Shown here: one piece after another, positions 1-64,000 of the stretch
How the letters are laid out: each line of letters begins with the position of its first letter
How positions within the stretch are numbered: the first letter of the stretch is position 1
Assembly (NCBI GenBank): GCA_949358305.1
Contig: OX442314.1
Coordinates: forward strand, 46,198,581-46,262,580
Direction: 5' to 3'
From: Strigamia acuminata
Taxonomy: Eukaryota > Arthropoda > Chilopoda > Geophilomorpha > Linotaeniidae
Length of the DNA stretch: 64,000 nt
Translations under genes and position numbers: made by a program
Notes under the pieces: model-generated
Database searches by the model: none
What the model saw: only the letters and a program-made list of their open reading frames with translations
What the model was told of the DNA's origin: nothing

Positions 1-52
1 AACGGGCCGTTAACGGGCCGTTAACGGGCCGTTAACGGGCCGTGACGGTGTA

Positions 53-2751
53 AATCGAAAAAATCAACAACCGACAACACGTACATGAAAACGCGTACAA
101 CATTCATAGACATTAATCTCGAATCCTGTTTTTGGTTTTACGCCGTTAACGGGCCGTTAACGGCCCGTTAACGGCCCGTTAACGGCCCGCATGAGGTCGT
201 ACGGGCCGTTACGGGGTCGTGACGGGACCGTCGGCGGCCCGTTAACGGCCCGTGCGGGCCGTTACGGGATAGTTACGGAACCGTCGGCGGCCCGTTAACG
301 GCCCGTGCGAGCCGTTACGGGATCGTGACGGGACCGTCGGCGGCCCGTTAACGGCCCGTGCGAGCCGTTACGGGATTGTGACGGGACCGTCGGCGGCCCG
401 TTAACGGCCCGTGCGGGCCGTTTTCGACCCGTTGCGGCCGTTTTCGACCCGTTGCGGCCGTTTTCGACCCGTTGCGGCCCGTTTTCGACCCGTTACGGTC
501 CTTGGCCGTAACGGGCCGAAAACGGGAAAACTGAAAAAGTCGAGTGCAAGACCACGTGACCCGGAGTGTGGTTTTTGGGGACGAGGGCCGTCCTCCGACC
601 GCGCCGTGACGCGCCGCGGGTCGGTCACCAACTTTTGTCAATTTTTGACAGATTTTCACGGAATTTCAGCGACATTTTACGAGACGTTTCTGCCCGATGG
701 GACGGACTTCTGTAAAACATTGCTTAAAATCCATGGAAATTTATCACATATTGACAAAATTCGGTGCAAGTTTTGTCAGAAATTAGGAAAAAACTTTTTT
801 CAAAACTCGTCCAACGCGCCGGTAAATTGAGCGCCCACGTGCGTCGACAGTGGGCGCTTCAAAACCGCGTGGACACTGTCAGATCTCGGCACAGTTTGAT
901 GCGCCCAAATCTAGCAATACTTGCACCGACTTTTGGCAATTTGTGACAAATTTTCACAGAATTTCGGCAACATTTTACGACACATTTCTGCCCGGTTGGA
1001 CACATTTCCACAGGTTTTTTGTAAAACGTTGCTAAAATTCCGTTGAATTTCATCAAAAATTGTGTCAAAAGTCGGTGACGGGCGGAGGGGCGAGCTCCGG
1101 GCGCCCGAGAGAGAGAGAGAAAGAGAGAGAGAGGGGACGGCCGGGGCTCCCGCCAACGGGCGGAGGGGCGAGCCTTGGCGGGTTGGGCGTGCACTATCTA
1201 GGCATGTGGGCGCTCGATTTACCGGCACGTTGGACAAGTTTTGAAAATTTTTTTTTCCTAATTTTTGACAAAATTAGCACCGAATTTTGCCAATATTTGA
1301 TAAATTTCCACGGAATTTTATCAATGTTTTACAAAAAACCCCTGGAAATGTGTCCAATCGAGCAGAAATGTCTCGTAAAATATTGCTGAAATTTGTCTAA
1401 AATTGACAAAAAATCGGTGCAAGTTTTGCTAGATATTTGCCCGGATCAAACTGTGCCCGAAACCGCCCGATCTGACAGTGTGCACGCGGGCTGGACGTGC
1501 CCACTGTCCCCGCATGTGCACTCGCCGGCGCGTTGGACGAGTTTAAGAAGATTTTATCAGTTTCTGACAAAACTTGCATCGATTTTTTGTCAATTTTTGA
1601 TAAATTTCCCCAGAATTTTAGCAATAAAACCTTTGAAAATGTATCCAAAAGAGCAGAAATGTCCTGTAAAATATTGCTGAAAATCTGTTGAAATTCATCA
1701 AATATTGACAAAAATCTGTGACGAGCGGAGGGGCGATCCTTTGGCGGCCGAAAGAGAGAGGGGGGACGGTCGGGGCTCCCGCCGACGGGCGGAGGGGCGA
1801 GCCTTGGCGGCCGAGAGAGAGAGAGAGAGAGGACGGCCGGGGCTCCCGCCGGCGCACTGTCCACGCATGGGCGCGCTCGATTTACTGGCGCGTTGGACGA
1901 ATTTTAAATTTTTTGTTTCCTATTTCTGACAAAATTTGCACAGACTTTTGTCAATTTTTGACAAATTTTCACGGAATTTCAGCAATGGGACGGACTTATG
2001 TAAAACATCGCTTAAAATCTGGAAATCTGTCAAATCTTCTTTAAATTTATGCAAGATATTGGGAAATTTTGGTTTAACTCGTCCAACGGGCCGGTAAATC
2101 GAGCGCCCACACGCGCCCACATGCACGTCCAACCCGCATGGGCACTGTCACATCGGACGTTTGTTGCGTGCAAAACTTGCACCGACTTTTGGCCATTTTT
2201 GGTTAAACTTTCGCACAATTTCTGCCCGATTGGACACTGAGGTTCGGTTTCCGACCGGGTCGTTTCTTGTCCGACCCGCGGCGCGTCGCGGCGCGGCCGG
2301 AGGACGGCCCTCGTCCCCAAAAACCACACTCCGAGTCACGGGTCGCACGGCCAACAGGCCGTGACGGGCCGTAGCGGGTCGAAAACGGGCCGTTAACGGC
2401 CCGTTGACGGCCCGTTAGCGGCCCGCATGAGGTCGCACGGGCCGTCGGCGAGCCGAAGTCCGGGAACGAAGGCCGTTACGGGACCGTGACGGGACCGTCG
2501 GCGGCCCGTTAACGGCCCGTGCGAGCCGTTACGGGACCGTGACGGGACCGTCGGCGGCCCGTTAACGGCCCGTGCGGGCCGTTGCGGGATCGTGACGGGA
2601 CCGTCAGCGGCCCGTTAACGGCCCGTGCGGGCCGTTGCGGGATCGTGACGGGATCGTCGACGGCCCGTTAACGGCCCGTGCGGGCCGTTGCGGGCCGTTG
2701 ACGGGCCGTTGACGGGCCGTTAACGGGCCGTTAACGGGCCGTTACGGCGTG
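53..2751. repeat. Macrosatellite unit, 2699-bp variant
   Basis: This is measured from one conserved AT-rich module (start 53) to the next (start 2752). Its length equals that of the unit at 19338-22036 and is 53 bp, exactly one basic GC repeat, longer than the 2646-bp units. In order it holds the AT-rich module, a run of 53-bp GC repeats, three to four copies of a CCGTTTTCGACCCGTTGCGG word, several T-rich blocks with words such as TTGACAAAATTCGG and CCAACGCGCCGGTAAAT, two purine (GAGAGA) tracts near 1110 and 1755-1840, and again 53-bp GC repeats. All ORFs in it are short, overlap on both strands and change with each indel, so I call no gene. Confidence 0.88.
232..443. repeat. 53-bp GC-rich tandem repeat array (type example)
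   Basis: The word CGGCGGCCCGTTAACGG starts at 232, 285, 338 and 391, a constant 53-bp step. Each unit carries the self-complementary core GGCCGTTAACGGCC or a half of it, followed by GGGATCGTGACGGGACCGTC. The same unit makes up the GC-rich stretches at about 2480-2700, 5090-5260, 5500-8160, 11260-11380, 11600-11790 and at the ends of every macrosatellite unit. Confidence 0.92.
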
Positions 2752-3365
2752 AATCGAAAAAATCAACAACCGACAACACGTACATGAAAACGCGTACAAC
2801 ATTCATAGACATTAATCTCGAATCCTGTTTTTGGTTTTACGCCGTTAACGGGCCGTTAACGGGCCGTTAACGGCCCGTTAACGGCCCGCATGAGGTCGTA
2901 CGGGCCGTTACGGGGTCGTGACGGGATCGTCGGCGGCCCGTTAACGGCCCGTGCGGGCCGTTACGGGATAGTTACGGAACCGTCGGCGGCCCGTTAACGG
3001 CCCGTGCGAGCCGTTACGGGATCGTGACGGGACCGTCGGCGGCCCGTTAACGGCCCGTGCGAGCCGTTACGGGATTGTGACGGGACCGTCGGCGGCCCGT
3101 TAACGGCCCGTGCGGGCCGTTTTCGACCCGTTGCGGCCGTTTTCGACCCGTTGCGGCCCGTTTTCGACCCGTTACGGTCCTTGGCCGTAACGGGCCGAAA
3201 ACGGGAAAACTGAAAAAGTCGAGTGCGAGACCACGTGACCCGGAGTGTGGTTTTTGGGGGCGAGGGCCGTCCTCCGACCGCGCCGTGACGCGCCCCGAGT
3301 CGGATCAAGAGGCGACCCGGTCGGAAACCGAACCTCGGGGTTCCTCGAGGCGTGGTTTTTTGGGG

Positions 3366-3390
3366 ACGGGGGGAGGGGGGGGGGGGGGGA
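3366..3390. repeat. Poly-G run
   Basis: A G-rich run with one interrupting A lies within the satellite and could form a G-quadruplex. The equivalent run in the other duplicate copy (about 22652-22677) is one base longer, the usual behaviour of a homopolymer in replication or sequencing. Confidence 0.8.
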
Positions 3391-3616
3391 TCGGGTCGCG
3401 TGCTCCGACCGCGCCGCAACGCGATGTGGGTCGGTCACCAACTTTTGTCAATTTTTGACAAATTTCCACGGAATTTCAGCAACATTTTACGAGACGTTTC
3501 TGCCCGACTAGACACGTTTCCGCAGGTTTTAGCAAAACAACGTTAAATTCTGTGGAAATTTATCAAATGTTGACAAAATTCTGTGCAAGTTTTGTCAGAT
3601 ACTTACTTACTTACGA

Positions 3617-4347
3617 TATAAACTCGAACGTCGTCCATCGACACTCTCAACATTCCACCGGACATTTTCCGGAAGAGTTTGTCCCGATCGGGACCACGCC
3701 TCGACGAAGCCCGGGACCCGGTTTCCGACCGGGTCGTTTTTGGCCCAAGTCACGGCGCGTCGCGGCGCTTTCGGAGCACGCGACCCGATCCCCCCCTCCC
3801 CCCGTTCTCAAAAACCACGCCTCGACGAAGCCCGGGACCCGGTTTCCGACCGGGTCGTTTTTGGCCCAAGTCACGGCGCGTCGCGGCGCGTTCGGAGCAC
3901 ATGAACCGATCCCCCCTCCCTCCCGTCACAAAAACCACGTTTTAGCGAAACCCTTGACCGGTCACAAAACCCACCGAACACCGAAAAGCAACGAACAAAA
4001 CGCGCTCGGTCGCACGAACTACTCGGCCAAAACAACATCCGCAAATTCCGCATCACAGTCGCGATCAACGAAACAACGTATAGGCCGCCGTAATGTTAAA
4101 AAGCGGGACCCTTTCGCCCCCGACAAAATCCGCACACATACCCCAAGGTTAAGCGCCGACTGGTCCCCGTCCGGCCGCGTCCGGGCGTCGCGTCCGCACG
4201 CCTGCTTTGCCTATCCTTCGGAAGCGAGTGCACCCGCAAAATCCGCACTTTGGGAGTGACTATTCCTCGGATTCCGGCCGGACCAAACTCTTCCGGAAAA
4301 TGTCCGGGGGAATGCTGAGAGTGCCGATAGACGACATTCGATTTTAT
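3617..4347. repeat. Foldback structure: inverted repeat of about 66 bp around 0.6 kb
   Basis: Bases 3617-3682 read as the reverse complement of 4280-4347 with roughly nine mismatches. Shared words are AACTCTTCCGGAAAATGTCC and GAATG(C/T)TGAGAGTG. Between the arms lie two tandem copies of a 121-bp segment (starting 3694 and 3815) and a stretch with normal GC content. It resembles a foldback element or MITE, but no target-site duplication was found. The left arm and interior are also present in the second duplicate at about 22903-23441; the right arm is not. Confidence 0.6.
3694..3935. repeat. 121-bp tandem repeat, two copies
   Basis: The segment beginning CCACGCCTCGACGAAGCCC starts at 3694 and again at 3815, each time followed by a GC-rich stretch, TTCGGAGCAC and a C-rich tract. 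The pair is repeated in the second duplicate (from about 22980 and 23101). Confidence 0.85.
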
Positions 4348-4359
4348 GTCGTGGATTTT

Positions 4360-5300
4360 TGTGCGGTTTGCGCCGTGTTTATTATTCGTACGAGATTTGG
4401 TATTTTCGCAGGGTTGTTGTCGCGCGAGATTCATCGGGGTAAAGCGAGTTCATCAACGACCTCGCCGGTGAATGTTGCTAAAAATCTGTGCAAGTGTTGT
4501 CAAATATTGCCGTGATTCGATGGAATTTTTGTCAGACATTGGGAAATTTTTTTTGACTTGTCCAACGCGCCAGTAAATCGAGCGTCCACACGCGCCCACA
4601 TGCGTGAACAGTGCACTCGCCCTCCGCGCCCCGTCGGCGTAGGCGCCGGCCGTCCCCCCTTTCTCTCTCTCTCTCTCTCTTCCGCCCGGGAATCGCCCTT
4701 CCGCCCGTCACCGAATTTTGTCAATATCTGATAAATTTCCACAGAATTGCAGCGACATTGTACGGGATATTTCTGCCCGATTTGACGGACTTATGTAAAA
4801 CATTGTTGAAATTCCGTGGAAATTTATAAAATATTGACAAAGGTTGGTGACCGACCCACGGCGCGTTGCGGCGCGGTCGGAGCACGCGACCCAATCCCCC
4901 CCTCCCCCCGTCCCCAAAAAACCACGCCCCGAGGAACCCCGAGGTTCGGTTTCCGACCGGGTCGCCTCTTGATCCGACCCGGGGCGCGTCACGGCGCGGT
5001 CGGAGGACGGCCCTCGCCCCCAAAAACCACACTCCGGGTCACGTGGTCTCGCACCCGACTCTCTCAGTTATCCCGTTACGGCCCTTGGCCGTAACGGGCC
5101 GTTACGGGATCGTGACGGGACCGTCGGCGGCCCGTTAACGGCCCGCACGGGCCGTGACGGGATCGTGACGGGACCGTTGGCGGCCCGTTAACGGCCCGCA
5201 CGCGCCGTGACGGGACCGTGACGGGACCGTCGGCGGCCCGTTAACGGCCCGTACGACTCCATGCGGGCCGTTGACGGGCCGTTAACGGGCCGTTAACGGG
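4360..5300. repeat. Satellite modules, diverged
   Basis: After the foldback the satellite resumes with T-rich blocks, a CT-rich microsatellite (4657-4680) and 53-bp GC repeats from about 5090. The word GCGCCAGTAAATCGAGC at 4568 is the reverse complement of GCTCGATTTACTGGCGC at about 1869, so modules occur in both orientations. No gene is supported. Confidence 0.7.
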
Positions 5301-5735
5301 CCGTTAACGGCGTAAATCGAAAAAATCAACAACCGACAACACGTACGTGAAAACGCGTACAACATTCATAGACATTAATCTCGAATCCTGTTTTTGGTTT
5401 TACGCCGTTAACGGGCCGTTAACGGGCCGTTAACGGCCCGTTAACGGCCCGTTAACGGCCCGCGTGAGGTCGTACGGGCCGTCGGCGAGCCGAAGTCCGG
5501 GAACGAAGGCCGTGACGGGATCGTGACGGGACTGTCGGCGGCCCGTTAACGGCCCGCACGCGCCGTGACGGGACCGTGACGGGACCGTCGGCGGCCCGTT
5601 AACGGCCCGTGCGGGCCGTTGCGGGATCGTGACGGGATCGTCGACGGCCCGTTAACGGCCCGTGCGGGCCGTTGCGGGCCGTTGACGGGCCGTTGACGGG
5701 CCGTTAACGGGCCGTTAACGGGCCGTTACGGCGTG

Positions 5736-8000
5736 AATCGAAAAAATCAACAACCGACAACACGTACATGAAAACGCGTACAACATTCATAGACATTAAT
5801 CTCGAATCCTGTTTTCGGTTTTGCCCCGTTAACGGGCCGTTAACGGGCCGTTAACGGGCCGTTAACGGCCCGTGCGGGCCGTTGCGGGATCGTGACGGGA
5901 CCGTCGACGGCCCGTTAACGGCCCGTGCGGGCCGTTGCGGGATCGTGACGGGACCGTCAGCGGCCCGTTAACGGCCCGTGCGGGCCGTTGCGGGATCGTG
6001 ACGGGATCGTCGACGGCCCGTTAACGGCCCGTGCGGGCCGTTGCGGGATCGTGACGGGACCGTCAGCGGCCCGTTAACGGCCCGTGCGGGCCGTTGCGGG
6101 ATCGTGACGGGATCGTCGACGGCCCGTTAACGGCCCGTGCGGGCCGTTGCGGGCCGTTGACGGGCCGTTGACGGGCCGTTAACGGGCCGTTAACGGGCCG
6201 TTACGGCGTGAATCGAAAAAATCAACAACCGACAACACGTACATGAAAACGCGTACAACATTCATAGACATTAATCTCGAATCCTGTTTTTGGTTTTACG
6301 CCGTTAACGGGCCGTTAACGGGCCGTTAACGGCCCGTTAACGGCCCGCGTGAGGTCGTACGGGCCGTCGGCGAGCCGAAGTCCGGGAACGAAGGCCGTGA
6401 CGGGATCGTGACGGGACCGTCAGCGGCCCGTTAACGGCCCGTGCGGGCCGTTGCGGGATCGTGACGGGATCGTCGACGGCCCGTTAACGGCCCGTGCGGG
6501 CCGTTGCGGGCCGTTGACGGGCCGTTGACGGGCCGTTAACGGGCCGTTAACGGGCCGTTACGGCGTAAATCGAAAAAATCAACAACCGACAACACGTACG
6601 TGAAAACGCGTACAACATTCATAGACATTAATCTCGAATCCTGTTTTCGGTTTTGCCCCGTTAACGGGCCGTTAACGGGCCGTTAACGGGCCGTTAACGG
6701 CCCGTGCGGGCCGTTGCGGGATCGTGACGGGACCGTCGACGGCCCGTTAACGGCCCGTGCGGGCCGTTGCGGGATCGTGACGGGACCGTCAGCGGCCCGT
6801 TAACGGCCCGTGCGGGCCGTTGCGGGATCGTGACGGGATCGTCGACGGCCCGTTAACGGCCCGTGCGGGCCGTTGCGGGATCGTGACGGGACCGTCAGCG
6901 GCCCGTTAACGGCCCGTGCGGGCCGTTGCGGGATCGTGACGGGATCGTCGACGGCCCGTTAACGGCCCGTGCGGGCCGTTGCGGGCCGTTGACGGGCCGT
7001 TGACGGGCCGTTAACGGGCCGTTAACGGGCCGTTACGGCGTGAATCGAAAAAATCAACAACCGACAACACGTACATGAAAACGCGTACAACATTCATAGA
7101 CATTAATCTCGAATCCTGTTTTTGGTTTTACGCCGTTAACGGGCCGTTAACGGGCCGTTAACGGCCCGTTAACGGCCCGCGTGAGGTCGTACGGGCCGTC
7201 GGCGAGCCGAAGTCCGGGAACGAAGGCCGTGACGGGATCGTGACGGGACCGTCAGCGGCCCGTTAACGGCCCGTGCGGGCCGTTGCGGGATCGTGACGGG
7301 ATCGTCGACGGCCCGTTAACGGCCCGTGCGGGCCGTTGCGGGCCGTTGACGGGCCGTTGACGGGCCGTTAACGGGCCGTTAACGGGCCGTTACGGCGTGA
7401 ATCGAAAAAATCAACAACCGACAACACGTACGTGAAAACGCGTACAACATTCATAGACATTAATCTCGAATCCTGTTTTCGGTTTTGCCCCGTTAACGGG
7501 CCGTTAACGGGCCGTTAACGGGCCGTTAACGGCCCGTGCGGGCCGTTGCGGGATCGTGACGGGACCGTCGACGGCCCGTTAACGGCCCGTGCGGGCCGTT
7601 GCGGGATCGTGACGGGACCGTCAGCGGCCCGTTAACGGCCCGTGCGGGCCGTTGCGGGATCGTGACGGGATCGTCGACGGCCCGTTAACGGCCCGTGCGG
7701 GCCGTTGCGGGATCGTGACGGGACCGTCAGCGGCCCGTTAACGGCCCGTGCGGGCCGTTGCGGGATCGTGACGGGATCGTCGACGGCCCGTTAACGGCCC
7801 GTGCGGGCCGTTGCGGGCCGTTGACGGGCCGTTGACGGGCCGTTAACGGGCCGTTAACGGGCCGTTACGGCGTGAATCGAAAAAATCAACAACCGACAAC
7901 ACGTACATGAAAACGCGTACAACATTCATAGACATTAATCTCGAATCCTGTTTTTGGTTTTACGCCGTTAACGGGCCGTTAACGGGTCGTTAACGGCCCG
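5736..8000. repeat. 832-bp higher-order satellite repeat
   Basis: The conserved module beginning AATCGAAAAAATCAACAACC starts at 5736, 6211, 6568, 7043, 7400 and 7875. The spacings alternate 475, 357, 475, 357, 475, so the true period is 832 bp. The 475-bp half carries five or six 53-bp units after a module ending in TTTTCGGTTTTGCC; the 357-bp half follows a module ending in TTTTTGGTTTTACG. This is a classic two-module higher-order repeat. A further module at 5315 precedes it with an irregular 421-bp spacing. Confidence 0.93.
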
Positions 8001-8530
8001 TTAACGGCCCGCATGAGGTCGTACGGGCCGTCGGCGAGCCGAAGTCCGGGAACGAAGGCCGTTACGGGATCGTGACGGTCCCGTCGGCGGCCCGTTAACG
8101 GCCCGTGCGGGCCGTTACGGGATCGTGACGGGACCGTCGGCGGCCCGTTAACGGCCCGTGCGGGCCGTTTTCGACCCGTTGCGGCCGTTTTCGACCCGTT
8201 GCGGCCCGTTTTCGACCCGTTACGGTCCTTGGCCGTAACGGGCCGAAAACGGGAAAACTGAAAAAGTCGAGTGCGAGACCACGTGACCCGGAGTGTGGTT
8301 TTTGGGGACGAGGGCCGTCCTCCGGCCGCGCCGCGGCGCGTCGTGGGTCGGGCGAGAAACGGCCCGGTCGGAAACCGAACCTCGGGGTTCCTCAAGGTGT
8401 GGTTTTTGGGACTGGGGGAGGGGAAAGAGACGTCCTCCGGCCGCGCCGCGACGCGCCGTGGGTCGGACAAAAGAGAGAAAGACAACCTGGTCGGGGGGAG
8501 GGAAGTGGGCCGTTCTCCGACCACGTTGCA
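8000..8530. repeat. Edge of the first satellite block
   Basis: Diverged 53-bp units are followed by the CCGTTTTCGACCCG words and one GC-rich block. The satellite fades near 8530 into AT-rich unique sequence. Confidence 0.7.
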
Positions 8531-9750
8531 ACGCGTCGCGAGTCCACATTACTACGTGTATCTCAACAACCGTTCAACTTAAAGACTCGTACTTTGTTTA
8601 AAAAAAAAAGCCAACAGCCAGTTTAATTAAGGTGTCTACTTTGCCACGAGAAGAAGCGGTATGACACGATCGCACTCGCTCGTCGGATTCCCCGAAACTC
8701 ATCAACCCGGGGATTGCGCGCGGCAGCGCATAAAAAAACTCTTGACCCGAAAATAACGTGGGGTTGTATGAAAACCTGGATTTGGTATTTCGTAAACACA
8801 CGCGCCGACGCATGGGGAATGTGGGAGTCCCTCCCCTGTGTTCCGAACGAGTCAATTTCGTCCCGAAAATATCCCGAAATTGCCGATATATGCATTTCGA
8901 GCCAGAAATATTGATCTTTATTTAAATGTTGATTGTTTAGCATTTTTTTTTACATTTCACCAATTTTCCTTATGTCCTGCCTTCCTCGCTCATTTAACAC
9001 CAAAATGGCCTGCATTGAGGATTATTCCCATAATCCTTTTCGCACGTATGGAGCGCAAACAGTCGCAATAAATGAATTCAGCGGAATTCGACCTTGAGTT
9101 TGCGACGCCATCTTGAATACGAGTAAAGCACAGAATGGTGTCAATCATTCGAATTGATTAAAAATACAGACAAATCGATTAAAAACCAGCAAAAAACTAA
9201 ATCGACAAAATCATTTAAAAATCAACAGATATCCATTTTGTTTGTTTTTGAACAAATTAAGAACTTTGAAAACACACCACAATTTTAAAAAGTAAACACT
9301 GGGGTCAAATAGGCGCCGAGACTCGTTTAAACGGGTGTGTGATGTGTGTCGCGGAGGCGGTGTGCGCGTTCGTGCGCAATATCGCGTGTAATGCGCACGT
9401 CTGAGTGAGCACGAGAAAAATGGTGCACGCTGGCGGTTTACCGATGTGTCGAAGTCGGCGTACGAGCGCGACTCGCGTCGTACGTCTCAGAAAACATAAA
9501 TACGGTGGTTTGGTGTTTATATCTAACGCACCAAACATGAACCAACTAGCAAATATACAAAACTAACAGTTATTTTAATAAAACAAGGTAACTTACATAG
9601 TTGAAACCAAAAAGGAATTTAAAGGTGACAAAAGACATTGCCGTCGCCATGTGCGCGCTCGCTTATGTCAAACTGGGAAAATTAATAAACGTCCCGGCAG
9701 CACGATAGGCTTTTTAAACGCACATTTCATTTTCACGTGAACAAAACATG
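8531..9750. other. AT-rich interval, no gene seen
   Basis: The sequence has near-average to high AT content and only short ORFs without recognisable motifs on either strand. A CpG-rich, GTGTGCGCG-like stretch lies at about 9330-9490. I see no tRNA, transposon terminus or splice-bounded exon that I would defend. Confidence 0.5.
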
Positions 9751-9752
9751 AC

Positions 9753-9947
9753 GTTTAGTACTGCTCCAACATCTCCCCAACAACACCGACCGTTCCCTTT
9801 CTGACCGACAGCACCCCGTTGAAATCCGGGCTGATTCCCGCCTTGGAGATGACCACCGAAGGCGAGAACCAAGACGCGGTCGTGGCAAAGGATATGCCCG
9901 AAACCCCGACCTTCTTTGTAGACAAGGAGTTGGACGCCGATGAGCGT
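9753..9947 (+). CDS. Possible coding-exon remnant (unidentified)
   Basis: One plus-strand frame stays open from just after an in-frame TAG at about 9750 and reads as ordinary protein, with a stretch PETPTFFVDKELDADE around 9897-9944, before running into satellite-like words (GTTGGACGCGGGCACC). The upstream GTTTAG could be either a stop or a splice acceptor. There is no start codon at the left end and no recognisable domain. It may be an exon or a retroelement fragment captured at the satellite edge. I do not recognise the protein. Confidence 0.22.
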
Positions 9948-10440
9948 TGGACGCGGGCACCGTCCACGCACGCCCGTGCACGCGCGATGTACTTTTTGCA
10001 ATATCTGACAAAACTTGCCCGACGCTTAAGAAAGAACCGCGCATGAATCGAGCAAAATTCCCACATAATTTGTATAAAAAGCGGTCCAACTCATAAATTG
10101 AAGCTCTCGTGCAGCGCAGTGAATTCAAACAATGGCGACAGAGAAATTAAAAACAAGTCTAATTTATTCGACATAGGAACACTGGTGTACAATAGAAAAT
10201 GCGTGTGTGGTGCAACAATTGAAATTGCACGCGCTCAAAACAATTAGCAAAATAAAATCATACAAAACATCGAGACTGACGAGAGAGACGAGAGTCCACG
10301 CGATATACTCGCGTGGGCGCGTGTTGAACGTGCGCACGACGCGCAAGAACCGCACAAACTGAGTCGAGGAACCACTAAAATTAAACACATGTCCGATGCA
10401 AAAACAATTATCAATAAATACATCATTATCGTTGCTGTTT
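9948..10440. other. Transition region, no gene seen
   Basis: AT-rich sequence with short ORFs only. From about 9950 there are isolated satellite words (CAAAACTTGC), and full satellite resumes at about 10440. Confidence 0.45.
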
Positions 10441-11441
10441 GCAAGGAAATTGCCAAAAGTCGGTGACTGGCGGCGGGGCGAGTCCCGGGCGGAGGGGCGA
10501 GCATTGGCGGCCGAGAGGGAGAGAGAGGACGGCCGGGGCTCCCGCCGACGGTCGTAGGGGCGAGCCTTGGCGGGTTGGACGTGCGCATCGTCCACGCACG
10601 TGGGCGCGTGATTTACTGGCGCGTTGGACGAGTTCTAAAAAAATTCTCCAAAATCTGACAAAACTGGCAACGATTTTTGATAAATTTCCACGGAATTTCA
10701 GCAATATTTTGCGAGACATTTCTGCCCGATTGGACGGGCTTCTGTAAAACAGTGTTCTTAAAATCTGTGGAAATCAATTAAATGTCGTTAAAAATCGTTG
10801 CAAGTTTTGTCAGATTTTGGAGAATTTTTTTAAAACTCGTCCAACGCGCCAGTAAATCGAGCTCCCACACGCGCCCACATGCACGTCCAATCCGCATGGG
10901 CACTGTCACATCGGACGTTTGTTGCGTGCAAAACTTGCACCGACTTTTGGCCATTTTTGGTTAAACTTCCGCACAATTTCTGCCCGATTGGACACTGAGG
11001 TTCGGTTTCCGACCGGGTCGTTTCTTGTCCGACCCGCGGCGCGTCGCGGCGCGGCCGGAGGACGGCCCTCGTCCCCAAAAACCACACTCCGAGTCACGTG
11101 GTCTCGCACTCGACTCTTTCAGTTTTCCCGTTTTCGGGTCGCACGGCCAACAGGCCGTGACGGGCCGTAGCGGGTCGAAAACGGGCCGTTAACGGCCCGT
11201 TGACGGCCCGTTAGCGGCCCGCATGAGGTCGCACGGGCCGTCGGCGAGCCGAAGTCCGGGAACGAAGGCCGTTACGGGACCGTGACGGGACCGTCGGCGG
11301 CCCGTTAACGGCCCGTGCGGGCCGTTACGGGATCGTGACGGGACCGTCGGCGGCCCGTTAACGGCCCGTACGACCCCATGCGGGCCGTTGACGGGCCGTT
11401 AACGGGCCGTTAACGGGCCGTTAACGGGCCGTGACGGTGTA
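10440..11441. repeat. Partial macrosatellite unit
   Basis: T-rich and GA-rich blocks (purine tract near 10522-10540), then the block with CATCGGACGTTTGTTGCGTG also found at 2152, 13499, 16145 and so on, then 53-bp GC repeats. It ends at the conserved AT-rich module at 11442. It corresponds to the right part of a 2646-bp unit and forms the left end of the large array. Confidence 0.8.
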
Positions 11442-14045
11442 AATCGAAAAAATCAACAACCGACAACACGTACATGAAAACGCGTACAACATTCATAGAC
11501 ATTAATCTCGAATCCTGTTTTTGGTTTTACGCCGTTAACGGGCCGTTAACGGCCCGCATGAGGTCGTACGGGCCGTTACGGGGTCGTGACGGGACCGTCG
11601 GCGGCCCGTTAACGGCCCGTGCGGGCCGTTACGGGATAGTTACGGAACCGTCGGCGGCCCGTTAACGGCCCGTGCGAGCCGTTACGGGATCGTGACGGGA
11701 CCGTCGGCGGCCCGTTAACGGCCCGTGCGAGCCGTTACGGGATTGTGACGGGACCGTCGGCGGCCCGTTAACGGCCCGTGCGGGCCGTTTTCGACCCGTT
11801 GCGGCCGTTTTCGACCCGTTGCGGCCCGTTTTCGACCCGTTACGGTCCTTGGCCGTAACGGGCCGAAAACGGGAAAACTGAAAAAGTCGAGTGCGAGACC
11901 ACGTGACCCGGAGTGTGGTTTTTGGGGACGAGGGCCGTCCTCCGACCGCGCCGTGACGCGCCGCGGGTCGGTCACCAACTTTTGTCAATTTTTGACAGAT
12001 TTTCACGGAATTTCAGCGACATTTTACGAGACGTTTCTGCCCGATGGGACGGACTTCTGTAAAACATTGCTTAAAATCCATGAAAATTTATCACATATTG
12101 ACAAAATTCGGTGCAAGTTTTGTCAGAAATTAGGAAAAAACTTTTTTCAAAACTCGTCCAACGCGCCGGTAAATTGAGCGCCCACGTGCGTCGACAGTGG
12201 GCGCTTCAAAACCGCGTGGACACTGTCAGATCTCGGCACAGTTTGATGCGCCCAAATCTAGCAATACTTGCACCGACTTTTGGCAATTTGTGACAAATTT
12301 TCACAGAATTTCGGCAACATTTTACGACACATTTCTGCCCGGTTGGACACATTTCCACAGGTTTTTTGTAAAACGTTGCTAAAATTCTGTTGAATTTCAT
12401 CAAAAATTGTGTCAAAAGTCGGTGACGGGCGGAGGGGCGAGCTCCGGGCGACCGAGAGAGAGAGAGAAAGAGAGAGAGAGGGGACGGCCGGGGCTCCCGC
12501 CAACGGGCGGAGGGGCGAGCCTTGGCGGGTTGGGCGTGCACTATCTAGGCATGTGGGCGCTCGATTTACCGGCACGTTGGACAAGTTTTGAAAATTTTTT
12601 TTTCCTAATTTTTGACAAAATTAGCACCGAATTTTGCCAATATTTGATAAATTTCCACGGAATTTTATCAATGTTTTACAAAAAACCCCTGGAAATGTGT
12701 CCAATCGAGCAGAAATGTCTCGTAAAATATCGCTGAAATTTGTCTAAAATTGACAAAAAATCGGTGCAAGTTTTGCTAGATATTTGCCCGGATCAAACTG
12801 TGCCCGAAACCGCCCGATCTGACAGTGTGCACGCGGGCTGGACGTGCCCACTGTCCCCGCATGTGCACTCGCCGGCGCGTTGGACGAGTTTAAGAAGATT
12901 TTATCAATTTCTGACAAAACTTGCATCGATTTTTTGTCAATTTTTGATAAATTTCCCCAGAATTTTAGCAATAAAACCTTTGAAAATGTATCCAAAAGAG
13001 CAGAAATGTCCTGTAAAATATTGCTGAAAATCTGTTGAAATTCATCAAATATTGACAAAAATCTGTGACGAGCGGAGGGGCGATCCTTTGGCGGCCGAAA
13101 GAGAGAGGGGGGACGGTCGGGGCTCCCGCCGACGGGCGGAGGGGCGAGCCTTGGCGGCCGAGAGAGAGAGAGAGAGAGGACGGCCGGGGCTCCCGCCGGC
13201 GCACTGTCCACGCATGGGCGCGCTCGATTTACTGGCGCGTTGGACGAATTTTAAATTTTTTGTTTCCTATTTCTGACAAAATTTGCACAGACTTTTGTCA
13301 ATTTTTGACAAATTTTCACGGAATTTCAGCAATGGGACGGACTTATGTAAAACATCGCTTAAAATCTGGAAATCTGTCAAATCTTCTTTAAATTTATGCA
13401 AGATATTGGGAAATTTTGGTTTAACTCGTCCAACGGGCCGGTAAATCGAGCGCCCACACGCGCCCACATGCACGTCCAACCCGCATGGGCACTGTCACAT
13501 CGGACGTTTGTTGCGTGCAAAACTTGCACCGACTTTTGGCCATTTTTGGTTAAACTTTCGCACAATTTCTGCCCGATTGGACACTGAGGTTCGGTTTCCG
13601 ACCGGGTCGTTTCTTGTCCGACCCGCGGCGCGTCGCGGCGCGGCCGGAGGACGGCCCTCGTCCCCAAAAACCACACTCCGAGTCACGGGTCGCACGGCCA
13701 ACAGGCCGTGACGGGCCGTAGCGGGTCGAAAACGGGCCGTTAACGGCCCGTTGACGGCCCGTTAGCGGCCCGCATGAGGTCGCACGGGCCGTCGGCGAGC
13801 CGAAGTCCGGGAACGAAGGCCGTTACGGGACCGTGACGGGACCGTCGGCGGCCCGTTAACGGCCCGTGCGAGCCGTTACGGGACCGTGACGGGACCGTCG
13901 GCGGCCCGTTAACGGCCCGTGCGGGCCGTTACGGGATCGTGACGGGACCGTCGGCGGCCCGTTAACGGCCCGTGCGGGCCGTTACGGGATCGTAACGGGC
14001 CGTTAACGGGCCGTTAACGGGCCGTTAACGGGCCGTGACGGTGTA
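11442..14045. repeat. Macrosatellite unit 1, 2604 bp
   Basis: Measured between conserved modules at 11442 and 14046. It is 42 bp shorter than its right neighbours because it has fewer TTAACGGCCCG words and one fewer CCGTTTTCGACCCG word. It is otherwise nearly identical to the following units. Confidence 0.92.
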
Positions 14046-16691
14046 AATCGAAAAAATCAACAACCGACAACACGTACATGAAAACGCGTACAACATTCAT
14101 AGACATTAATCTCGAATCCTGTTTTTGGTTTTACGCCGTTAACGGGCCGTTAACGGCCCGTTAACGGCCCGTTAACGGCCCGCATGAGGTCGTACGGGCC
14201 GTTACGGGGTCGTGACGGGACCGTCGGCGGCCCGTTAACGGCCCGTGCGGGCCGTTACGGGATAGTTACGGAACCGTCGGCGGCCCGTTAACGGCCCGTG
14301 CGAGCCGTTACGGGATCGTGACGGGACCGTCGGCGGCCCGTTAACGGCCCGTGCGAGCCGTTACGGGATTGTGACGGGACCGTCGGCGGCCCGTTAACGG
14401 CCCGTGCGGGCCGTTTTCGACCCGTTGCGGCCGTTTTCGACCCGTTGCGGCCGTTTTCGACCCGTTGCGGCCCGTTTTCGACCCGTTACGGTCCTTGGCC
14501 GTAACGGGCCGAAAACGGGAAAACTGAAAAAGTCGAGTGCAAGACCACGTGACCCGGAGTGTGGTTTTTGGGGACGAGGGCCGTCCTCCGACCGCGCCGT
14601 GACGCGCCGCGGGTCGGTCACCAACTTTTGTCAATTTTTGACAGATTTTCACGGAATTTCAGCGACATTTTACGAGACGTTTCTGCCCGATGGGACGGAC
14701 TTCTGTAAAACATTGCTTAAAATCCATGGAAATTTATCACATATTGACAAAATTCGGTGCAAGTTTTGTCAGAAATTAGGAAAAAACTTTTTTCAAAACT
14801 CGTCCAACGCGCCGGTAAATTGAGCGCCCACGTGCGTCGACAGTGGGCGCTTCAAAACCGCGTGGACACTGTCAGATCTCGGCACAGTTTGATGCGCCCA
14901 AATCTAGCAATACTTGCACCGACTTTTGGCAATTTGTGACAAATTTTCACAGAATTTCGGCAACATTTTACGACACATTTCTGCCCGGTTGGACACATTT
15001 CCACAGGTTTTTTGTAAAACGTTGCTAAAATTCCGTTGAATTTCATCAAAAATTGTGTCAAAAGTCGGTGACGGGCGGAGGGGCGAGCTCCGGGCGCCCG
15101 AGAGAGAGAGAGAAAGAGAGAGAGAGGGGACGGCCGGGGCTCCCGCCAACGGGCGGAGGGGCGAGCCTTGGCGGGTTGGGCGTGCACTATCTAGGCATGT
15201 GGGCGCTCGATTTACCGGCACGTTGGACAAGTTTTGAAAATTTTTTTTTCCTAATTTTTGACAAAATTAGCACCGAATTTTGCCAATATTTGATAAATTT
15301 CCACGGAATTTTATCAATGTTTTACAAAAAACCCCTGGAAATGTGTCCAATCGAGCAGAAATGTCTCGTAAAATATCGCTGAAATTTGTCTAAAATTGAC
15401 AAAAAATCGGTGCAAGTTTTGCTAGATATTTGCCCGGATCAAACTGTGCCCGAAACCGCCCGATCTGACAGTGTGCACGCGGGCTGGACGTGCCCACTGT
15501 CCCCGCATGTGCACTCGCCGGCGCGTTGGACGAGTTTAAGAAGATTTTATCAGTTTCTGACAAAACTTGCATCGATTTTTTGTCAATTTTTGATAAATTT
15601 CCCCAGAATTTTAGCAATAAAACCTTTGAAAATGTATCCAAAAGAGCAGAAATGTCCTGTAAAATATTGCTGAAAATCTGTTGAAATTCATCAAATATTG
15701 ACAAAAATCTGTGACGAGCGGAGGGGCGATCCTTTGGCGGCCGAAAGAGAGAGGGGGGACGGTCGGGGCTCCCGCCGACGGGCGGAGGGGCGAGCCTTGG
15801 CGGCCGAGAGAGAGAGAGAGAGAGGACGGCCGGGGCTCCCGCCGGCGCACTGTCCACGCATGGGCGCGCTCGATTTACTGGCGCGTTGGACGAATTTTAA
15901 ATTTTTTGTTTCCTATTTCTGACAAAATTTGCACAGACTTTTGTCAATTTTTGACAAATTTTCACGGAATTTCAGCAATGGGACGGACTTATGTAAAACA
16001 TCGCTTAAAATCTGGAAATCTGTCAAATCTTCTTTAAATTTATGCAAGATATTGGGAAATTTTGGTTTAACTCGTCCAACGGGCCGGTAAATCGAGCGCC
16101 CACACGCGCCCACATGCACGTCCAACCCGCATGGGCACTGTCACATCGGACGTTTGTTGCGTGCAAAACTTGCACCGACTTTTGGCCATTTTTGGTTAAA
16201 CTTTCGCACAATTTCTGCCCGATTGGACACTGAGGTTCGGTTTCCGACCGGGTCGTTTCTTGTCCGACCCGCGGCGCGTCGCGGCGCGGCCGGAGGACGG
16301 CCCTCGTCCCCAAAAACCACACTCCGAGTCACGGGTCGCACGGCCAACAGGCCGTGACGGGCCGTAGCGGGTCGAAAACGGGCCGTTAACGGCCCGTTGA
16401 CGGCCCGTTAGCGGCCCGCATGAGGTCGCACGGGCCGTCGGCGAGCCGAAGTCCGGGAACGAAGGCCGTTACGGGACCGTGACGGGACCGTCGGCGGCCC
16501 GTTAACGGCCCGTGCGAGCCGTTACGGGACCGTGACGGGACCGTCGGCGGCCCGTTAACGGCCCGTGCGGGCCGTTACGGGATCGTGACGGGACCGTCGG
16601 CGGCCCGTTAACGGCCCGTGCGGGCCGTTACGGGATCGTAACGGGCCGTTAACGGGCCGTTAACGGGCCGTTAACGGGCCGTGACGGTGTA
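14046..16691. repeat. Macrosatellite unit 2, 2646 bp
   Basis: The module-to-module distance is 2646 bp. Every internal landmark repeats at exactly +2646 in the next unit, for example the purine tract near 15100 and 17746. Confidence 0.94.
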
Positions 16692-19337
16692 AATCGAAAA
16701 AATCAACAACCGACAACACGTACATGAAAACGCGTACAACATTCATAGACATTAATCTCGAATCCTGTTTTTGGTTTTACGCCGTTAACGGGCCGTTAAC
16801 GGCCCGTTAACGGCCCGTTAACGGCCCGCATGAGGTCGTACGGGCCGTTACGGGGTCGTGACGGGATCGTCGGCGGCCCGTTAACGGCCCGTGCGGGCCG
16901 TTACGGGATAGTTACGGAACCGTCGGCGGCCCGTTAACGGCCCGTGCGAGCCGTTACGGGATCGTGACGGGACCGTCGGCGGCCCGTTAACGGCCCGTGC
17001 GAGCCGTTACGGGATTGTGACGGGACCGTCGGCGGCCCGTTAACGGCCCGTGCGGGCCGTTTTCGACCCGTTGCGGCCGTTTTCGACCCGTTGCGGCCGT
17101 TTTCGACCCGTTGCGGCCCGTTTTCGACCCGTTACGGTCCTTGGCCGTAACGGGCCGAAAACGGGAAAACTGAAAAAGTCGAGTGCAAGACCACGTGACC
17201 CGGAGTGTGGTTTTTGGGGACGAGGGCCGTCCTCCGACCGCGCCGTGACGCGCCGCGGGTCGGTCACCAACTTTTGTCAATTTTTGACAGATTTTCACGG
17301 AATTTCAGCGACATTTTACGAGACGTTTCTGCCCGATGGGACGGACTTCTGTAAAACATTGCTTAAAATCCATGGAAATTTATCACATATTGACAAAATT
17401 CGGTGCAAGTTTTGTCAGAAATTAGGAAAAAACTTTTTTCAAAACTCGTCCAACGCGCCGGTAAATTGAGCGCCCACGTGCGTCGACAGTGGGCGCTTCA
17501 AAACCGCGTGGACACTGTCAGATCTCGGCACAGTTTGATGCGCCCAAATCTAGCAATACTTGCACCGACTTTTGGCAATTTGTGACAAATTTTCACAGAA
17601 TTTCGGCAACATTTTACGACACATTTCTGCCCGGTTGGACACATTTCCACAGGTTTTTTGTAAAACGTTGCTAAAATTCCGTTGAATTTCATCAAAAATT
17701 GTGTCAAAAGTCGGTGACGGGCGGAGGGGCGAGCTCCGGGCGCCCGAGAGAGAGAGAGAAAGAGAGAGAGAGGGGACGGCCGGGGCTCCCGCCAACGGGC
17801 GGAGGGGCGAGCCTTGGCGGGTTGGGCGTGCACTATCTAGGCATGTGGGCGCTCGATTTACCGGCACGTTGGACAAGTTTTGAAAATTTTTTTTTCCTAA
17901 TTTTTGACAAAATTAGCACCGAATTTTGCCAATATTTGATAAATTTCCACGGAATTTTATCAATGTTTTACAAAAAACCCCTGGAAATGTGTCCAATCGA
18001 GCAGAAATGTCTCGTAAAATATCGCTGAAATTTGTCTAAAATTGACAAAAAATCGGTGCAAGTTTTGCTAGATATTTGCCCGGATCAAACTGTGCCCGAA
18101 ACCGCCCGATCTGACAGTGTGCACGCGGGCTGGACGTGCCCACTGTCCCCGCATGTGCACTCGCCGGCGCGTTGGACGAGTTTAAGAAGATTTTATCAGT
18201 TTCTGACAAAACTTGCATCGATTTTTTGTCAATTTTTGATAAATTTCCCCAGAATTTTAGCAATAAAACCTTTGAAAATGTATCCAAAAGAGCAGAAATG
18301 TCCTGTAAAATATTGCTGAAAATCTGTTGAAATTCATCAAATATTGACAAAAATCTGTGACGAGCGGAGGGGCGATCCTTTGGCGGCCGAAAGAGAGAGG
18401 GGGGACGGTCGGGGCTCCCGCCGACGGGCGGAGGGGCGAGCCTTGGCGGCCGAGAGAGAGAGAGAGAGAGGACGGCCGGGGCTCCCGCCGGCGCACTGTC
18501 CACGCATGGGCGCGCTCGATTTACTGGCGCGTTGGACGAATTTTAAATTTTTTGTTTCCTATTTCTGACAAAATTTGCACAGACTTTTGTCAATTTTTGA
18601 CAAATTTTCACGGAATTTCAGCAATGGGACGGACTTATGTAAAACATCGCTTAAAATCTGGAAATCTGTCAAATCTTCTTTAAATTTATGCAAGATATTG
18701 GGAAATTTTGGTTTAACTCGTCCAACGGGCCGGTAAATCGAGCGCCCACACGCGCCCACATGCACGTCCAACCCGCATGGGCACTGTCACATCGGACGTT
18801 TGTTGCGTGCAAAACTTGCACCGACTTTTGGCCATTTTTGGTTAAACTTTCGCACAATTTCTGCCCGATTGGACACTGAGGTTCGGTTTCCGACCGGGTC
18901 GTTTCTTGTCCGACCCGCGGCGCGTCGCGGCGCGGCCGGAGGACGGCCCTCGTCCCCAAAAACCACACTCCGAGTCACGGGTCGCACGGCCAACAGGCCG
19001 TGACGGGCCGTAGCGGGTCGAAAACGGGCCGTTAACGGCCCGTTGACGGCCCGTTAGCGGCCCGCATGAGGTCGCACGGGCCGTCGGCGAGCCGAAGTCC
19101 GGGAACGAAGGCCGTTACGGGACCGTGACGGGACCGTCGGCGGCCCGTTAACGGCCCGTGCGAGCCGTTACGGGACCGTGACGGGACCGTCGGCGGCCCG
19201 TTAACGGCCCGTGCGGGCCGTTACGGGATCGTGACGGGACCGTCGGCGGCCCGTTAACGGCCCGTGCGGGCCGTTACGGGATCGTAACGGGCCGTTAACG
19301 GGCCGTTAACGGGCCGTTAACGGGCCGTGACGGTGTA
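16692..19337. repeat. Macrosatellite unit 3, 2646 bp
   Basis: It has the same length and module order as unit 2, with only scattered single-base differences visible. This indicates very recent array expansion or strong homogenisation. Confidence 0.94.
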
Positions 19338-22300
19338 AATCGAAAAAATCAACAACCGACAACACGTACATGAAAACGCGTACAACATTCATAGACATTA
19401 ATCTCGAATCCTGTTTTTGGTTTTACGCCGTTAACGGGCCGTTAACGGCCCGTTAACGGCCCGTTAACGGCCCGCATGAGGTCGTACGGGCCGTTACGGG
19501 GTCGTGACGGGACCGTCGGCGGCCCGTTAACGGCCCGTGCGGGCCGTTACGGGATAGTTACGGAACCGTCGGCGGCCCGTTAACGGCCCGTGCGAGCCGT
19601 TACGGGATCGTGACGGGACCGTCGGCGGCCCGTTAACGGCCCGTGCGAGCCGTTACGGGATTGTGACGGGACCGTCGGCGGCCCGTTAACGGCCCGTGCG
19701 GGCCGTTTTCGACCCGTTGCGGCCGTTTTCGACCCGTTGCGGCCGTTTTCGACCCGTTGCGGCCCGTTTTCGACCCGTTACGGTCCTTGGCCGTAACGGG
19801 CCGAAAACGGGAAAACTGAAAAAGTCGAGTGCAAGACCACGTGACCCGGAGTGTGGTTTTTGGGGACGAGGGCCGTCCTCCGACCGCGCCGTGACGCGCC
19901 GCGGGTCGGTCACCAACTTTTGTCAATTTTTGACAGATTTTCACGGAATTTCAGCGACATTTTACGAGACGTTTCTGCCCGATGGGACGGACTTCTGTAA
20001 AACATTGCTTAAAATCCATGGAAATTTATCACATATTGACAAAATTCGGTGCAAGTTTTGTCAGAAATTAGGAAAAAACTTTTTTCAAAACTCGTCCAAC
20101 GCGCCGGTAAATTGAGCGCCCACGTGCGTCGACAGTGGGCGCTTCAAAACCGCGTGGACACTGTCAGATCTCGGCACAGTTTGATGCGCCCAAATCTAGC
20201 AATACTTGCACCGACTTTTGGCAATTTGTGACAAATTTTCACAGAATTTCGGCAACATTTTACGACACATTTCTGCCCGGTTGGACACATTTCCACAGGT
20301 TTTTTGTAAAACGTTGCTAAAATTCCGTTGAATTTCATCAAAAATTGTGTCAAAAGTCGGTGACGGGCGGAGGGGCGAGCTCCGGGCGCCCGAGAGAGAG
20401 AGAGAAAGAGAGAGAGAGGGGACGGCCGGGGCTCCCGCCAATGGGCGGAGGGGCGAGCCTTGGCGGGTTGGGCGTGCACTATCTAGGCATGTGGGCGCTC
20501 GATTTACCGGCACGTTGGACAAGTTTTGAAAATTTTTTTTTCCTAATTTTTGACAAAATTAGCACCGAATTTTGCCAATATTTGATAAATTTCCACGGAA
20601 TTTTATCAATGTTTTACAAAAAACCCCTGGAAATGTGTCCAATCGAGCAGAAATGTCTCGTAAAATATTGCTGAAATTTGTCTAAAATTGACAAAAAATC
20701 GGTGCAAGTTTTGCTAGATATTTGCCCGGATCAAACTGTGCCCGAAACCGCCCGATCTGACAGTGTGCACGCGGGCTGGACGTGCCCACTGTCCCCGCAT
20801 GTGCACTCGCCGGCGCGTTGGACGAGTTTAAGAAGATTTTATCAGTTTCTGACAAAACTTGCATCGATTTTTTGTCAATTTTTGATAAATTTCCCCAGAA
20901 TTTTAGCAATAAAACCTTTGAAAATGTATCCAAAAGAGCAGAAATGTCCTGTAAAATATTGCTGAAAATCTGTTGAAATTCATCAAATATTGACAAAAAT
21001 CTGTGACGAGCGGAGGGGCGATCCTTTGGCGGCCGAAAGAGAGAGGGGGGACGGTCGGGGCTCCCGCCGACGGGCGGAGGGGCGAGCCTTGGCGGCCGAG
21101 AGAGAGAGAGAGAGAGGACGGCCGGGGCTCCCGCCGGCGCACTGTCCACGCATGGGCGCGCTCGATTTACTGGCGCGTTGGACGAATTTTAAATTTTTTG
21201 TTTCCTATTTCTGACAAAATTTGCACAGACTTTTGTCAATTTTTGACAAATTTTCACGGAATTTCAGCAATGGGACGGACTTATGTAAAACATCGCTTAA
21301 AATCTGGAAATCTGTCAAATCTTCTTTAAATTTATGCAAGATATTGGGAAATTTTGGTTTAACTCGTCCAACGGGCCGGTAAATCGAGCGCCCACACGCG
21401 CCCACATGCACGTCCAACCCGCATGGGCACTGTCACATCGGACGTTTGTTGCGTGCAAAACTTGCACCGACTTTTGGCCATTTTTGGTTAAACTTTCGCA
21501 CAATTTCTGCCCGATTGGACACTGAGGTTCGGTTTCCGACCGGGTCGTTTCTTGTCCGACCCGCGGCGCGTCGCGGCGCGGCCGGAGGACGGCCCTCGTC
21601 CCCAAAAACCACACTCCGAGTCACGGGTCGCACGGCCAACAGGCCGTGACGGGCCGTAGCGGGTCGAAAACGGGCCGTTAACGGCCCGTTGACGGCCCGT
21701 TAGCGGCCCGCATGAGGTCGCACGGGCCGTCGGCGAGCCGAAGTCCGGGAACGAAGGCCGTTACGGGACCGTGACGGGACCGTCGGCGGCCCGTTAACGG
21801 CCCGTGCGAGCCGTTACGGGACCGTGACGGGACCGTCGGCGGCCCGTTAACGGCCCGTGCGGGCCGTTGCGGGATCGTGACGGGACCGTCAGCGGCCCGT
21901 TAACGGCCCGTGCGGGCCGTTGCGGGATCGTGACGGGATCGTCGACGGCCCGTTAACGGCCCGTGCGGGCCGTTGCGGGCCGTTGACGGGCCGTTGACGG
22001 GCCGTTAACGGGCCGTTAACGGGCCGTTACGGCGTGAATCGAAAAAATCAACAACCGACAACACGTACATGAAAACGCGTACAACATTCATAGACATTAA
22101 TCTCGAATCCTGTTTTTGGTTTTACGCCGTTAACGGGCCGTTAACGGGCCGTTAACGGCCCGTTAACGGCCCGCATGAGGTCGTACGGGCCGTTACGGGG
22201 TCGTGACGGGATCGTCGGCGGCCCGTTAACGGCCCGTGCGGGCCGTTACGGGATAGTTACGGAACCGTCGGCGGCCCGTTAACGGCCCGTGCGAGCCGTT

Positions 22301-23441
22301 ACGGGATCGTGACGGGACCGTCGGCGGCCCGTTAACGGCCCGTGCGAGCCGTTACGGGATTGTGACGGGACCGTCGGCGGCCCGTTAACGGCCCGTGCGG
22401 GCCGTTTTCGACCCGTTGCGGCCGTTTTCGACCCGTTGCGGCCCGTTTTCGACCCGTTACGGTCCTTGGCCGTAACGGGCCGAAAACGGGAAAACTGAAA
22501 AAGTCGAGTGCGAGACCACGTGACCCGGAGTGTGGTTTTTGGGGGCGAGGGCCGTCCTCCGACCGCGCCGTGACGCGCCCCGAGTCGGATCAAGAGGCGA
22601 CCCGGTCGGAAACCGAACCTCGGGGTTCCTCGAGGCGTGGTTTTTTGGGGACGGGGGGAGGGGGGGGGGGGGGGGATCGGGTCGCGTGCTCCGACCGCGC
22701 CGCAACGCGATGTGGGTCGGTCACCAACTTTTGTCAATTTTTGACAAATTTCCACGGAATTTCAGCAACATTTTACGAGACGTTTCTGCCCGACTAGACA
22801 CGTTTCCGCAGGTTTTAGCAAAACAACGTTAAATTCTGTGGAAATTTATCAAATGTTGACAAAATTCTGTGCAAGTTTTGTCAGATACTTACTTACTTAC
22901 GATATAAACTCGAACGTCGTCCATCGACACTCTCAACATTCCACCGGACATTTTCCGGAAGAGTTTGTCCCGATCGGGACCACGCCTCGACGAAGCCCGG
23001 GACCCGGTTTCCGACCGGGTCGTTTTTGGCCCAAGTCACGGCGCGTCGCGGCGCTTTCGGAGCACGCGACCCGATCCCCCCCTCCCCCCGTTCTCAAAAA
23101 CCACGCCTCGACGAAGCCCGGGACCCGGTTTCCGACCGGGTCGTTTTTGGCCCAAGTCACGGCGCGTCGCGGCGCGTTCGGAGCACATGAACCGATCCCC
23201 CCTCCCTCCCGTCACAAAAACCACGTTTTAGCGAAACCCTTGACCGGTCACAAAACCCACCGAACACCGAAAAGCAACGAACAAAACGCGCTCGGTCGCA
23301 CGAACTACTCGGCCAAAACAACATCCGCAAATTCCGCATCACAGTCGCGATCAACGAAACAACGTATAGGCCGCCGTAATGTTAAAAAGCGGGACCCTTT
23401 CGCCCCCGACAAAATCCGCACACATACCCCAAGGTTAAGCG
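19286..23441. repeat. Segmental duplication, copy B
   Basis: This is the partner of 1-4155. It includes macrosatellite unit 4 and the array end (foldback left arm and the 121-bp pair). It ends at 23441, where the reverse-transcriptase-coding sequence of a copia element begins with no intervening spacer. Confidence 0.9.
19338..22036. repeat. Macrosatellite unit 4, 2699 bp
   Basis: One extra 53-bp unit is present, and the last GC repeats carry the GTTGCGGGATCG variant typical of the 832-bp higher-order repeat. This unit is the counterpart of 53-2751 and lies in the segmental duplication. Confidence 0.92.
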
Positions 23442-24425
23442 TTAGACAACGACGCAATTCTTATCTTTTACGTGGACGACATAGTTCTCTTCTCCAAGGA
23501 TGACTACGTCGAGGAATGCGTTGTTCGATGGATTAGGGAATCCTTTGACACGGTTGATTTGGGTCCCGTGACCCTCTTGTTAGGCATAGCCTTTGATAGG
23601 TCTGGGGGCCAAATTAGGATCCATCAAAGGGCATACATAGAAAAACTTTGTAAGTTGTATGGGGTCGACTCATGCCTTCGGATTAGAGTACCTGGGACGC
23701 CAGGAACGATTATTCAGGGCGTGACGGAAAAGGAGCGGGTTGATTCCACTTTCCCCTATCGCAACTTAGTGGGAAGTCTCTTGTTCTTGGCGAGCAGGAC
23801 AAGGCCAGACATCCTGTTCTCGGTCATTGTCCTCTCACAATACAATGAGAAACATTCGACGCGTCACATTAGTATGTTATTGCAAATTTTGCGATATCTG
23901 GCAAATACGTCGGATTATATGATTAATCTTTCCAATTGCCGAAATGATAATCTAACTGTGTATACCGACGCGTCGTTTGCCCTCGATGCAGACAAAAGGA
24001 GAAGCTTCGGGGGTCACATAGTCTATTTGGGTGGCGTTCCGATCATGTGGAACTGCCATAAGCAGTCAATGACTGCGTTATCGATCATGGAGAGTGAATT
24101 TCTGGCCGTGGTCGATGGCGTAAAGGAGATTATATGGCTAGAGAGGCTTTACGATGCCGACATCATGTTCAGCATCAATCGGAACACCCCATGCGTGTAC
24201 GCGGACAGTATGCCCGCGATACAATACGCCAAAAACCGAATAGAGAATAGGGCGAATAAACATATCGACGTAAAGCTTCATTTCCTCAGGGACTGGTTTG
24301 AGCGCGGAACGTTTGCTATTAAGCATATTCCAGGGGCCCTGAATGTCGCCGATGTGATGACCAAATGGTTACCCAAGCCCAGACTTAACACCTTGTGTGA
24401 GCATTTATTTGTAAGGCGCAAATAA
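23442..24425 (+). pseudogene. Ty1/copia pol fragment (RT C-terminus and RNase H), 5'-truncated
   Basis: The open frame begins inside the reverse-transcriptase domain. Its catalytic YVDD motif is encoded at 23469-23480, only 28 bases after the satellite junction. It continues through the RT thumb (LVGSLLFLASRTRPDI), the connection, and a copia-type RNase H (YTDASFA; SIMESEFLA; ADSMPAIQ), ending with the usual IPGALNVADVMTKWLPKP-like tail and a TAA stop. Gag, protease, integrase and the N-terminal half of RT are absent, so it cannot be functional alone. The surviving frame has no stop or frameshift, which argues for recent truncation. It belongs to the same superfamily as the complete element at 37404 but is clearly a different family. 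Confidence 0.9.
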
Positions 24426-24427
24426 CC

Positions 24428-24440
24428 AAACAAAGGGGGA
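24428..24440 (+). other. Polypurine tract of the truncated copia element
   Basis: AAACAAAGGGGGA lies directly between the pol stop and the presumed LTR start, the position where plus-strand priming occurs in LTR elements. Confidence 0.65.
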
Positions 24441-24445
24441 TATAT

Positions 24446-24763
24446 TGAGTTGTGGTGGAAATATTGTGTGTTTGGTTGTTTGTCGCCATATTGTATAGTT
24501 TGTGAATATTTACATTACACACTTTCCGGATATGTGTAATGAATGTGCTGCTATTTAATGTCTCGATGTCGCGTTCAATCGATCTCGATTTTTATTAATG
24601 CTGGTTCTGTACCGCGGTTGAACGTTTCCATTTAGCAGCATGCGCTGATAACATCGTCTGCTCAAAAGAGCGAGTCCTGTATTGTTATTATTGCTTAGTT
24701 ATCGATTATGAATGTCATTGCTTTTATTTTATAATGTAAAGGACAAATCATTGAAATCCAACA
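24446..24763 (+). repeat. Probable 3' LTR of the truncated copia element
   Basis: About 318 bp, starting TGAGTTGTGG a few bases after the polypurine tract and ending CCAACA. It has TG...CA termini and a copia-like right end. No second copy is available in the window, so the boundaries rest on the termini and position only. Confidence 0.5.
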
Positions 24764-24916
24764 ATGATTTATCCTATTTTTCCGAGTGCAGTTGTTAGCC
24801 TCGAAGCGTGTACACTTTTATGTGATATTAAACATGGCGCACGCATGTCGGTGTCGCGCACCTGTTTAGACACTCGTCAACTCCTTTCTAACCGATGTTT
24901 TGGCCAGGAAATCGCT

Positions 24917-25950
24917 TTATTGCGGCGGAGGATTGATGGCCGCTGGGGCCGGGAGTTCATCTTCTCGATAGAAAGGGAGAGCGCATCTCGCTTGCTCCTC
25001 TGCCTCGTGTTCTTGAGCCAGTTGTCGATTTTCGTCGACGCGAAGCTGCGCTGCGGCGGCTCGGAGTGCTTTCGACGGGAAGAATCCCGGAAAATCATTG
25101 AAGCACCCGGCGAGCGCCAACTGGTGGAGCTCGGTTTGTGTGGCGGGAAATTGCGGGTTCCCATCACGAACGGACTTGCGGTACCGTTGCACGACTTCTC
25201 GCTGTGTCGTCTTGAGGTTTTTCCTCACTTGGTGGAGAGCACCGTAATTAATTCCGGTGCTCCTGAGCACTCTTCTGCGCTCGTGACGCTCTCGAGGCGT
25301 CACTGGCCATTGGTTGTGCAGCAACTCGGCAGCTAGTGGTCCTGGGGGGCTCTCGTCGAGCGTCCACTCGATTTCGTCGACTCCGTTGACATGAAGGCGC
25401 TCGATGAACCGGCCTTTTGCTCCAAGACCTTGCAGGGCGGACTTCGAGAAGTCGTGGCGCAACTTCCACCACGTGTTGTTTGCCGTCTTCAGTCTTCTGA
25501 TTTTTTCAGGCAACGCCGCCCAAAAAATCAGCGGGTGCTGAGTCGGCACGTGATCGGGAAGCGCGAATGGCGTTTCTCGATCCCTCTCGATCTATATTCA
25601 AAGAAAAATAAATAAATTAGTTTATTTAAAAATAAACAAATAATTTCTTATTTGAAATATTTTTTTAAGCTTAGCGCTTGTGGCCGTGAGCCACTAAGGG
25701 ATGTTGGTTGTCATGGCAACTCCCTTCGCACATGCTTGAAGCACGTGACGTTTATAGCCGCCATTTTTATTTTTAGCGGCTTGTGTTTGAAGTCAGAAAA
25801 AGTGAATTTTCTCAATTTTTCTGACTGAAACACCAAGTGAAAATTATTTTAGTAATTTACCCTCTCTTGTAACGATAATTGGACATCGTTACCGGCTCCT
25901 TCCATCGGCATTTCGTCATCCGCATGGAGGTTGACTTCGTCGTCTGCCAT
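24917..25950 (-). CDS. ORF3 of gypsy element 1 (two-exon, function unknown)
   Basis: This is a predicted spliced gene. Coding exon 1 is 25950-25861: 30 codons from ATG, 9 of 30 residues Asp/Glu, ending AGG before the donor GTAAAT. The intron is 25860-25592 (269 bases), ending TTTTCTTTGAATATAG. Exon 2 is 25591-24917: 224 codons, then TAA. The junction is phase 0 and keeps one open frame. Exon 2 residues 22-45 align without gaps to residues 20-43 of the matching exon in element 2 (11 of 24 identical: IF, ALPE, RR, W, LR). The protein is hydrophilic, with no signal peptide or membrane helix, and I know no domain in it. It lies downstream of pol on the same strand, so I assign it to the element, but with no distal LTR a host gene is possible. 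It is much shorter than its element 2 relative and may be truncated. Confidence 0.6.
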
Positions 25951-25988
25951 TCGTTTTCTTTTTCGCGTTGAAAAAGAAATTCTTTCGG

Positions 25989-26054
25989 CTAGAAAGAATT
26001 AATAAATTATATTAAATATATTTATCGAATTTTTCTTTCAGAAAAATAACTTAC
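25989..26054 (-). other. Probable 66-bp intron in the ORF3 leader of element 1
   Basis: The minus strand reads AAACT/GTAAGT at 26055/26054 and TTAATTCTTTCTAG/CCG at 25989/25988, a near-consensus donor and acceptor 66 bases apart. Splicing would join a non-coding leader exon upstream of 26055 to the exon that holds the ORF3 start codon 38 bases downstream. Confidence 0.5.
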
Positions 26055-26176
26055 AGTTTGTAGATTCGCAAAAAACTGTCGTGTTATAACGCACTCGACG
26101 CATCCACTTTGGAAACTACTGAAAAAGTGGCTAAGTTCGTTGATTGGAGAAACGAACTTGTTTCGGTGACACCGAA

Positions 26177-26240
26177 TGACGTCACAAATTATAACGCATT
26201 GTGAACGTTGTCGTTCGAGTGTGAACTACGAATGACGTCA
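26177..26240. promoter_or_regulatory. Two palindromic TGACGTCA (CRE/ATF-type) sites
   Basis: TGACGTCA occurs at 26177-26184 and 26233-26240, both inside a repeated CGAATGACGTCAC context. They sit between pol and the ORF3 leader, upstream of ORF3. The octamer is the classical CREB/ATF binding sequence. A promoter role is inferred from position only. Confidence 0.4.
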
Positions 26241-26292
26241 CGAGATTGCTTTCTCGGATCTTTTGGGTAAACCCAAAAGGTGAAAGTCAACG

Positions 26293-29200
26293 CTATGTCT
26301 TGACTCGCGGAACGCGAGATCTCAAGTTGTACTTTGACTTTCGCGAAGTACAATCCAACTTGTTTAGATTGTCATCAGCATCGTCTCCAATGTCAGATGA
26401 GTTATTTACTTCATTGTTTGAAATTTTTTCTTTTTCTAAAAACATTTCCTTTTCTAGATTTTCATCCAGGGAAACATTTTCAAGTCGCTTGTTTATTTCA
26501 TCGACTTCGTTATTTTTGAGTTTCGATTTTTCACTCGATTCCGTGTTTTCGACAGGAATTTTGGATAATTCAACATCATCCAAGGTATTAACAATATTTT
26601 TTGTTTTTTGACCCACTTCCTCTCCTTCCAGCCAAATTTCTTGGTTGAAAACGGGAAAGTACGGCATTAATTCAGTGCCGTGAACAGCTGGATAAATTTT
26701 ATTATCACTCAGCCGTCGAAGTTGAAAGGCGCCTCCTTGTAACCTTTTGACAATTACATAAGGCCCATTCCTTTTTGGTGAAATGCCTGCTGCTATTCCT
26801 TTAGCGGCATTTGAGAGAATATGAGACTCTCGCCAGACTAAATCATTTTGTCTGAAGTTGTCGAATTTCTTATCTGATTTTTCAGCTTCGACACGGCGTC
26901 TTAAATCTAAGACGTGAGACATCATATGCTGATACGTCTCTGCAATTATTGCTTCTAATTTCTGAACATATAAATGCGGATTTTTTGGGTCAATGACTAA
27001 AATTCCCTCCGGAATTCTTGGATCCCAAGGAATTCTTAATTCTCGGAAAAAATTTAAGAAAGCTGGAGAATAATCTCGGCCTCTTGTTACAGTTGTTCTC
27101 AAACTGAATGCAAATTCGCGTAGATACTCATCCCATTGGTCGTGAATATCTAAATAAATCGAAACCAAATATTTAATATCTCGATTGGTTCTCTCCACAG
27201 GATTGCTTTGTGGATGATAAATCGATGTCGGTGTTCGCGACATGTCGAATTTTTTGCAAAATTCTTTATAGACCTGTGATCGAAATTGAGGTCCATTATC
27301 ACTTATAATTTGTCTTGGAAATCCAAAAGTTATTGATAAGTGATAAATTGTGTTGGCAACTTTCATTGCCGTTGGATTACACATTGGAAATAATTCGGGC
27401 CAATGTGTAGCGACATCTACGATGACGCAAATGTGGGTATTGTTTTTTCTGGTTCTGGGTTTTGGGCCAGACAAATCCACACTGAGGCAGTCAAATGGTC
27501 CAAATGGTCCAATTTGAGCGCCTTCAATTTCGGTCTTCGATCTCGGCTTGCATGCCTGACATCCTTGACAATGCTGAATAAAACGTGTAATATCACGTTT
27601 CATACCTTTCCAGGTATAAACTCTTCGAGTTCTGTACATTGTCCTCGCAATGCCTGGGTGGCCGGACAGTGGATGTCCGTGCATCAACCATATGATTTTA
27701 TAAATCAGTTTTCTTGGCACAACAACTTTAAGCGCCCTACCATCCTCTCCTAATTCATCGGTAGAGGTAGGATGATAATGGAGTAACATATCTTCTTCAA
27801 TGAGATAAGTACTCGCGTGTCTTTCAAAATTTCTTCTTTGAGGACGAGTTACTATGTAACTTGGATATTGCTTGTTTAACAAGTAATTGCGAATATGTTG
27901 GCAAAATTTGTCTGCTTTTTGCGCCGCAATAATGTCATCTCTCGTTGGAGGATCACATTCTAATTGTTTGGCAATTTTAGCTGCAAATGCTTTAATTAAA
28001 ACATTTGTTGTTGGCAGCTCGAATTTTTTAGCCATCATAGCTCTTAATTCGACGTCAGGGGTTCCTGACGGATCATGCATGTTAATACAAAAATTAATTA
28101 ATGCTTGATCGTCTTCATTAACTATTATTGACTTGGGTAATTCGTTCAATTTTCCCATTTGCCAACTTCGGCAAGGAGATGGACAATATGATAATAAATC
28201 ATCATTATCGCCATCGTCTTCTGGTTCGTCAGGTGCGCTGACAGGTGCACGAGACAATGCGTCTGCTATTACATTTAGCGGACCTTTGACGTACTGTATT
28301 TCGAACGAATACGCCATCAGCTCCATTTGCCAACGAGCTAATCTGCCCGACGGGTCAGATAACGACATCAACCACTTAAGTGCTTGGTGATCCGTTTGTA
28401 CAGTGAATGTAGTGTACTCTAAATATGGGCGAAATTTGCGCAATCCCCATACTACTGCGAGACATTCCAATTCTGTCACAGTATAATTTTTCTCTGCGGG
28501 CTGCAAGCTTCTGCTTGCATACACGCATGGCATTTCGACTTTTTGGCCATCCACAATTTTCTTTTGTGTAAGGGCTGCACCCAACCCTTGTCTACTGGCG
28601 TCAGTATGAACAATGAATGGCATGTACAAGTCAGGCATCTTCATTGTTTCAGCATTCGTAAGCAAGTCTTTTATTGCGTCGAATGCTGCTTGATGATGCA
28701 GTTCCCAATCGAACTCCGCATCTCTCTTCAAGAGAGGCCTTAGTGGTTCTGCCACTGTGGCCAAATTCTTGATTAGGCGGTGAAAGAAATTCACCATGCC
28801 TAGAAATCTTTGTAATTCCTTAAGATTGGTAGGAGCCGGAAATTGCGTAATTGCAGCGACTTTTTTAGGGTCTACTGCAAGTCCTTCTACTCCTACTTTG
28901 TAGCCTAGAAAAATTAATTCCTTTCTACAGAGATGCGTTTTGCCAGGATGCGCATGTAAATTAGCTTCGGCCAATTTTTTAAACACTATATCTAAATGTT
29001 TAATGTGTTCTTCGAACGATTTGGATACAACAATTATGTCATCCAAATATGCCCATGCAAATTTTCTGTAAACGTCACCCAAAACTTTTTCCATCAATTC
29101 TTGGAAAGTAGTTGGTGCGTTTACTAATCCGAAAGGCATGACTAAAAACATTAGTCTTCCCATTGGGCTCCAGAAGGCAGTCTTTTCTCTGTCTTCAGGG

Positions 29201-30519
29201 CGCAATTCTATCTGCCAATATCCCTTGGTCAGATCTATAGTACTGACCCATTCGAATTCTCCGATTTCTCGCAGAATTTCCTCAATTGTCGGCATTTGAG
29301 GTGGGTTGTACTTTGTATGTGTATTGATTGGGCGGAAATCAATACACAGACGCGGGTCATTTCCAGGTCGCATGACTAGGACTGGCCGCATTCCGTAATC
29401 GCCTTCAGCTTTGACGACTACGCCTTTGTCAATCATGTCTTGACAAAGTTGTCTGATTATTTCCCTTTTTTGAGGGTTTATGCTCTTAAAGGGGACACGG
29501 ATGGGTTTCTCCGTGTCAAGCTCAATTTTGTGCTTAACCAGGTGTGTTTTACCTGGATCTTTAGAAATAATCCTTTTATGTTTGGATAACATCTTTTCTA
29601 ATAATTTGGATTGCTCCAAATTTAAGTTAGCTTCTTCGACTAACTTTTGGATGAAATTTTCTTCATCAATTTTGCCTTGAGTTACACTCGCAGCGTAAGC
29701 TTTTGCAAAGGTCACAAATGAGGAATCGGGTTCCTCTATTTTCTCCAAATAACGATCCAGCAACGCTTGTGGAATGTAGGGTAAATCTGCATCCACAGGT
29801 TGCGTGAAATTCCAAGACATCGTCTGTGGATTAGGTTGGATTTTTAATTTATTCATAAAATCGCAACCCAATAGTACCATTGGATACTTATTTGGTATTA
29901 CGATGAACGGATGACGTAACGTGCCATGTGTCCATCGAAATGAAAGATGGATGGTTCCATCTGGAGTGACTTCTTCACTAGCCGTCGTAACTCTGACACC
30001 AGGTCCGATAGGTCGTAGATATTTTTCTAGACCTAATTGATTAATAACTGAAGTGGCTAGGAAGCTTTTATTTGCTCCCGAGTCCAACATTCCAGTTATT
30101 ACACCTTTTAACGTTTCTAACTTTAACGTCGGAAGGTCTTGGCTGTTTGGTATTCCAGCCAGTTTGCACTCAAACTTGCGCAATTTATGATGAATTGTAA
30201 TTGGAGGCTCCAAAGGCAATTCATCTAATAACTCATTGGTATCAAGAGTTGTAGCTGCAAATAACTTAATGCACTCCTCAATTCCAGGTGTCTCTGGAAC
30301 TGAGCTTGGTCTATCGTCTTTAACTTCGACTTTATCTTTAATATCGGAAGTGTCTTCTTCAGTCGGGGTTTCGCCGACAATCTCCTTTTTTAACTCAAGA
30401 GATTCTTTTTCTTTTAGTTCTGTTTGACGAATTAATTCATCAATAACATCTCCAACATCTTCCAGTATTTTCAGATTTTCTTTCTCTGATTCCGATTTCG
30501 GAGAAGACGCAGTGTCCAC
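26293..30519 (-). CDS. pol: Ty3/gypsy Pol polyprotein (element 1)
   Basis: An intact frame of 1408 codons from a GTG used only as a display start; real synthesis is probably as Gag-Pol. Domains in order: aspartic protease with LDSGA at residues 145-149; reverse transcriptase with the FRPIN region near 395 and catalytic YLDD at 491-494; RNase H with TDAS at 639-642; integrase with an HHCC zinc-binding region (H949, H954, then Cys 984-990) and the DDE triad D1015, D1074, E1109 (35 residues between the last two). The C-terminal tail is charged. All key catalytic residues are present and no stop or frameshift is seen. It makes cDNA and inserts it in the nucleus. The frame is open upstream of residue 1 across the gag stop. 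Confidence 0.93.
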   Translation of the reverse strand: MDTASSPKSESEKENLKILEDVGDVIDELIRQTELKEKESLELKKEIVGETPTEEDTSDIKDKVEVKDDRPSSVPETPGIEECIKLFAATTLDTNELLDELPLEPPITIHHKLRKFECKLAGIPNSQDLPTLKLETLKGVITGMLDSGANKSFLATSVINQLGLEKYLRPIGPGVRVTTASEEVTPDGTIHLSFRWTHGTLRHPFIVIPNKYPMVLLGCDFMNKLKIQPNPQTMSWNFTQPVDADLPYIPQALLDRYLEKIEEPDSSFVTFAKAYAASVTQGKIDEENFIQKLVEEANLNLEQSKLLEKMLSKHKRIISKDPGKTHLVKHKIELDTEKPIRVPFKSINPQKREIIRQLCQDMIDKGVVVKAEGDYGMRPVLVMRPGNDPRLCIDFRPINTHTKYNPPQMPTIEEILREIGEFEWVSTIDLTKGYWQIELRPEDREKTAFWSPMGRLMFLVMPFGLVNAPTTFQELMEKVLGDVYRKFAWAYLDDIIVVSKSFEEHIKHLDIVFKKLAEANLHAHPGKTHLCRKELIFLGYKVGVEGLAVDPKKVAAITQFPAPTNLKELQRFLGMVNFFHRLIKNLATVAEPLRPLLKRDAEFDWELHHQAAFDAIKDLLTNAETMKMPDLYMPFIVHTDASRQGLGAALTQKKIVDGQKVEMPCVYASRSLQPAEKNYTVTELECLAVVWGLRKFRPYLEYTTFTVQTDHQALKWLMSLSDPSGRLARWQMELMAYSFEIQYVKGPLNVIADALSRAPVSAPDEPEDDGDNDDLLSYCPSPCRSWQMGKLNELPKSIIVNEDDQALINFCINMHDPSGTPDVELRAMMAKKFELPTTNVLIKAFAAKIAKQLECDPPTRDDIIAAQKADKFCQHIRNYLLNKQYPSYIVTRPQRRNFERHASTYLIEEDMLLHYHPTSTDELGEDGRALKVVVPRKLIYKIIWLMHGHPLSGHPGIARTMYRTRRVYTWKGMKRDITRFIQHCQGCQACKPRSKTEIEGAQIGPFGPFDCLSVDLSGPKPRTRKNNTHICVIVDVATHWPELFPMCNPTAMKVANTIYHLSITFGFPRQIISDNGPQFRSQVYKEFCKKFDMSRTPTSIYHPQSNPVERTNRDIKYLVSIYLDIHDQWDEYLREFAFSLRTTVTRGRDYSPAFLNFFRELRIPWDPRIPEGILVIDPKNPHLYVQKLEAIIAETYQHMMSHVLDLRRRVEAEKSDKKFDNFRQNDLVWRESHILSNAAKGIAAGISPKRNGPYVIVKRLQGGAFQLRRLSDNKIYPAVHGTELMPYFPVFNQEIWLEGEEVGQKTKNIVNTLDDVELSKIPVENTESSEKSKLKNNEVDEINKRLENVSLDENLEKEMFLEKEKISNNEVNNSSDIGDDADDNLNKLDCTSRKSKYNLRSRVPRVKT

Positions 30520-30539
30520 TAGACCTGATGGATCTGCGT

Positions 30540-33500
30540 CTACAAGTTTTTTCGAAACATGTCAGTTATGATCTTGACTGCTTTTTCAAACTCAGCAGTT
30601 GACACTGGTTTGTCCTTTTTAGAGGATGGGCAGTCTTTTTGCCAATGCCCTAATTTTTTGCATAAATTGCATGGATCAGTGGCAGGCGATTTCTTTTTCG
30701 TTGCTGCTGGCGAGGCAGAACGAGAACGAGCGTCAGACCGGCGCTCTGGCGACACCGCGGGTGATTTTGAATTCCTTTCGGTGTTCACCTTTGATGCGTC
30801 AAATGAAACATTTTTTGGTTTCATTCTTGGCTTCCATTTGCCTGCAACGGGGTTATTTTTTGCTAACAACGCCGCTGCTTTGGCTAATAAAGCCAACGTC
30901 TCGTCTCCTGCTTCCTCCTCCTCTTCAGCTTCTTCAGCGTCAGACGGCGGAGTTTCAGCTCCAGTTATATTTGCATGTAACTTAGGGACTGAATGAGGAT
31001 TTTTGACATCCTTTTTGGAAGATTCTTTTTTCGAACTCTTCCCTTCCACCTCGTCTAGAAAGTCTTCGTAACTAGGTGGCTGCAACAATTTCAAACCATT
31101 AAAGGTTTCATTGTTTTGCTCAGCGAGTCTTTTCTCTCGCTTTAAGTACGCTGACCTTTCGGTATCTGTAAGGTAAGCTTTATACTTTTCGTCAATGCGC
31201 AATTGATTGACCTCCATGAACTCGTTTAACTCGGAGAATTTCCCCGGGTCGGGAGCGTCCGACATCATCAGAATATTTTTACTATATTCTGTGAGACCAG
31301 CTCTAAACTGATCATCTGCCGTTGCGTCAGTAACGGCATGTGGCATTCTGCCAAGCAGATTCTCTGCTCTTAGCATGTACGAATGTAAGCTTTCGCCTTT
31401 TCGTTGCTTAAGACATCTCCAGAGCGTCTTGATGTCTTCGCTCGATTCACCAAATTTAAACATAAATTGTTTAACGAAGTCATCCCACTTCGTAAAGTCT
31501 TTCCTGCGAAACCACTCCTTGACATCGCCAACCAGTATTCTTGGTACTAGATGGGCCAATGCACCTTCACAGCTAAAGCTATGAACTTTGCCTAGTTCGA
31601 ATATTTCCAGCAAGAGGTTTGACCCTGCTTGCCAACTTCCATTATAGGCATGTGGGATAACTCGATCCCATCTAATGAATTTTTCATCTGTTGTTTGATG
31701 AGTCCATTTATCAGAAGTGAATTCATTTATTTTTTGCAAAATAATTTTATCCCTTCTGTTTTTTCGCTGTTGTTGAGCATTTTGCCTCAACAACTGGTCA
31801 ATCTCATCTTTCGTGTAGAAATCGGGTCTTTGAGTTCTACTACGGGTTCTGTGACGAGATCGCCCTCTCACACTGGGGCGTGAGGAATCTGTATCCGACG
31901 CAGATTCATAATTCGGATTTGGCGGCGGATTGGGGTCCGGAGGATCGTCGCCATCTGGCGGACGACGGTCTCCATTTGGTGGTCCCCTTCCATTTCGATT
32001 GCCATTCGAATTGTGGTCACGTGAGTGGCCACCTCCATGTCCATCTGAACTATCTCCACCTGGTGGGTCACCACCTGGTGGATTTCCACGGTATCTCGGT
32101 CCATCACGGATGTCGTTATGACAATCTCGTTTTGGTGAGCCTTCTCGCGGATTATCGTGTGCGCGTCCACGATCGTGTGGTTTCTCACGTTCTTTATTCT
32201 TCCTCTCTAGCAATCCAATTAATCGGTCACTATTGCTAAAGAATCGATCCGAATCTTGCGTAACTTTTGGGGAATGATATTCGGTCGGGTCTGGTTGTCG
32301 CTTTCGCTTTTTGCGACTGTGATGACTATTACGACTTCCACGACTACTGCGTGAGTCATCACTGTCAGTCCAGCTTGATTGTCGACTGACTTTCGGTTTA
32401 GCTGATGTTAACTCAATCAACTCAGGTGATTTGGAAGCACCTTTTTGCAAAACTGGGGCTGGCTTTGCAAAATTATCTTCGCCGCAAACGTCTTGTACTT
32501 TTTGTACAACTACTGCAAAATTTTCTTGCACCGTCAATAGATCTGCGCGAAGAATTTCGTCTTCACGAGCTTGCGCAGCTAAGTTGGCACGTAATAACTG
32601 CTCTGCAGTACTTTGACTTTTGGCGGTTTGACCAGCATCAATTACTGACTGCTGTCGAGCGAGAAATACTTCGTTTTCTCGTTGTGCTAATCTCTTAGCT
32701 CTTGCTGCTTGCTCTGCAGCATAATTCTCGTAATTTCGAGAACATGAGGGGATTGCTTCCCTCGCTCGAACTGGGGCGGTTAGTTCGGCAGTCATTAAAT
32801 TTGTGTTGGCTTCTCGCAAATTTGCGTTAGCCAATCTCAAATTTTCATTAGCAATTTCTAAATCTTTTTGCGCTTGATTTAGTTGCTCGAGCCTTTGTTG
32901 TTGCTCTTCGTCAGTAATTAGCCAGGAAGCTTTTTCCTGCTCTAAATGTAACAACTTAACATGATCATTCGCACGTTGTTGTTTTAGTTCGGCATTTTGC
33001 TGCTGCATTTCTGCATGCATTCGCTCGAACTCTGCTTGTAAGCTTGTTCTGACGATTTCAACGTCTTTTTGGCTTTGTTTGCGAACCATAGCTTTGTGGA
33101 TTTGTTCCACAGTCATTTCGCTAGTGACTTTTACTCCCTCGAGCCTAGCTTGCTCACGGAGTGCGTCCATCATGGTAACACGCACGGGAGAATGAGAAAC
33201 TTCCATATTGGAGTTCTCAGAATCTTGTTGTGCTGCACCTTGAACCGGTGATGAATTCAGCGAGTGCGCTGCACTTGACGATTGAATTCGTAAATTCAAA
33301 TCATCGTTTTGCGTCTTGGAACGGCCACTTCCAGTTGGATTATTTAAGTCCAACTGGCCGCTGGGCGGGGATGGCTGTTGTCGCTCCAACGCTTGCGTGA
33401 ATTCATTCACGATTAACTGTGCCGAGTTACAGTTAGCTGTTTGATCCATGGCTTCAAACAGTTCTTGTGACTCAGTCACTTCTTGATCCACGGCTGGTAG

Positions 33501-33563
33501 ATCGATCGCCACTCGTCTCTTCGCCGGCCTTCCTCTCGGTCTCTTCTCTGAAGGAGTCGCCAT
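30540..33563 (-). CDS. gag: Ty3/gypsy Gag (element 1)
   Basis: 1007 residues, very long for a gypsy Gag. The N-terminus is basic (RPRGRPAKRR, AT-hook-like). A Gln/Glu-rich coiled-coil region covers roughly residues 170-360, an Arg/Ser- and Gly/Asp-rich low-complexity region roughly 390-560, and a capsid-like alpha-helical region roughly 600-790. One CCHC zinc knuckle (C-x2-C-x4-H-x4-C) lies at 965-978. Gag packages the genomic RNA in cytoplasmic particles. It starts at ATG 33563, about 110 bases inside the LTR. The segment DALREQARLEGV is similar in placement and sequence to the one in element 2 Gag, supporting common ancestry. Confidence 0.88.
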   Translation of the reverse strand: MATPSEKRPRGRPAKRRVAIDLPAVDQEVTESQELFEAMDQTANCNSAQLIVNEFTQALERQQPSPPSGQLDLNNPTGSGRSKTQNDDLNLRIQSSSAAHSLNSSPVQGAAQQDSENSNMEVSHSPVRVTMMDALREQARLEGVKVTSEMTVEQIHKAMVRKQSQKDVEIVRTSLQAEFERMHAEMQQQNAELKQQRANDHVKLLHLEQEKASWLITDEEQQQRLEQLNQAQKDLEIANENLRLANANLREANTNLMTAELTAPVRAREAIPSCSRNYENYAAEQAARAKRLAQRENEVFLARQQSVIDAGQTAKSQSTAEQLLRANLAAQAREDEILRADLLTVQENFAVVVQKVQDVCGEDNFAKPAPVLQKGASKSPELIELTSAKPKVSRQSSWTDSDDSRSSRGSRNSHHSRKKRKRQPDPTEYHSPKVTQDSDRFFSNSDRLIGLLERKNKEREKPHDRGRAHDNPREGSPKRDCHNDIRDGPRYRGNPPGGDPPGGDSSDGHGGGHSRDHNSNGNRNGRGPPNGDRRPPDGDDPPDPNPPPNPNYESASDTDSSRPSVRGRSRHRTRSRTQRPDFYTKDEIDQLLRQNAQQQRKNRRDKIILQKINEFTSDKWTHQTTDEKFIRWDRVIPHAYNGSWQAGSNLLLEIFELGKVHSFSCEGALAHLVPRILVGDVKEWFRRKDFTKWDDFVKQFMFKFGESSEDIKTLWRCLKQRKGESLHSYMLRAENLLGRMPHAVTDATADDQFRAGLTEYSKNILMMSDAPDPGKFSELNEFMEVNQLRIDEKYKAYLTDTERSAYLKREKRLAEQNNETFNGLKLLQPPSYEDFLDEVEGKSSKKESSKKDVKNPHSVPKLHANITGAETPPSDAEEAEEEEEAGDETLALLAKAAALLAKNNPVAGKWKPRMKPKNVSFDASKVNTERNSKSPAVSPERRSDARSRSASPAATKKKSPATDPCNLCKKLGHWQKDCPSSKKDKPVSTAEFEKAVKIITDMFRKNL
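30546..30552 (-). promoter_or_regulatory. -1 ribosomal frameshift heptamer A_AAA_AAC
   Basis: In the gag frame the minus strand reads CGA AAA AAC TTG TAG, so A_AAA_AAC sits one codon before the gag stop. Slipping back one base enters the pol frame, which has no stop from here to the pol domains. This is the canonical X_XXY_YYZ type used, for example, by MMTV. Confidence 0.8.
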
Positions 33564-33656
33564 TTTTCAATGAGGATTTAGAAAGGATAGAGAAGAAAGA
33601 TAAGCAAGATAAAAATGGCGGGTAAATTTTAAACTATCAAAATTTATACAATGACT

Positions 33657-33674
33657 ATCCCGGCCGGGCCCCCA
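33657..33674 (-). other. Primer-binding site, tRNA-Pro-like (element 1)
   Basis: The minus strand begins TGGGGGCCCGGCCGGGAT two bases after the LTR end. Its complement matches the 3' end of animal tRNA-Pro, ATCCCGGACGAGCCCCCA as I recall it, at 16 of 18 positions. Confidence 0.65.
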
Positions 33675-33676
33675 CG

Positions 33677-34575
33677 TGCTGCGATCCGGGTTATTATCGC
33701 ACTTATTTCTAATAAATAAGCACGAAACCGCAGGTGAATGCTACTTGAGACTTATATCGCGGCCTTAAATTATCTAGGGTTAAGTTTAAGGAAATAAAAA
33801 GACAGTTTATAGTATAAAAATCACAAATATATGTTTATTCGGTTTAATACAATAAAATATGATAAAAATGACTAGTTAAAAATAATACAATGGCGACAAG
33901 TCGCTGTATAATGGAGTAGGAAACAAAGGAAGGGCTTGCAACGACTGTTGCAAGCTACAAAGCGTCAGAAATGGCGCTTAAACAACACAATGTTGTTGAG
34001 CGAAGGCAAATGTCTTCGTTTACTGAACTCACGAACGATGGTCGAAGACGATGGTTCTCGTGGGCTCCTTCTACGGCTCGTGCGACGGCTCGGCGGCGGT
34101 GGTTGACGGCTGTAGGCGTCCGGCTCTCGTACGATGGCGGTGGCTGTCGTTCGTGCGGCAGCGACGGCGATGGTTTACGATCGTCGGGAAACTTCTCGGT
34201 TACGATTGCTGGAATTAGCTTCGGCTAATTCAAGCAGGATAGCTGGCTTTGTAATTCGTTACAAAGCAAGCTGGTGAAACTTGACGGTTACACGGTCCAC
34301 TGTCAATACGTATTGTCGGAGCAGATATCGCAGTGATGTTGTGGGTTGTGTATTTTTGTCAAGAGTCCCGATTTGAGCCAAGGCGCGAGCCCAGCACGCT
34401 TCAATATTGCGCAGAAAACCTGCGCACTTAGCTCAAATGGGTGCAACTAGTGGTTATTACGCCATATTGCACCATAACGGCTAATAACCGTCTTCACCCC
34501 GGACAACCTGGGGTGATATGTGCCTAGAGAGGATTTCTCCCCTCGGTCACATGATCTGACTTGGCGTGTGCCACA
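33677..34575 (-). repeat. 5' LTR of gypsy element 1 (outer boundary approximate)
   Basis: On the plus strand it starts TGCTGCGATCC next to the primer site. The outer end is my best guess at GTGCCACA (34575), giving TG...CA termini and about 899 bp. An AATAAA lies on the minus strand at 33839-33834, at nearly the same distance from the inner edge as in element 2. No partner LTR exists in the window to fix the end. Confidence 0.5.
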
Positions 34576-35025
34576 GTCAAATTAATTAGAAGACAATTAA
34601 TTTTATCTTCTAAGTTGGTGAATATTTTGAGATCACCACAAAGTTAGGAGATAAAAAGTGTAATTTGTTATTACCGTAATAAAAATTGAAGCTGGAATGC
34701 ATAGATACATTTATTTGAGGGATTTGTGGAAAAAAGGAAGAGGAGTGGCTGGAGCAAAGTGGATTTTTCAGCTAAAAGTAGTAAAAAAAACAAATTGCTT
34801 CAATTGAAGTTGTTTTATATTATATATTAAACAATGTGGGAAAGGAATCAAGCATTAAAATTAAACTGATTTTTCTATGGTTGAATTGTTTGAGTTTGAC
34901 TATTTTATTATTTGTACCTATTATAACATTATTTCAGCATGATTAAAATTGTTCATTTTTTAATCAACTAGGTCAAAGTTTTGTCCTGCACTGTAGTAAT
35001 AAATTGGAAAATATTAATGATTTTA
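34576..35025. other. AT-rich spacer, no gene seen
   Basis: AT-rich sequence with runs of A and T and no ORF of note. A minus-strand AATAAA at about 34912-34907 could serve the ORF to its right. Confidence 0.45.
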
Positions 35026-35633
35026 CTAAAACGTTCGTGGCTTCTGGTAAACTACTGGACCAAAATTGCCACCACGGCCGAAAATTTGTTCTCTTGGAAT
35101 TTTAACGAATGAAAATTCGGCTTCAAAGCTGCAACTACTGCTCAGTTATAATCGGACTCCTCAAGAAAACAGATTTCCAACTCGGGGTCCTCATCGCAAG
35201 AAATTGCAGACGATTCCTTATTTTTATTCGCCTTAATTGCCTTTCTCGTCCTTTTCGCCTTCTTCGGAACGATAGCTTCAATTTCCTCTCTTTCCAATTC
35301 CCTGTCGTCGCTCAATCTCAAAAAATGGAGCATGAACTTGTCTTTATGCAGTTGCGCAGACGAATGAATATCAACGTAAATGTCCTTATTCTCCAATTTC
35401 ACGATGTTTCCCTTCGGTTGTGGGTTTCGTTTTCGTTTACTTATAGTCGGAGCGAATTTGTCTTCGGGTCGTTGTAGTTCGTGGCCACCGACGAGCTTGA
35501 AGTCTCGTATGTCGACGACTTGTCGTACGCCTCCTTTACTGTAATCGTTTTCATACATATTGCAGATCTCTGTTAGCTTATCGGCAAAGATTTGTCTCGA
35601 ACAGTTGAAAGATCTAGAATTTGTACGATCCAT
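35026..35633 (-). CDS. Unidentified basic/acidic protein ORF, possibly frame-broken
   Basis: A 163-codon ORF starts at ATG 35633 in a good context (AAAAATGG) and stops at 35142. It has basic clusters resembling nuclear localisation signals (KRKRNPQ near residue 87; KKAKRTRKAIKANKNK near 124-139) and an acidic end. I do not recognise the family. Just after the stop another frame stays open (about 35149-35026) and reads like the end of a real protein (SFVKIPREQIFGRGGNFGPV and so on, then TAG). A single indel, or an unseen intron, could therefore separate two parts of one gene. It could be a host gene, a retrocopy or a pseudogene. Confidence 0.4.
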
Positions 35634-35639
35634 TTTTAA

Positions 35640-37403
35640 AAAATAAATCTAAGTGAATTTTGTTTTGAACTGTAGTGTTAAATTGTTGCAAGTTGTAGTG
35701 ACCCTAGTGGTCACTAGATAAGAAGCAGAAATAAGTCCGAAAAATATCATTTTAGTTTATTTTGAGTTTTATATTTTTTATGTATGCTAACAAGGAAGTT
35801 AGACATGAGGAGAAAACCTGTGGGTGGTTGCTAGGGCAACCAGCCTATCAGCTGTTTCCAACAGGAAATGCTTCCTGAGAAGGAGGAAATTCAGCAGTCT
35901 GAAACCAACACTTGAGAGAAACACATCATGAAACTACCACTGGAAACAAACCATTCTAAGCAGTTTTGTGAACTTCAATTGAGTATTGAGACTCATTTCT
36001 TGTAATAATTCTAATTATTACAAGATATTCTTGCTGTTGATAAGCCATTCAACAGAGGGAATTCATATCTTGCTGTGAAGTATCCAGCTAGATTTCTTCT
36101 TGAGTCAACTCATCAGTGGATTTGGGATATTTCCTGTGTCAGAACACTTTCTGATTTGGGAAGCCACATTCTTGCTGTGAGGGATCCAGCTAGAATTCAT
36201 CTTGTCTCAACGACATTGTTGAGAAGAGATTGTTTAGCGAAATTAGTCGCAATTCGTCGCCACAGCGTCGGAGTTGCGAGTTAGAAGTTGCGGAATAAGT
36301 CCGGCAGATCCAGCAATTCGTCAGAATTGCGCTGGAGCTTTTCCACTGAGTTTTGAGTGACGGAATTTGTCCGTTTCGTCGAGATTCGAATGCGAAGTGT
36401 GAGTGAGAAGTTGAACGGAAATTCGTCCGGTTATGCCAGCAGATTTCAGAAGAGTTTGAGTCACGGAATTTGTCCGTGTCGCCGCTAACGAACGTCGGGA
36501 ACGAAGTACGAAGATAGGACGTCGCGATACGAACCGTGAACGTCGCCGCTACGTCGCCAGCAAAATCCATTGCGGACGTCGCCATTTTGTATTATTTTTA
36601 TCTCTTCTTTCGCTATTATTTCCTTATTTAATTTAGTAAGTCATGAATAACGTTTATCCTTAATTTCTGTATCATTTTGTATTAATATTAAGATTCTCTT
36701 TAAGAATAAATTATATTCCTTTATTTGAGAATAAGTGGTAATAATTTCTCTTATAGTAAGCTTAGTAAGTTAGAAGAATTAGTAGTATTGTTATAAGTCT
36801 AGTCTTAGCATTAGTGAGCTAGAATTATTCGAGCTCATTACAAAGTGGTTTATTAGAAATAAATCAAAGGTTTAAATGCTACAAGAATTATACGCTGAGC
36901 CATGATTGGCCGACACATAAAACGTCGAATGAACGTCGTATCGTCCATAACCGTAACGTTCTGAACAAGCGCCGTCTGGCGATGTTTTTGCGGCCGTAAC
37001 ACATATTCTCCAACAAATTTCGATGGATTTTGATGTATTTAGATGGCTTTTGATGAATTTCTCAGTGAATTGTGATGGATTTTGATGAATTTGTCAGTGA
37101 ATTGTGATGAATTTTTATTAATTTATTTATCTGCAAAATAATTGCAATTTTAAAATTGGAATTCACCGTACAATATTGTCATATTTATTTGTTTTGTTCA
37201 TTTTCTTGCCAGCTTAAATTTAGATCACTAGGCCGAGAGGGTGAGCGCGAGCGAGACCGGTCGGAACCAATCAACCAGATCAGACCAGACCAGTAATGGC
37301 GGCAACCTGAACGATCATAGTACTAATAATGCCAAATTAAGAAAAACTAGGCATCAAAAGAGCAGAAAAATTGAAAATAAAGACTGAAATGCTTGCTGAA
37401 ATG
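35640..37403. other. Intergenic region with weak repeats
   Basis: No convincing coding region. A diverged repeat of about 102 bp is seen around CTTGCTGTGA at 36069 and 36171 (each followed by ATCCAGCTAGA). A degenerate GGAATTTGTCCG motif recurs between 36280 and 36480. Near 37020-37120 a short GATGAATTT/TGATGGATTTTGATG microsatellite-like stretch occurs. Confidence 0.45.
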
Positions 37404-37599
37404 TGTAGATATGTTTTTATCACAAAGTGTTATAGTCTAAGTGTATTAATTGATGTATTGTTGACGTACGAGATTGCACAAGAATGGAGTGCAACCAATG
37501 TAGTTATTGTAATGAGAGTGTTGTTCGAGTTGGAATAAAATGCCGACATATTCATCTTGTTGATATTTCCAATGATTGAGTATTTATTCTAAACCAACA
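37404..37599 (+). repeat. 5' LTR of the complete copia element
   Basis: 196 bp with TG...CA termini, identical to 42035-42230. It contains a GGAATAAAATGCC polyadenylation-type word. It is preceded by target duplication AAATG. Confidence 0.95.
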
Positions 37600-37601
37600 A
37601 G

Positions 37602-37613
37602 TGGTAGCAGAGG
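37602..37613 (+). other. Primer-binding site, initiator Met tRNA
   Basis: TGGTAGCAGAGG starts two bases after the LTR. It is the complement of the animal initiator-tRNA-Met 3' end (CCTCTGCTACCA). Confidence 0.85.
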
Positions 37614-37759
37614 AGAGGTTTTACGATTATGGCGATGAAAGAATGAATGCTGAGTCTGGGAAAGCGCAAGTTATTAGTGTCACTAAGTTTTGAAAATATT
37701 TGGCGTGAAATTAATTCCTGTTTTGCATTTCTGTCGTCTGCTACGAGTTACGACAAGAG

Positions 37760-40700
37760 ATGGCGATGGCGGATTCATTTGTGAACGTTTCCTCCTCATC
37801 AACGACGGTCGAGAGGTTGACCGATAGGAATTATTTTCTCTGGAAGATGAGATTGCGAGCAGTATTAAAGATGAAAGGCCTATGGAAGGTGGTGATCGTG
37901 AACGACGAACCGGAGAAAGGACGGCTTGGACAGGCAAATTACGGCCAGATGAGGGCAATTTGGGAGAATTGGGAACAGAAGAATGACGAGGCCATGGGGA
38001 TCTTGATGCTGTCACTTTCAGCGGAACAAGGAGTGCGTTACAGCATGGAAACGAACGCCAAAAAGTTGTGGGAAACGATTGAGACTCACATGGGACCAAA
38101 GAACGATTTTGAAGTGGTCAAATGCGGCATAGAATTAGCGCAACTCAAGATGAACGAGAAAGAAACGATTGATACGTACATAAATCGTGCAGAGGCAATA
38201 AAGACCAAAGCATCGGAACTTGGGAAAATATATAGCAATCAGGAGATGCTAAGTTACGTAGCACGAGGGCTGCGAGTTGAATTTGAGCACAATGTGCGAA
38301 TTTTTGAGGGACAAAACAACAATTTGACTTTGAGTGAAGCTCGAACTGCTTTGAGATTTGAAGAGGAAAGACAGCGGGCAAAGAAGAAAAGTCACGACGG
38401 AAATGGAAGCGAAAATGCGTACAGAACTCGACAAAGGGGGAAATGTAACATTGAATGTTACAATTGCCACAAGATTGGACACTACGCCAAGGACTGTTGG
38501 TCCAAAAGTAAAACGGGTGATCCAACGCGCGGAAATGCAAATCCACGTGGAACCGCAACAAACACAAGGACGCCGAACAGAGGACGTGGCGGAAATAGGA
38601 CAAATGAACAGTCAGCACGAAGCGAGGTGCGACCAACACCCAAGCCACGGGAATATTCGTGTGGAGTGAGAGTTTTGGCGATTAATGAAGCTGTTGAGCG
38701 GGAAAGCGATGAGGAAACGCCGGATGAACTTGAAGACTGGCTTCTGGATTCAGGGGCAACAAGTCACATGGTATCACACAAAGATGATTTTGAGTTTTTC
38801 GAGTCATATCCGCAAAAAGTCGGACTGGCAAGTGAGGCAGAAGCGAAGTCACCAGGACGGGGGCAGATGCGTGTCACAGAAGACGTTTCGAGGAACACGT
38901 TACGTCTGAGCAACGTGCTCTATATTCCGAACCTGCAGACGAATTTACTATCTGTTCCGAAGATGGTCGATGCTGGGTTGACGGTGACGTTTACACGACA
39001 GTGCGCCAACGTGCAAGATGAAGATGGAAATCACGTGATGAGGGCACAGCGTGTTGACGATAAATTTATGATTGGGGCGATATACAATGAAGCCAACCAC
39101 ATACAACCTGTTAACGAGGTAGCGTGTACGACACAATGTTTGACACGGACTTTATGGCACCAAAGATTGGGACATCCAAACTTCAAAAATATGGAAGACA
39201 TGAAAAGTCAGAATCTTGTAATAGGATTGAATTGGGATGAAAAATTGCCAGATGAGACTTGTATGGAATGCGTGAAAGGGAAGATGACAAGGGTTCCACG
39301 ACGTGCTGTTTCATATCAACAATCCCAAGAGATAATGGAATTAATTCATGTTGATTTGATGGGGCCAATGCCCGTACCCACATTAGGGGAAGCGCGTTAT
39401 GTGCTAACTATGGTTGATGATTGTAGCCGAATGGTATTTTTGAGAGTATTGAGCACTAAAAGTGAAGCTGGGACCGCAATCAAAGACTTCGTGGCGCATA
39501 TTGAATTGCAGATGGGGCGATTGGTGAAGCGAATACGGTCGGACAATGGCGGGGAATTTTTGAATGACAGTTTGGGACAATACTTCACTCAGAAGGGGAT
39601 TTTACACGAACTGACCACCTCATACTCACCCGAGAGCAACGCGATCGCAGAACGCATGAATAGGACCGTGACAGAAGCGATGCGAACTTTATTAGTGGAC
39701 TCAAAGTTGCCACAGAAGTTTTGGGGCGAAGCTATTCTGACAGCTGCTCATTTACGCAACAGGTGCAAGACGAGTACACACGGCAAGACGCCTTACGAAC
39801 GTTGGAAGGGGAGAATACCCAACGTTAGCTACTTGAGACGCTTTGGATGCGTGGCTCACGTACTAGAACCAAAATTTCGACAAAACAAGTTGAAAGACAA
39901 AACCAGAGAAGGCATACTAGTGGGTTATTCGACTAAAAGGAAAGCCTACAGGATATTTATGCGAGACACAGGGAAAATCACAGAATCGTGTGATGTAGTT
40001 TTTGAAGAGTCACGATTGGGGAATAATCATCTTGACCGGACGGACGAATCCGAAGAACCGATGGATTTAGACGTTGTTTACGACCTTGGTGAAGCACCGC
40101 CTCAACCGATCGAACAACTTGCTCCGGATGTAGACATAGACGAACCGGACCCACCCATTGTGGCTCCAGTACCGGAACAGTTGCCCGCTCGGAGGGGAGG
40201 ACGGAGGCCGGGCGCCACCAAGGAAGTGCTAGCAGCAAACAAGCAAGCTCGTATAGACGAAACCGAAGCGAATTTGCAACAGCGAGGAGTGCGACGCTCA
40301 ACAAGGATTAGAGAGCAAGCACTGCGACAACGGGGAACGCGACAACGAGGAGCGCGACACCGAGGAGCACGACACTCAAGAAAAATCCTAGAGCAGGCAT
40401 TGATGGCGGAAATAATGTTTACACCGAACACCTATGAAGAGGCTATGGCGTCGGATGATGCAAACGAATGGCGAAAGGCCATGCAGGAAGAAATAGATTC
40501 GATGCACCAACATCAAGTTTGGAAAATAGAGCCGCGACCTAGCGATGCAAAGCCAGTTAAATCAAAATGGGTTTTTCGCATAAAGACAAATGCCGACGGC
40601 TCGATAATTCGATACAAAGCCCGACTTGTAGCGGTCGGATGCGGACAGAGACCGGGAATGGACTACGATCAGACATTCTCACCAGTGGTCAGAATAGAGT

Positions 40701-41944
40701 CATTGAGAACACTGTTGAATGTAGCAGCCAAAGAGGACTTACTTCTGGACCAGTACGATGTTAAGACAGCGTACTTACACGGGAAACTGAAGGAGAAGAT
40801 ATATATGGAGCAACCAAAGGGTTTCGAGACTGGAGAGGGCGATTGCGTATGCAGACTAGAGAAGAGTTTATATGGATTAAAGCAATCCGGGCGCTGCTGG
40901 AATGAGAAGTTGCACGAGGTACTGACAAAGTGCGGATTTGAGCGCTCACCAGACGATCCTTGCCTGTATATATGCAGAAGTGAGCGAGGCGTGATAATGA
41001 TGGGAGTTTATGTCGACGATCTCGTCACAGCCAGCTCTAGCGCTAAATTTCGAGACGAGAAAATGGCACAATTGGGGAAATTTGTCGAATTAGTTCACAT
41101 GGGTGAATTAAAGTACATTCTGGGATTAGAAATCGAACGAGACAAAAACGAAATCAGACTTTTTCAACGCAAATACGCCGAAAAGGTGCTACGACGTTTT
41201 GGTTTGGACAAATGTAATGCAAACGCCACACCGTGCGAACTGGGACTGAAACTGGAAGAGTTTGCAGATAGCCCGCCGGTGGATGCGACTTTGTATCAAG
41301 AAATAATAGGCAGCGTGATGTATTTGGCAACAAGCACACGACCTGATCTGAGTTATCCAGTCAGTTCTCTCTCGAGATTTAATAAGGATCCGAGGGAAAT
41401 CCACCTTGCTGCGGCCAAACGTTTACTGCGTTACATCCGTGGGACGCAGAACTACAAGTTGCATTACGGGAAAGAAAAATCATGCCTATACGCGCACGCC
41501 GATTCTAGCTGGGATTCGACGGCAGACGCACGGACATTTACGGGATACGTGGTCAAAGATGGAGATTCGCTAATCAATTGGAAGTGTCGAAAACAGGGCG
41601 ACGTGGCCGAATCATCATGCGAGAGCGAACTCGATGGCATTTCAGATGCGATACGAGATTTAACGTGGACGAAATCCGTTTTGAAGGACTTGGGCGCAAC
41701 ATTTAACAAAGATGTCAAACTCTACAACGACAACCAAGCGGCGGTACAGATGTTACAAGACGGAATCCAACGCGTGAGAAGCAAGTATTTGAATCGCAAA
41801 TACCACTTCATTAAGGCGAGAGTGGAGACGGACCATATACGGGTTGAGCACATCCCCGGGACGGAGATGATAGCGGACGCGCTGACCAAACCGCTCAGCG
41901 GACCGATTTTACTCAAATGTGTGCAGGGAATGGGTTTATATTGA
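37760..41944 (+). CDS. Ty1/copia Gag-Pol polyprotein
   Basis: A single uninterrupted frame of 1394 residues. Gag covers roughly 1-250 and ends with a CCHC knuckle at 233-246. Protease has DSGA at 330-333. Integrase has the HHCC region (H467, H472, C501, C504) and DDE residues D532, D595 and E631 with 35 residues between the last two. Reverse transcriptase has YVDD at 1084-1087. RNase H has the ADS motif at 1247-1249 and SCESEL further on, and the tail ADALTKPL is near the end. The order protease-integrase-RT-RNase H defines copia. All key residues are present. An Arg/Gln/Gly-rich imperfect repeat (RQRG/RHRG words, about 856-871) lies in the integrase-RT linker. Because gag and pol share one frame, the Gag excess must come from something other than frameshifting, perhaps splicing as in Drosophila copia. 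Confidence 0.96.
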   Translation: MAMADSFVNVSSSSTTVERLTDRNYFLWKMRLRAVLKMKGLWKVVIVNDEPEKGRLGQANYGQMRAIWENWEQKNDEAMGILMLSLSAEQGVRYSMETNAKKLWETIETHMGPKNDFEVVKCGIELAQLKMNEKETIDTYINRAEAIKTKASELGKIYSNQEMLSYVARGLRVEFEHNVRIFEGQNNNLTLSEARTALRFEEERQRAKKKSHDGNGSENAYRTRQRGKCNIECYNCHKIGHYAKDCWSKSKTGDPTRGNANPRGTATNTRTPNRGRGGNRTNEQSARSEVRPTPKPREYSCGVRVLAINEAVERESDEETPDELEDWLLDSGATSHMVSHKDDFEFFESYPQKVGLASEAEAKSPGRGQMRVTEDVSRNTLRLSNVLYIPNLQTNLLSVPKMVDAGLTVTFTRQCANVQDEDGNHVMRAQRVDDKFMIGAIYNEANHIQPVNEVACTTQCLTRTLWHQRLGHPNFKNMEDMKSQNLVIGLNWDEKLPDETCMECVKGKMTRVPRRAVSYQQSQEIMELIHVDLMGPMPVPTLGEARYVLTMVDDCSRMVFLRVLSTKSEAGTAIKDFVAHIELQMGRLVKRIRSDNGGEFLNDSLGQYFTQKGILHELTTSYSPESNAIAERMNRTVTEAMRTLLVDSKLPQKFWGEAILTAAHLRNRCKTSTHGKTPYERWKGRIPNVSYLRRFGCVAHVLEPKFRQNKLKDKTREGILVGYSTKRKAYRIFMRDTGKITESCDVVFEESRLGNNHLDRTDESEEPMDLDVVYDLGEAPPQPIEQLAPDVDIDEPDPPIVAPVPEQLPARRGGRRPGATKEVLAANKQARIDETEANLQQRGVRRSTRIREQALRQRGTRQRGARHRGARHSRKILEQALMAEIMFTPNTYEEAMASDDANEWRKAMQEEIDSMHQHQVWKIEPRPSDAKPVKSKWVFRIKTNADGSIIRYKARLVAVGCGQRPGMDYDQTFSPVVRIESLRTLLNVAAKEDLLLDQYDVKTAYLHGKLKEKIYMEQPKGFETGEGDCVCRLEKSLYGLKQSGRCWNEKLHEVLTKCGFERSPDDPCLYICRSERGVIMMGVYVDDLVTASSSAKFRDEKMAQLGKFVELVHMGELKYILGLEIERDKNEIRLFQRKYAEKVLRRFGLDKCNANATPCELGLKLEEFADSPPVDATLYQEIIGSVMYLATSTRPDLSYPVSSLSRFNKDPREIHLAAAKRLLRYIRGTQNYKLHYGKEKSCLYAHADSSWDSTADARTFTGYVVKDGDSLINWKCRKQGDVAESSCESELDGISDAIRDLTWTKSVLKDLGATFNKDVKLYNDNQAAVQMLQDGIQRVRSKYLNRKYHFIKARVETDHIRVEHIPGTEMIADALTKPLSGPILLKCVQGMGLY

Positions 41945-42019
41945 AGAGAAGAAAGAATTTAATTAAGTTCGATTTTTTGGGTTATTTTTGTTGTCTGTTA
42001 AATGCTGTTTACTTTGTGT

Positions 42020-42032
42020 AAAAAGAAGGGGA
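42020..42032 (+). other. Polypurine tract of the complete copia element
   Basis: AAAAAGAAGGGGA lies two bases before the 3' LTR. Confidence 0.85.
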
Positions 42033-42034
42033 TT

Positions 42035-42230
42035 TGTAGATATGTTTTTATCACAAAGTGTTATAGTCTAAGTGTATTAATTGATGTATTGTTGACGTAC
42101 GAGATTGCACAAGAATGGAGTGCAACCAATGTAGTTATTGTAATGAGAGTGTTGTTCGAGTTGGAATAAAATGCCGACATATTCATCTTGTTGATATTTC
42201 CAATGATTGAGTATTTATTCTAAACCAACA
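42035..42230 (+). repeat. 3' LTR of the complete copia element
   Basis: Identical to the 5' LTR and followed by target duplication AAATG at 42231-42235. Confidence 0.95.
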
Positions 42231-42235
42231 AAATG

Positions 42236-42857
42236 CTGAAATGTGTCCGAATCCCATGAAATGTACAACAAAATTCATCAAGAGTAAAATAATCCATCGT
42301 ATCAACAACTGAATCAAAATCAAAGCCAAGTGTATTTAAGAAGATACCATTTTAGTTTAGAAATAAAATCATGCGTTGTTCCAAATGAGAATATAGGCTT
42401 ATGTATGACTAAACAACTGATACCGAACGGGAAAAATATAGACAAATTGAAGACAAAACATCACCAACCATTGCCTGATAACAACTCGATCACACACCGA
42501 TTGGATTTCGGAAAAAAGAAGATTAACAAGGATTAGAAAAGAGATGATCGTAAAACCACGAGCGAGATGAAAGCTCCGCCATGACCATCGACCGGAGATG
42601 CCGCGATGCATTCGATTCTGCGCGAGATAGAGCAAAGCACCGTTACGAAACTGCGCGTCAATAAATGGTACAAACAGTAAATCTGAAATTGTACATCAGC
42701 TTCCACATTTGCCACCAGATTTCGCCCAAACTATTTTAAAGTATACATTTACACAGATTACATGTTGATAAATTTCTACGAAATTTGAAGAAATTGACAA
42801 CTTTAGTTGAGTTTTACGATACATTGTGCATTATTTTTCACAAATTTTTAGCTAACA
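42236..42857. other. Spacer between retroelements, no gene seen
   Basis: AT-rich sequence with short ORFs only. The start continues the interrupted target site (TGCTGAAATG lies on both sides of the copia element). Confidence 0.5.
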
Positions 42858-43139
42858 AATCCAAATGGTGTGCTTCTTTCTTTGCTGCCCATTCCAGAAC
42901 CGACAGTTCCACCAGTAAATATGAACATTCCACCGACTATACCTGCTCCACTTGTCACACCTGCAGCTACAGTTGCACCACAAACCACTGCTCAGGCTCC
43001 TGCTCCTCAGTTACCTGCTCGTGCGCCGTCACCGCCTGCTGTCGCCGGCTCAAGTGCCGTCCCTACACTTGCTCGCAGTCCACGTCCTAAGCGTACAAGA
43101 AATCCACCGGACTTTTATGGCTATCCAGTGGATAAATGA
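42858..43139 (+). pseudogene. Retroelement Pol tail fragment
   Basis: An open frame of about 90 codons encodes a Pro/Ala/Thr-rich stretch ending RPKRTRNPPDFYGYPVDK and a TGA stop. A basic-RNPP-aromatic ending like this is typical of the tail after integrase in many gypsy Pol proteins and of the integrase-RT linker of copia. Nothing catalytic remains. A pyrimidine run and CAG precede it. The stop is followed by AT-rich sequence and an AATAAA near 43420. Confidence 0.45.
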
Positions 43140-43329
43140 ATTTTGTGTGTTGTTTCTTCTTTTGTTTTTATTTGAATAATTCTTATTTCCGATTGTGTTT
43201 AAATTTAATGTTTTTATTAATCCGTTCATTACATTGTTTAATTAGTTAAATGTTTATTACTTTTCTAACTTTACTTAACCTATTGTGTTAGTCTTATTTT
43301 GTAATTGGTGTTTGTCCCAATTAGAAGGG

Positions 43330-43728
43330 ATACTGGAGTGTTCGACTCCATTGGTCAGTTTGACCATTTTGTTTTGTATGACGCGCTGACCCCAGCGCCA
43401 CTTATTTTAACTTTTCAATAAATCACTTATGTAAATTTCCCCAACCAACATGGCCGTCTTTTTGCATACTCCGACACTTCTACAATAATCAACTCAAGAA
43501 ACATAACAGATTAGTGATAACTATATCATTGTCATGTAAACCTTATTTATTGTTACTTAGTTTTCACTCACTAGAGTACTCTCTCGATGGGTAATTGTTG
43601 TGTTTTTTCTCAAGCCATGTTCTCTTTTTATGGAATAAATATCTGTTCATGTTCTTCATCTTGCTGAGTGGATTCCTTACTGCATTTGGGGCATTTAATT
43701 GTAATAATTACGATCCTGGACTCTAACA
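43330..43728 (+). repeat. Putative LTR of a second copia family (left end uncertain)
   Basis: The right end (CTCTAACA, 43728) is fixed by the initiator-Met primer site that follows. The left end cannot be fixed because no second copy is present. An AATAAATATC word lies at about 43635. Confidence 0.35.
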
Positions 43729-43729
43729 G

Positions 43730-43741
43730 TGGTAGCAGAGG
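43730..43741 (+). other. Primer-binding site, initiator Met tRNA (second copia family)
   Basis: TGGTAGCAGAGG is the same 12-base match to the initiator-tRNA-Met 3' end as at 37602, here one base after a presumed LTR end. Confidence 0.75.
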
Positions 43742-43941
43742 ATTGGAAACTCTACATTTGCCTCACGATAAGTTATTTGCATCACAAGATGCACGTCACT
43801 GTTGTTTTTCTCCTCCAAGATGGCGATGCGTTTTGCCGAGTCGAATTTTCACCATGAAACGTTTGCATTTTTAATTTGTTTTCATTGTGATTTCGTTTTG
43901 CAAGTGCTTTGAAGTACCATATTTCCTGAAACTTGGAGATT

Positions 43942-44470
43942 ATGGCCAACAAGGAGCCACACATTGATCTGTTAAACGGTGAAAATTACCGGGAATGTTT
44001 TGAAGATGCCGAGTTACTTTTGCGAAACAAAGGACTATGGAGTTTCGTAAATGGCACAGCGACCACACCTGACCCGCTAACAGCAACTGCTAAAGAAATA
44101 CGGATTTTTGCTGAACAAAAAGAGAAAGCTCGCACAGTAACAAACAATACTTGAAAATTGCAAATATGGAAACGAGCCGATATGTTAAATTTATTGGCAG
44201 GTGACCAATTAAAACTGTTGAAATAGATGCACCCAATTTATTAAGTGGTATTTAAGCAAGTAATGATTCAAAAGTATTAAAATAGCCACCATCTCGATTT
44301 AATATTCAGCAAGCATGAAAACGATGTGGAAAAAGATCTTGTTTCAATTATCAATGCAAATGCCACATTCATGAAGGAATGGGGTCTTACGGTTTGCAAG
44401 AAATGTAAATGCCACATTCATATGGGAATGCAGTCTTACAATACAAAAATATCAATTTCAAGAAATGTGA
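43942..44470 (+). pseudogene. Degenerate copia gag fragment
   Basis: From ATG 43942 the frame encodes a copia-type Gag N-terminus (a DLLNGENYRE segment then LLLRNKGLW, resembling the LTDRNYFLWKMRLR and MKGLWKVV regions of the intact element). It stops at 44154. Gag-like words continue in shifted frames with stops (for example KHENDVEKDLVSIINANATF near 44320). Together with the primer site to its left this is the 5' end of a dead element. No pol follows. Confidence 0.65.
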
Positions 44471-44524
44471 AAAGCCAAAGAAATTTATGACCAGAGCTCT
44501 CTTCTGGTTCCACCGACACATTTC

Positions 44525-44575
44525 AAATCATCAGTTCATCCAGGGGTGAGTCACCCCTGGATGAACTGATGATTT
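44525..44575. repeat. Perfect 25-bp inverted repeat with 1-nt loop
   Basis: Bases 44525-44549 are the exact reverse complement of 44551-44575, with a single G between. It would form a very stable hairpin or cruciform. It marks the left edge of the CCCGGGAATT-rich region described at 44551-58940. Confidence 0.9.
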
Positions 44576-44742
44576 CATTTTTCCCCGCCCTTTATTTTTT
44601 CCCGGAAAACAGGAAATTTTAATCCAATTTCCCGGGAATTCCCGGAAAATTTCGGGAATTCTACAAAATAAATTATTTTGTTGAATTCCCGGAATTTTCA
44701 TTTGCATTCGCATTCACGTCGTGTTATAAGTGTTATAGATGT

Positions 44743-45739
44743 TGTCGCGCTCAACTCTAACTGTCGCTAACTCGTGGTATGAGTCACTCTCTAATCTCGC
44801 AATACCGCTTTACTCAAGCGGTTACCCAAATAATGTGAAACGGCAAACAATGTAAAATGGTAAATATAATAAATGTATTTATTATATGGGAATTTACAGG
44901 TAAAAGGAATAAAATATGTAAGGGAATAAAGGTAAAAGGTTGGGGATGTGTGAAGTTGTCGGGAAACTGGTCGAGGTCGTCCTTTGTTGACGCTCTGGAT
45001 CCAAGATGGCGTCCGCGTGGTAACGTGGTGTCGTCTTGGGCCGGCGTGGCAATGAATGGCGTCCTCGTCTCACGTTTCTTGTTCGGTCCTTCGGGCTCAC
45101 GCTGGTCGGGCGCGAGTGAATGCCTAAAAGGTCTTACTTCTGGTCTGTTGTCTAGGTTTAGGGTTTTTTGTCGGTGTCCGGCGATCACACAGCGGCGGAC
45201 TCTTCTGGCTCCCGGCGATCACACAGCGGCGGGAACGCTCGTCGTGGTTTTTACTGCAGTTTAGGCTTGTGCGACCGTTTGTCTGCACAACTCGCTAAAC
45301 TGGAGTGGTGTTTGCTGTTTCTAGCGGGTGTGCTAAAACAGCGCGGTAATCTTATCACGCAGGTTACTCTGCGGAGGTTAACACGAATCAAATGTACTCA
45401 CGAAGAATATATCCTTTGTCCCTGGTCACTCCTAGTGCTTGACTTAGGCCTGATCGGTAGGACGGTAGATTTCTCGTGTGTTTCTTGTTTGATGGTTGTG
45501 TTGGTTCTGCCCGCTCAGTGCAAGGCACATTCCTTTGCACAAAGCGGGGTTGACAGGTGACCAGAATCACCCAATGGTGAGGTGGACGAGCCATCCCCAC
45601 TCCCTCAGGGCAGACGCCTGTCCATTGACTAGATGTCAATGCACTGAGGGAAGGGAGACGCGCTTGCGGCTCCCCTTACACCCGAAACGAGGTCACGAGA
45701 GAAACTCTTCGTTGACCCCGGTCCAGTCGGGTCACAACA
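44743..45739 (-). repeat. 3' LTR of gypsy element 2
   Basis: 997 bp. The minus strand begins TGTTGTGACCCG and ends GCGCGACA. A minus-strand AATAAA lies at 44883-44878. Short ORFs inside it are the same in both LTRs and are not genes. Confidence 0.95.
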
Positions 45740-45750
45740 CTTCCCCCTCC
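45740..45750 (-). other. Polypurine tract of gypsy element 2
   Basis: The minus strand reads GGAGGGGGAAG immediately before the 3' LTR. Confidence 0.85.
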
Positions 45751-45775
45751 GAGCTCAGACCGTGGGGCTGAGCGA

Positions 45776-48700
45776 TCACTTCTTTCCTGAGGGACCCGAC
45801 ACTGAGTCCGTCACCTGGGCGTAACTCACTCCAGGGACAGGCGGTTGAGTGCCGGGTGGCGCGGGTAGATCGCCTACTAGCGCCGAGGACCGATCTCGGG
45901 GGTCCTCATGCTCCGTAATGAAGCATAATGCATGGCCGTCAACTGGCTCATGCGGGGCACGCGTCCTCTCGTGTAACCAAACGCTCGGGATGTAGGCGGA
46001 GAAGCCGGTGTTCGTATGCCGGATGGCATTGGCTTCCGCTGGCGTCACTGGCGCACGGTGGGCTCTCAGCAACCTCTGGTGGAAGATGAGGTCTTTAGTC
46101 TTCCGGATCTGGTTGTGAAGCCAGATGAAGACCGATTTGCCTTTGTCCCGCTGCGCGAGGATAAACCTCCTGGTCGCCGTCGTCATCGAAAGATGGGGAA
46201 ATTCTTCGATGATTCGCCCGTAATAATCTGGTGGAGGCGGTGCCGGCTGCGGCTTCTGGGTTGCCGCGGGAATCACGGCTTGTGTCGTTGTCGCCGCTTG
46301 GGCCGGTGGAGTCACGGGCGGGGTCGGCTTCGTTCGCTCGACGGACTTGACGGGTGGTGTTCGGCACAGCAAGCGCTTTGGTCTACCCGCCACTTCGAAC
46401 AGGGCGGGTCCTTGCGGGGATATCTCCGCAGGCATCGGTGGCGGAATCGGAACTCCGCTCGTCGGCGAGATCATCATCTCCACATCCTCTGCCGATTCTT
46501 CCGTCTGGATGGTCATGGCGCGTAGTTGTTGGGTAGGCGCCGCCGTCCAGGTGGCGGAGGTGTAACGAAACGCCGTGCTTCGCAACTTGTACCCCTCAAA
46601 TTCGGGGTTTACCACATCCCTGGTTAGCTCGTACCGAGTCAACACAGGGTCGGGCAGAATGGAGCTCCACTCTGCGAGGAGTGCACGGGGAACCTGTACA
46701 CCCTCTCTGTCCACGACAGACCATGCGGCCATCGCCTGACGCCCTTCTCCGAAGAGTGCTGGGGTTAGCAGCTGCATCATGACCTTGGTCAATGATAGCT
46801 GTAGGCTGCGACGATTCACTGGATTCGATCGCTCTGAATCCGCAGTGAAGGCACACGAGAGCTTACTCATCATCGCCGTTGCCCATTCGATGAAATATCG
46901 CTGGGCCTGATCCACACCTCGCAAGGCGGGTGCGGAGACTCTTGGGTCTTCCATCACGAAGCGAAACGCTGAGAGCTCGGAGATAGTCGGGTTGGCGGCT
47001 TCTCTCGCGAGTCGCGCTTCTTCGTCTCGCCTCTCGAAGAACAGGGCCGAGGAACCGGGTCGGGGTCGGCTCGGCCTGTAAATGTCGGTCAAATTGGCTC
47101 GACATTCCTGCATAATGCTCTGTCCAACGGGGAGAGGGACTGAGCGGTCGGTGTGTAAATTCGGCGGATCGCTCGAATTCAACAACGACGGCGGCGGCAG
47201 GTTCGGAGGCGGCTGCGTCTTGGTCGGCAGCGTTGGCGTCGGCAGCGGTGGTGGTGGCTGCGTCGGCGGTGGTGGCGTCTCCGTCGTCTGCACCCCAGTC
47301 ATTGCGACTTGGGGCGCCGGGAGAGGTTGTTCGGAGCCCGAGGGCTGCACGATGGCGGTTGGCATGCCATCGGGTCGTGGTCGCGAATTTATGTAGTCTG
47401 CGAGCCACCTTGCCACCTCGTGTGGGGTCACCTTTCCGTCGGTGACAACACCCATCTTCCTGGCGTGTTTCATCGCGGGATCGAAACGTGTCAGTTTCGT
47501 CCGCTTCATCTGCGTCAGAATCTCGCGAAGGTCCCGCGTATCTGCCGCTGGGACGTGTCGCTCACCTGACTGGCTACCACTTCGTCGACCCGCTCTCTTG
47601 GAGACGTAGGCGGGTTCGGGGATGGGACGGCCCCGAGCTTCGCACCTCGCGAAGTATCGCTCCTTGCGATCTTTTTTCCGCTGCTCGCGATGAGTCAGCG
47701 GACGTCTAGAAGTGCTGGGACGAGAGACTCGCTCTTCGTCACCAGACATCCAAACCTCCTTGTACTCCTTACCGTCTTTAATCTGACGGTTTACGAAAAT
47801 TCGCGGTCGGGAATACTGCGAAGGGTCACGCACTGTACTAGTGGATGGCCCAGCTTCGTTGCTTTCAGTCGTGTTTTGAGCGACACGCTGCTTCTTGGTT
47901 GTCACCGGGGAACGCGACTGGCTGTTTCCGGCGCCTTTGGAGCGCTTGCGCTTCCGCGGGTAGCTGCTTTTGGGCCCCAAAATCCCCAGGTGGTGGAGTT
48001 GCCACATCTCGGCTTGGGATGTTAAAATTCCCATCCGAGGTCTCCACTGGGGCGTACTCTCTCCCAATCGCAGCCTCTCAAACCACAGATGAATATCATC
48101 CGCGGTCATCCCCTCGTTTTGGAGGATGCGCTCGGCCACTGCCGCAGCGGTATCCACCAGCTGTTGTCTATAATGCTGGTAGATGGCCTCACGGGCCTCT
48201 TCTGTCTCGGCTGCTCGCCACGCATGCAGCACGTGTTCCTCCGCCGGAGAGCCAGTGTACTGACTTGACAATCCGGGGTGGAAAATTGGCGATTTCGGGT
48301 CCTCGTCACGAGCTAACTCTGTGGCGATGCCTTCGCGCATTCCCTCCGGGAACGTATCCAGGAGCGTGCAGTCTCGTACCCAACGTCGGGCGATGCATCG
48401 GGAATGTAGTATTCGCAGGCGCCAAGGGTCGGCGTCTTCGCCGAAACATCGTCGGTAAAATTCGGGCAGCGCGCCTCGAAATATCCCGCCACGAGCGATG
48501 CAAGCGGGGTCTAATGGTCCCCATGTTTTACGTAGTGCCATCTGGAAGGATGGAGAAATAAACAATTAATAAAAAGTTAATATTTAAATACGTAGATAAA
48601 TGGTTGGTTTCGAGGGACGTTGCCGATACGTGCAGCCGTCCGTCGAGACCGATTCCTGTCTATCGGTGCGAACGTAGGACGAATTGTCCCTCGTCGGATA

Positions 48701-49474
48701 GAGAAAGAGAAGTCATCACGTAAAAAAATCTGTCTCATGTCCAAAACGCACAGCGAGACGGAATCGAGCCTTTAATCCGGATTTTTATCATCAGATTTTA
48801 CTTAAAATTAATTCTAACGTTAATTAGAACATTACTAATAATTAAATTAATAATTATCAGTCATTCGTAAAAAGAATTCGTCGGGTGTAAATTATTACTA
48901 AAATTGCACAATAAATGTGCTTGTCGAAATTTTATTAAATAAATAAATCCAATAAAGAATTATTCCGAAGTCGGACTTTGTCTAATTTTTAAAAAAAGTT
49001 AAAGTCAAATTAAATTTATCCAACACACCGAAAAATTCATCGTACGAATGTTAAGTTGCATCAATTCGATGCGTCAAATTACTTGTGGAGAAAAATATTC
49101 TTTTACAGAATATTCTCCCCTTGTCATAAAATTATTTATGGGTCGAGCCCATTGTCTCGCTCGTGACTCAAGTCATGAGGAATTTTCGAGACGCGAGGCG
49201 ACGTGAAGTCTGCGCTCGCACCCCGAAAACAAATTAACAAGGAAAAAATACGATCGTGTGAGCGATCGCGGTTAATAATTAATTAAACGCTATTGCGAGT
49301 GCAAAGCACTCATGTCAGGTATTAGTCAACAAAATTTCTTCTTCAGCAGCATGGAAATAATTCTCATGCGCCGAGGCCGACTTCTACCTGATCGGGTGGC
49401 ACTTGGTCCACATCGTGGTCCCAGTTCTCGTCCTCGTGCTCGATGGCAAGCACGTCGTTCTCTTCCTCGTCCAT
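45776..49474 (-). CDS. ORF3 of gypsy element 2 (two-exon, function unknown)
   Basis: A large frame downstream of pol is preceded by a short coding exon. Exon 1 is 49474-49388: 29 codons from ATG, 13 of 29 Asp/Glu, ending CAG before GTAGAA. The intron is 49387-48542 (846 bases), ending TTTCTCCATCCTTCCAG. Exon 2 is 48541-45776, starting exactly at an ATG and encoding 921 residues. The junction is phase 0. In exon 2, residues 20-43 hold the IFxxALPExxRR-x8-WxLR block shared with element 1. Basic nuclear-localisation-like words lie near 196-219 (RKRKR, KKQR), and a long Pro-rich stretch sits near the middle. The C-terminal half is alpha-helix-rich and ends close to the polypurine tract. There is no signal peptide, membrane helix or retroviral-type motif, so it is not Env. 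Function is unknown; a nuclear or particle-associated accessory role is a guess. Exon 2 could also be translated alone from its own ATG. Confidence 0.72.
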
Positions 49475-49954
49475 GGCGAGGAGCGCGCACAAAAAGCTCA
49501 ATCACGATTACAAAAAAAAGGATGATAAAACTATCTCAAAAAACTCGATAAAAACGTTAAAAACGAGGATCACGCACGAATGCAGCGATCAGCTGTGAAA
49601 AGCGGAAGTTCGTGTGAACACGAGGTAATCGCGATGGATTCTGGGTAATATACTCCAGAACCCGGGTGTTTGAGACTAGTGCGCACCTACCCGTGCGCAT
49701 GTTACGCTACGGGTCTCCTTTGTTCTCACTCCCGTGCGCGATTGCTGCTACGGGGTCTTTTGCACGCGGTATCCGACCCGTGCCGATAATTTTGCTACGG
49801 GTCCCGCGCTTCCACGCCATCTTGTGACGTGAATTCGACCGATATCCGCTTTGTTGGACTTAGCGGAATTTTCTTCGAGTCTCGCAACGTGATGGCTTGC
49901 ACTATCGGTCGATTAGAATTTATTTTTAGTGCCGCCATCGACTCGTAATTTATT

Positions 49955-52900
49955 TTATTTCTTTCCTACGACCTTTCCGCCTTTTATAAACGGATTATTT
50001 CTTTTTGGTCGCAGGTAACGGATCGAGGCAGGTACGATATTTTTTGTTGTTTTTTGTGTCTGTACCTCCTCATTATTGTTTTCTTTTTTATCCGTGTTTT
50101 TTGTGTTTGTTTCAGGAGTTTCTCCTGTTTCCCCCCCGACCAAAATTGGATCTGGAACGGATTCAACTATCTCGTTTACCGGAGGTGAAGGGGCGTCGAA
50201 ATACTCCTCGTTGTCACTTGGCGGTGCTTGTTCCGACTCGCCAGCGAACATATCGACGATTTGGCCGTCAGTTTTAGACTTGACTTGGCCCTTGGCCCAC
50301 ATTTCTTGCGGGAATTCCGGAATGTACGGAGTTAACTCTCGTACCTGGATCGACTTTTGCTCGGTGTTGTCCTCGAGCTTGCGTAATTTATACGCGTTAC
50401 CGCCATGCTTGCCGATGATTACATACGGACCATCTCTCTTGTCGGCCAAGCTGGCGGTGATTCCTCTCGCTGCATTTGAGAGAATGTGTGTGTCCTTCCA
50501 CACTAAATCATTGATCTCGAAATTCACAAATTTTCCACCGCTTTTATCTTGTAAAATGCGGTCGCGCATGTTAAAAATGTGCGCCATCATATGTTTGTAT
50601 GTGTTTGAAATTGTTTGCTCCAATTTATACACGTACTCATGTGGTTTCTCGGGGTCCACCACATTTACTGACTCTGCCACTCGTGGGTCCCAAGGCACTC
50701 GTAGCTCTCGGGCGAAGTTGAGGTAGGCCGGAGAAAAATCTCTCGTCCTCGAGACTGTTGTTCGTATGCTGAACGCGATCTCCCTCAAGTATTCATCCCA
50801 CCTATTGTGGATGTCAGTGAATATGCTTAGTGCATATTTAATGTCCCTGTTGAGTCGCTCAACGGGATTTGTTCTAGGATTGTAGGTCGAAGTATGTGAC
50901 GCCACAATCCTGAATTTCTCACAAAACTTACCCCAAATTTTCGAGATAAATTGGGGTCCGTTATCGGATATTATTTTACGTGGAAATCCGTAACGTAACG
51001 CCACGTCGTAGATACATTCAACGATTTTCTCTGCTGAAGGTCTAGCGACGGCGTACAACTCGGGCCAACGAGTTGCCACGTCCATTATAACGATAATGTA
51101 CGCATTTTTATTTCCCGTAACGGGTTTTGGGCCCATCACATCGACGCTTAAACAATCAAAAGGCGCGTAAGGCCCTAAGAAAATAGTTTCGAATGGTGAT
51201 TTACTCCTCGGCTTGCACGCTTGACATCGCTGACATTGGTGGACAAAAAGAGCAATATCTTTTTTCATCCCTGTCCAGTGAAAAAGCTGTGTAGCACGAT
51301 AGAGTGTTCTGCTTACTCCCGCATGGCTCGCAAGCGGGTGCCCGTGTAACAACCACAGCACGCGACCGATTAAGGAAGCAGGTATTACTACCTTTACTGC
51401 GGTGTCCGATTCACTCAAGTCATCTTGGTGATTTGGGTGATGTTTCACCAAAAGGCCGTCATCCAATAGGTAATCTATGGATTCGTGTGCATAACGACGC
51501 TTCTGCCTTCTGGTTAAGTTGGGCGGATATTTTCCTGTCAGTACGAATCTAGCTCTGTCCTGACATTTTTTGTCTAATTTTTGTTGCACAATTATTTCCT
51601 CCCTTGTCGGGGGATTGCTTTGCATTTGCTTGCCGACATGAGCGTGGAAGGCGCTTAGAAGCGGGTCATTTATTCTCCGCTCTAGCTTAAATTCCTTCTT
51701 TGCATTTGGGTAATTGTCAGCAGCTGGTTGGTATAACCGCGTCCAGAATCCACAGAATTTTACATCTGCCGGAGACGCGGTAGGAATTTCATTCATCTTC
51801 CTTAAATCCCAACGGTGACAACTCGTAGGGCAATAAATGATGCGGGAGTCATCCTCGCCATCATCGTCAGCGTCGATTGGATCTGACACTGGTGCCCGTG
51901 ACAGAGCGTCAGCCACGACGTTATATTTGCCGGGCTTGTATTGAATGGTCAAGTCGCATGCCATCAGTTCTAACTGCCATCTGGCTAGTCGACCGGCTGG
52001 TTCCTTTAATTTCATCAGCCATTGTAACGCTTGATGATCTGTGTGGACCACAAATTTGGTATATTCGAGATAATCTCTGAATTTCCTTATGGCCCACACA
52101 ACTGCCAAACACTCCAACTCTGTGGCGTTGTAATTTTTTTCAGCGCCTTGGAGTTTGCGACTTATAAACATGCACGGCAGGTCTTGTTCGACTCCGTCGC
52201 GCACGTGTGTTTGAAGCAACGCGGCTCCCAACCCAACTCTGCTGGCGTCCGTATGTAATATGAACGGCCGGTTTAAGTCGGGTAGAGGCATTACGCCGAC
52301 TTCCGTCAGCATCCTCTTTATTGCATTAAATGCGATGTTGCACTCCTTTGACCATACAAATTCGTTTTCATTCTTCAGGAGGTCGGTAACTGGGGCTGCC
52401 ACTTCAGCTAGGCCCGGTAGCAACCTGCCGAAGAAGTTTATCATTCCCATAAACCGTTGGACACCTTTAACGTCCTCGGGTGGTGGGAAACGATTAATCG
52501 CATCGATTTTTTCGGGGCCAATAGCTAAACCATTGACTCCAATGCGATAACCCAGGAAGGCAAGCTCCTTTCGACAGAACTTGCTCTTGCCTGGGTGAAC
52601 GTGTAACCCAGCTTTTGCCAGCCGGGTGAGCACTTGGTCGATGTGCTCAACGTGCTCTTCGAATGTTTTGGAGGCAATAACTATGTCATCTAGGTATGCC
52701 CACACAAACTGATGCAGGATATCACCCAATACGCTTTCGATTAGCCTCTGAAAGGTACTGGGAGCATTCACTAAACCAAATGGCATGACGTTGAACATCA
52801 ACCGTCCAATTGGCGAGTAAAATGCTGTTTTTATCTTATCCTCTGGCCTCATCTCAACCTGCCAGTATCCCTTCGACAGATCCATCGTCGTAACCCAAGA

Positions 52901-54025
52901 AAAGGGGCTAAGCTCTCTCAAAATGGATTCGATAGACGGCATCTGTATGGGATCTATCTCTGTCACCGCGTTTAATGGGCGGTAATCAATGCATAGGCGT
53001 GGATCCGAGCCCGGGCGCATCACGAGCACAACTCGCGTCGCGTATTCTCCCTGGGCCTCGGAGACAATGCCACTGTCTAGCATTTCTTGGCACATTTTTT
53101 GCACTATTTCACGTTTTTGCGGGTTCATTCCCTTATACGCAACTCGTATAGGTTTATTATCCGTCAATTTAATTTCGTGAATAGCCCTATTCGTTCGGCC
53201 CGGTTTTTTCGACAGGATCCCCTCATATTTAAGTAGGACCCTTCGTAGGGCTGCCGCTTCGTTTAATTCTAAAGCGGCGTCGGCGACAAGCGTTTCCACT
53301 ACATTGTCCCGTTGCAATTCTGTTACGAATGCTTTAAAATCGTAGTCTTGAACGAATTTCTTTAGGCCTTTCTCCCACTGTGTCTTGTCGGCCGCTTCTT
53401 TTACAAGAGCTGGTGGCACGACAATTGCGGGTCTTTCCTTATCATTTCTGATATAATTCCAAGATTTCGTTATTGGATTTGGTTGTATTTCCATTGACGC
53501 CATGAGGTCTAAGCCCAACAGAAAAATTCTGTCGCATGTGGGCAGGACCAGGAAAGGGTGCTGTTCTACCCCTCCGAGCCACTCCATGGTCAATAATATA
53601 ACTCCTTTTGGACGCGCCATTCCGTTGGCGGTTTTTAGACGTATATTTTTATTAACGCCTTTTATCTTATCGGTGAGACCCAATGATGCTACTATGTCTT
53701 CGGAAACGAACGAGCGATCTGCTCCCGAGTCTAGCAGTCCCATAATTTTTTCACGTTCTATTGTCATGGGCAACATGCATAGGCGGTTGGTGTATTCGAC
53801 CGCCACGTTGCACATGAAAACACGAAATTCTTCTGTGTCTTCGACTACTTGAGGTAATTCTTCAAGCAGTAGGTTCGGTTCTTCCGCCTCAGCCTCAGCG
53901 TTTGCGGTAATTACCTGCAAAGCGTTGTTGGCCCTGTCTTGAATTTGGGCGTTAGCTATGTCACTACCCATTTCTTTGACTGGTGGCGGCTTATCGAACC
54001 CTTTGTTAAACCCCTTCTTCTTCAT
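49955..54025 (-). CDS. pol: Ty3/gypsy Pol polyprotein (element 2)
   Basis: 1356 codons from ATG 54025, probably made as Gag-Pol. Protease DSGA at 99-102; reverse transcriptase with YLDD at 444-447; RNase H with TDAS at 592-595; integrase HHCC (H896, H901, then C931-C937) and DDE residues D962, D1021 and E1056, again with 35 residues between the last two. The tail is acidic then basic. No inactivating change is visible. It matches element 1 Pol domain for domain (for example HGHPL, SDNGPQF and NPVER in both), but many positions differ, so the two elements diverged long ago. Confidence 0.95.
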   Translation of the reverse strand: MKKKGFNKGFDKPPPVKEMGSDIANAQIQDRANNALQVITANAEAEAEEPNLLLEELPQVVEDTEEFRVFMCNVAVEYTNRLCMLPMTIEREKIMGLLDSGADRSFVSEDIVASLGLTDKIKGVNKNIRLKTANGMARPKGVILLTMEWLGGVEQHPFLVLPTCDRIFLLGLDLMASMEIQPNPITKSWNYIRNDKERPAIVVPPALVKEAADKTQWEKGLKKFVQDYDFKAFVTELQRDNVVETLVADAALELNEAAALRRVLLKYEGILSKKPGRTNRAIHEIKLTDNKPIRVAYKGMNPQKREIVQKMCQEMLDSGIVSEAQGEYATRVVLVMRPGSDPRLCIDYRPLNAVTEIDPIQMPSIESILRELSPFSWVTTMDLSKGYWQVEMRPEDKIKTAFYSPIGRLMFNVMPFGLVNAPSTFQRLIESVLGDILHQFVWAYLDDIVIASKTFEEHVEHIDQVLTRLAKAGLHVHPGKSKFCRKELAFLGYRIGVNGLAIGPEKIDAINRFPPPEDVKGVQRFMGMINFFGRLLPGLAEVAAPVTDLLKNENEFVWSKECNIAFNAIKRMLTEVGVMPLPDLNRPFILHTDASRVGLGAALLQTHVRDGVEQDLPCMFISRKLQGAEKNYNATELECLAVVWAIRKFRDYLEYTKFVVHTDHQALQWLMKLKEPAGRLARWQLELMACDLTIQYKPGKYNVVADALSRAPVSDPIDADDDGEDDSRIIYCPTSCHRWDLRKMNEIPTASPADVKFCGFWTRLYQPAADNYPNAKKEFKLERRINDPLLSAFHAHVGKQMQSNPPTREEIIVQQKLDKKCQDRARFVLTGKYPPNLTRRQKRRYAHESIDYLLDDGLLVKHHPNHQDDLSESDTAVKVVIPASLIGRVLWLLHGHPLASHAGVSRTLYRATQLFHWTGMKKDIALFVHQCQRCQACKPRSKSPFETIFLGPYAPFDCLSVDVMGPKPVTGNKNAYIIVIMDVATRWPELYAVARPSAEKIVECIYDVALRYGFPRKIISDNGPQFISKIWGKFCEKFRIVASHTSTYNPRTNPVERLNRDIKYALSIFTDIHNRWDEYLREIAFSIRTTVSRTRDFSPAYLNFARELRVPWDPRVAESVNVVDPEKPHEYVYKLEQTISNTYKHMMAHIFNMRDRILQDKSGGKFVNFEINDLVWKDTHILSNAARGITASLADKRDGPYVIIGKHGGNAYKLRKLEDNTEQKSIQVRELTPYIPEFPQEMWAKGQVKSKTDGQIVDMFAGESEQAPPSDNEEYFDAPSPPVNEIVESVPDPILVGGETGETPETNTKNTDKKENNNEEVQTQKTTKNIVPASIRYLRPKRNNPFIKGGKVVGKK

Positions 54026-54048
54026 GAATGGCGCAGACGGTCGAGAAG

Positions 54049-57000
54049 TTATTTCTTCGCCGCCTGCGCTGACTCGTTTTTTGACTCGTTTTTTGCCATG
54101 GCGAGTTTAATCTCTGCCATCTGCTTCATTATTGCGTCAAATTTAGCGTCTTCTTTCGCTGTTCTTGGGCACTCATTGGAATAGTGACCCGGTTGGTTAC
54201 ACTTGAAACAACGAATATTTGATTTGTCTCTTGGGGCTTCAGTCGATTTTTTCTTTTCAGGGTCTGCTTTCGACGGTGGCGTGTAATTTTTCCGAAAATA
54301 CTTCGGAATTCGGCCGGCATTTGGTTTTAACCTGGCGCGAAATTCTTCTACCGCTCTATCTCGATGGATGAGATGTACTAGCGGTCCTTCCTCATCGCAA
54401 CCCGTTGATAAGGTATCGCGATAGCTTCGTATTTCTTCGTCCGTCGAATAATCGTCTTTTTCTTCTTTTTCGTCTGATTTTCCGGCATCTTGTCCGGCTT
54501 CCTCCCCCTCCTTGACCTCCTCCAGTGTCGCTTGCATGGCTGACGCTGTCGGTGCCTTTTTAGGGGCGGCCAAAGGGTTGGAAGGCAGCGTGGATGTCAG
54601 TTTATTTTTTATTTGTAAACCAACGCTAGCTTCTGCCAGCTCCATTATACCGCTAAGATATTCAGTAGGGCGCATAATTTTATCTGTCGCCCCATATCTT
54701 TCCGCACTCAACTTGAGACGTTTAGCGGTTGCTGCTTTCTCCGCTTCTGGTAAAGCGGAATAATATCTCTTCTCGATATCTATCGTGTTCTCAAACAGGA
54801 AGGCGCTCATCTCCTCGTAGCTGCCTCCTGTCGGTGCCCTTTCTTCAAGTAACACCCGTTGCGAGTATTCCGACAAACCGCCGAGAAAGAAAAGGTTGAA
54901 TCCCGTGGCATGAAATTCCATCGGGGCCTTTTCGAACAACAATCTGGCGCGAATGTCGTAATCCATTATGGTTTCACCAGGCATCTGGCGAAGACCTCGC
55001 ATCTTTCGGCTCACCTCTTCGGGTGTCTCGCCGTAGCGCAGGTCGAATCTCATTAAAAAGTCGTCCCAATTGATGCCTTTCAATCCTTGGTACCACTCAC
55101 GTGCCGAGCCTGTCATTAGCTCGACAATACCGTGGGTGAGCATGTCTCCTACGGTGGCTTTAGTGGCAGTCTTAATTCGAATTACTTCGTCAAGGAAGCG
55201 ATCTCCCGCTTTCCATGACCCGTCGAAACGGTTCTGAATATAAAATTGCCACCTAATATTCCCGGTAACACTCATGGTGTCACGTCGGGAGACAGCGTAT
55301 TTTTTCTTTACGCGGTCACCAGTGCTACGATTACGATCGTTTCGTTTGCTCAGATCGATTCCCTCGGCTTTTAACGAGCCAAGTAGTGCTCTTCCAAGCT
55401 CTCCCATCGTATACTGCCGACCCGTCGAATCGGTAAACGCGCTTTGTCGGGGAAGGTCCTGAAACTCCTCCCGTCGGTGGTCGCTATTTTCCGATCGACG
55501 TCGTTTCTCTCTATCGCGCGGAGAGTTGGATCTCTTCCGGCGATTACTTGATTTTTCCTTTCGTCTGTCGTCGTTGGATGAGGGGTCGGAGCTGGGGTCA
55601 GGAGACGGTGAGCGGCGTGGCGGGTTGCGCCGTGAAGAGTTTGACTCTTTCCGGCCCCTACGACGGTCGTCACGTTCCCTTTCCCTGCGTTCATCGCGCT
55701 CTCTTTCCCTTCGTCTTTCTCCGGAACCTCTCTCCGAATCGTGATGACTGGGTGCATTTGACTCCAGCCCATCTGACGACGAATCACTATTTCCGTAGCG
55801 ATAATATTTCGGTCTTTCATCGCGTTTGCCTTCTCCTCGCGAAGAGGTGCGATCATGCGATTGTCTCCTTGACGACTCGTCGTCTTTAAGGATGGGTACT
55901 GGTTGTTGCCACTCAGTCCCTTGCGGATTATCTTGCTGTTGGCTTGTGAGAGCTTGCTCTTCATTTCGCCTAGCATTATTAGCGTTGATTAACCGCGTTA
56001 TCGCATTATTTGTGGCTGAATCGAGAGCTTGCATGCGGGGCCGAGTTGGTTGTTCTCTGGCCGACGCATCTCTCTTGCGCGGAGTAGCTGGTGTTGCCCT
56101 CTCCGGCTGGGGTTTGGGTTTGGCCTTCGGCGTGCGCTTTGGGTCTCCCTCTAGGCTCTCGTCGGACAGCTCGGATGAACTGATCTCTGGTTTGCGAACG
56201 GATTTCGGGTCATCTCGTCGCAATCTGGCCATAAATGCTCGCTCTGCTTCTTGTTGCGAGTGGAAAGCATATCGATGTGCTCTCAGGGCTCGGTCAACTA
56301 TTTCTACCTCCTCGGGAGTAGTCGGATTGGGCTGGGTTCTGCCGTACTCGAGAGCTTGCGCTTCTCTTTCCGCCAGCTTCCTCCGTCTCTCGCGAATGGC
56401 TTGTCGAGCCTCGTTCTCTGCATCCGCTTCAAATTGAGCGGAATCAACCAATTGTTGAGCGTGTGCACCTTCAACAATGGTGATTTGTGGGGATACACTG
56501 TGCGCTTTTAAAGCTGCACGTACGATTTGTAACGTTTCGTACACTGTAATCTTCCCCGTCGGAAGGGTGTATCTCACTCCCTCCGCTTGTGCCAATTGCA
56601 TCGCATCAATCAAGGTGCCCGAGACGCTGTAAGGCTGGCTCGAAACACGCTTGACAGAGGACGAGTTGGACTTGTGCCCTTCAGACACTACCGAGGCTGG
56701 TCGACTGTGCGTAATTGGCGTGTTTAGCGCTGAATTCGCTGTCGTGTCGGACGCCGTCCTTTGTATCGAAGACGTCGCCCTCGGATCGTTTACCTCGGTA
56801 TCGTGCGTTAGACGAGGCGATTGGTTACGGGATAAAACCTCGTTTCCGCTCGTCTCGCCGTCACGATGGAGACGCGGCGGTTTGGAGTGGGACGGATCCT
56901 CACTCCGCTCCGTCTCGTCCAATCGCTGCCTCGTCTCGGCGTGAGACGGGTGCGATGCCTCCGAAGCGCTTCGTCGGTCTGGCTTGGCCTTGCGGCGTTT

Positions 57001-57132
57001 TTGCCTAGACTCGTGCGCTGAGGCTTTGGGTAAGGGACCTCCAGATCGCAAATGATAATCGGCGCCTTTACGGCTACCAGCTCTCTTATTTGCGTCGGAG
57101 TCGGAATCCGTTACTCGGATATTGTCTGCCAT
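54049..57132 (-). CDS. gag: Ty3/gypsy Gag (element 2)
   Basis: 1027 residues from ATG 57132. The N-terminal third is hydrophilic. A segment like DAMQLAQAEGVRYT corresponds to DALREQARLEGVKVT in element 1. An Arg/Glu/Asp repeat-rich region follows around 440-600 (RERERDERRERERDD type), then a capsid-like region, and a CCHC zinc knuckle at 975-988. The last residues read KNESKNES. This pair arises from a 12-bp tandem duplication that doubles the frameshift heptamer. Stop at 54049-54051; pol's first ATG is 23 bases further on in the -1 frame. Confidence 0.9.
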   Translation of the reverse strand: MADNIRVTDSDSDANKRAGSRKGADYHLRSGGPLPKASAHESRQKRRKAKPDRRSASEASHPSHAETRQRLDETERSEDPSHSKPPRLHRDGETSGNEVLSRNQSPRLTHDTEVNDPRATSSIQRTASDTTANSALNTPITHSRPASVVSEGHKSNSSSVKRVSSQPYSVSGTLIDAMQLAQAEGVRYTLPTGKITVYETLQIVRAALKAHSVSPQITIVEGAHAQQLVDSAQFEADAENEARQAIRERRRKLAEREAQALEYGRTQPNPTTPEEVEIVDRALRAHRYAFHSQQEAERAFMARLRRDDPKSVRKPEISSSELSDESLEGDPKRTPKAKPKPQPERATPATPRKRDASAREQPTRPRMQALDSATNNAITRLINANNARRNEEQALTSQQQDNPQGTEWQQPVPILKDDESSRRQSHDRTSSRGEGKRDERPKYYRYGNSDSSSDGLESNAPSHHDSERGSGERRRERERDERRERERDDRRRGRKESNSSRRNPPRRSPSPDPSSDPSSNDDRRKEKSSNRRKRSNSPRDREKRRRSENSDHRREEFQDLPRQSAFTDSTGRQYTMGELGRALLGSLKAEGIDLSKRNDRNRSTGDRVKKKYAVSRRDTMSVTGNIRWQFYIQNRFDGSWKAGDRFLDEVIRIKTATKATVGDMLTHGIVELMTGSAREWYQGLKGINWDDFLMRFDLRYGETPEEVSRKMRGLRQMPGETIMDYDIRARLLFEKAPMEFHATGFNLFFLGGLSEYSQRVLLEERAPTGGSYEEMSAFLFENTIDIEKRYYSALPEAEKAATAKRLKLSAERYGATDKIMRPTEYLSGIMELAEASVGLQIKNKLTSTLPSNPLAAPKKAPTASAMQATLEEVKEGEEAGQDAGKSDEKEEKDDYSTDEEIRSYRDTLSTGCDEEGPLVHLIHRDRAVEEFRARLKPNAGRIPKYFRKNYTPPSKADPEKKKSTEAPRDKSNIRCFKCNQPGHYSNECPRTAKEDAKFDAIMKQMAEIKLAMAKNESKNESAQAAKK
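54076..54094 (-). promoter_or_regulatory. Two tandem -1 frameshift heptamers A_AAA_AAC
   Basis: In the gag frame the minus strand reads GCA AAA AAC GAG and then TCA AAA AAC GAG. Heptamers lie at 54094-54088 and 54082-54076, 12 bases apart. From the first heptamer onward the -1 frame has no stop and continues into pol across the gag stop. Confidence 0.82.
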
Positions 57133-57181
57133 TTTTGGGTATGAAAAATGATCTCAAGTTCTATTCGAGTCGTTTAAATCG

Positions 57182-57199
57182 ATCCCGGACAGACCCCCA
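57182..57199 (-). other. Primer-binding site, tRNA-Pro-like (element 2)
   Basis: The minus strand TGGGGGTCTGTCCGGGAT starts two bases after the LTR. Its complement fits the animal tRNA-Pro 3' end at 15 of 18 positions. It differs from the element 1 site at three or four bases. Confidence 0.62.
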
Positions 57200-57201
57200 C
57201 G

Positions 57202-58198
57202 TGTCGCGCTCAACTCTAACTGTCGCTAACTCGTGGTATGAGTCACTCTCTAATCTCGCAATACCGCTTTACTCAAGCGGTTACCCAAATAATGTGAAAC
57301 GGCAAACAATGTAAAATGGTAAATATAATAAATGTATTTATTATATGGGAATTTACAGGTAAAAGGAATAAAATATGTAAGGGAATAAAGGTAAAAGGTT
57401 GGGGATGTGTGAAGTTGTCGGGAAACTGGTCGAGGTCGTCCTTTGTTGACGCTCTGGATCCAAGATGGCGTCCGCGTGGTAACGTGGTGTCGTCTTGGGC
57501 CGGCGTGGCAATGAATGGCGTCCTCGTCTCACGTTTCTTGTTCGGTCCTTCGGGCTCACGCTGGTCGGGCGCGAGTGAATGCCTAAAAGGTCTTACTTCT
57601 GGTCTGTTGTCTAGGTTTAGGGTTTTTTGTCGGTGTCCGGCGATCACACAGCGGCGGACTCTTCTGGCTCCCGGCGATCACACAGCGGCGGGAACGCTCG
57701 TCGTGGTTTTTACTGCAGTTTAGGCTTGTGCGACCGTTTGTCTGCACAACTCGCTAAACTGGAGTGGTGTTTGCTGTTTCTAGCGGGTGTGCTAAAACAG
57801 CGCGGTAATCTTATCACGCAGGTTACTCTGCGGAGGTTAACACGAATCAAATGTACTCACGAAGAATATATCCTTTGTCCCTGGTCACTCCTAGTGCTTG
57901 ACTTAGGCCTGATCGGTAGGACGGTAGATTTCTCGTGTGTTTCTTGTTTGATGGTTGTGTTGGTTCTGCCCGCTCAGTGCAAGGCACATTCCTTTGCACA
58001 AAGCGGGGTTGACAGGTGACCAGAATCACCCAATGGTGAGGTGGACGAGCCATCCCCACTCCCTCAGGGCAGACGCCTGTCCATTGACTAGATGTCAATG
58101 CACTGAGGGAAGGGAGACGCGCTTGCGGCTCCCCTTACACCCGAAACGAGGTCACGAGAGAAACTCTTCGTTGACCCCGGTCCAGTCGGGTCACAACA
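57202..58198 (-). repeat. 5' LTR of gypsy element 2
   Basis: 997 bp, apparently identical to 44743-45739. A minus-strand AATAAA lies at 57342-57337. The promoter should lie here, but I cannot place a TATA box with confidence. Confidence 0.95.
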
Positions 58199-58499
58199 AT
58201 GTTTGTGCTTTTGTTTTTGGATGTTAAAAGATACAAAAATTAACGCACAAACACCAAAAACAGGACTTTTTGAATGCAGCACTAAAACAAAAGTTGAAAA
58301 GTCAAATTCCGGGAATTCAACAAAATAATGTCTTTTGCACTGAATCACAAAAAAACATTAAAAAACACAAAAAAACGTTAGCAAACACAAGAAAAACACT
58401 AAAAAAAACCAAGAAACATTAACAAAAGTTTAAAACAACACATTTTATTCAAACTTTGTTTGGACAGACACGGCATTTTACTGTATTTCCATTGCCTTG

Positions 58500-58800
58500 T
58501 TGTTAGAAATGATTCCACACAGAATCAGATATGAAGGCAAATGAAAATGAGAATGAGACGTGAATGCAACCAGATTGCGAAGCGAATGCGACGGGAAAGC
58601 GGAGCAAATGCAACGGGAATGCGATTGCGAAGTGAATGAAAAGTGAATGCAAAGTGAAAGCGACGCGAATACGACGCGAATACGACGCGAATACGGAGCA
58701 AATGCGACGGGAAAGCGGATCGAATGTGCCTGGAATGTGACGGGAATGCGATATAAATATGCAAGTTGCATACACGATGCAGAATGCAACGTGTACGCGA
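58500..58800. repeat. Degenerate GCGAATGCGACGGGAA repeat
   Basis: Words such as GCGAATGCGACGGGAA, GGAGCAAATGC and GAAGTGAATGC recur every 12-24 bases. The long-looking ORFs on both strands follow from this periodicity and from the absence of stop words in it. They are not genes. Confidence 0.7.
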
Positions 58801-58944
58801 CATATATTCACGTGCATGAAATATTTGTTTGTGTCGGGAATTCCCGGGAAATTAAAATAAATTTCCCGGGAAATAGGAGTTGGAAAATTGTGAAAATTCC
58901 CGGGAATTCCCTCCCCCGGGAATGAACCTTTAGGGGTGACCACG

Positions 58945-59700
58945 TGGAGGTAGAGAGTTGGATTTTACACCCCTACAAACAAAGCAATCATTTACAAAAA
59001 AAAATTCTTTTTTCAAATACTTCTAATTCTATTTTACTACGTTTCACTCCGAATAATTCTTTGTTCCCTCGCTTCTCATCGTCACACGGGATGGGGAGAA
59101 ATTCGAACACAAAGATATCAAACCGAGCCTAAAAAACAAAATATTATGAATGAATTTCAATTAAAATGGCCACAATTGTAAAAGTTAGGTTAAATGCTGT
59201 AAGAAATAACCGCATTTGAAGTTCAATTCGGGTAAAATCGTCGCCTTCGCGTCGTCACTTGAACGAAACGAACGAACGTTTCCGTGTCTCGAATCAAAAT
59301 GGTTGTACGGGGTTAACTGTCGGAAAACACGGTTCTATTCTAGACAGAACAAATCTCTATGGAATCTCGCGGCAAATACGAATTCATACTTGAATGACGT
59401 CTGCACGTTTACACTTGAAGTAGAATTAGAATTGGATGTATTAGACAGGACAAAAACATTCCACGATCCAAAAATAAAAATATCCACAAAGATGGAAACA
59501 TCTCTTCATCTAAAGGCTGATGACCCCCATTCAAATACTCCAGCTGACGCCTCACTTTCAACACACTCGCCACGATTTCAATTTTTTTCTTCTTAAATAT
59601 GTTGACCAGGATTAGACAATAGCTGCGTTTTGGTTTGGGAGGGCACGGTCAAGTACAGGTGGTTCGGCAATGTGTGTACGATGGAAAACCAAGCCAGAAC
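58945..59700. other. No gene seen
   Basis: Mixed AT-rich sequence. A 126-codon plus-strand ORF (59216-59596) has no recognisable motif and no splice support. Confidence 0.4.
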
Positions 59701-59918
59701 TCATTTTAACAAATATGGCGTGGAACGTTACTGGCATTTGGCGTCCAGTGGGGCCGATTAGTTCGCTGCTTTGTAATTGTAATCTTGGCGAAATAAAAAT
59801 AAAAGAAATAAATAATTCAATTCATCGTGCGGAAACAAAAAAAATGTATTTTTTAATAACCAAAGAAAACAACATTTTACACAAAAGATTCTCTCTTCTC
59901 ATTCGTAAACGATAGCTC

Positions 59919-59980
59919 ACGAAAGAAATGATTCGCGCCTTTTATGCAGTTGCATAAAAGACGCGAATCATTTCTTTCGT
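59919..59980. repeat. 30-bp-arm inverted repeat overlapping the lectin gene stop codon
   Basis: Arms 59919-59948 and 59951-59980 pair with one mismatch around a 2-nt centre. The stop codon of the lectin gene (TGA, 59970-59968) lies in one arm, so the mRNA would carry a long stem-loop at the start of its 3' UTR. The second gene copy has the same structure with perfect pairing. Confidence 0.88.
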
Positions 59981-60963
59981 CTTCGTGTCGGTGGCGGTTT
60001 CTCTGGCGGTTTCGTCAGCGGTGGCGCCACGTATCCATAGATTATCAGATCGCAAATAGTTAGAATGTAACTCGTACAAATATTGCACAAGCGAACCTTC
60101 TGAATCGTTAAAAACCGACCCCTCAGCATTGGGGGACATTTGAAGGGAATTGACTCCTTTCCTGACCTGCCTCTAAGTTCATTACACAAGCCGTTCGAGG
60201 TGAGATGCTTTTTTACGCCCAGCCCATCGTTAACATTGCCAACGCGGACTTCCAAATCGTGGTCCCGCGATACTGCAAACACAGAATTATTCACCCGCAC
60301 ACACGTGCATGCACATTTCAACTCACAGTGGGTCTTTCTGCCGACATAAAGTACGTTATCAATTACATGCTCAACATCCATGTCAAGTCGCCACCATGGG
60401 GTCGGGTCCAGTATATTTTCCAAAGTGTGCGTACACGTCAAATTATCAGGATCCAACGCGTAATAGACCGAAAAAAAGGTCTGCTTTAAATAGTTGCTAC
60501 TCTGAAACACTTTTGCCCTCGAAAAATCCAGTTTGACGACTGGAGGAATACTGGTCGCTTTCGTTTTCACCTCGGGACAAACTCGAAGTGGCTCTGCAAT
60601 CAGAATTAAGCGTCGATTCAAGTATTTGAGGGCGATTTTCATCGGACTCACCGCCGACGCTAATAGCAATAATTCCGCCTTTAGAAAACAGTCCTCGTGG
60701 ACCAGATAATTTTCCTCCAGCAACGAAGAATCCGATTAAGAACGCCAAAATTAATGAGAGGCATACAAAACACAGAACACACAGCCAGATCAACATCCAC
60801 TTGGTTTTACTGTCGAACAAAAAATAGGTTGAATAAATTAATTCCTCGGCTCTATTTTGTTCGAAATCACGTACTTCGCCTTCTCCGCCGCCGCCTTCTT
60901 CTTGGACTGCGTCTTGGGTTCGGGAAACTTAAAATTGAGCTTAAGTCTGTCTTCGTCCCACAT
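59968..60963 (-). CDS. Type II membrane protein with fucolectin (FTP) domain
   Basis: Three coding exons: 60963-60875 (ATG start, Lys-rich 29-residue cytoplasmic part), 60809-60652 and 60593-59968. Introns are 65 and 58 bases with GTACGT...ACAG and GTGAGT...GCAG ends, in phases 2 and 1, and the joined frame is open for 290 residues. A single strong hydrophobic helix lies at about residues 34-60 with basic residues before it, so the C-terminus should be outside the cell or in the lumen. From about residue 100 the sequence fits the fucolectin/tachylectin-4/pentraxin-1 (F5/8-like) domain: CTHT at 136-139 and WWRLDM at 149-154, then a VRVGN word and GRFLTIQ...LCN...CDLIIYGY at the end. Such domains bind fucose. 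There are extra cysteines in the middle and a Pro-rich basic tail (PPEKPPPTRRRKK). The family is sure; the ligand and role (recognition, immunity) are inference. Confidence 0.82.
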
Positions 60964-61059
60964 CGTTGACTCGCTGGAATGTTAACCGCTCGAACTGTGT
61001 TCGGTCGTAACAATCGACGTGCAATCGACGTGCACTGAAAAAATGTGTTGTTAAGTGAA

Positions 61060-61730
61060 AAAATGTCCAAAAAAAATGCATTTTTAACTGAAAAAATGAA
61101 AAAAAAATGCATTTTTAACTGAAAAAATGAAAAAAAAATGCATTTTTAACTGAAAAAATGAAAAAAAAATGCATTTTTAACTGAAAAAATGAAAAAAAAA
61201 TGCATTTTTAAGTGAAAAAATGAAAAAAAAAAGCATTTTAAACTGAGAAAATGTGTTTTTAAGTAAAAAATATGAATTTTCACGAGAAAAAAAAAAAAAA
61301 AAATGCATTTTCAACTGAAAAAATGTGTTTTTAAGTGAAAAAATAAATTTTCACGAGAAAAAATGAATTTTCACGAGAAAAAATGAAAAAAAAATGCATT
61401 TTTAACTGAAAAAATGAAAAAAAATGCATTTTTAACTGAAAAAATGTGTTTTTAAGTGAAAAAATGCATTTTCAAGTGAAAAAATGAAAAAAAAAATGCA
61501 TTTTCACGAGAAAAAATGAATTTTCACGAGAAAAAATTTAAAAAAAATGCATTTTCAACTGGAAAAATGTGTTTTTAAGTGAAAAAATGAAAAAAAAAAT
61601 GCATTTTTAACTGAAAAAATGTGTTTTTAAATGCAAAAAATAAAAATAAAATGCATTTTTAACGGAAAAAATGTGTTTTTAAGTGGAAAAAATGAATTTT
61701 CACGAGAAAAAAAGAAAAAAAACCAAGTTT
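61060..61730. repeat. 31-bp A-rich minisatellite
   Basis: The word AACTGAAAAAATG starts at 61086, 61117, 61148 and 61179, a 31-bp step. Variants continue to about 61730 with TGTGTTTTTAAGTG and AATTTTCACGAG words. It begins about 100 bases upstream of the lectin gene start codon. Confidence 0.9.
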
Positions 61731-62870
61731 TTGAAAAAGGCTTCTATTTATATTGGTGTTTCAAATTGCCGCCAGAGTGCGCTACTACCGCAGATTGTTT
61801 CGTGATTGCCGTGATCGTGGCAAAAAACCTTGAACAAAGTACTTTTTCTAGACAATATTAAAAAACAAAATATATGGGCGGATAGGAATTTTCATTTTAA
61901 CCAGATTTAGCCTGGTTTCAGAATTTTTAAATCGTTTTTTGGTATCGAAAACATCAAAATGATCCGTATCGGGCCAACATTTTGGCATCCATTAAAGGAC
62001 ATGGGTTCCGCCAGGTGGCGCTGCGGTTCATAAATATGAGAAAGATGATGACACACAAATTTGAAAATTTCAAACATTTTCTTTCCTTACTAAGGAATTG
62101 GATCGAAACATCTTTTATTGCATGGCTTCATACCTATTGTTGCATCTGAGTTGAATAATAACCGATCGATAATAACCGATCGATAATAACTGATCTGATT
62201 TTTTGATTTTTTTTTTTTTTTTTTTTTAGATTGCACTAATTGTAAATAATCAAAAAAGTAACGAATAAATAACAAGAATAATTATTAATTCTCTTCACAA
62301 AATACCGGAATAAAACACACAGATTTGATAAATACGAAATTATCGGCCGAACGAACATCCCCGGCTGCGCCTTTATGGCAGCCGGCAACGAACGTTCAAA
62401 CCAACCAAACGGAAATTTCCAAAGCAGTTTTGATGCATCCAAAATGAAAGAGCAGGTTTTAATTAGTAGAAACGAATGTTTAATAAAATTCCAAATGATT
62501 TGAAAAGTACCAAACAAAAGGTTAGAAGACGGAACCGTAAGTTTACGGGAAACTGAAAAGTGACGTCACTAGCATCGCAAATGTATGCTAGGTAACAAAA
62601 TTTGCACCAAAACTGTTCGGAATCAACACAAACTCTCAAATAACATGTGAAAATGAAGGAATGAAGGAATGAAGGAATGAAGGAATTGGATCGAAACATC
62701 TTTTATTCCAATATAAATTTAATTTTTTTTTAAATAATTTTTTTTTTTTTTTTTTTTTATCTCCAAAAACATAGGCTTAAAAAAACGAATCGTGACGTCA
62801 CTAACTCTGCTCTTTCTTCCTGAATAAAGACAAATTTGACAATGTAAAAATGCACGTTTTAGGCAATTTT
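61731..62870. other. AT-rich interval, no gene seen
   Basis: It contains a direct repeat of 28 bases (62092-62119 and 62680-62707), T-runs at about 62210-62226 and 62740-62758, a CCGATCGATAATAA repeat near 62160, and a GAAGGAAT microsatellite at 62655-62690. Coding potential is poor. Confidence 0.5.
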
Positions 62871-62874
62871 TCAA

Positions 62875-63052
62875 TGTAAAAATGGACGTTTTTTGTCAAA
62901 AATGGTCGTTTTTTGTCAAAAATGGTTGCTTTTTTGTCAAAAATGGTCGTTTTAAGCCATTTTTCAATGTAAAAATGGCCGTTTTTCGTAGAAAATTATC
63001 GTTTTTCGTCAAAAATAGCCGTTTGTTTTTTGTCAAAAAAGGCCGTTTTTCA
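62875..63052. repeat. About 20-bp AAAAATGGTCGTTTTT repeat
   Basis: Units of the type TCAAAAATGGTCGTTTTTTG recur about eight times with variation. The ORFs here come from the repeat. Confidence 0.8.
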
Positions 63053-63302
63053 TTGCATCCATTCTGTTGGATTATTGTCATCGTTGACAGCTGGCATGGA
63101 CTACGCAGAGCAACAAACATGACGTGGAACATTAATGGCATTTGGCGTCTATTTTTTTATAGTTCGTTGTTTTGTAATTGTAATAAAAGAAATAAATAAT
63201 TCAATTCATCGTGCGGAAACAAAAAAATTGTATTTTTTTATAACCAAAGAAAACAACATTTTACACAAAAGATTATCTCTTCTCATTCGTAAACGATAGC
63301 TC

Positions 63303-63364
63303 ACGAAAGAAATGATTCGCGTCTTTTATGCAGTTGCATAAAAGACGCGAATCATTTCTTTCGT
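63303..63364. repeat. Perfect 30-bp-arm inverted repeat at the stop codon of the lectin copy
   Basis: Arms 63303-63332 and 63335-63364 pair perfectly around a 2-nt centre. It is the counterpart of 59919-59980. One arm contains the TGA stop of the copy. Confidence 0.9.
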
Positions 63365-63981
63365 CTTCGTGTCGGTGGCGGTTTCTCTGGCGGTTTCGTC
63401 AGCGGTGGCGCCACGTATCCATAGATTATCAGATCGCAAATACTTAGAATGTAACTCGTACAAATATTGCACAAGCGAACCTTCTGAATCGTTAAAAACC
63501 GACCCCTCAGCATTGGGGGACATTTGAAGGGAATTGACTCCTTTCCTGACCTGCCTCTAAGTTCATTACACAAGCCGTTCGAGGTGAGATGCTTTTTTAC
63601 GCCCAGCCCATCGTTAACATTGCCAACGCGGACTTACTTCCAAATCGTGGTCCCGCGATACTGCAAACACAGAATTATTCACCCGCACACACGTGCATGC
63701 ACATTTCAACTCACAGTGGGTCTTTCTGCCGACATAAAGTACGTTATCAATTACATGCTCAACAGCCATGTCAAGTCGCCACCACGGGGTCGGGTCCAGA
63801 ATATTTTCCAAAGTGTGCGTACACGTCAAATTATCAGGATCCAACGCGTAATAGACCGAAAAAAAGGTCTGCTTTAAATAGTTGCTACTCTGAAACACTT
63901 TTGCCTTCGAAAAATCCAGTTTGACGACTGGAGGAATACTGGTCGCTTTCGTTTTCACCTCGGGACAAACTTGAAGTGGCT
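63352..63981 (-). pseudogene. Second fucolectin-domain gene copy, exon 3, frame-broken (partial)
   Basis: It matches exon 3 of the gene at 59968-60963 (acceptor AG at 63983-63982) but is 630 instead of 626 bases. Four extra bases at about 63634-63637 shift the frame and bring an early stop soon after the EV of the VRVGN region. CTHT and WWRLDM are kept. The insertion also creates a minus-strand GTAAGT, a perfect splice donor, so an alternative-splice product cannot be excluded. Upstream exons would lie beyond 64000. Confidence 0.75.
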
Positions 63982-64000
63982 CTGCAATCAGAATTAAGCG

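Follow-up and report, generated by a model that had tools for sequence, protein, structure and literature searches.

A putative two-exon, non-envelope third gene downstream of pol in two divergent gypsy-type elements of Strigamia acuminata

Errantivirus (gypsy) envelope genes are located after pol and are expressed by splicing. The 64,000 nucleotides of Strigamia acuminata contig OX442314.1 analysed here (the window) contain a Ty3/gypsy element with a large gene, ORF3, in the same position, whereas membrane and signal features are lacking by hydropathy. The locus raises the question of what kind of gene this is, whether it belongs to the element, and what its product might do. An earlier note, made from the letters alone, had described it as the spliced, non-envelope third gene of a giant gypsy element.

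The element (element 1) is located on the minus strand at 44743–58198, is 13,456 bp long and looks intact (Table 1); the word giant is relative, and what stands is a size of 13.5 kb. An ATGT direct repeat at both outer LTR edges constitutes the target duplication. The LTRs are 100% identical and the insertion should therefore be recent, which suggests a recently active copy. The primer-binding-site-like stretch is presumably of the tRNA-Pro type, with agreement at 15 of 18 positions. The domains of pol are found in the gypsy order PR-RT-RH-IN (Pfam). The pol frame is in the -1 frame relative to gag, with the last 55 nt of gag also open in the pol frame. In this overlap the heptamer A AAA AAC is present twice in the gag frame, at 54076–54082 and 54088–54094, the doubling corresponding to a 12-bp tandem repeat at 54070–54095. 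A second, divergent gypsy-type element (element 2) is found on the same strand, with gag, pol and ORF3 at 24917–33563, and has the heptamer at 30546–30552 within a 19-nt gag/pol overlap. Gag-Pol of both elements might be produced by -1 frameshifting.

Table 1. Positions of the features of the two gypsy-type elements in the window.
Feature	Positions	Strand	Remarks
Element 1, 5' LTR	57202..58198	-	997 bp; LTR comparison
Element 1, primer-binding-site-like stretch	57182..57199	-	Sequence 3' of the 5' LTR
Element 1, gag	54049..57132	-	1027 codons; CCHC zinc knuckle and Retrotrans_gag (Pfam)
Element 1, pol	49955..54025	-	1356 codons; protease, RT, RNase H, integrase (Pfam)
Element 1, ORF3 exon 1	49388..49474	-	29 codons, net charge -13; MDEEENDVLAIEHEDENWDHDVDQVPPDQ; donor CAG/GTAGAA
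Element 1, ORF3 predicted intron	48542..49387	-	846 bp, GT...AG, GC 0.364, AT-rich; predicted from sequence
Element 1, ORF3 exon 2	45776..48541	-	921 codons and stop; acceptor TTTCTCCATCCTTCCAG, then ATG
Element 1, polypurine tract	45740..45750	-	GGAGGGGGAAG; adjoins the 3' LTR
Element 1, 3' LTR	44743..45739	-	997 bp; 100% identity to 57202–58198
Element 2, gag	30540..33563	-	1007 codons
Element 2, pol	26293..30519	-	47% identical to element 1 pol
Element 2, ORF3 exon 1	25861..25950	-	30 codons, net charge -8; donor AGG/GTAAAT
Element 2, ORF3 predicted intron	25592..25860	-	269 bp, GC 0.316, AT-rich; predicted from sequence
Element 2, ORF3 exon 2	24917..25591	-	224 codons, then stop; no in-frame ATG

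Several other features are present in the window. Just outside the 3' LTR of element 1 there are near-perfect palindromes at 44525–44575 and 44645–44699, with arms that are 100% and 93% complementary respectively. A copia-like element, recognized by eye, is located at 37401–42231, with a 1394-codon open frame (37760–41944) and 200-bp terminal repeats that are 99.5% identical, and a copia-like frame, also seen by eye, lies beside element 2 at 23472–24425. Positions 1–23441 consist of GC-rich higher-order repeats with units of about 2.65 kb, one 4.2 kb block being repeated at 99.95% identity. At the other end of the window, 59708–64000 contains a duplicated unit with an offset of about 3.4 kb, about 95–99% identical, with a common open frame.

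The coordinates agree with the claim of a third gene after pol on the same strand, ending just ahead of the polypurine tract, with the ORF3 stop 25 bp before GGAGGGGGAAG. The 29-codon acidic exon with its donor, the 921-codon exon with an acceptor abutting an ATG, and the phase 0 junction between them are all present as the earlier note had read them. The frame of exon 2 opens 8 codons before the acceptor, and its 921 stop-free codons should be compared to a longest run of 398 codons in any of the six frames of 300 first-order Markov sequences simulated with matching composition. The GC content changes stepwise at the boundaries, with 0.586 in exon 1, 0.364 in the intron and 0.596 in exon 2. 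Splice sites were scored with approximate metazoan frequencies, so that only ranks within an interval are meaningful; by rank, the exon 2 acceptor is the top one between pol and exon 2 (9.8, next 6.5), and the exon 1 donor is weak since it is only third-equal in its interval (5.5, best 7.7). With a codon-usage model trained on the gag and pol genes of element 1, the annotated frame is the best of six for exons 1 and 2 of both elements (4/4), and excluding stop codons from the scoring does not change this. In exon 2 of element 1 the annotated frame scores about zero (-0.018), above the other five frames (-0.091 to -0.282). The upstream exon is placed after pol and not within gag, and more upstream exons are possible; candidate donors in the 5' leader and the LTR score weakly or ambiguously, and a leader donor that would feed exon 1 was not identified among them. 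The intron is retained in the inserted DNA of element 1, a copy with identical LTRs, indicating that the RNA that was copied was unspliced.

The same two-exon plan is found in element 2, in the same place downstream of pol, in the same phase and on the same strand, which supports the view of a spliced non-envelope gene carried by gypsy elements. Nine of the 30 codons of its exon 1 encode D or E, and the donor, in phase 0, is the equal best of the interval (7.1). The exon 2 acceptor TTTCTTTGAATATAG has the highest score in the interval (8.3, compared to 7.6), and the top acceptor of the interval is thus the exon 2 acceptor in both elements. The TAG of this acceptor is itself the last stop in the exon 2 frame, which opens exactly there, and since this exon has no in-frame ATG it is most naturally read as spliced. 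A second LTR of element 2 was not found in the window, and the 3' part of the element therefore seems to be missing. A stretch at 33674–33657 resembles the primer-binding-site-like stretch of element 1. In both elements the GC content of the ORF3 exons (45776–49474 and 24917–25950) exceeds that of gag and pol; element 1 has 0.519 for gag and 0.467 for pol compared to 0.596 for exon 2, and element 2 has 0.453, 0.399 and 0.576 respectively.

The similarity between the two exon 2 products is weak, with a BLASTP E value of 0.005 and a tblastn E value of 0.75 within the window. Local alignment of the first 120 residues gives a z of 5.95, with one of 1000 shuffles as good, and shows the matching pattern IF..ALPE..RR...W.LR. 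Other cuts give 3.81 for a global alignment (1/1000 shuffles), 4.83 for 230 residues (2/1000) and 3.17 for the whole of exon 2 (7/1000), and the controls, residues 531–760 of element 1 exon 2 and the start of gag, give -0.36 and -0.66. Apart from charge the exon 1 proteins show no similarity to each other, 155 of 1000 shuffles being as good, and the gag products can scarcely be compared, with a BLASTP match at the zinc knuckle (E 0.006). Over their N-terminal parts the two exon 2 products are detectably related, and the weak similarity together with the identical place, phase and exon plan makes the kinship convincing to us. Judging from their sequences the two elements descend from a common ancestor. 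In a search with pol, 589 of 7987 scored candidates match at E 0.001, and among the 120 matches listed few are tellingly named (transposon 17.6, gypsy, erranti-like), the named relatives among them being animal. The two pol products pair with 100/100 support, separated from the other rows by a branch of 1.23, in a tree of 30 rows that uses 28 of the 120 listed proteins, has no outside group and a bootstrap that is not settled, and does not place the pair.

In each element the interval from the pol stop to the exon 2 acceptor contains a single ATG-led frame of at least 25 codons in phase with a donor of at least 5.4, and in both cases this is the acidic exon 1. Among 2000 second-order Markov sequences per element, any such frame is found in 216 for element 1 and 138 for element 2, and an acidic one (at least 27% acidic residues) in none for either. 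The thresholds were set after both exons had been seen and the zeros therefore overstate the case, so that the any-candidate rates of about 11% and 7% are the safer figures per element. Taken together, the exon structure and its recurrence in element 2 indicate that ORF3 is very likely a real two-exon gene of element 1, and probably a genuine, old component of a distinct Ty3/gypsy lineage.

The ORF3 product should have about 950 residues (29 + 921 codons) and is rich in proline and basic residues as previously noticed (Pro 11.2%, Arg 10.2%). The exon 2 product is predicted to begin with a helical part, followed by a basic stretch, two proline-rich stretches, a helical middle and a tail, where the helices are low-confidence structure predictions; the mean pLDDT is 40.9 for the whole product and 49.6 over its first 230 residues, too poor for a reading of the fold. 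Residues 191–330 are basic with a net charge of +22, and basic clusters are found near residues 196 (PRKRKRSK), 288 (EQRKKDRKER) and 315 (SKRAGRR). Proline constitutes 35% of residues 396–460 and 28% of residues 691–770. No membrane-type hydrophobic stretch is present in exon 2, where the highest 19-residue hydropathy mean is 1.07, and a membrane helix is therefore unlikely; with exon 1 strongly acidic, the proposed lack of signal peptide and membrane helices holds as far as hydropathy goes. Three N-glycosylation sequons are found in the 921 residues. A Rev-type regulator would combine an arginine-rich RNA-binding motif with a leucine-rich export signal; ORF3 has basic clusters, and its leucine-rich export-like motifs are not enriched (7, shuffle mean 6.7). 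These motifs were rejected as support for a role of ORF3 as their frequency does not exceed that of the shuffles.

No homologue of the whole exon 2 product was found at E 0.001 in a protein database including insect and other animal proteins (7993 candidates scored, those with most shared words), and none of residues 1–200 at E values up to 10 (1543 candidates), in a search that reaches relatives sharing exact five-residue words only. No ORF3 homologue was found in the viral contigs or phage records, and 96 pattern matches of the two-pol alignment in the viral contigs gave no confirmed case. Nor was a homologue found among solved structures, the sole match being Filamin-C with an E value of 0.46. 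In Pfam no ORF3 domain was above the cut-off, no zinc knuckle or Retrotrans_gag match was found, and residues 501–690, 771–921 and exon 2 of element 2 gave no match. A match to Peptidase_M16_C (0.012), and for residues 1–190 to GDSL lipase (0.08) and FliH (0.22), were below the cut-off and judged to be chance.

At the RNA level strong folding is predicted for the gaps that separate pol from exon 1 (z -4.99 and -5.18; -5.14 and -6.34 in another run), but gag and pol controls of equal length score alike, from -2.95 to -5.75 for element 1 and from -4.49 to -8.83 for element 2 (n=9 each), and the folding was rejected as evidence for an RRE-like structured RNA in this position. One 150-base window in the intron of element 2 (25696–25845) has a z of -7.63, below all 27 pol windows (lowest -5.43); windows of the same size in the element 1 intron are not outstanding, with lowest values of -4.2 to -4.6. 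An RNA family search gave no match, and a tRNA gene search with the bacterial code found none.

A mechanism can be proposed in which the full-length RNA of the element stays unspliced, to be packaged and to serve the expression of Gag and, by -1 frameshifting, Gag-Pol, while a spliced form would give ORF3. The genomic form should be unspliced because the RNA that was copied still contained the intron, and an element with a retained intron would have to export intron-containing RNA. Splice sites of medium strength might leave part of the element RNA unspliced. The ORF3 product would be a basic, soluble and largely disordered protein of the nucleus, binding the unspliced genomic RNA or escorting it in the way that CERV serves the Cer1 element and Rev serves HIV, and would thereby set the balance between spliced and unspliced RNA. 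The whole mechanism, with its CERV- or Rev-like nuclear role, is put forward by analogy as a tentative reading that we hold with less than even confidence. The basic clusters, the lack of a membrane-type stretch and the example of CERV speak for a nuclear or RNA role, whereas the weak donor of element 1 speaks against the mechanism, and neither the export-like motifs nor the RNA structure lent it support.

The proposed nuclear role has to be weighed against other readings of the same gene. ORF3 could be spliced but act together with Gag in structure or assembly, or as a particle-associated factor, and not as a regulator of RNA export; a large product, rich in proline and arginine, with mostly low-confidence models and a helical N-terminal part would suit such a role, which we consider somewhat unlikely because neither a zinc knuckle nor a Retrotrans_gag match is present and because separate spliced expression would rather fit a regulator made in small amounts. 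The exons might also be two units, where exon 2 is translated from its own ATG at 48541, from a leader-spliced RNA or an internal promoter, and the acidic peptide of 36 codons is separate. In element 1 that ATG adjoins the acceptor, and exon 1 can be read through into the intron for 36 codons, and for 33 codons in element 2, but no in-frame ATG is available in exon 2 of element 2 and the exon 1 frames of both elements end in phase 0 at the donor, which makes this arrangement improbable.

The high GC content of exon 2 in both elements could be explained if ORF3 were a host gene that had been captured and travelled along as a passenger. This we find decidedly improbable, since a gene found in both of these diverged elements must be old and have been kept, the protein database with its insect and other animal proteins gave no match, and the intron is retained. 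Splicing, as predicted here, would be shared with a highly diverged envelope gene, but the low hydropathy maximum, the acidic N-terminus, the few sequons and the lack of a Pfam match above the cut-off make an envelope very improbable. Hardly credible is a chance open frame in GC-rich DNA; a GC content of 0.596 favours long frames and antisense frames of 238 and 169 codons are present, but the simulated stop-free maximum falls far below exon 2, and the related exon of element 2 argues strongly against it.

A wider form of the nuclear-regulator reading is that an old animal gypsy lineage has a family of nuclear regulators of its own, large proteins encoded by two exons and without sequence kinship to Rev or CERV, through which it controls how unspliced genomic RNA is exported, the acidic leader exon letting a weak donor tune the amount. 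We regard this reading as rather unlikely; if true, retroviral-style RNA regulation would have been invented independently. Control of spliced and unspliced RNA in LTR retrotransposons without envelope is known from few cases, CERV being the clearest animal case in the literature surveyed, and a large, conserved, split accessory gene would offer a second system for asking whether such regulators arise repeatedly. Since its identical LTRs point to recent activity, transcripts of element 1 may be findable.

Non-envelope third genes and spliced accessory genes of LTR elements are already known, and no description of this ORF3 family was found in searches of open-licence papers. The large gene with an intron after pol is present as the earlier note had stated, but its unusualness has to be qualified by precedents in Cer1 (PMC10309623) and in bdelloid rotifers (PMC5408684). 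Plant LTR retrotransposons have sense and antisense aORFs, and the antisense aORF of Grande is reported as nuclear (PMC7264820); by comparison ORF3 is sense and two-exon, and the named pol relatives among the matches listed are animal. The sORF1 and sORF2 of the MDG1 group of Drosophila are accessory and non-envelope, with sORF1 in a subnuclear compartment, but they are small and upstream of gag, with no splicing found (PMC11952523), whereas ORF3 is large and located after pol. For the LTR elements of bdelloid rotifers, PMC5408684 lists several non-envelope ORF3 types, including recognizable enzymes (GDSL, DEDDy), said to be expressed from spliced messages; the gene described here shows no Pfam family above the cut-off and, unlike these, has a predicted internal intron of its own. 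CERV of the Ty3/gypsy element Cer1 of C. elegans is described in PMC10309623 as a nuclear protein made from a spliced mRNA and needed for export of the Cer1 genomic RNA, which is undetected in the cytoplasm after a stop mutation in CERV; its splicing is also treated in a passage of PMC3315495. CERV has 517 residues and five exons, of which the initial three use the gag frame (PMC10309623), whereas ORF3 should have about 950 residues from two predicted exons, neither of them in gag. The two can be likened as post-pol, non-envelope and spliced genes (for ORF3 by prediction) with no wide homology, encoding proteins with basic clusters, that of CERV being nuclear-localisation-like (PMC10309623), and by this analogy CERV of Cer1 would be the closest precedent of ORF3.
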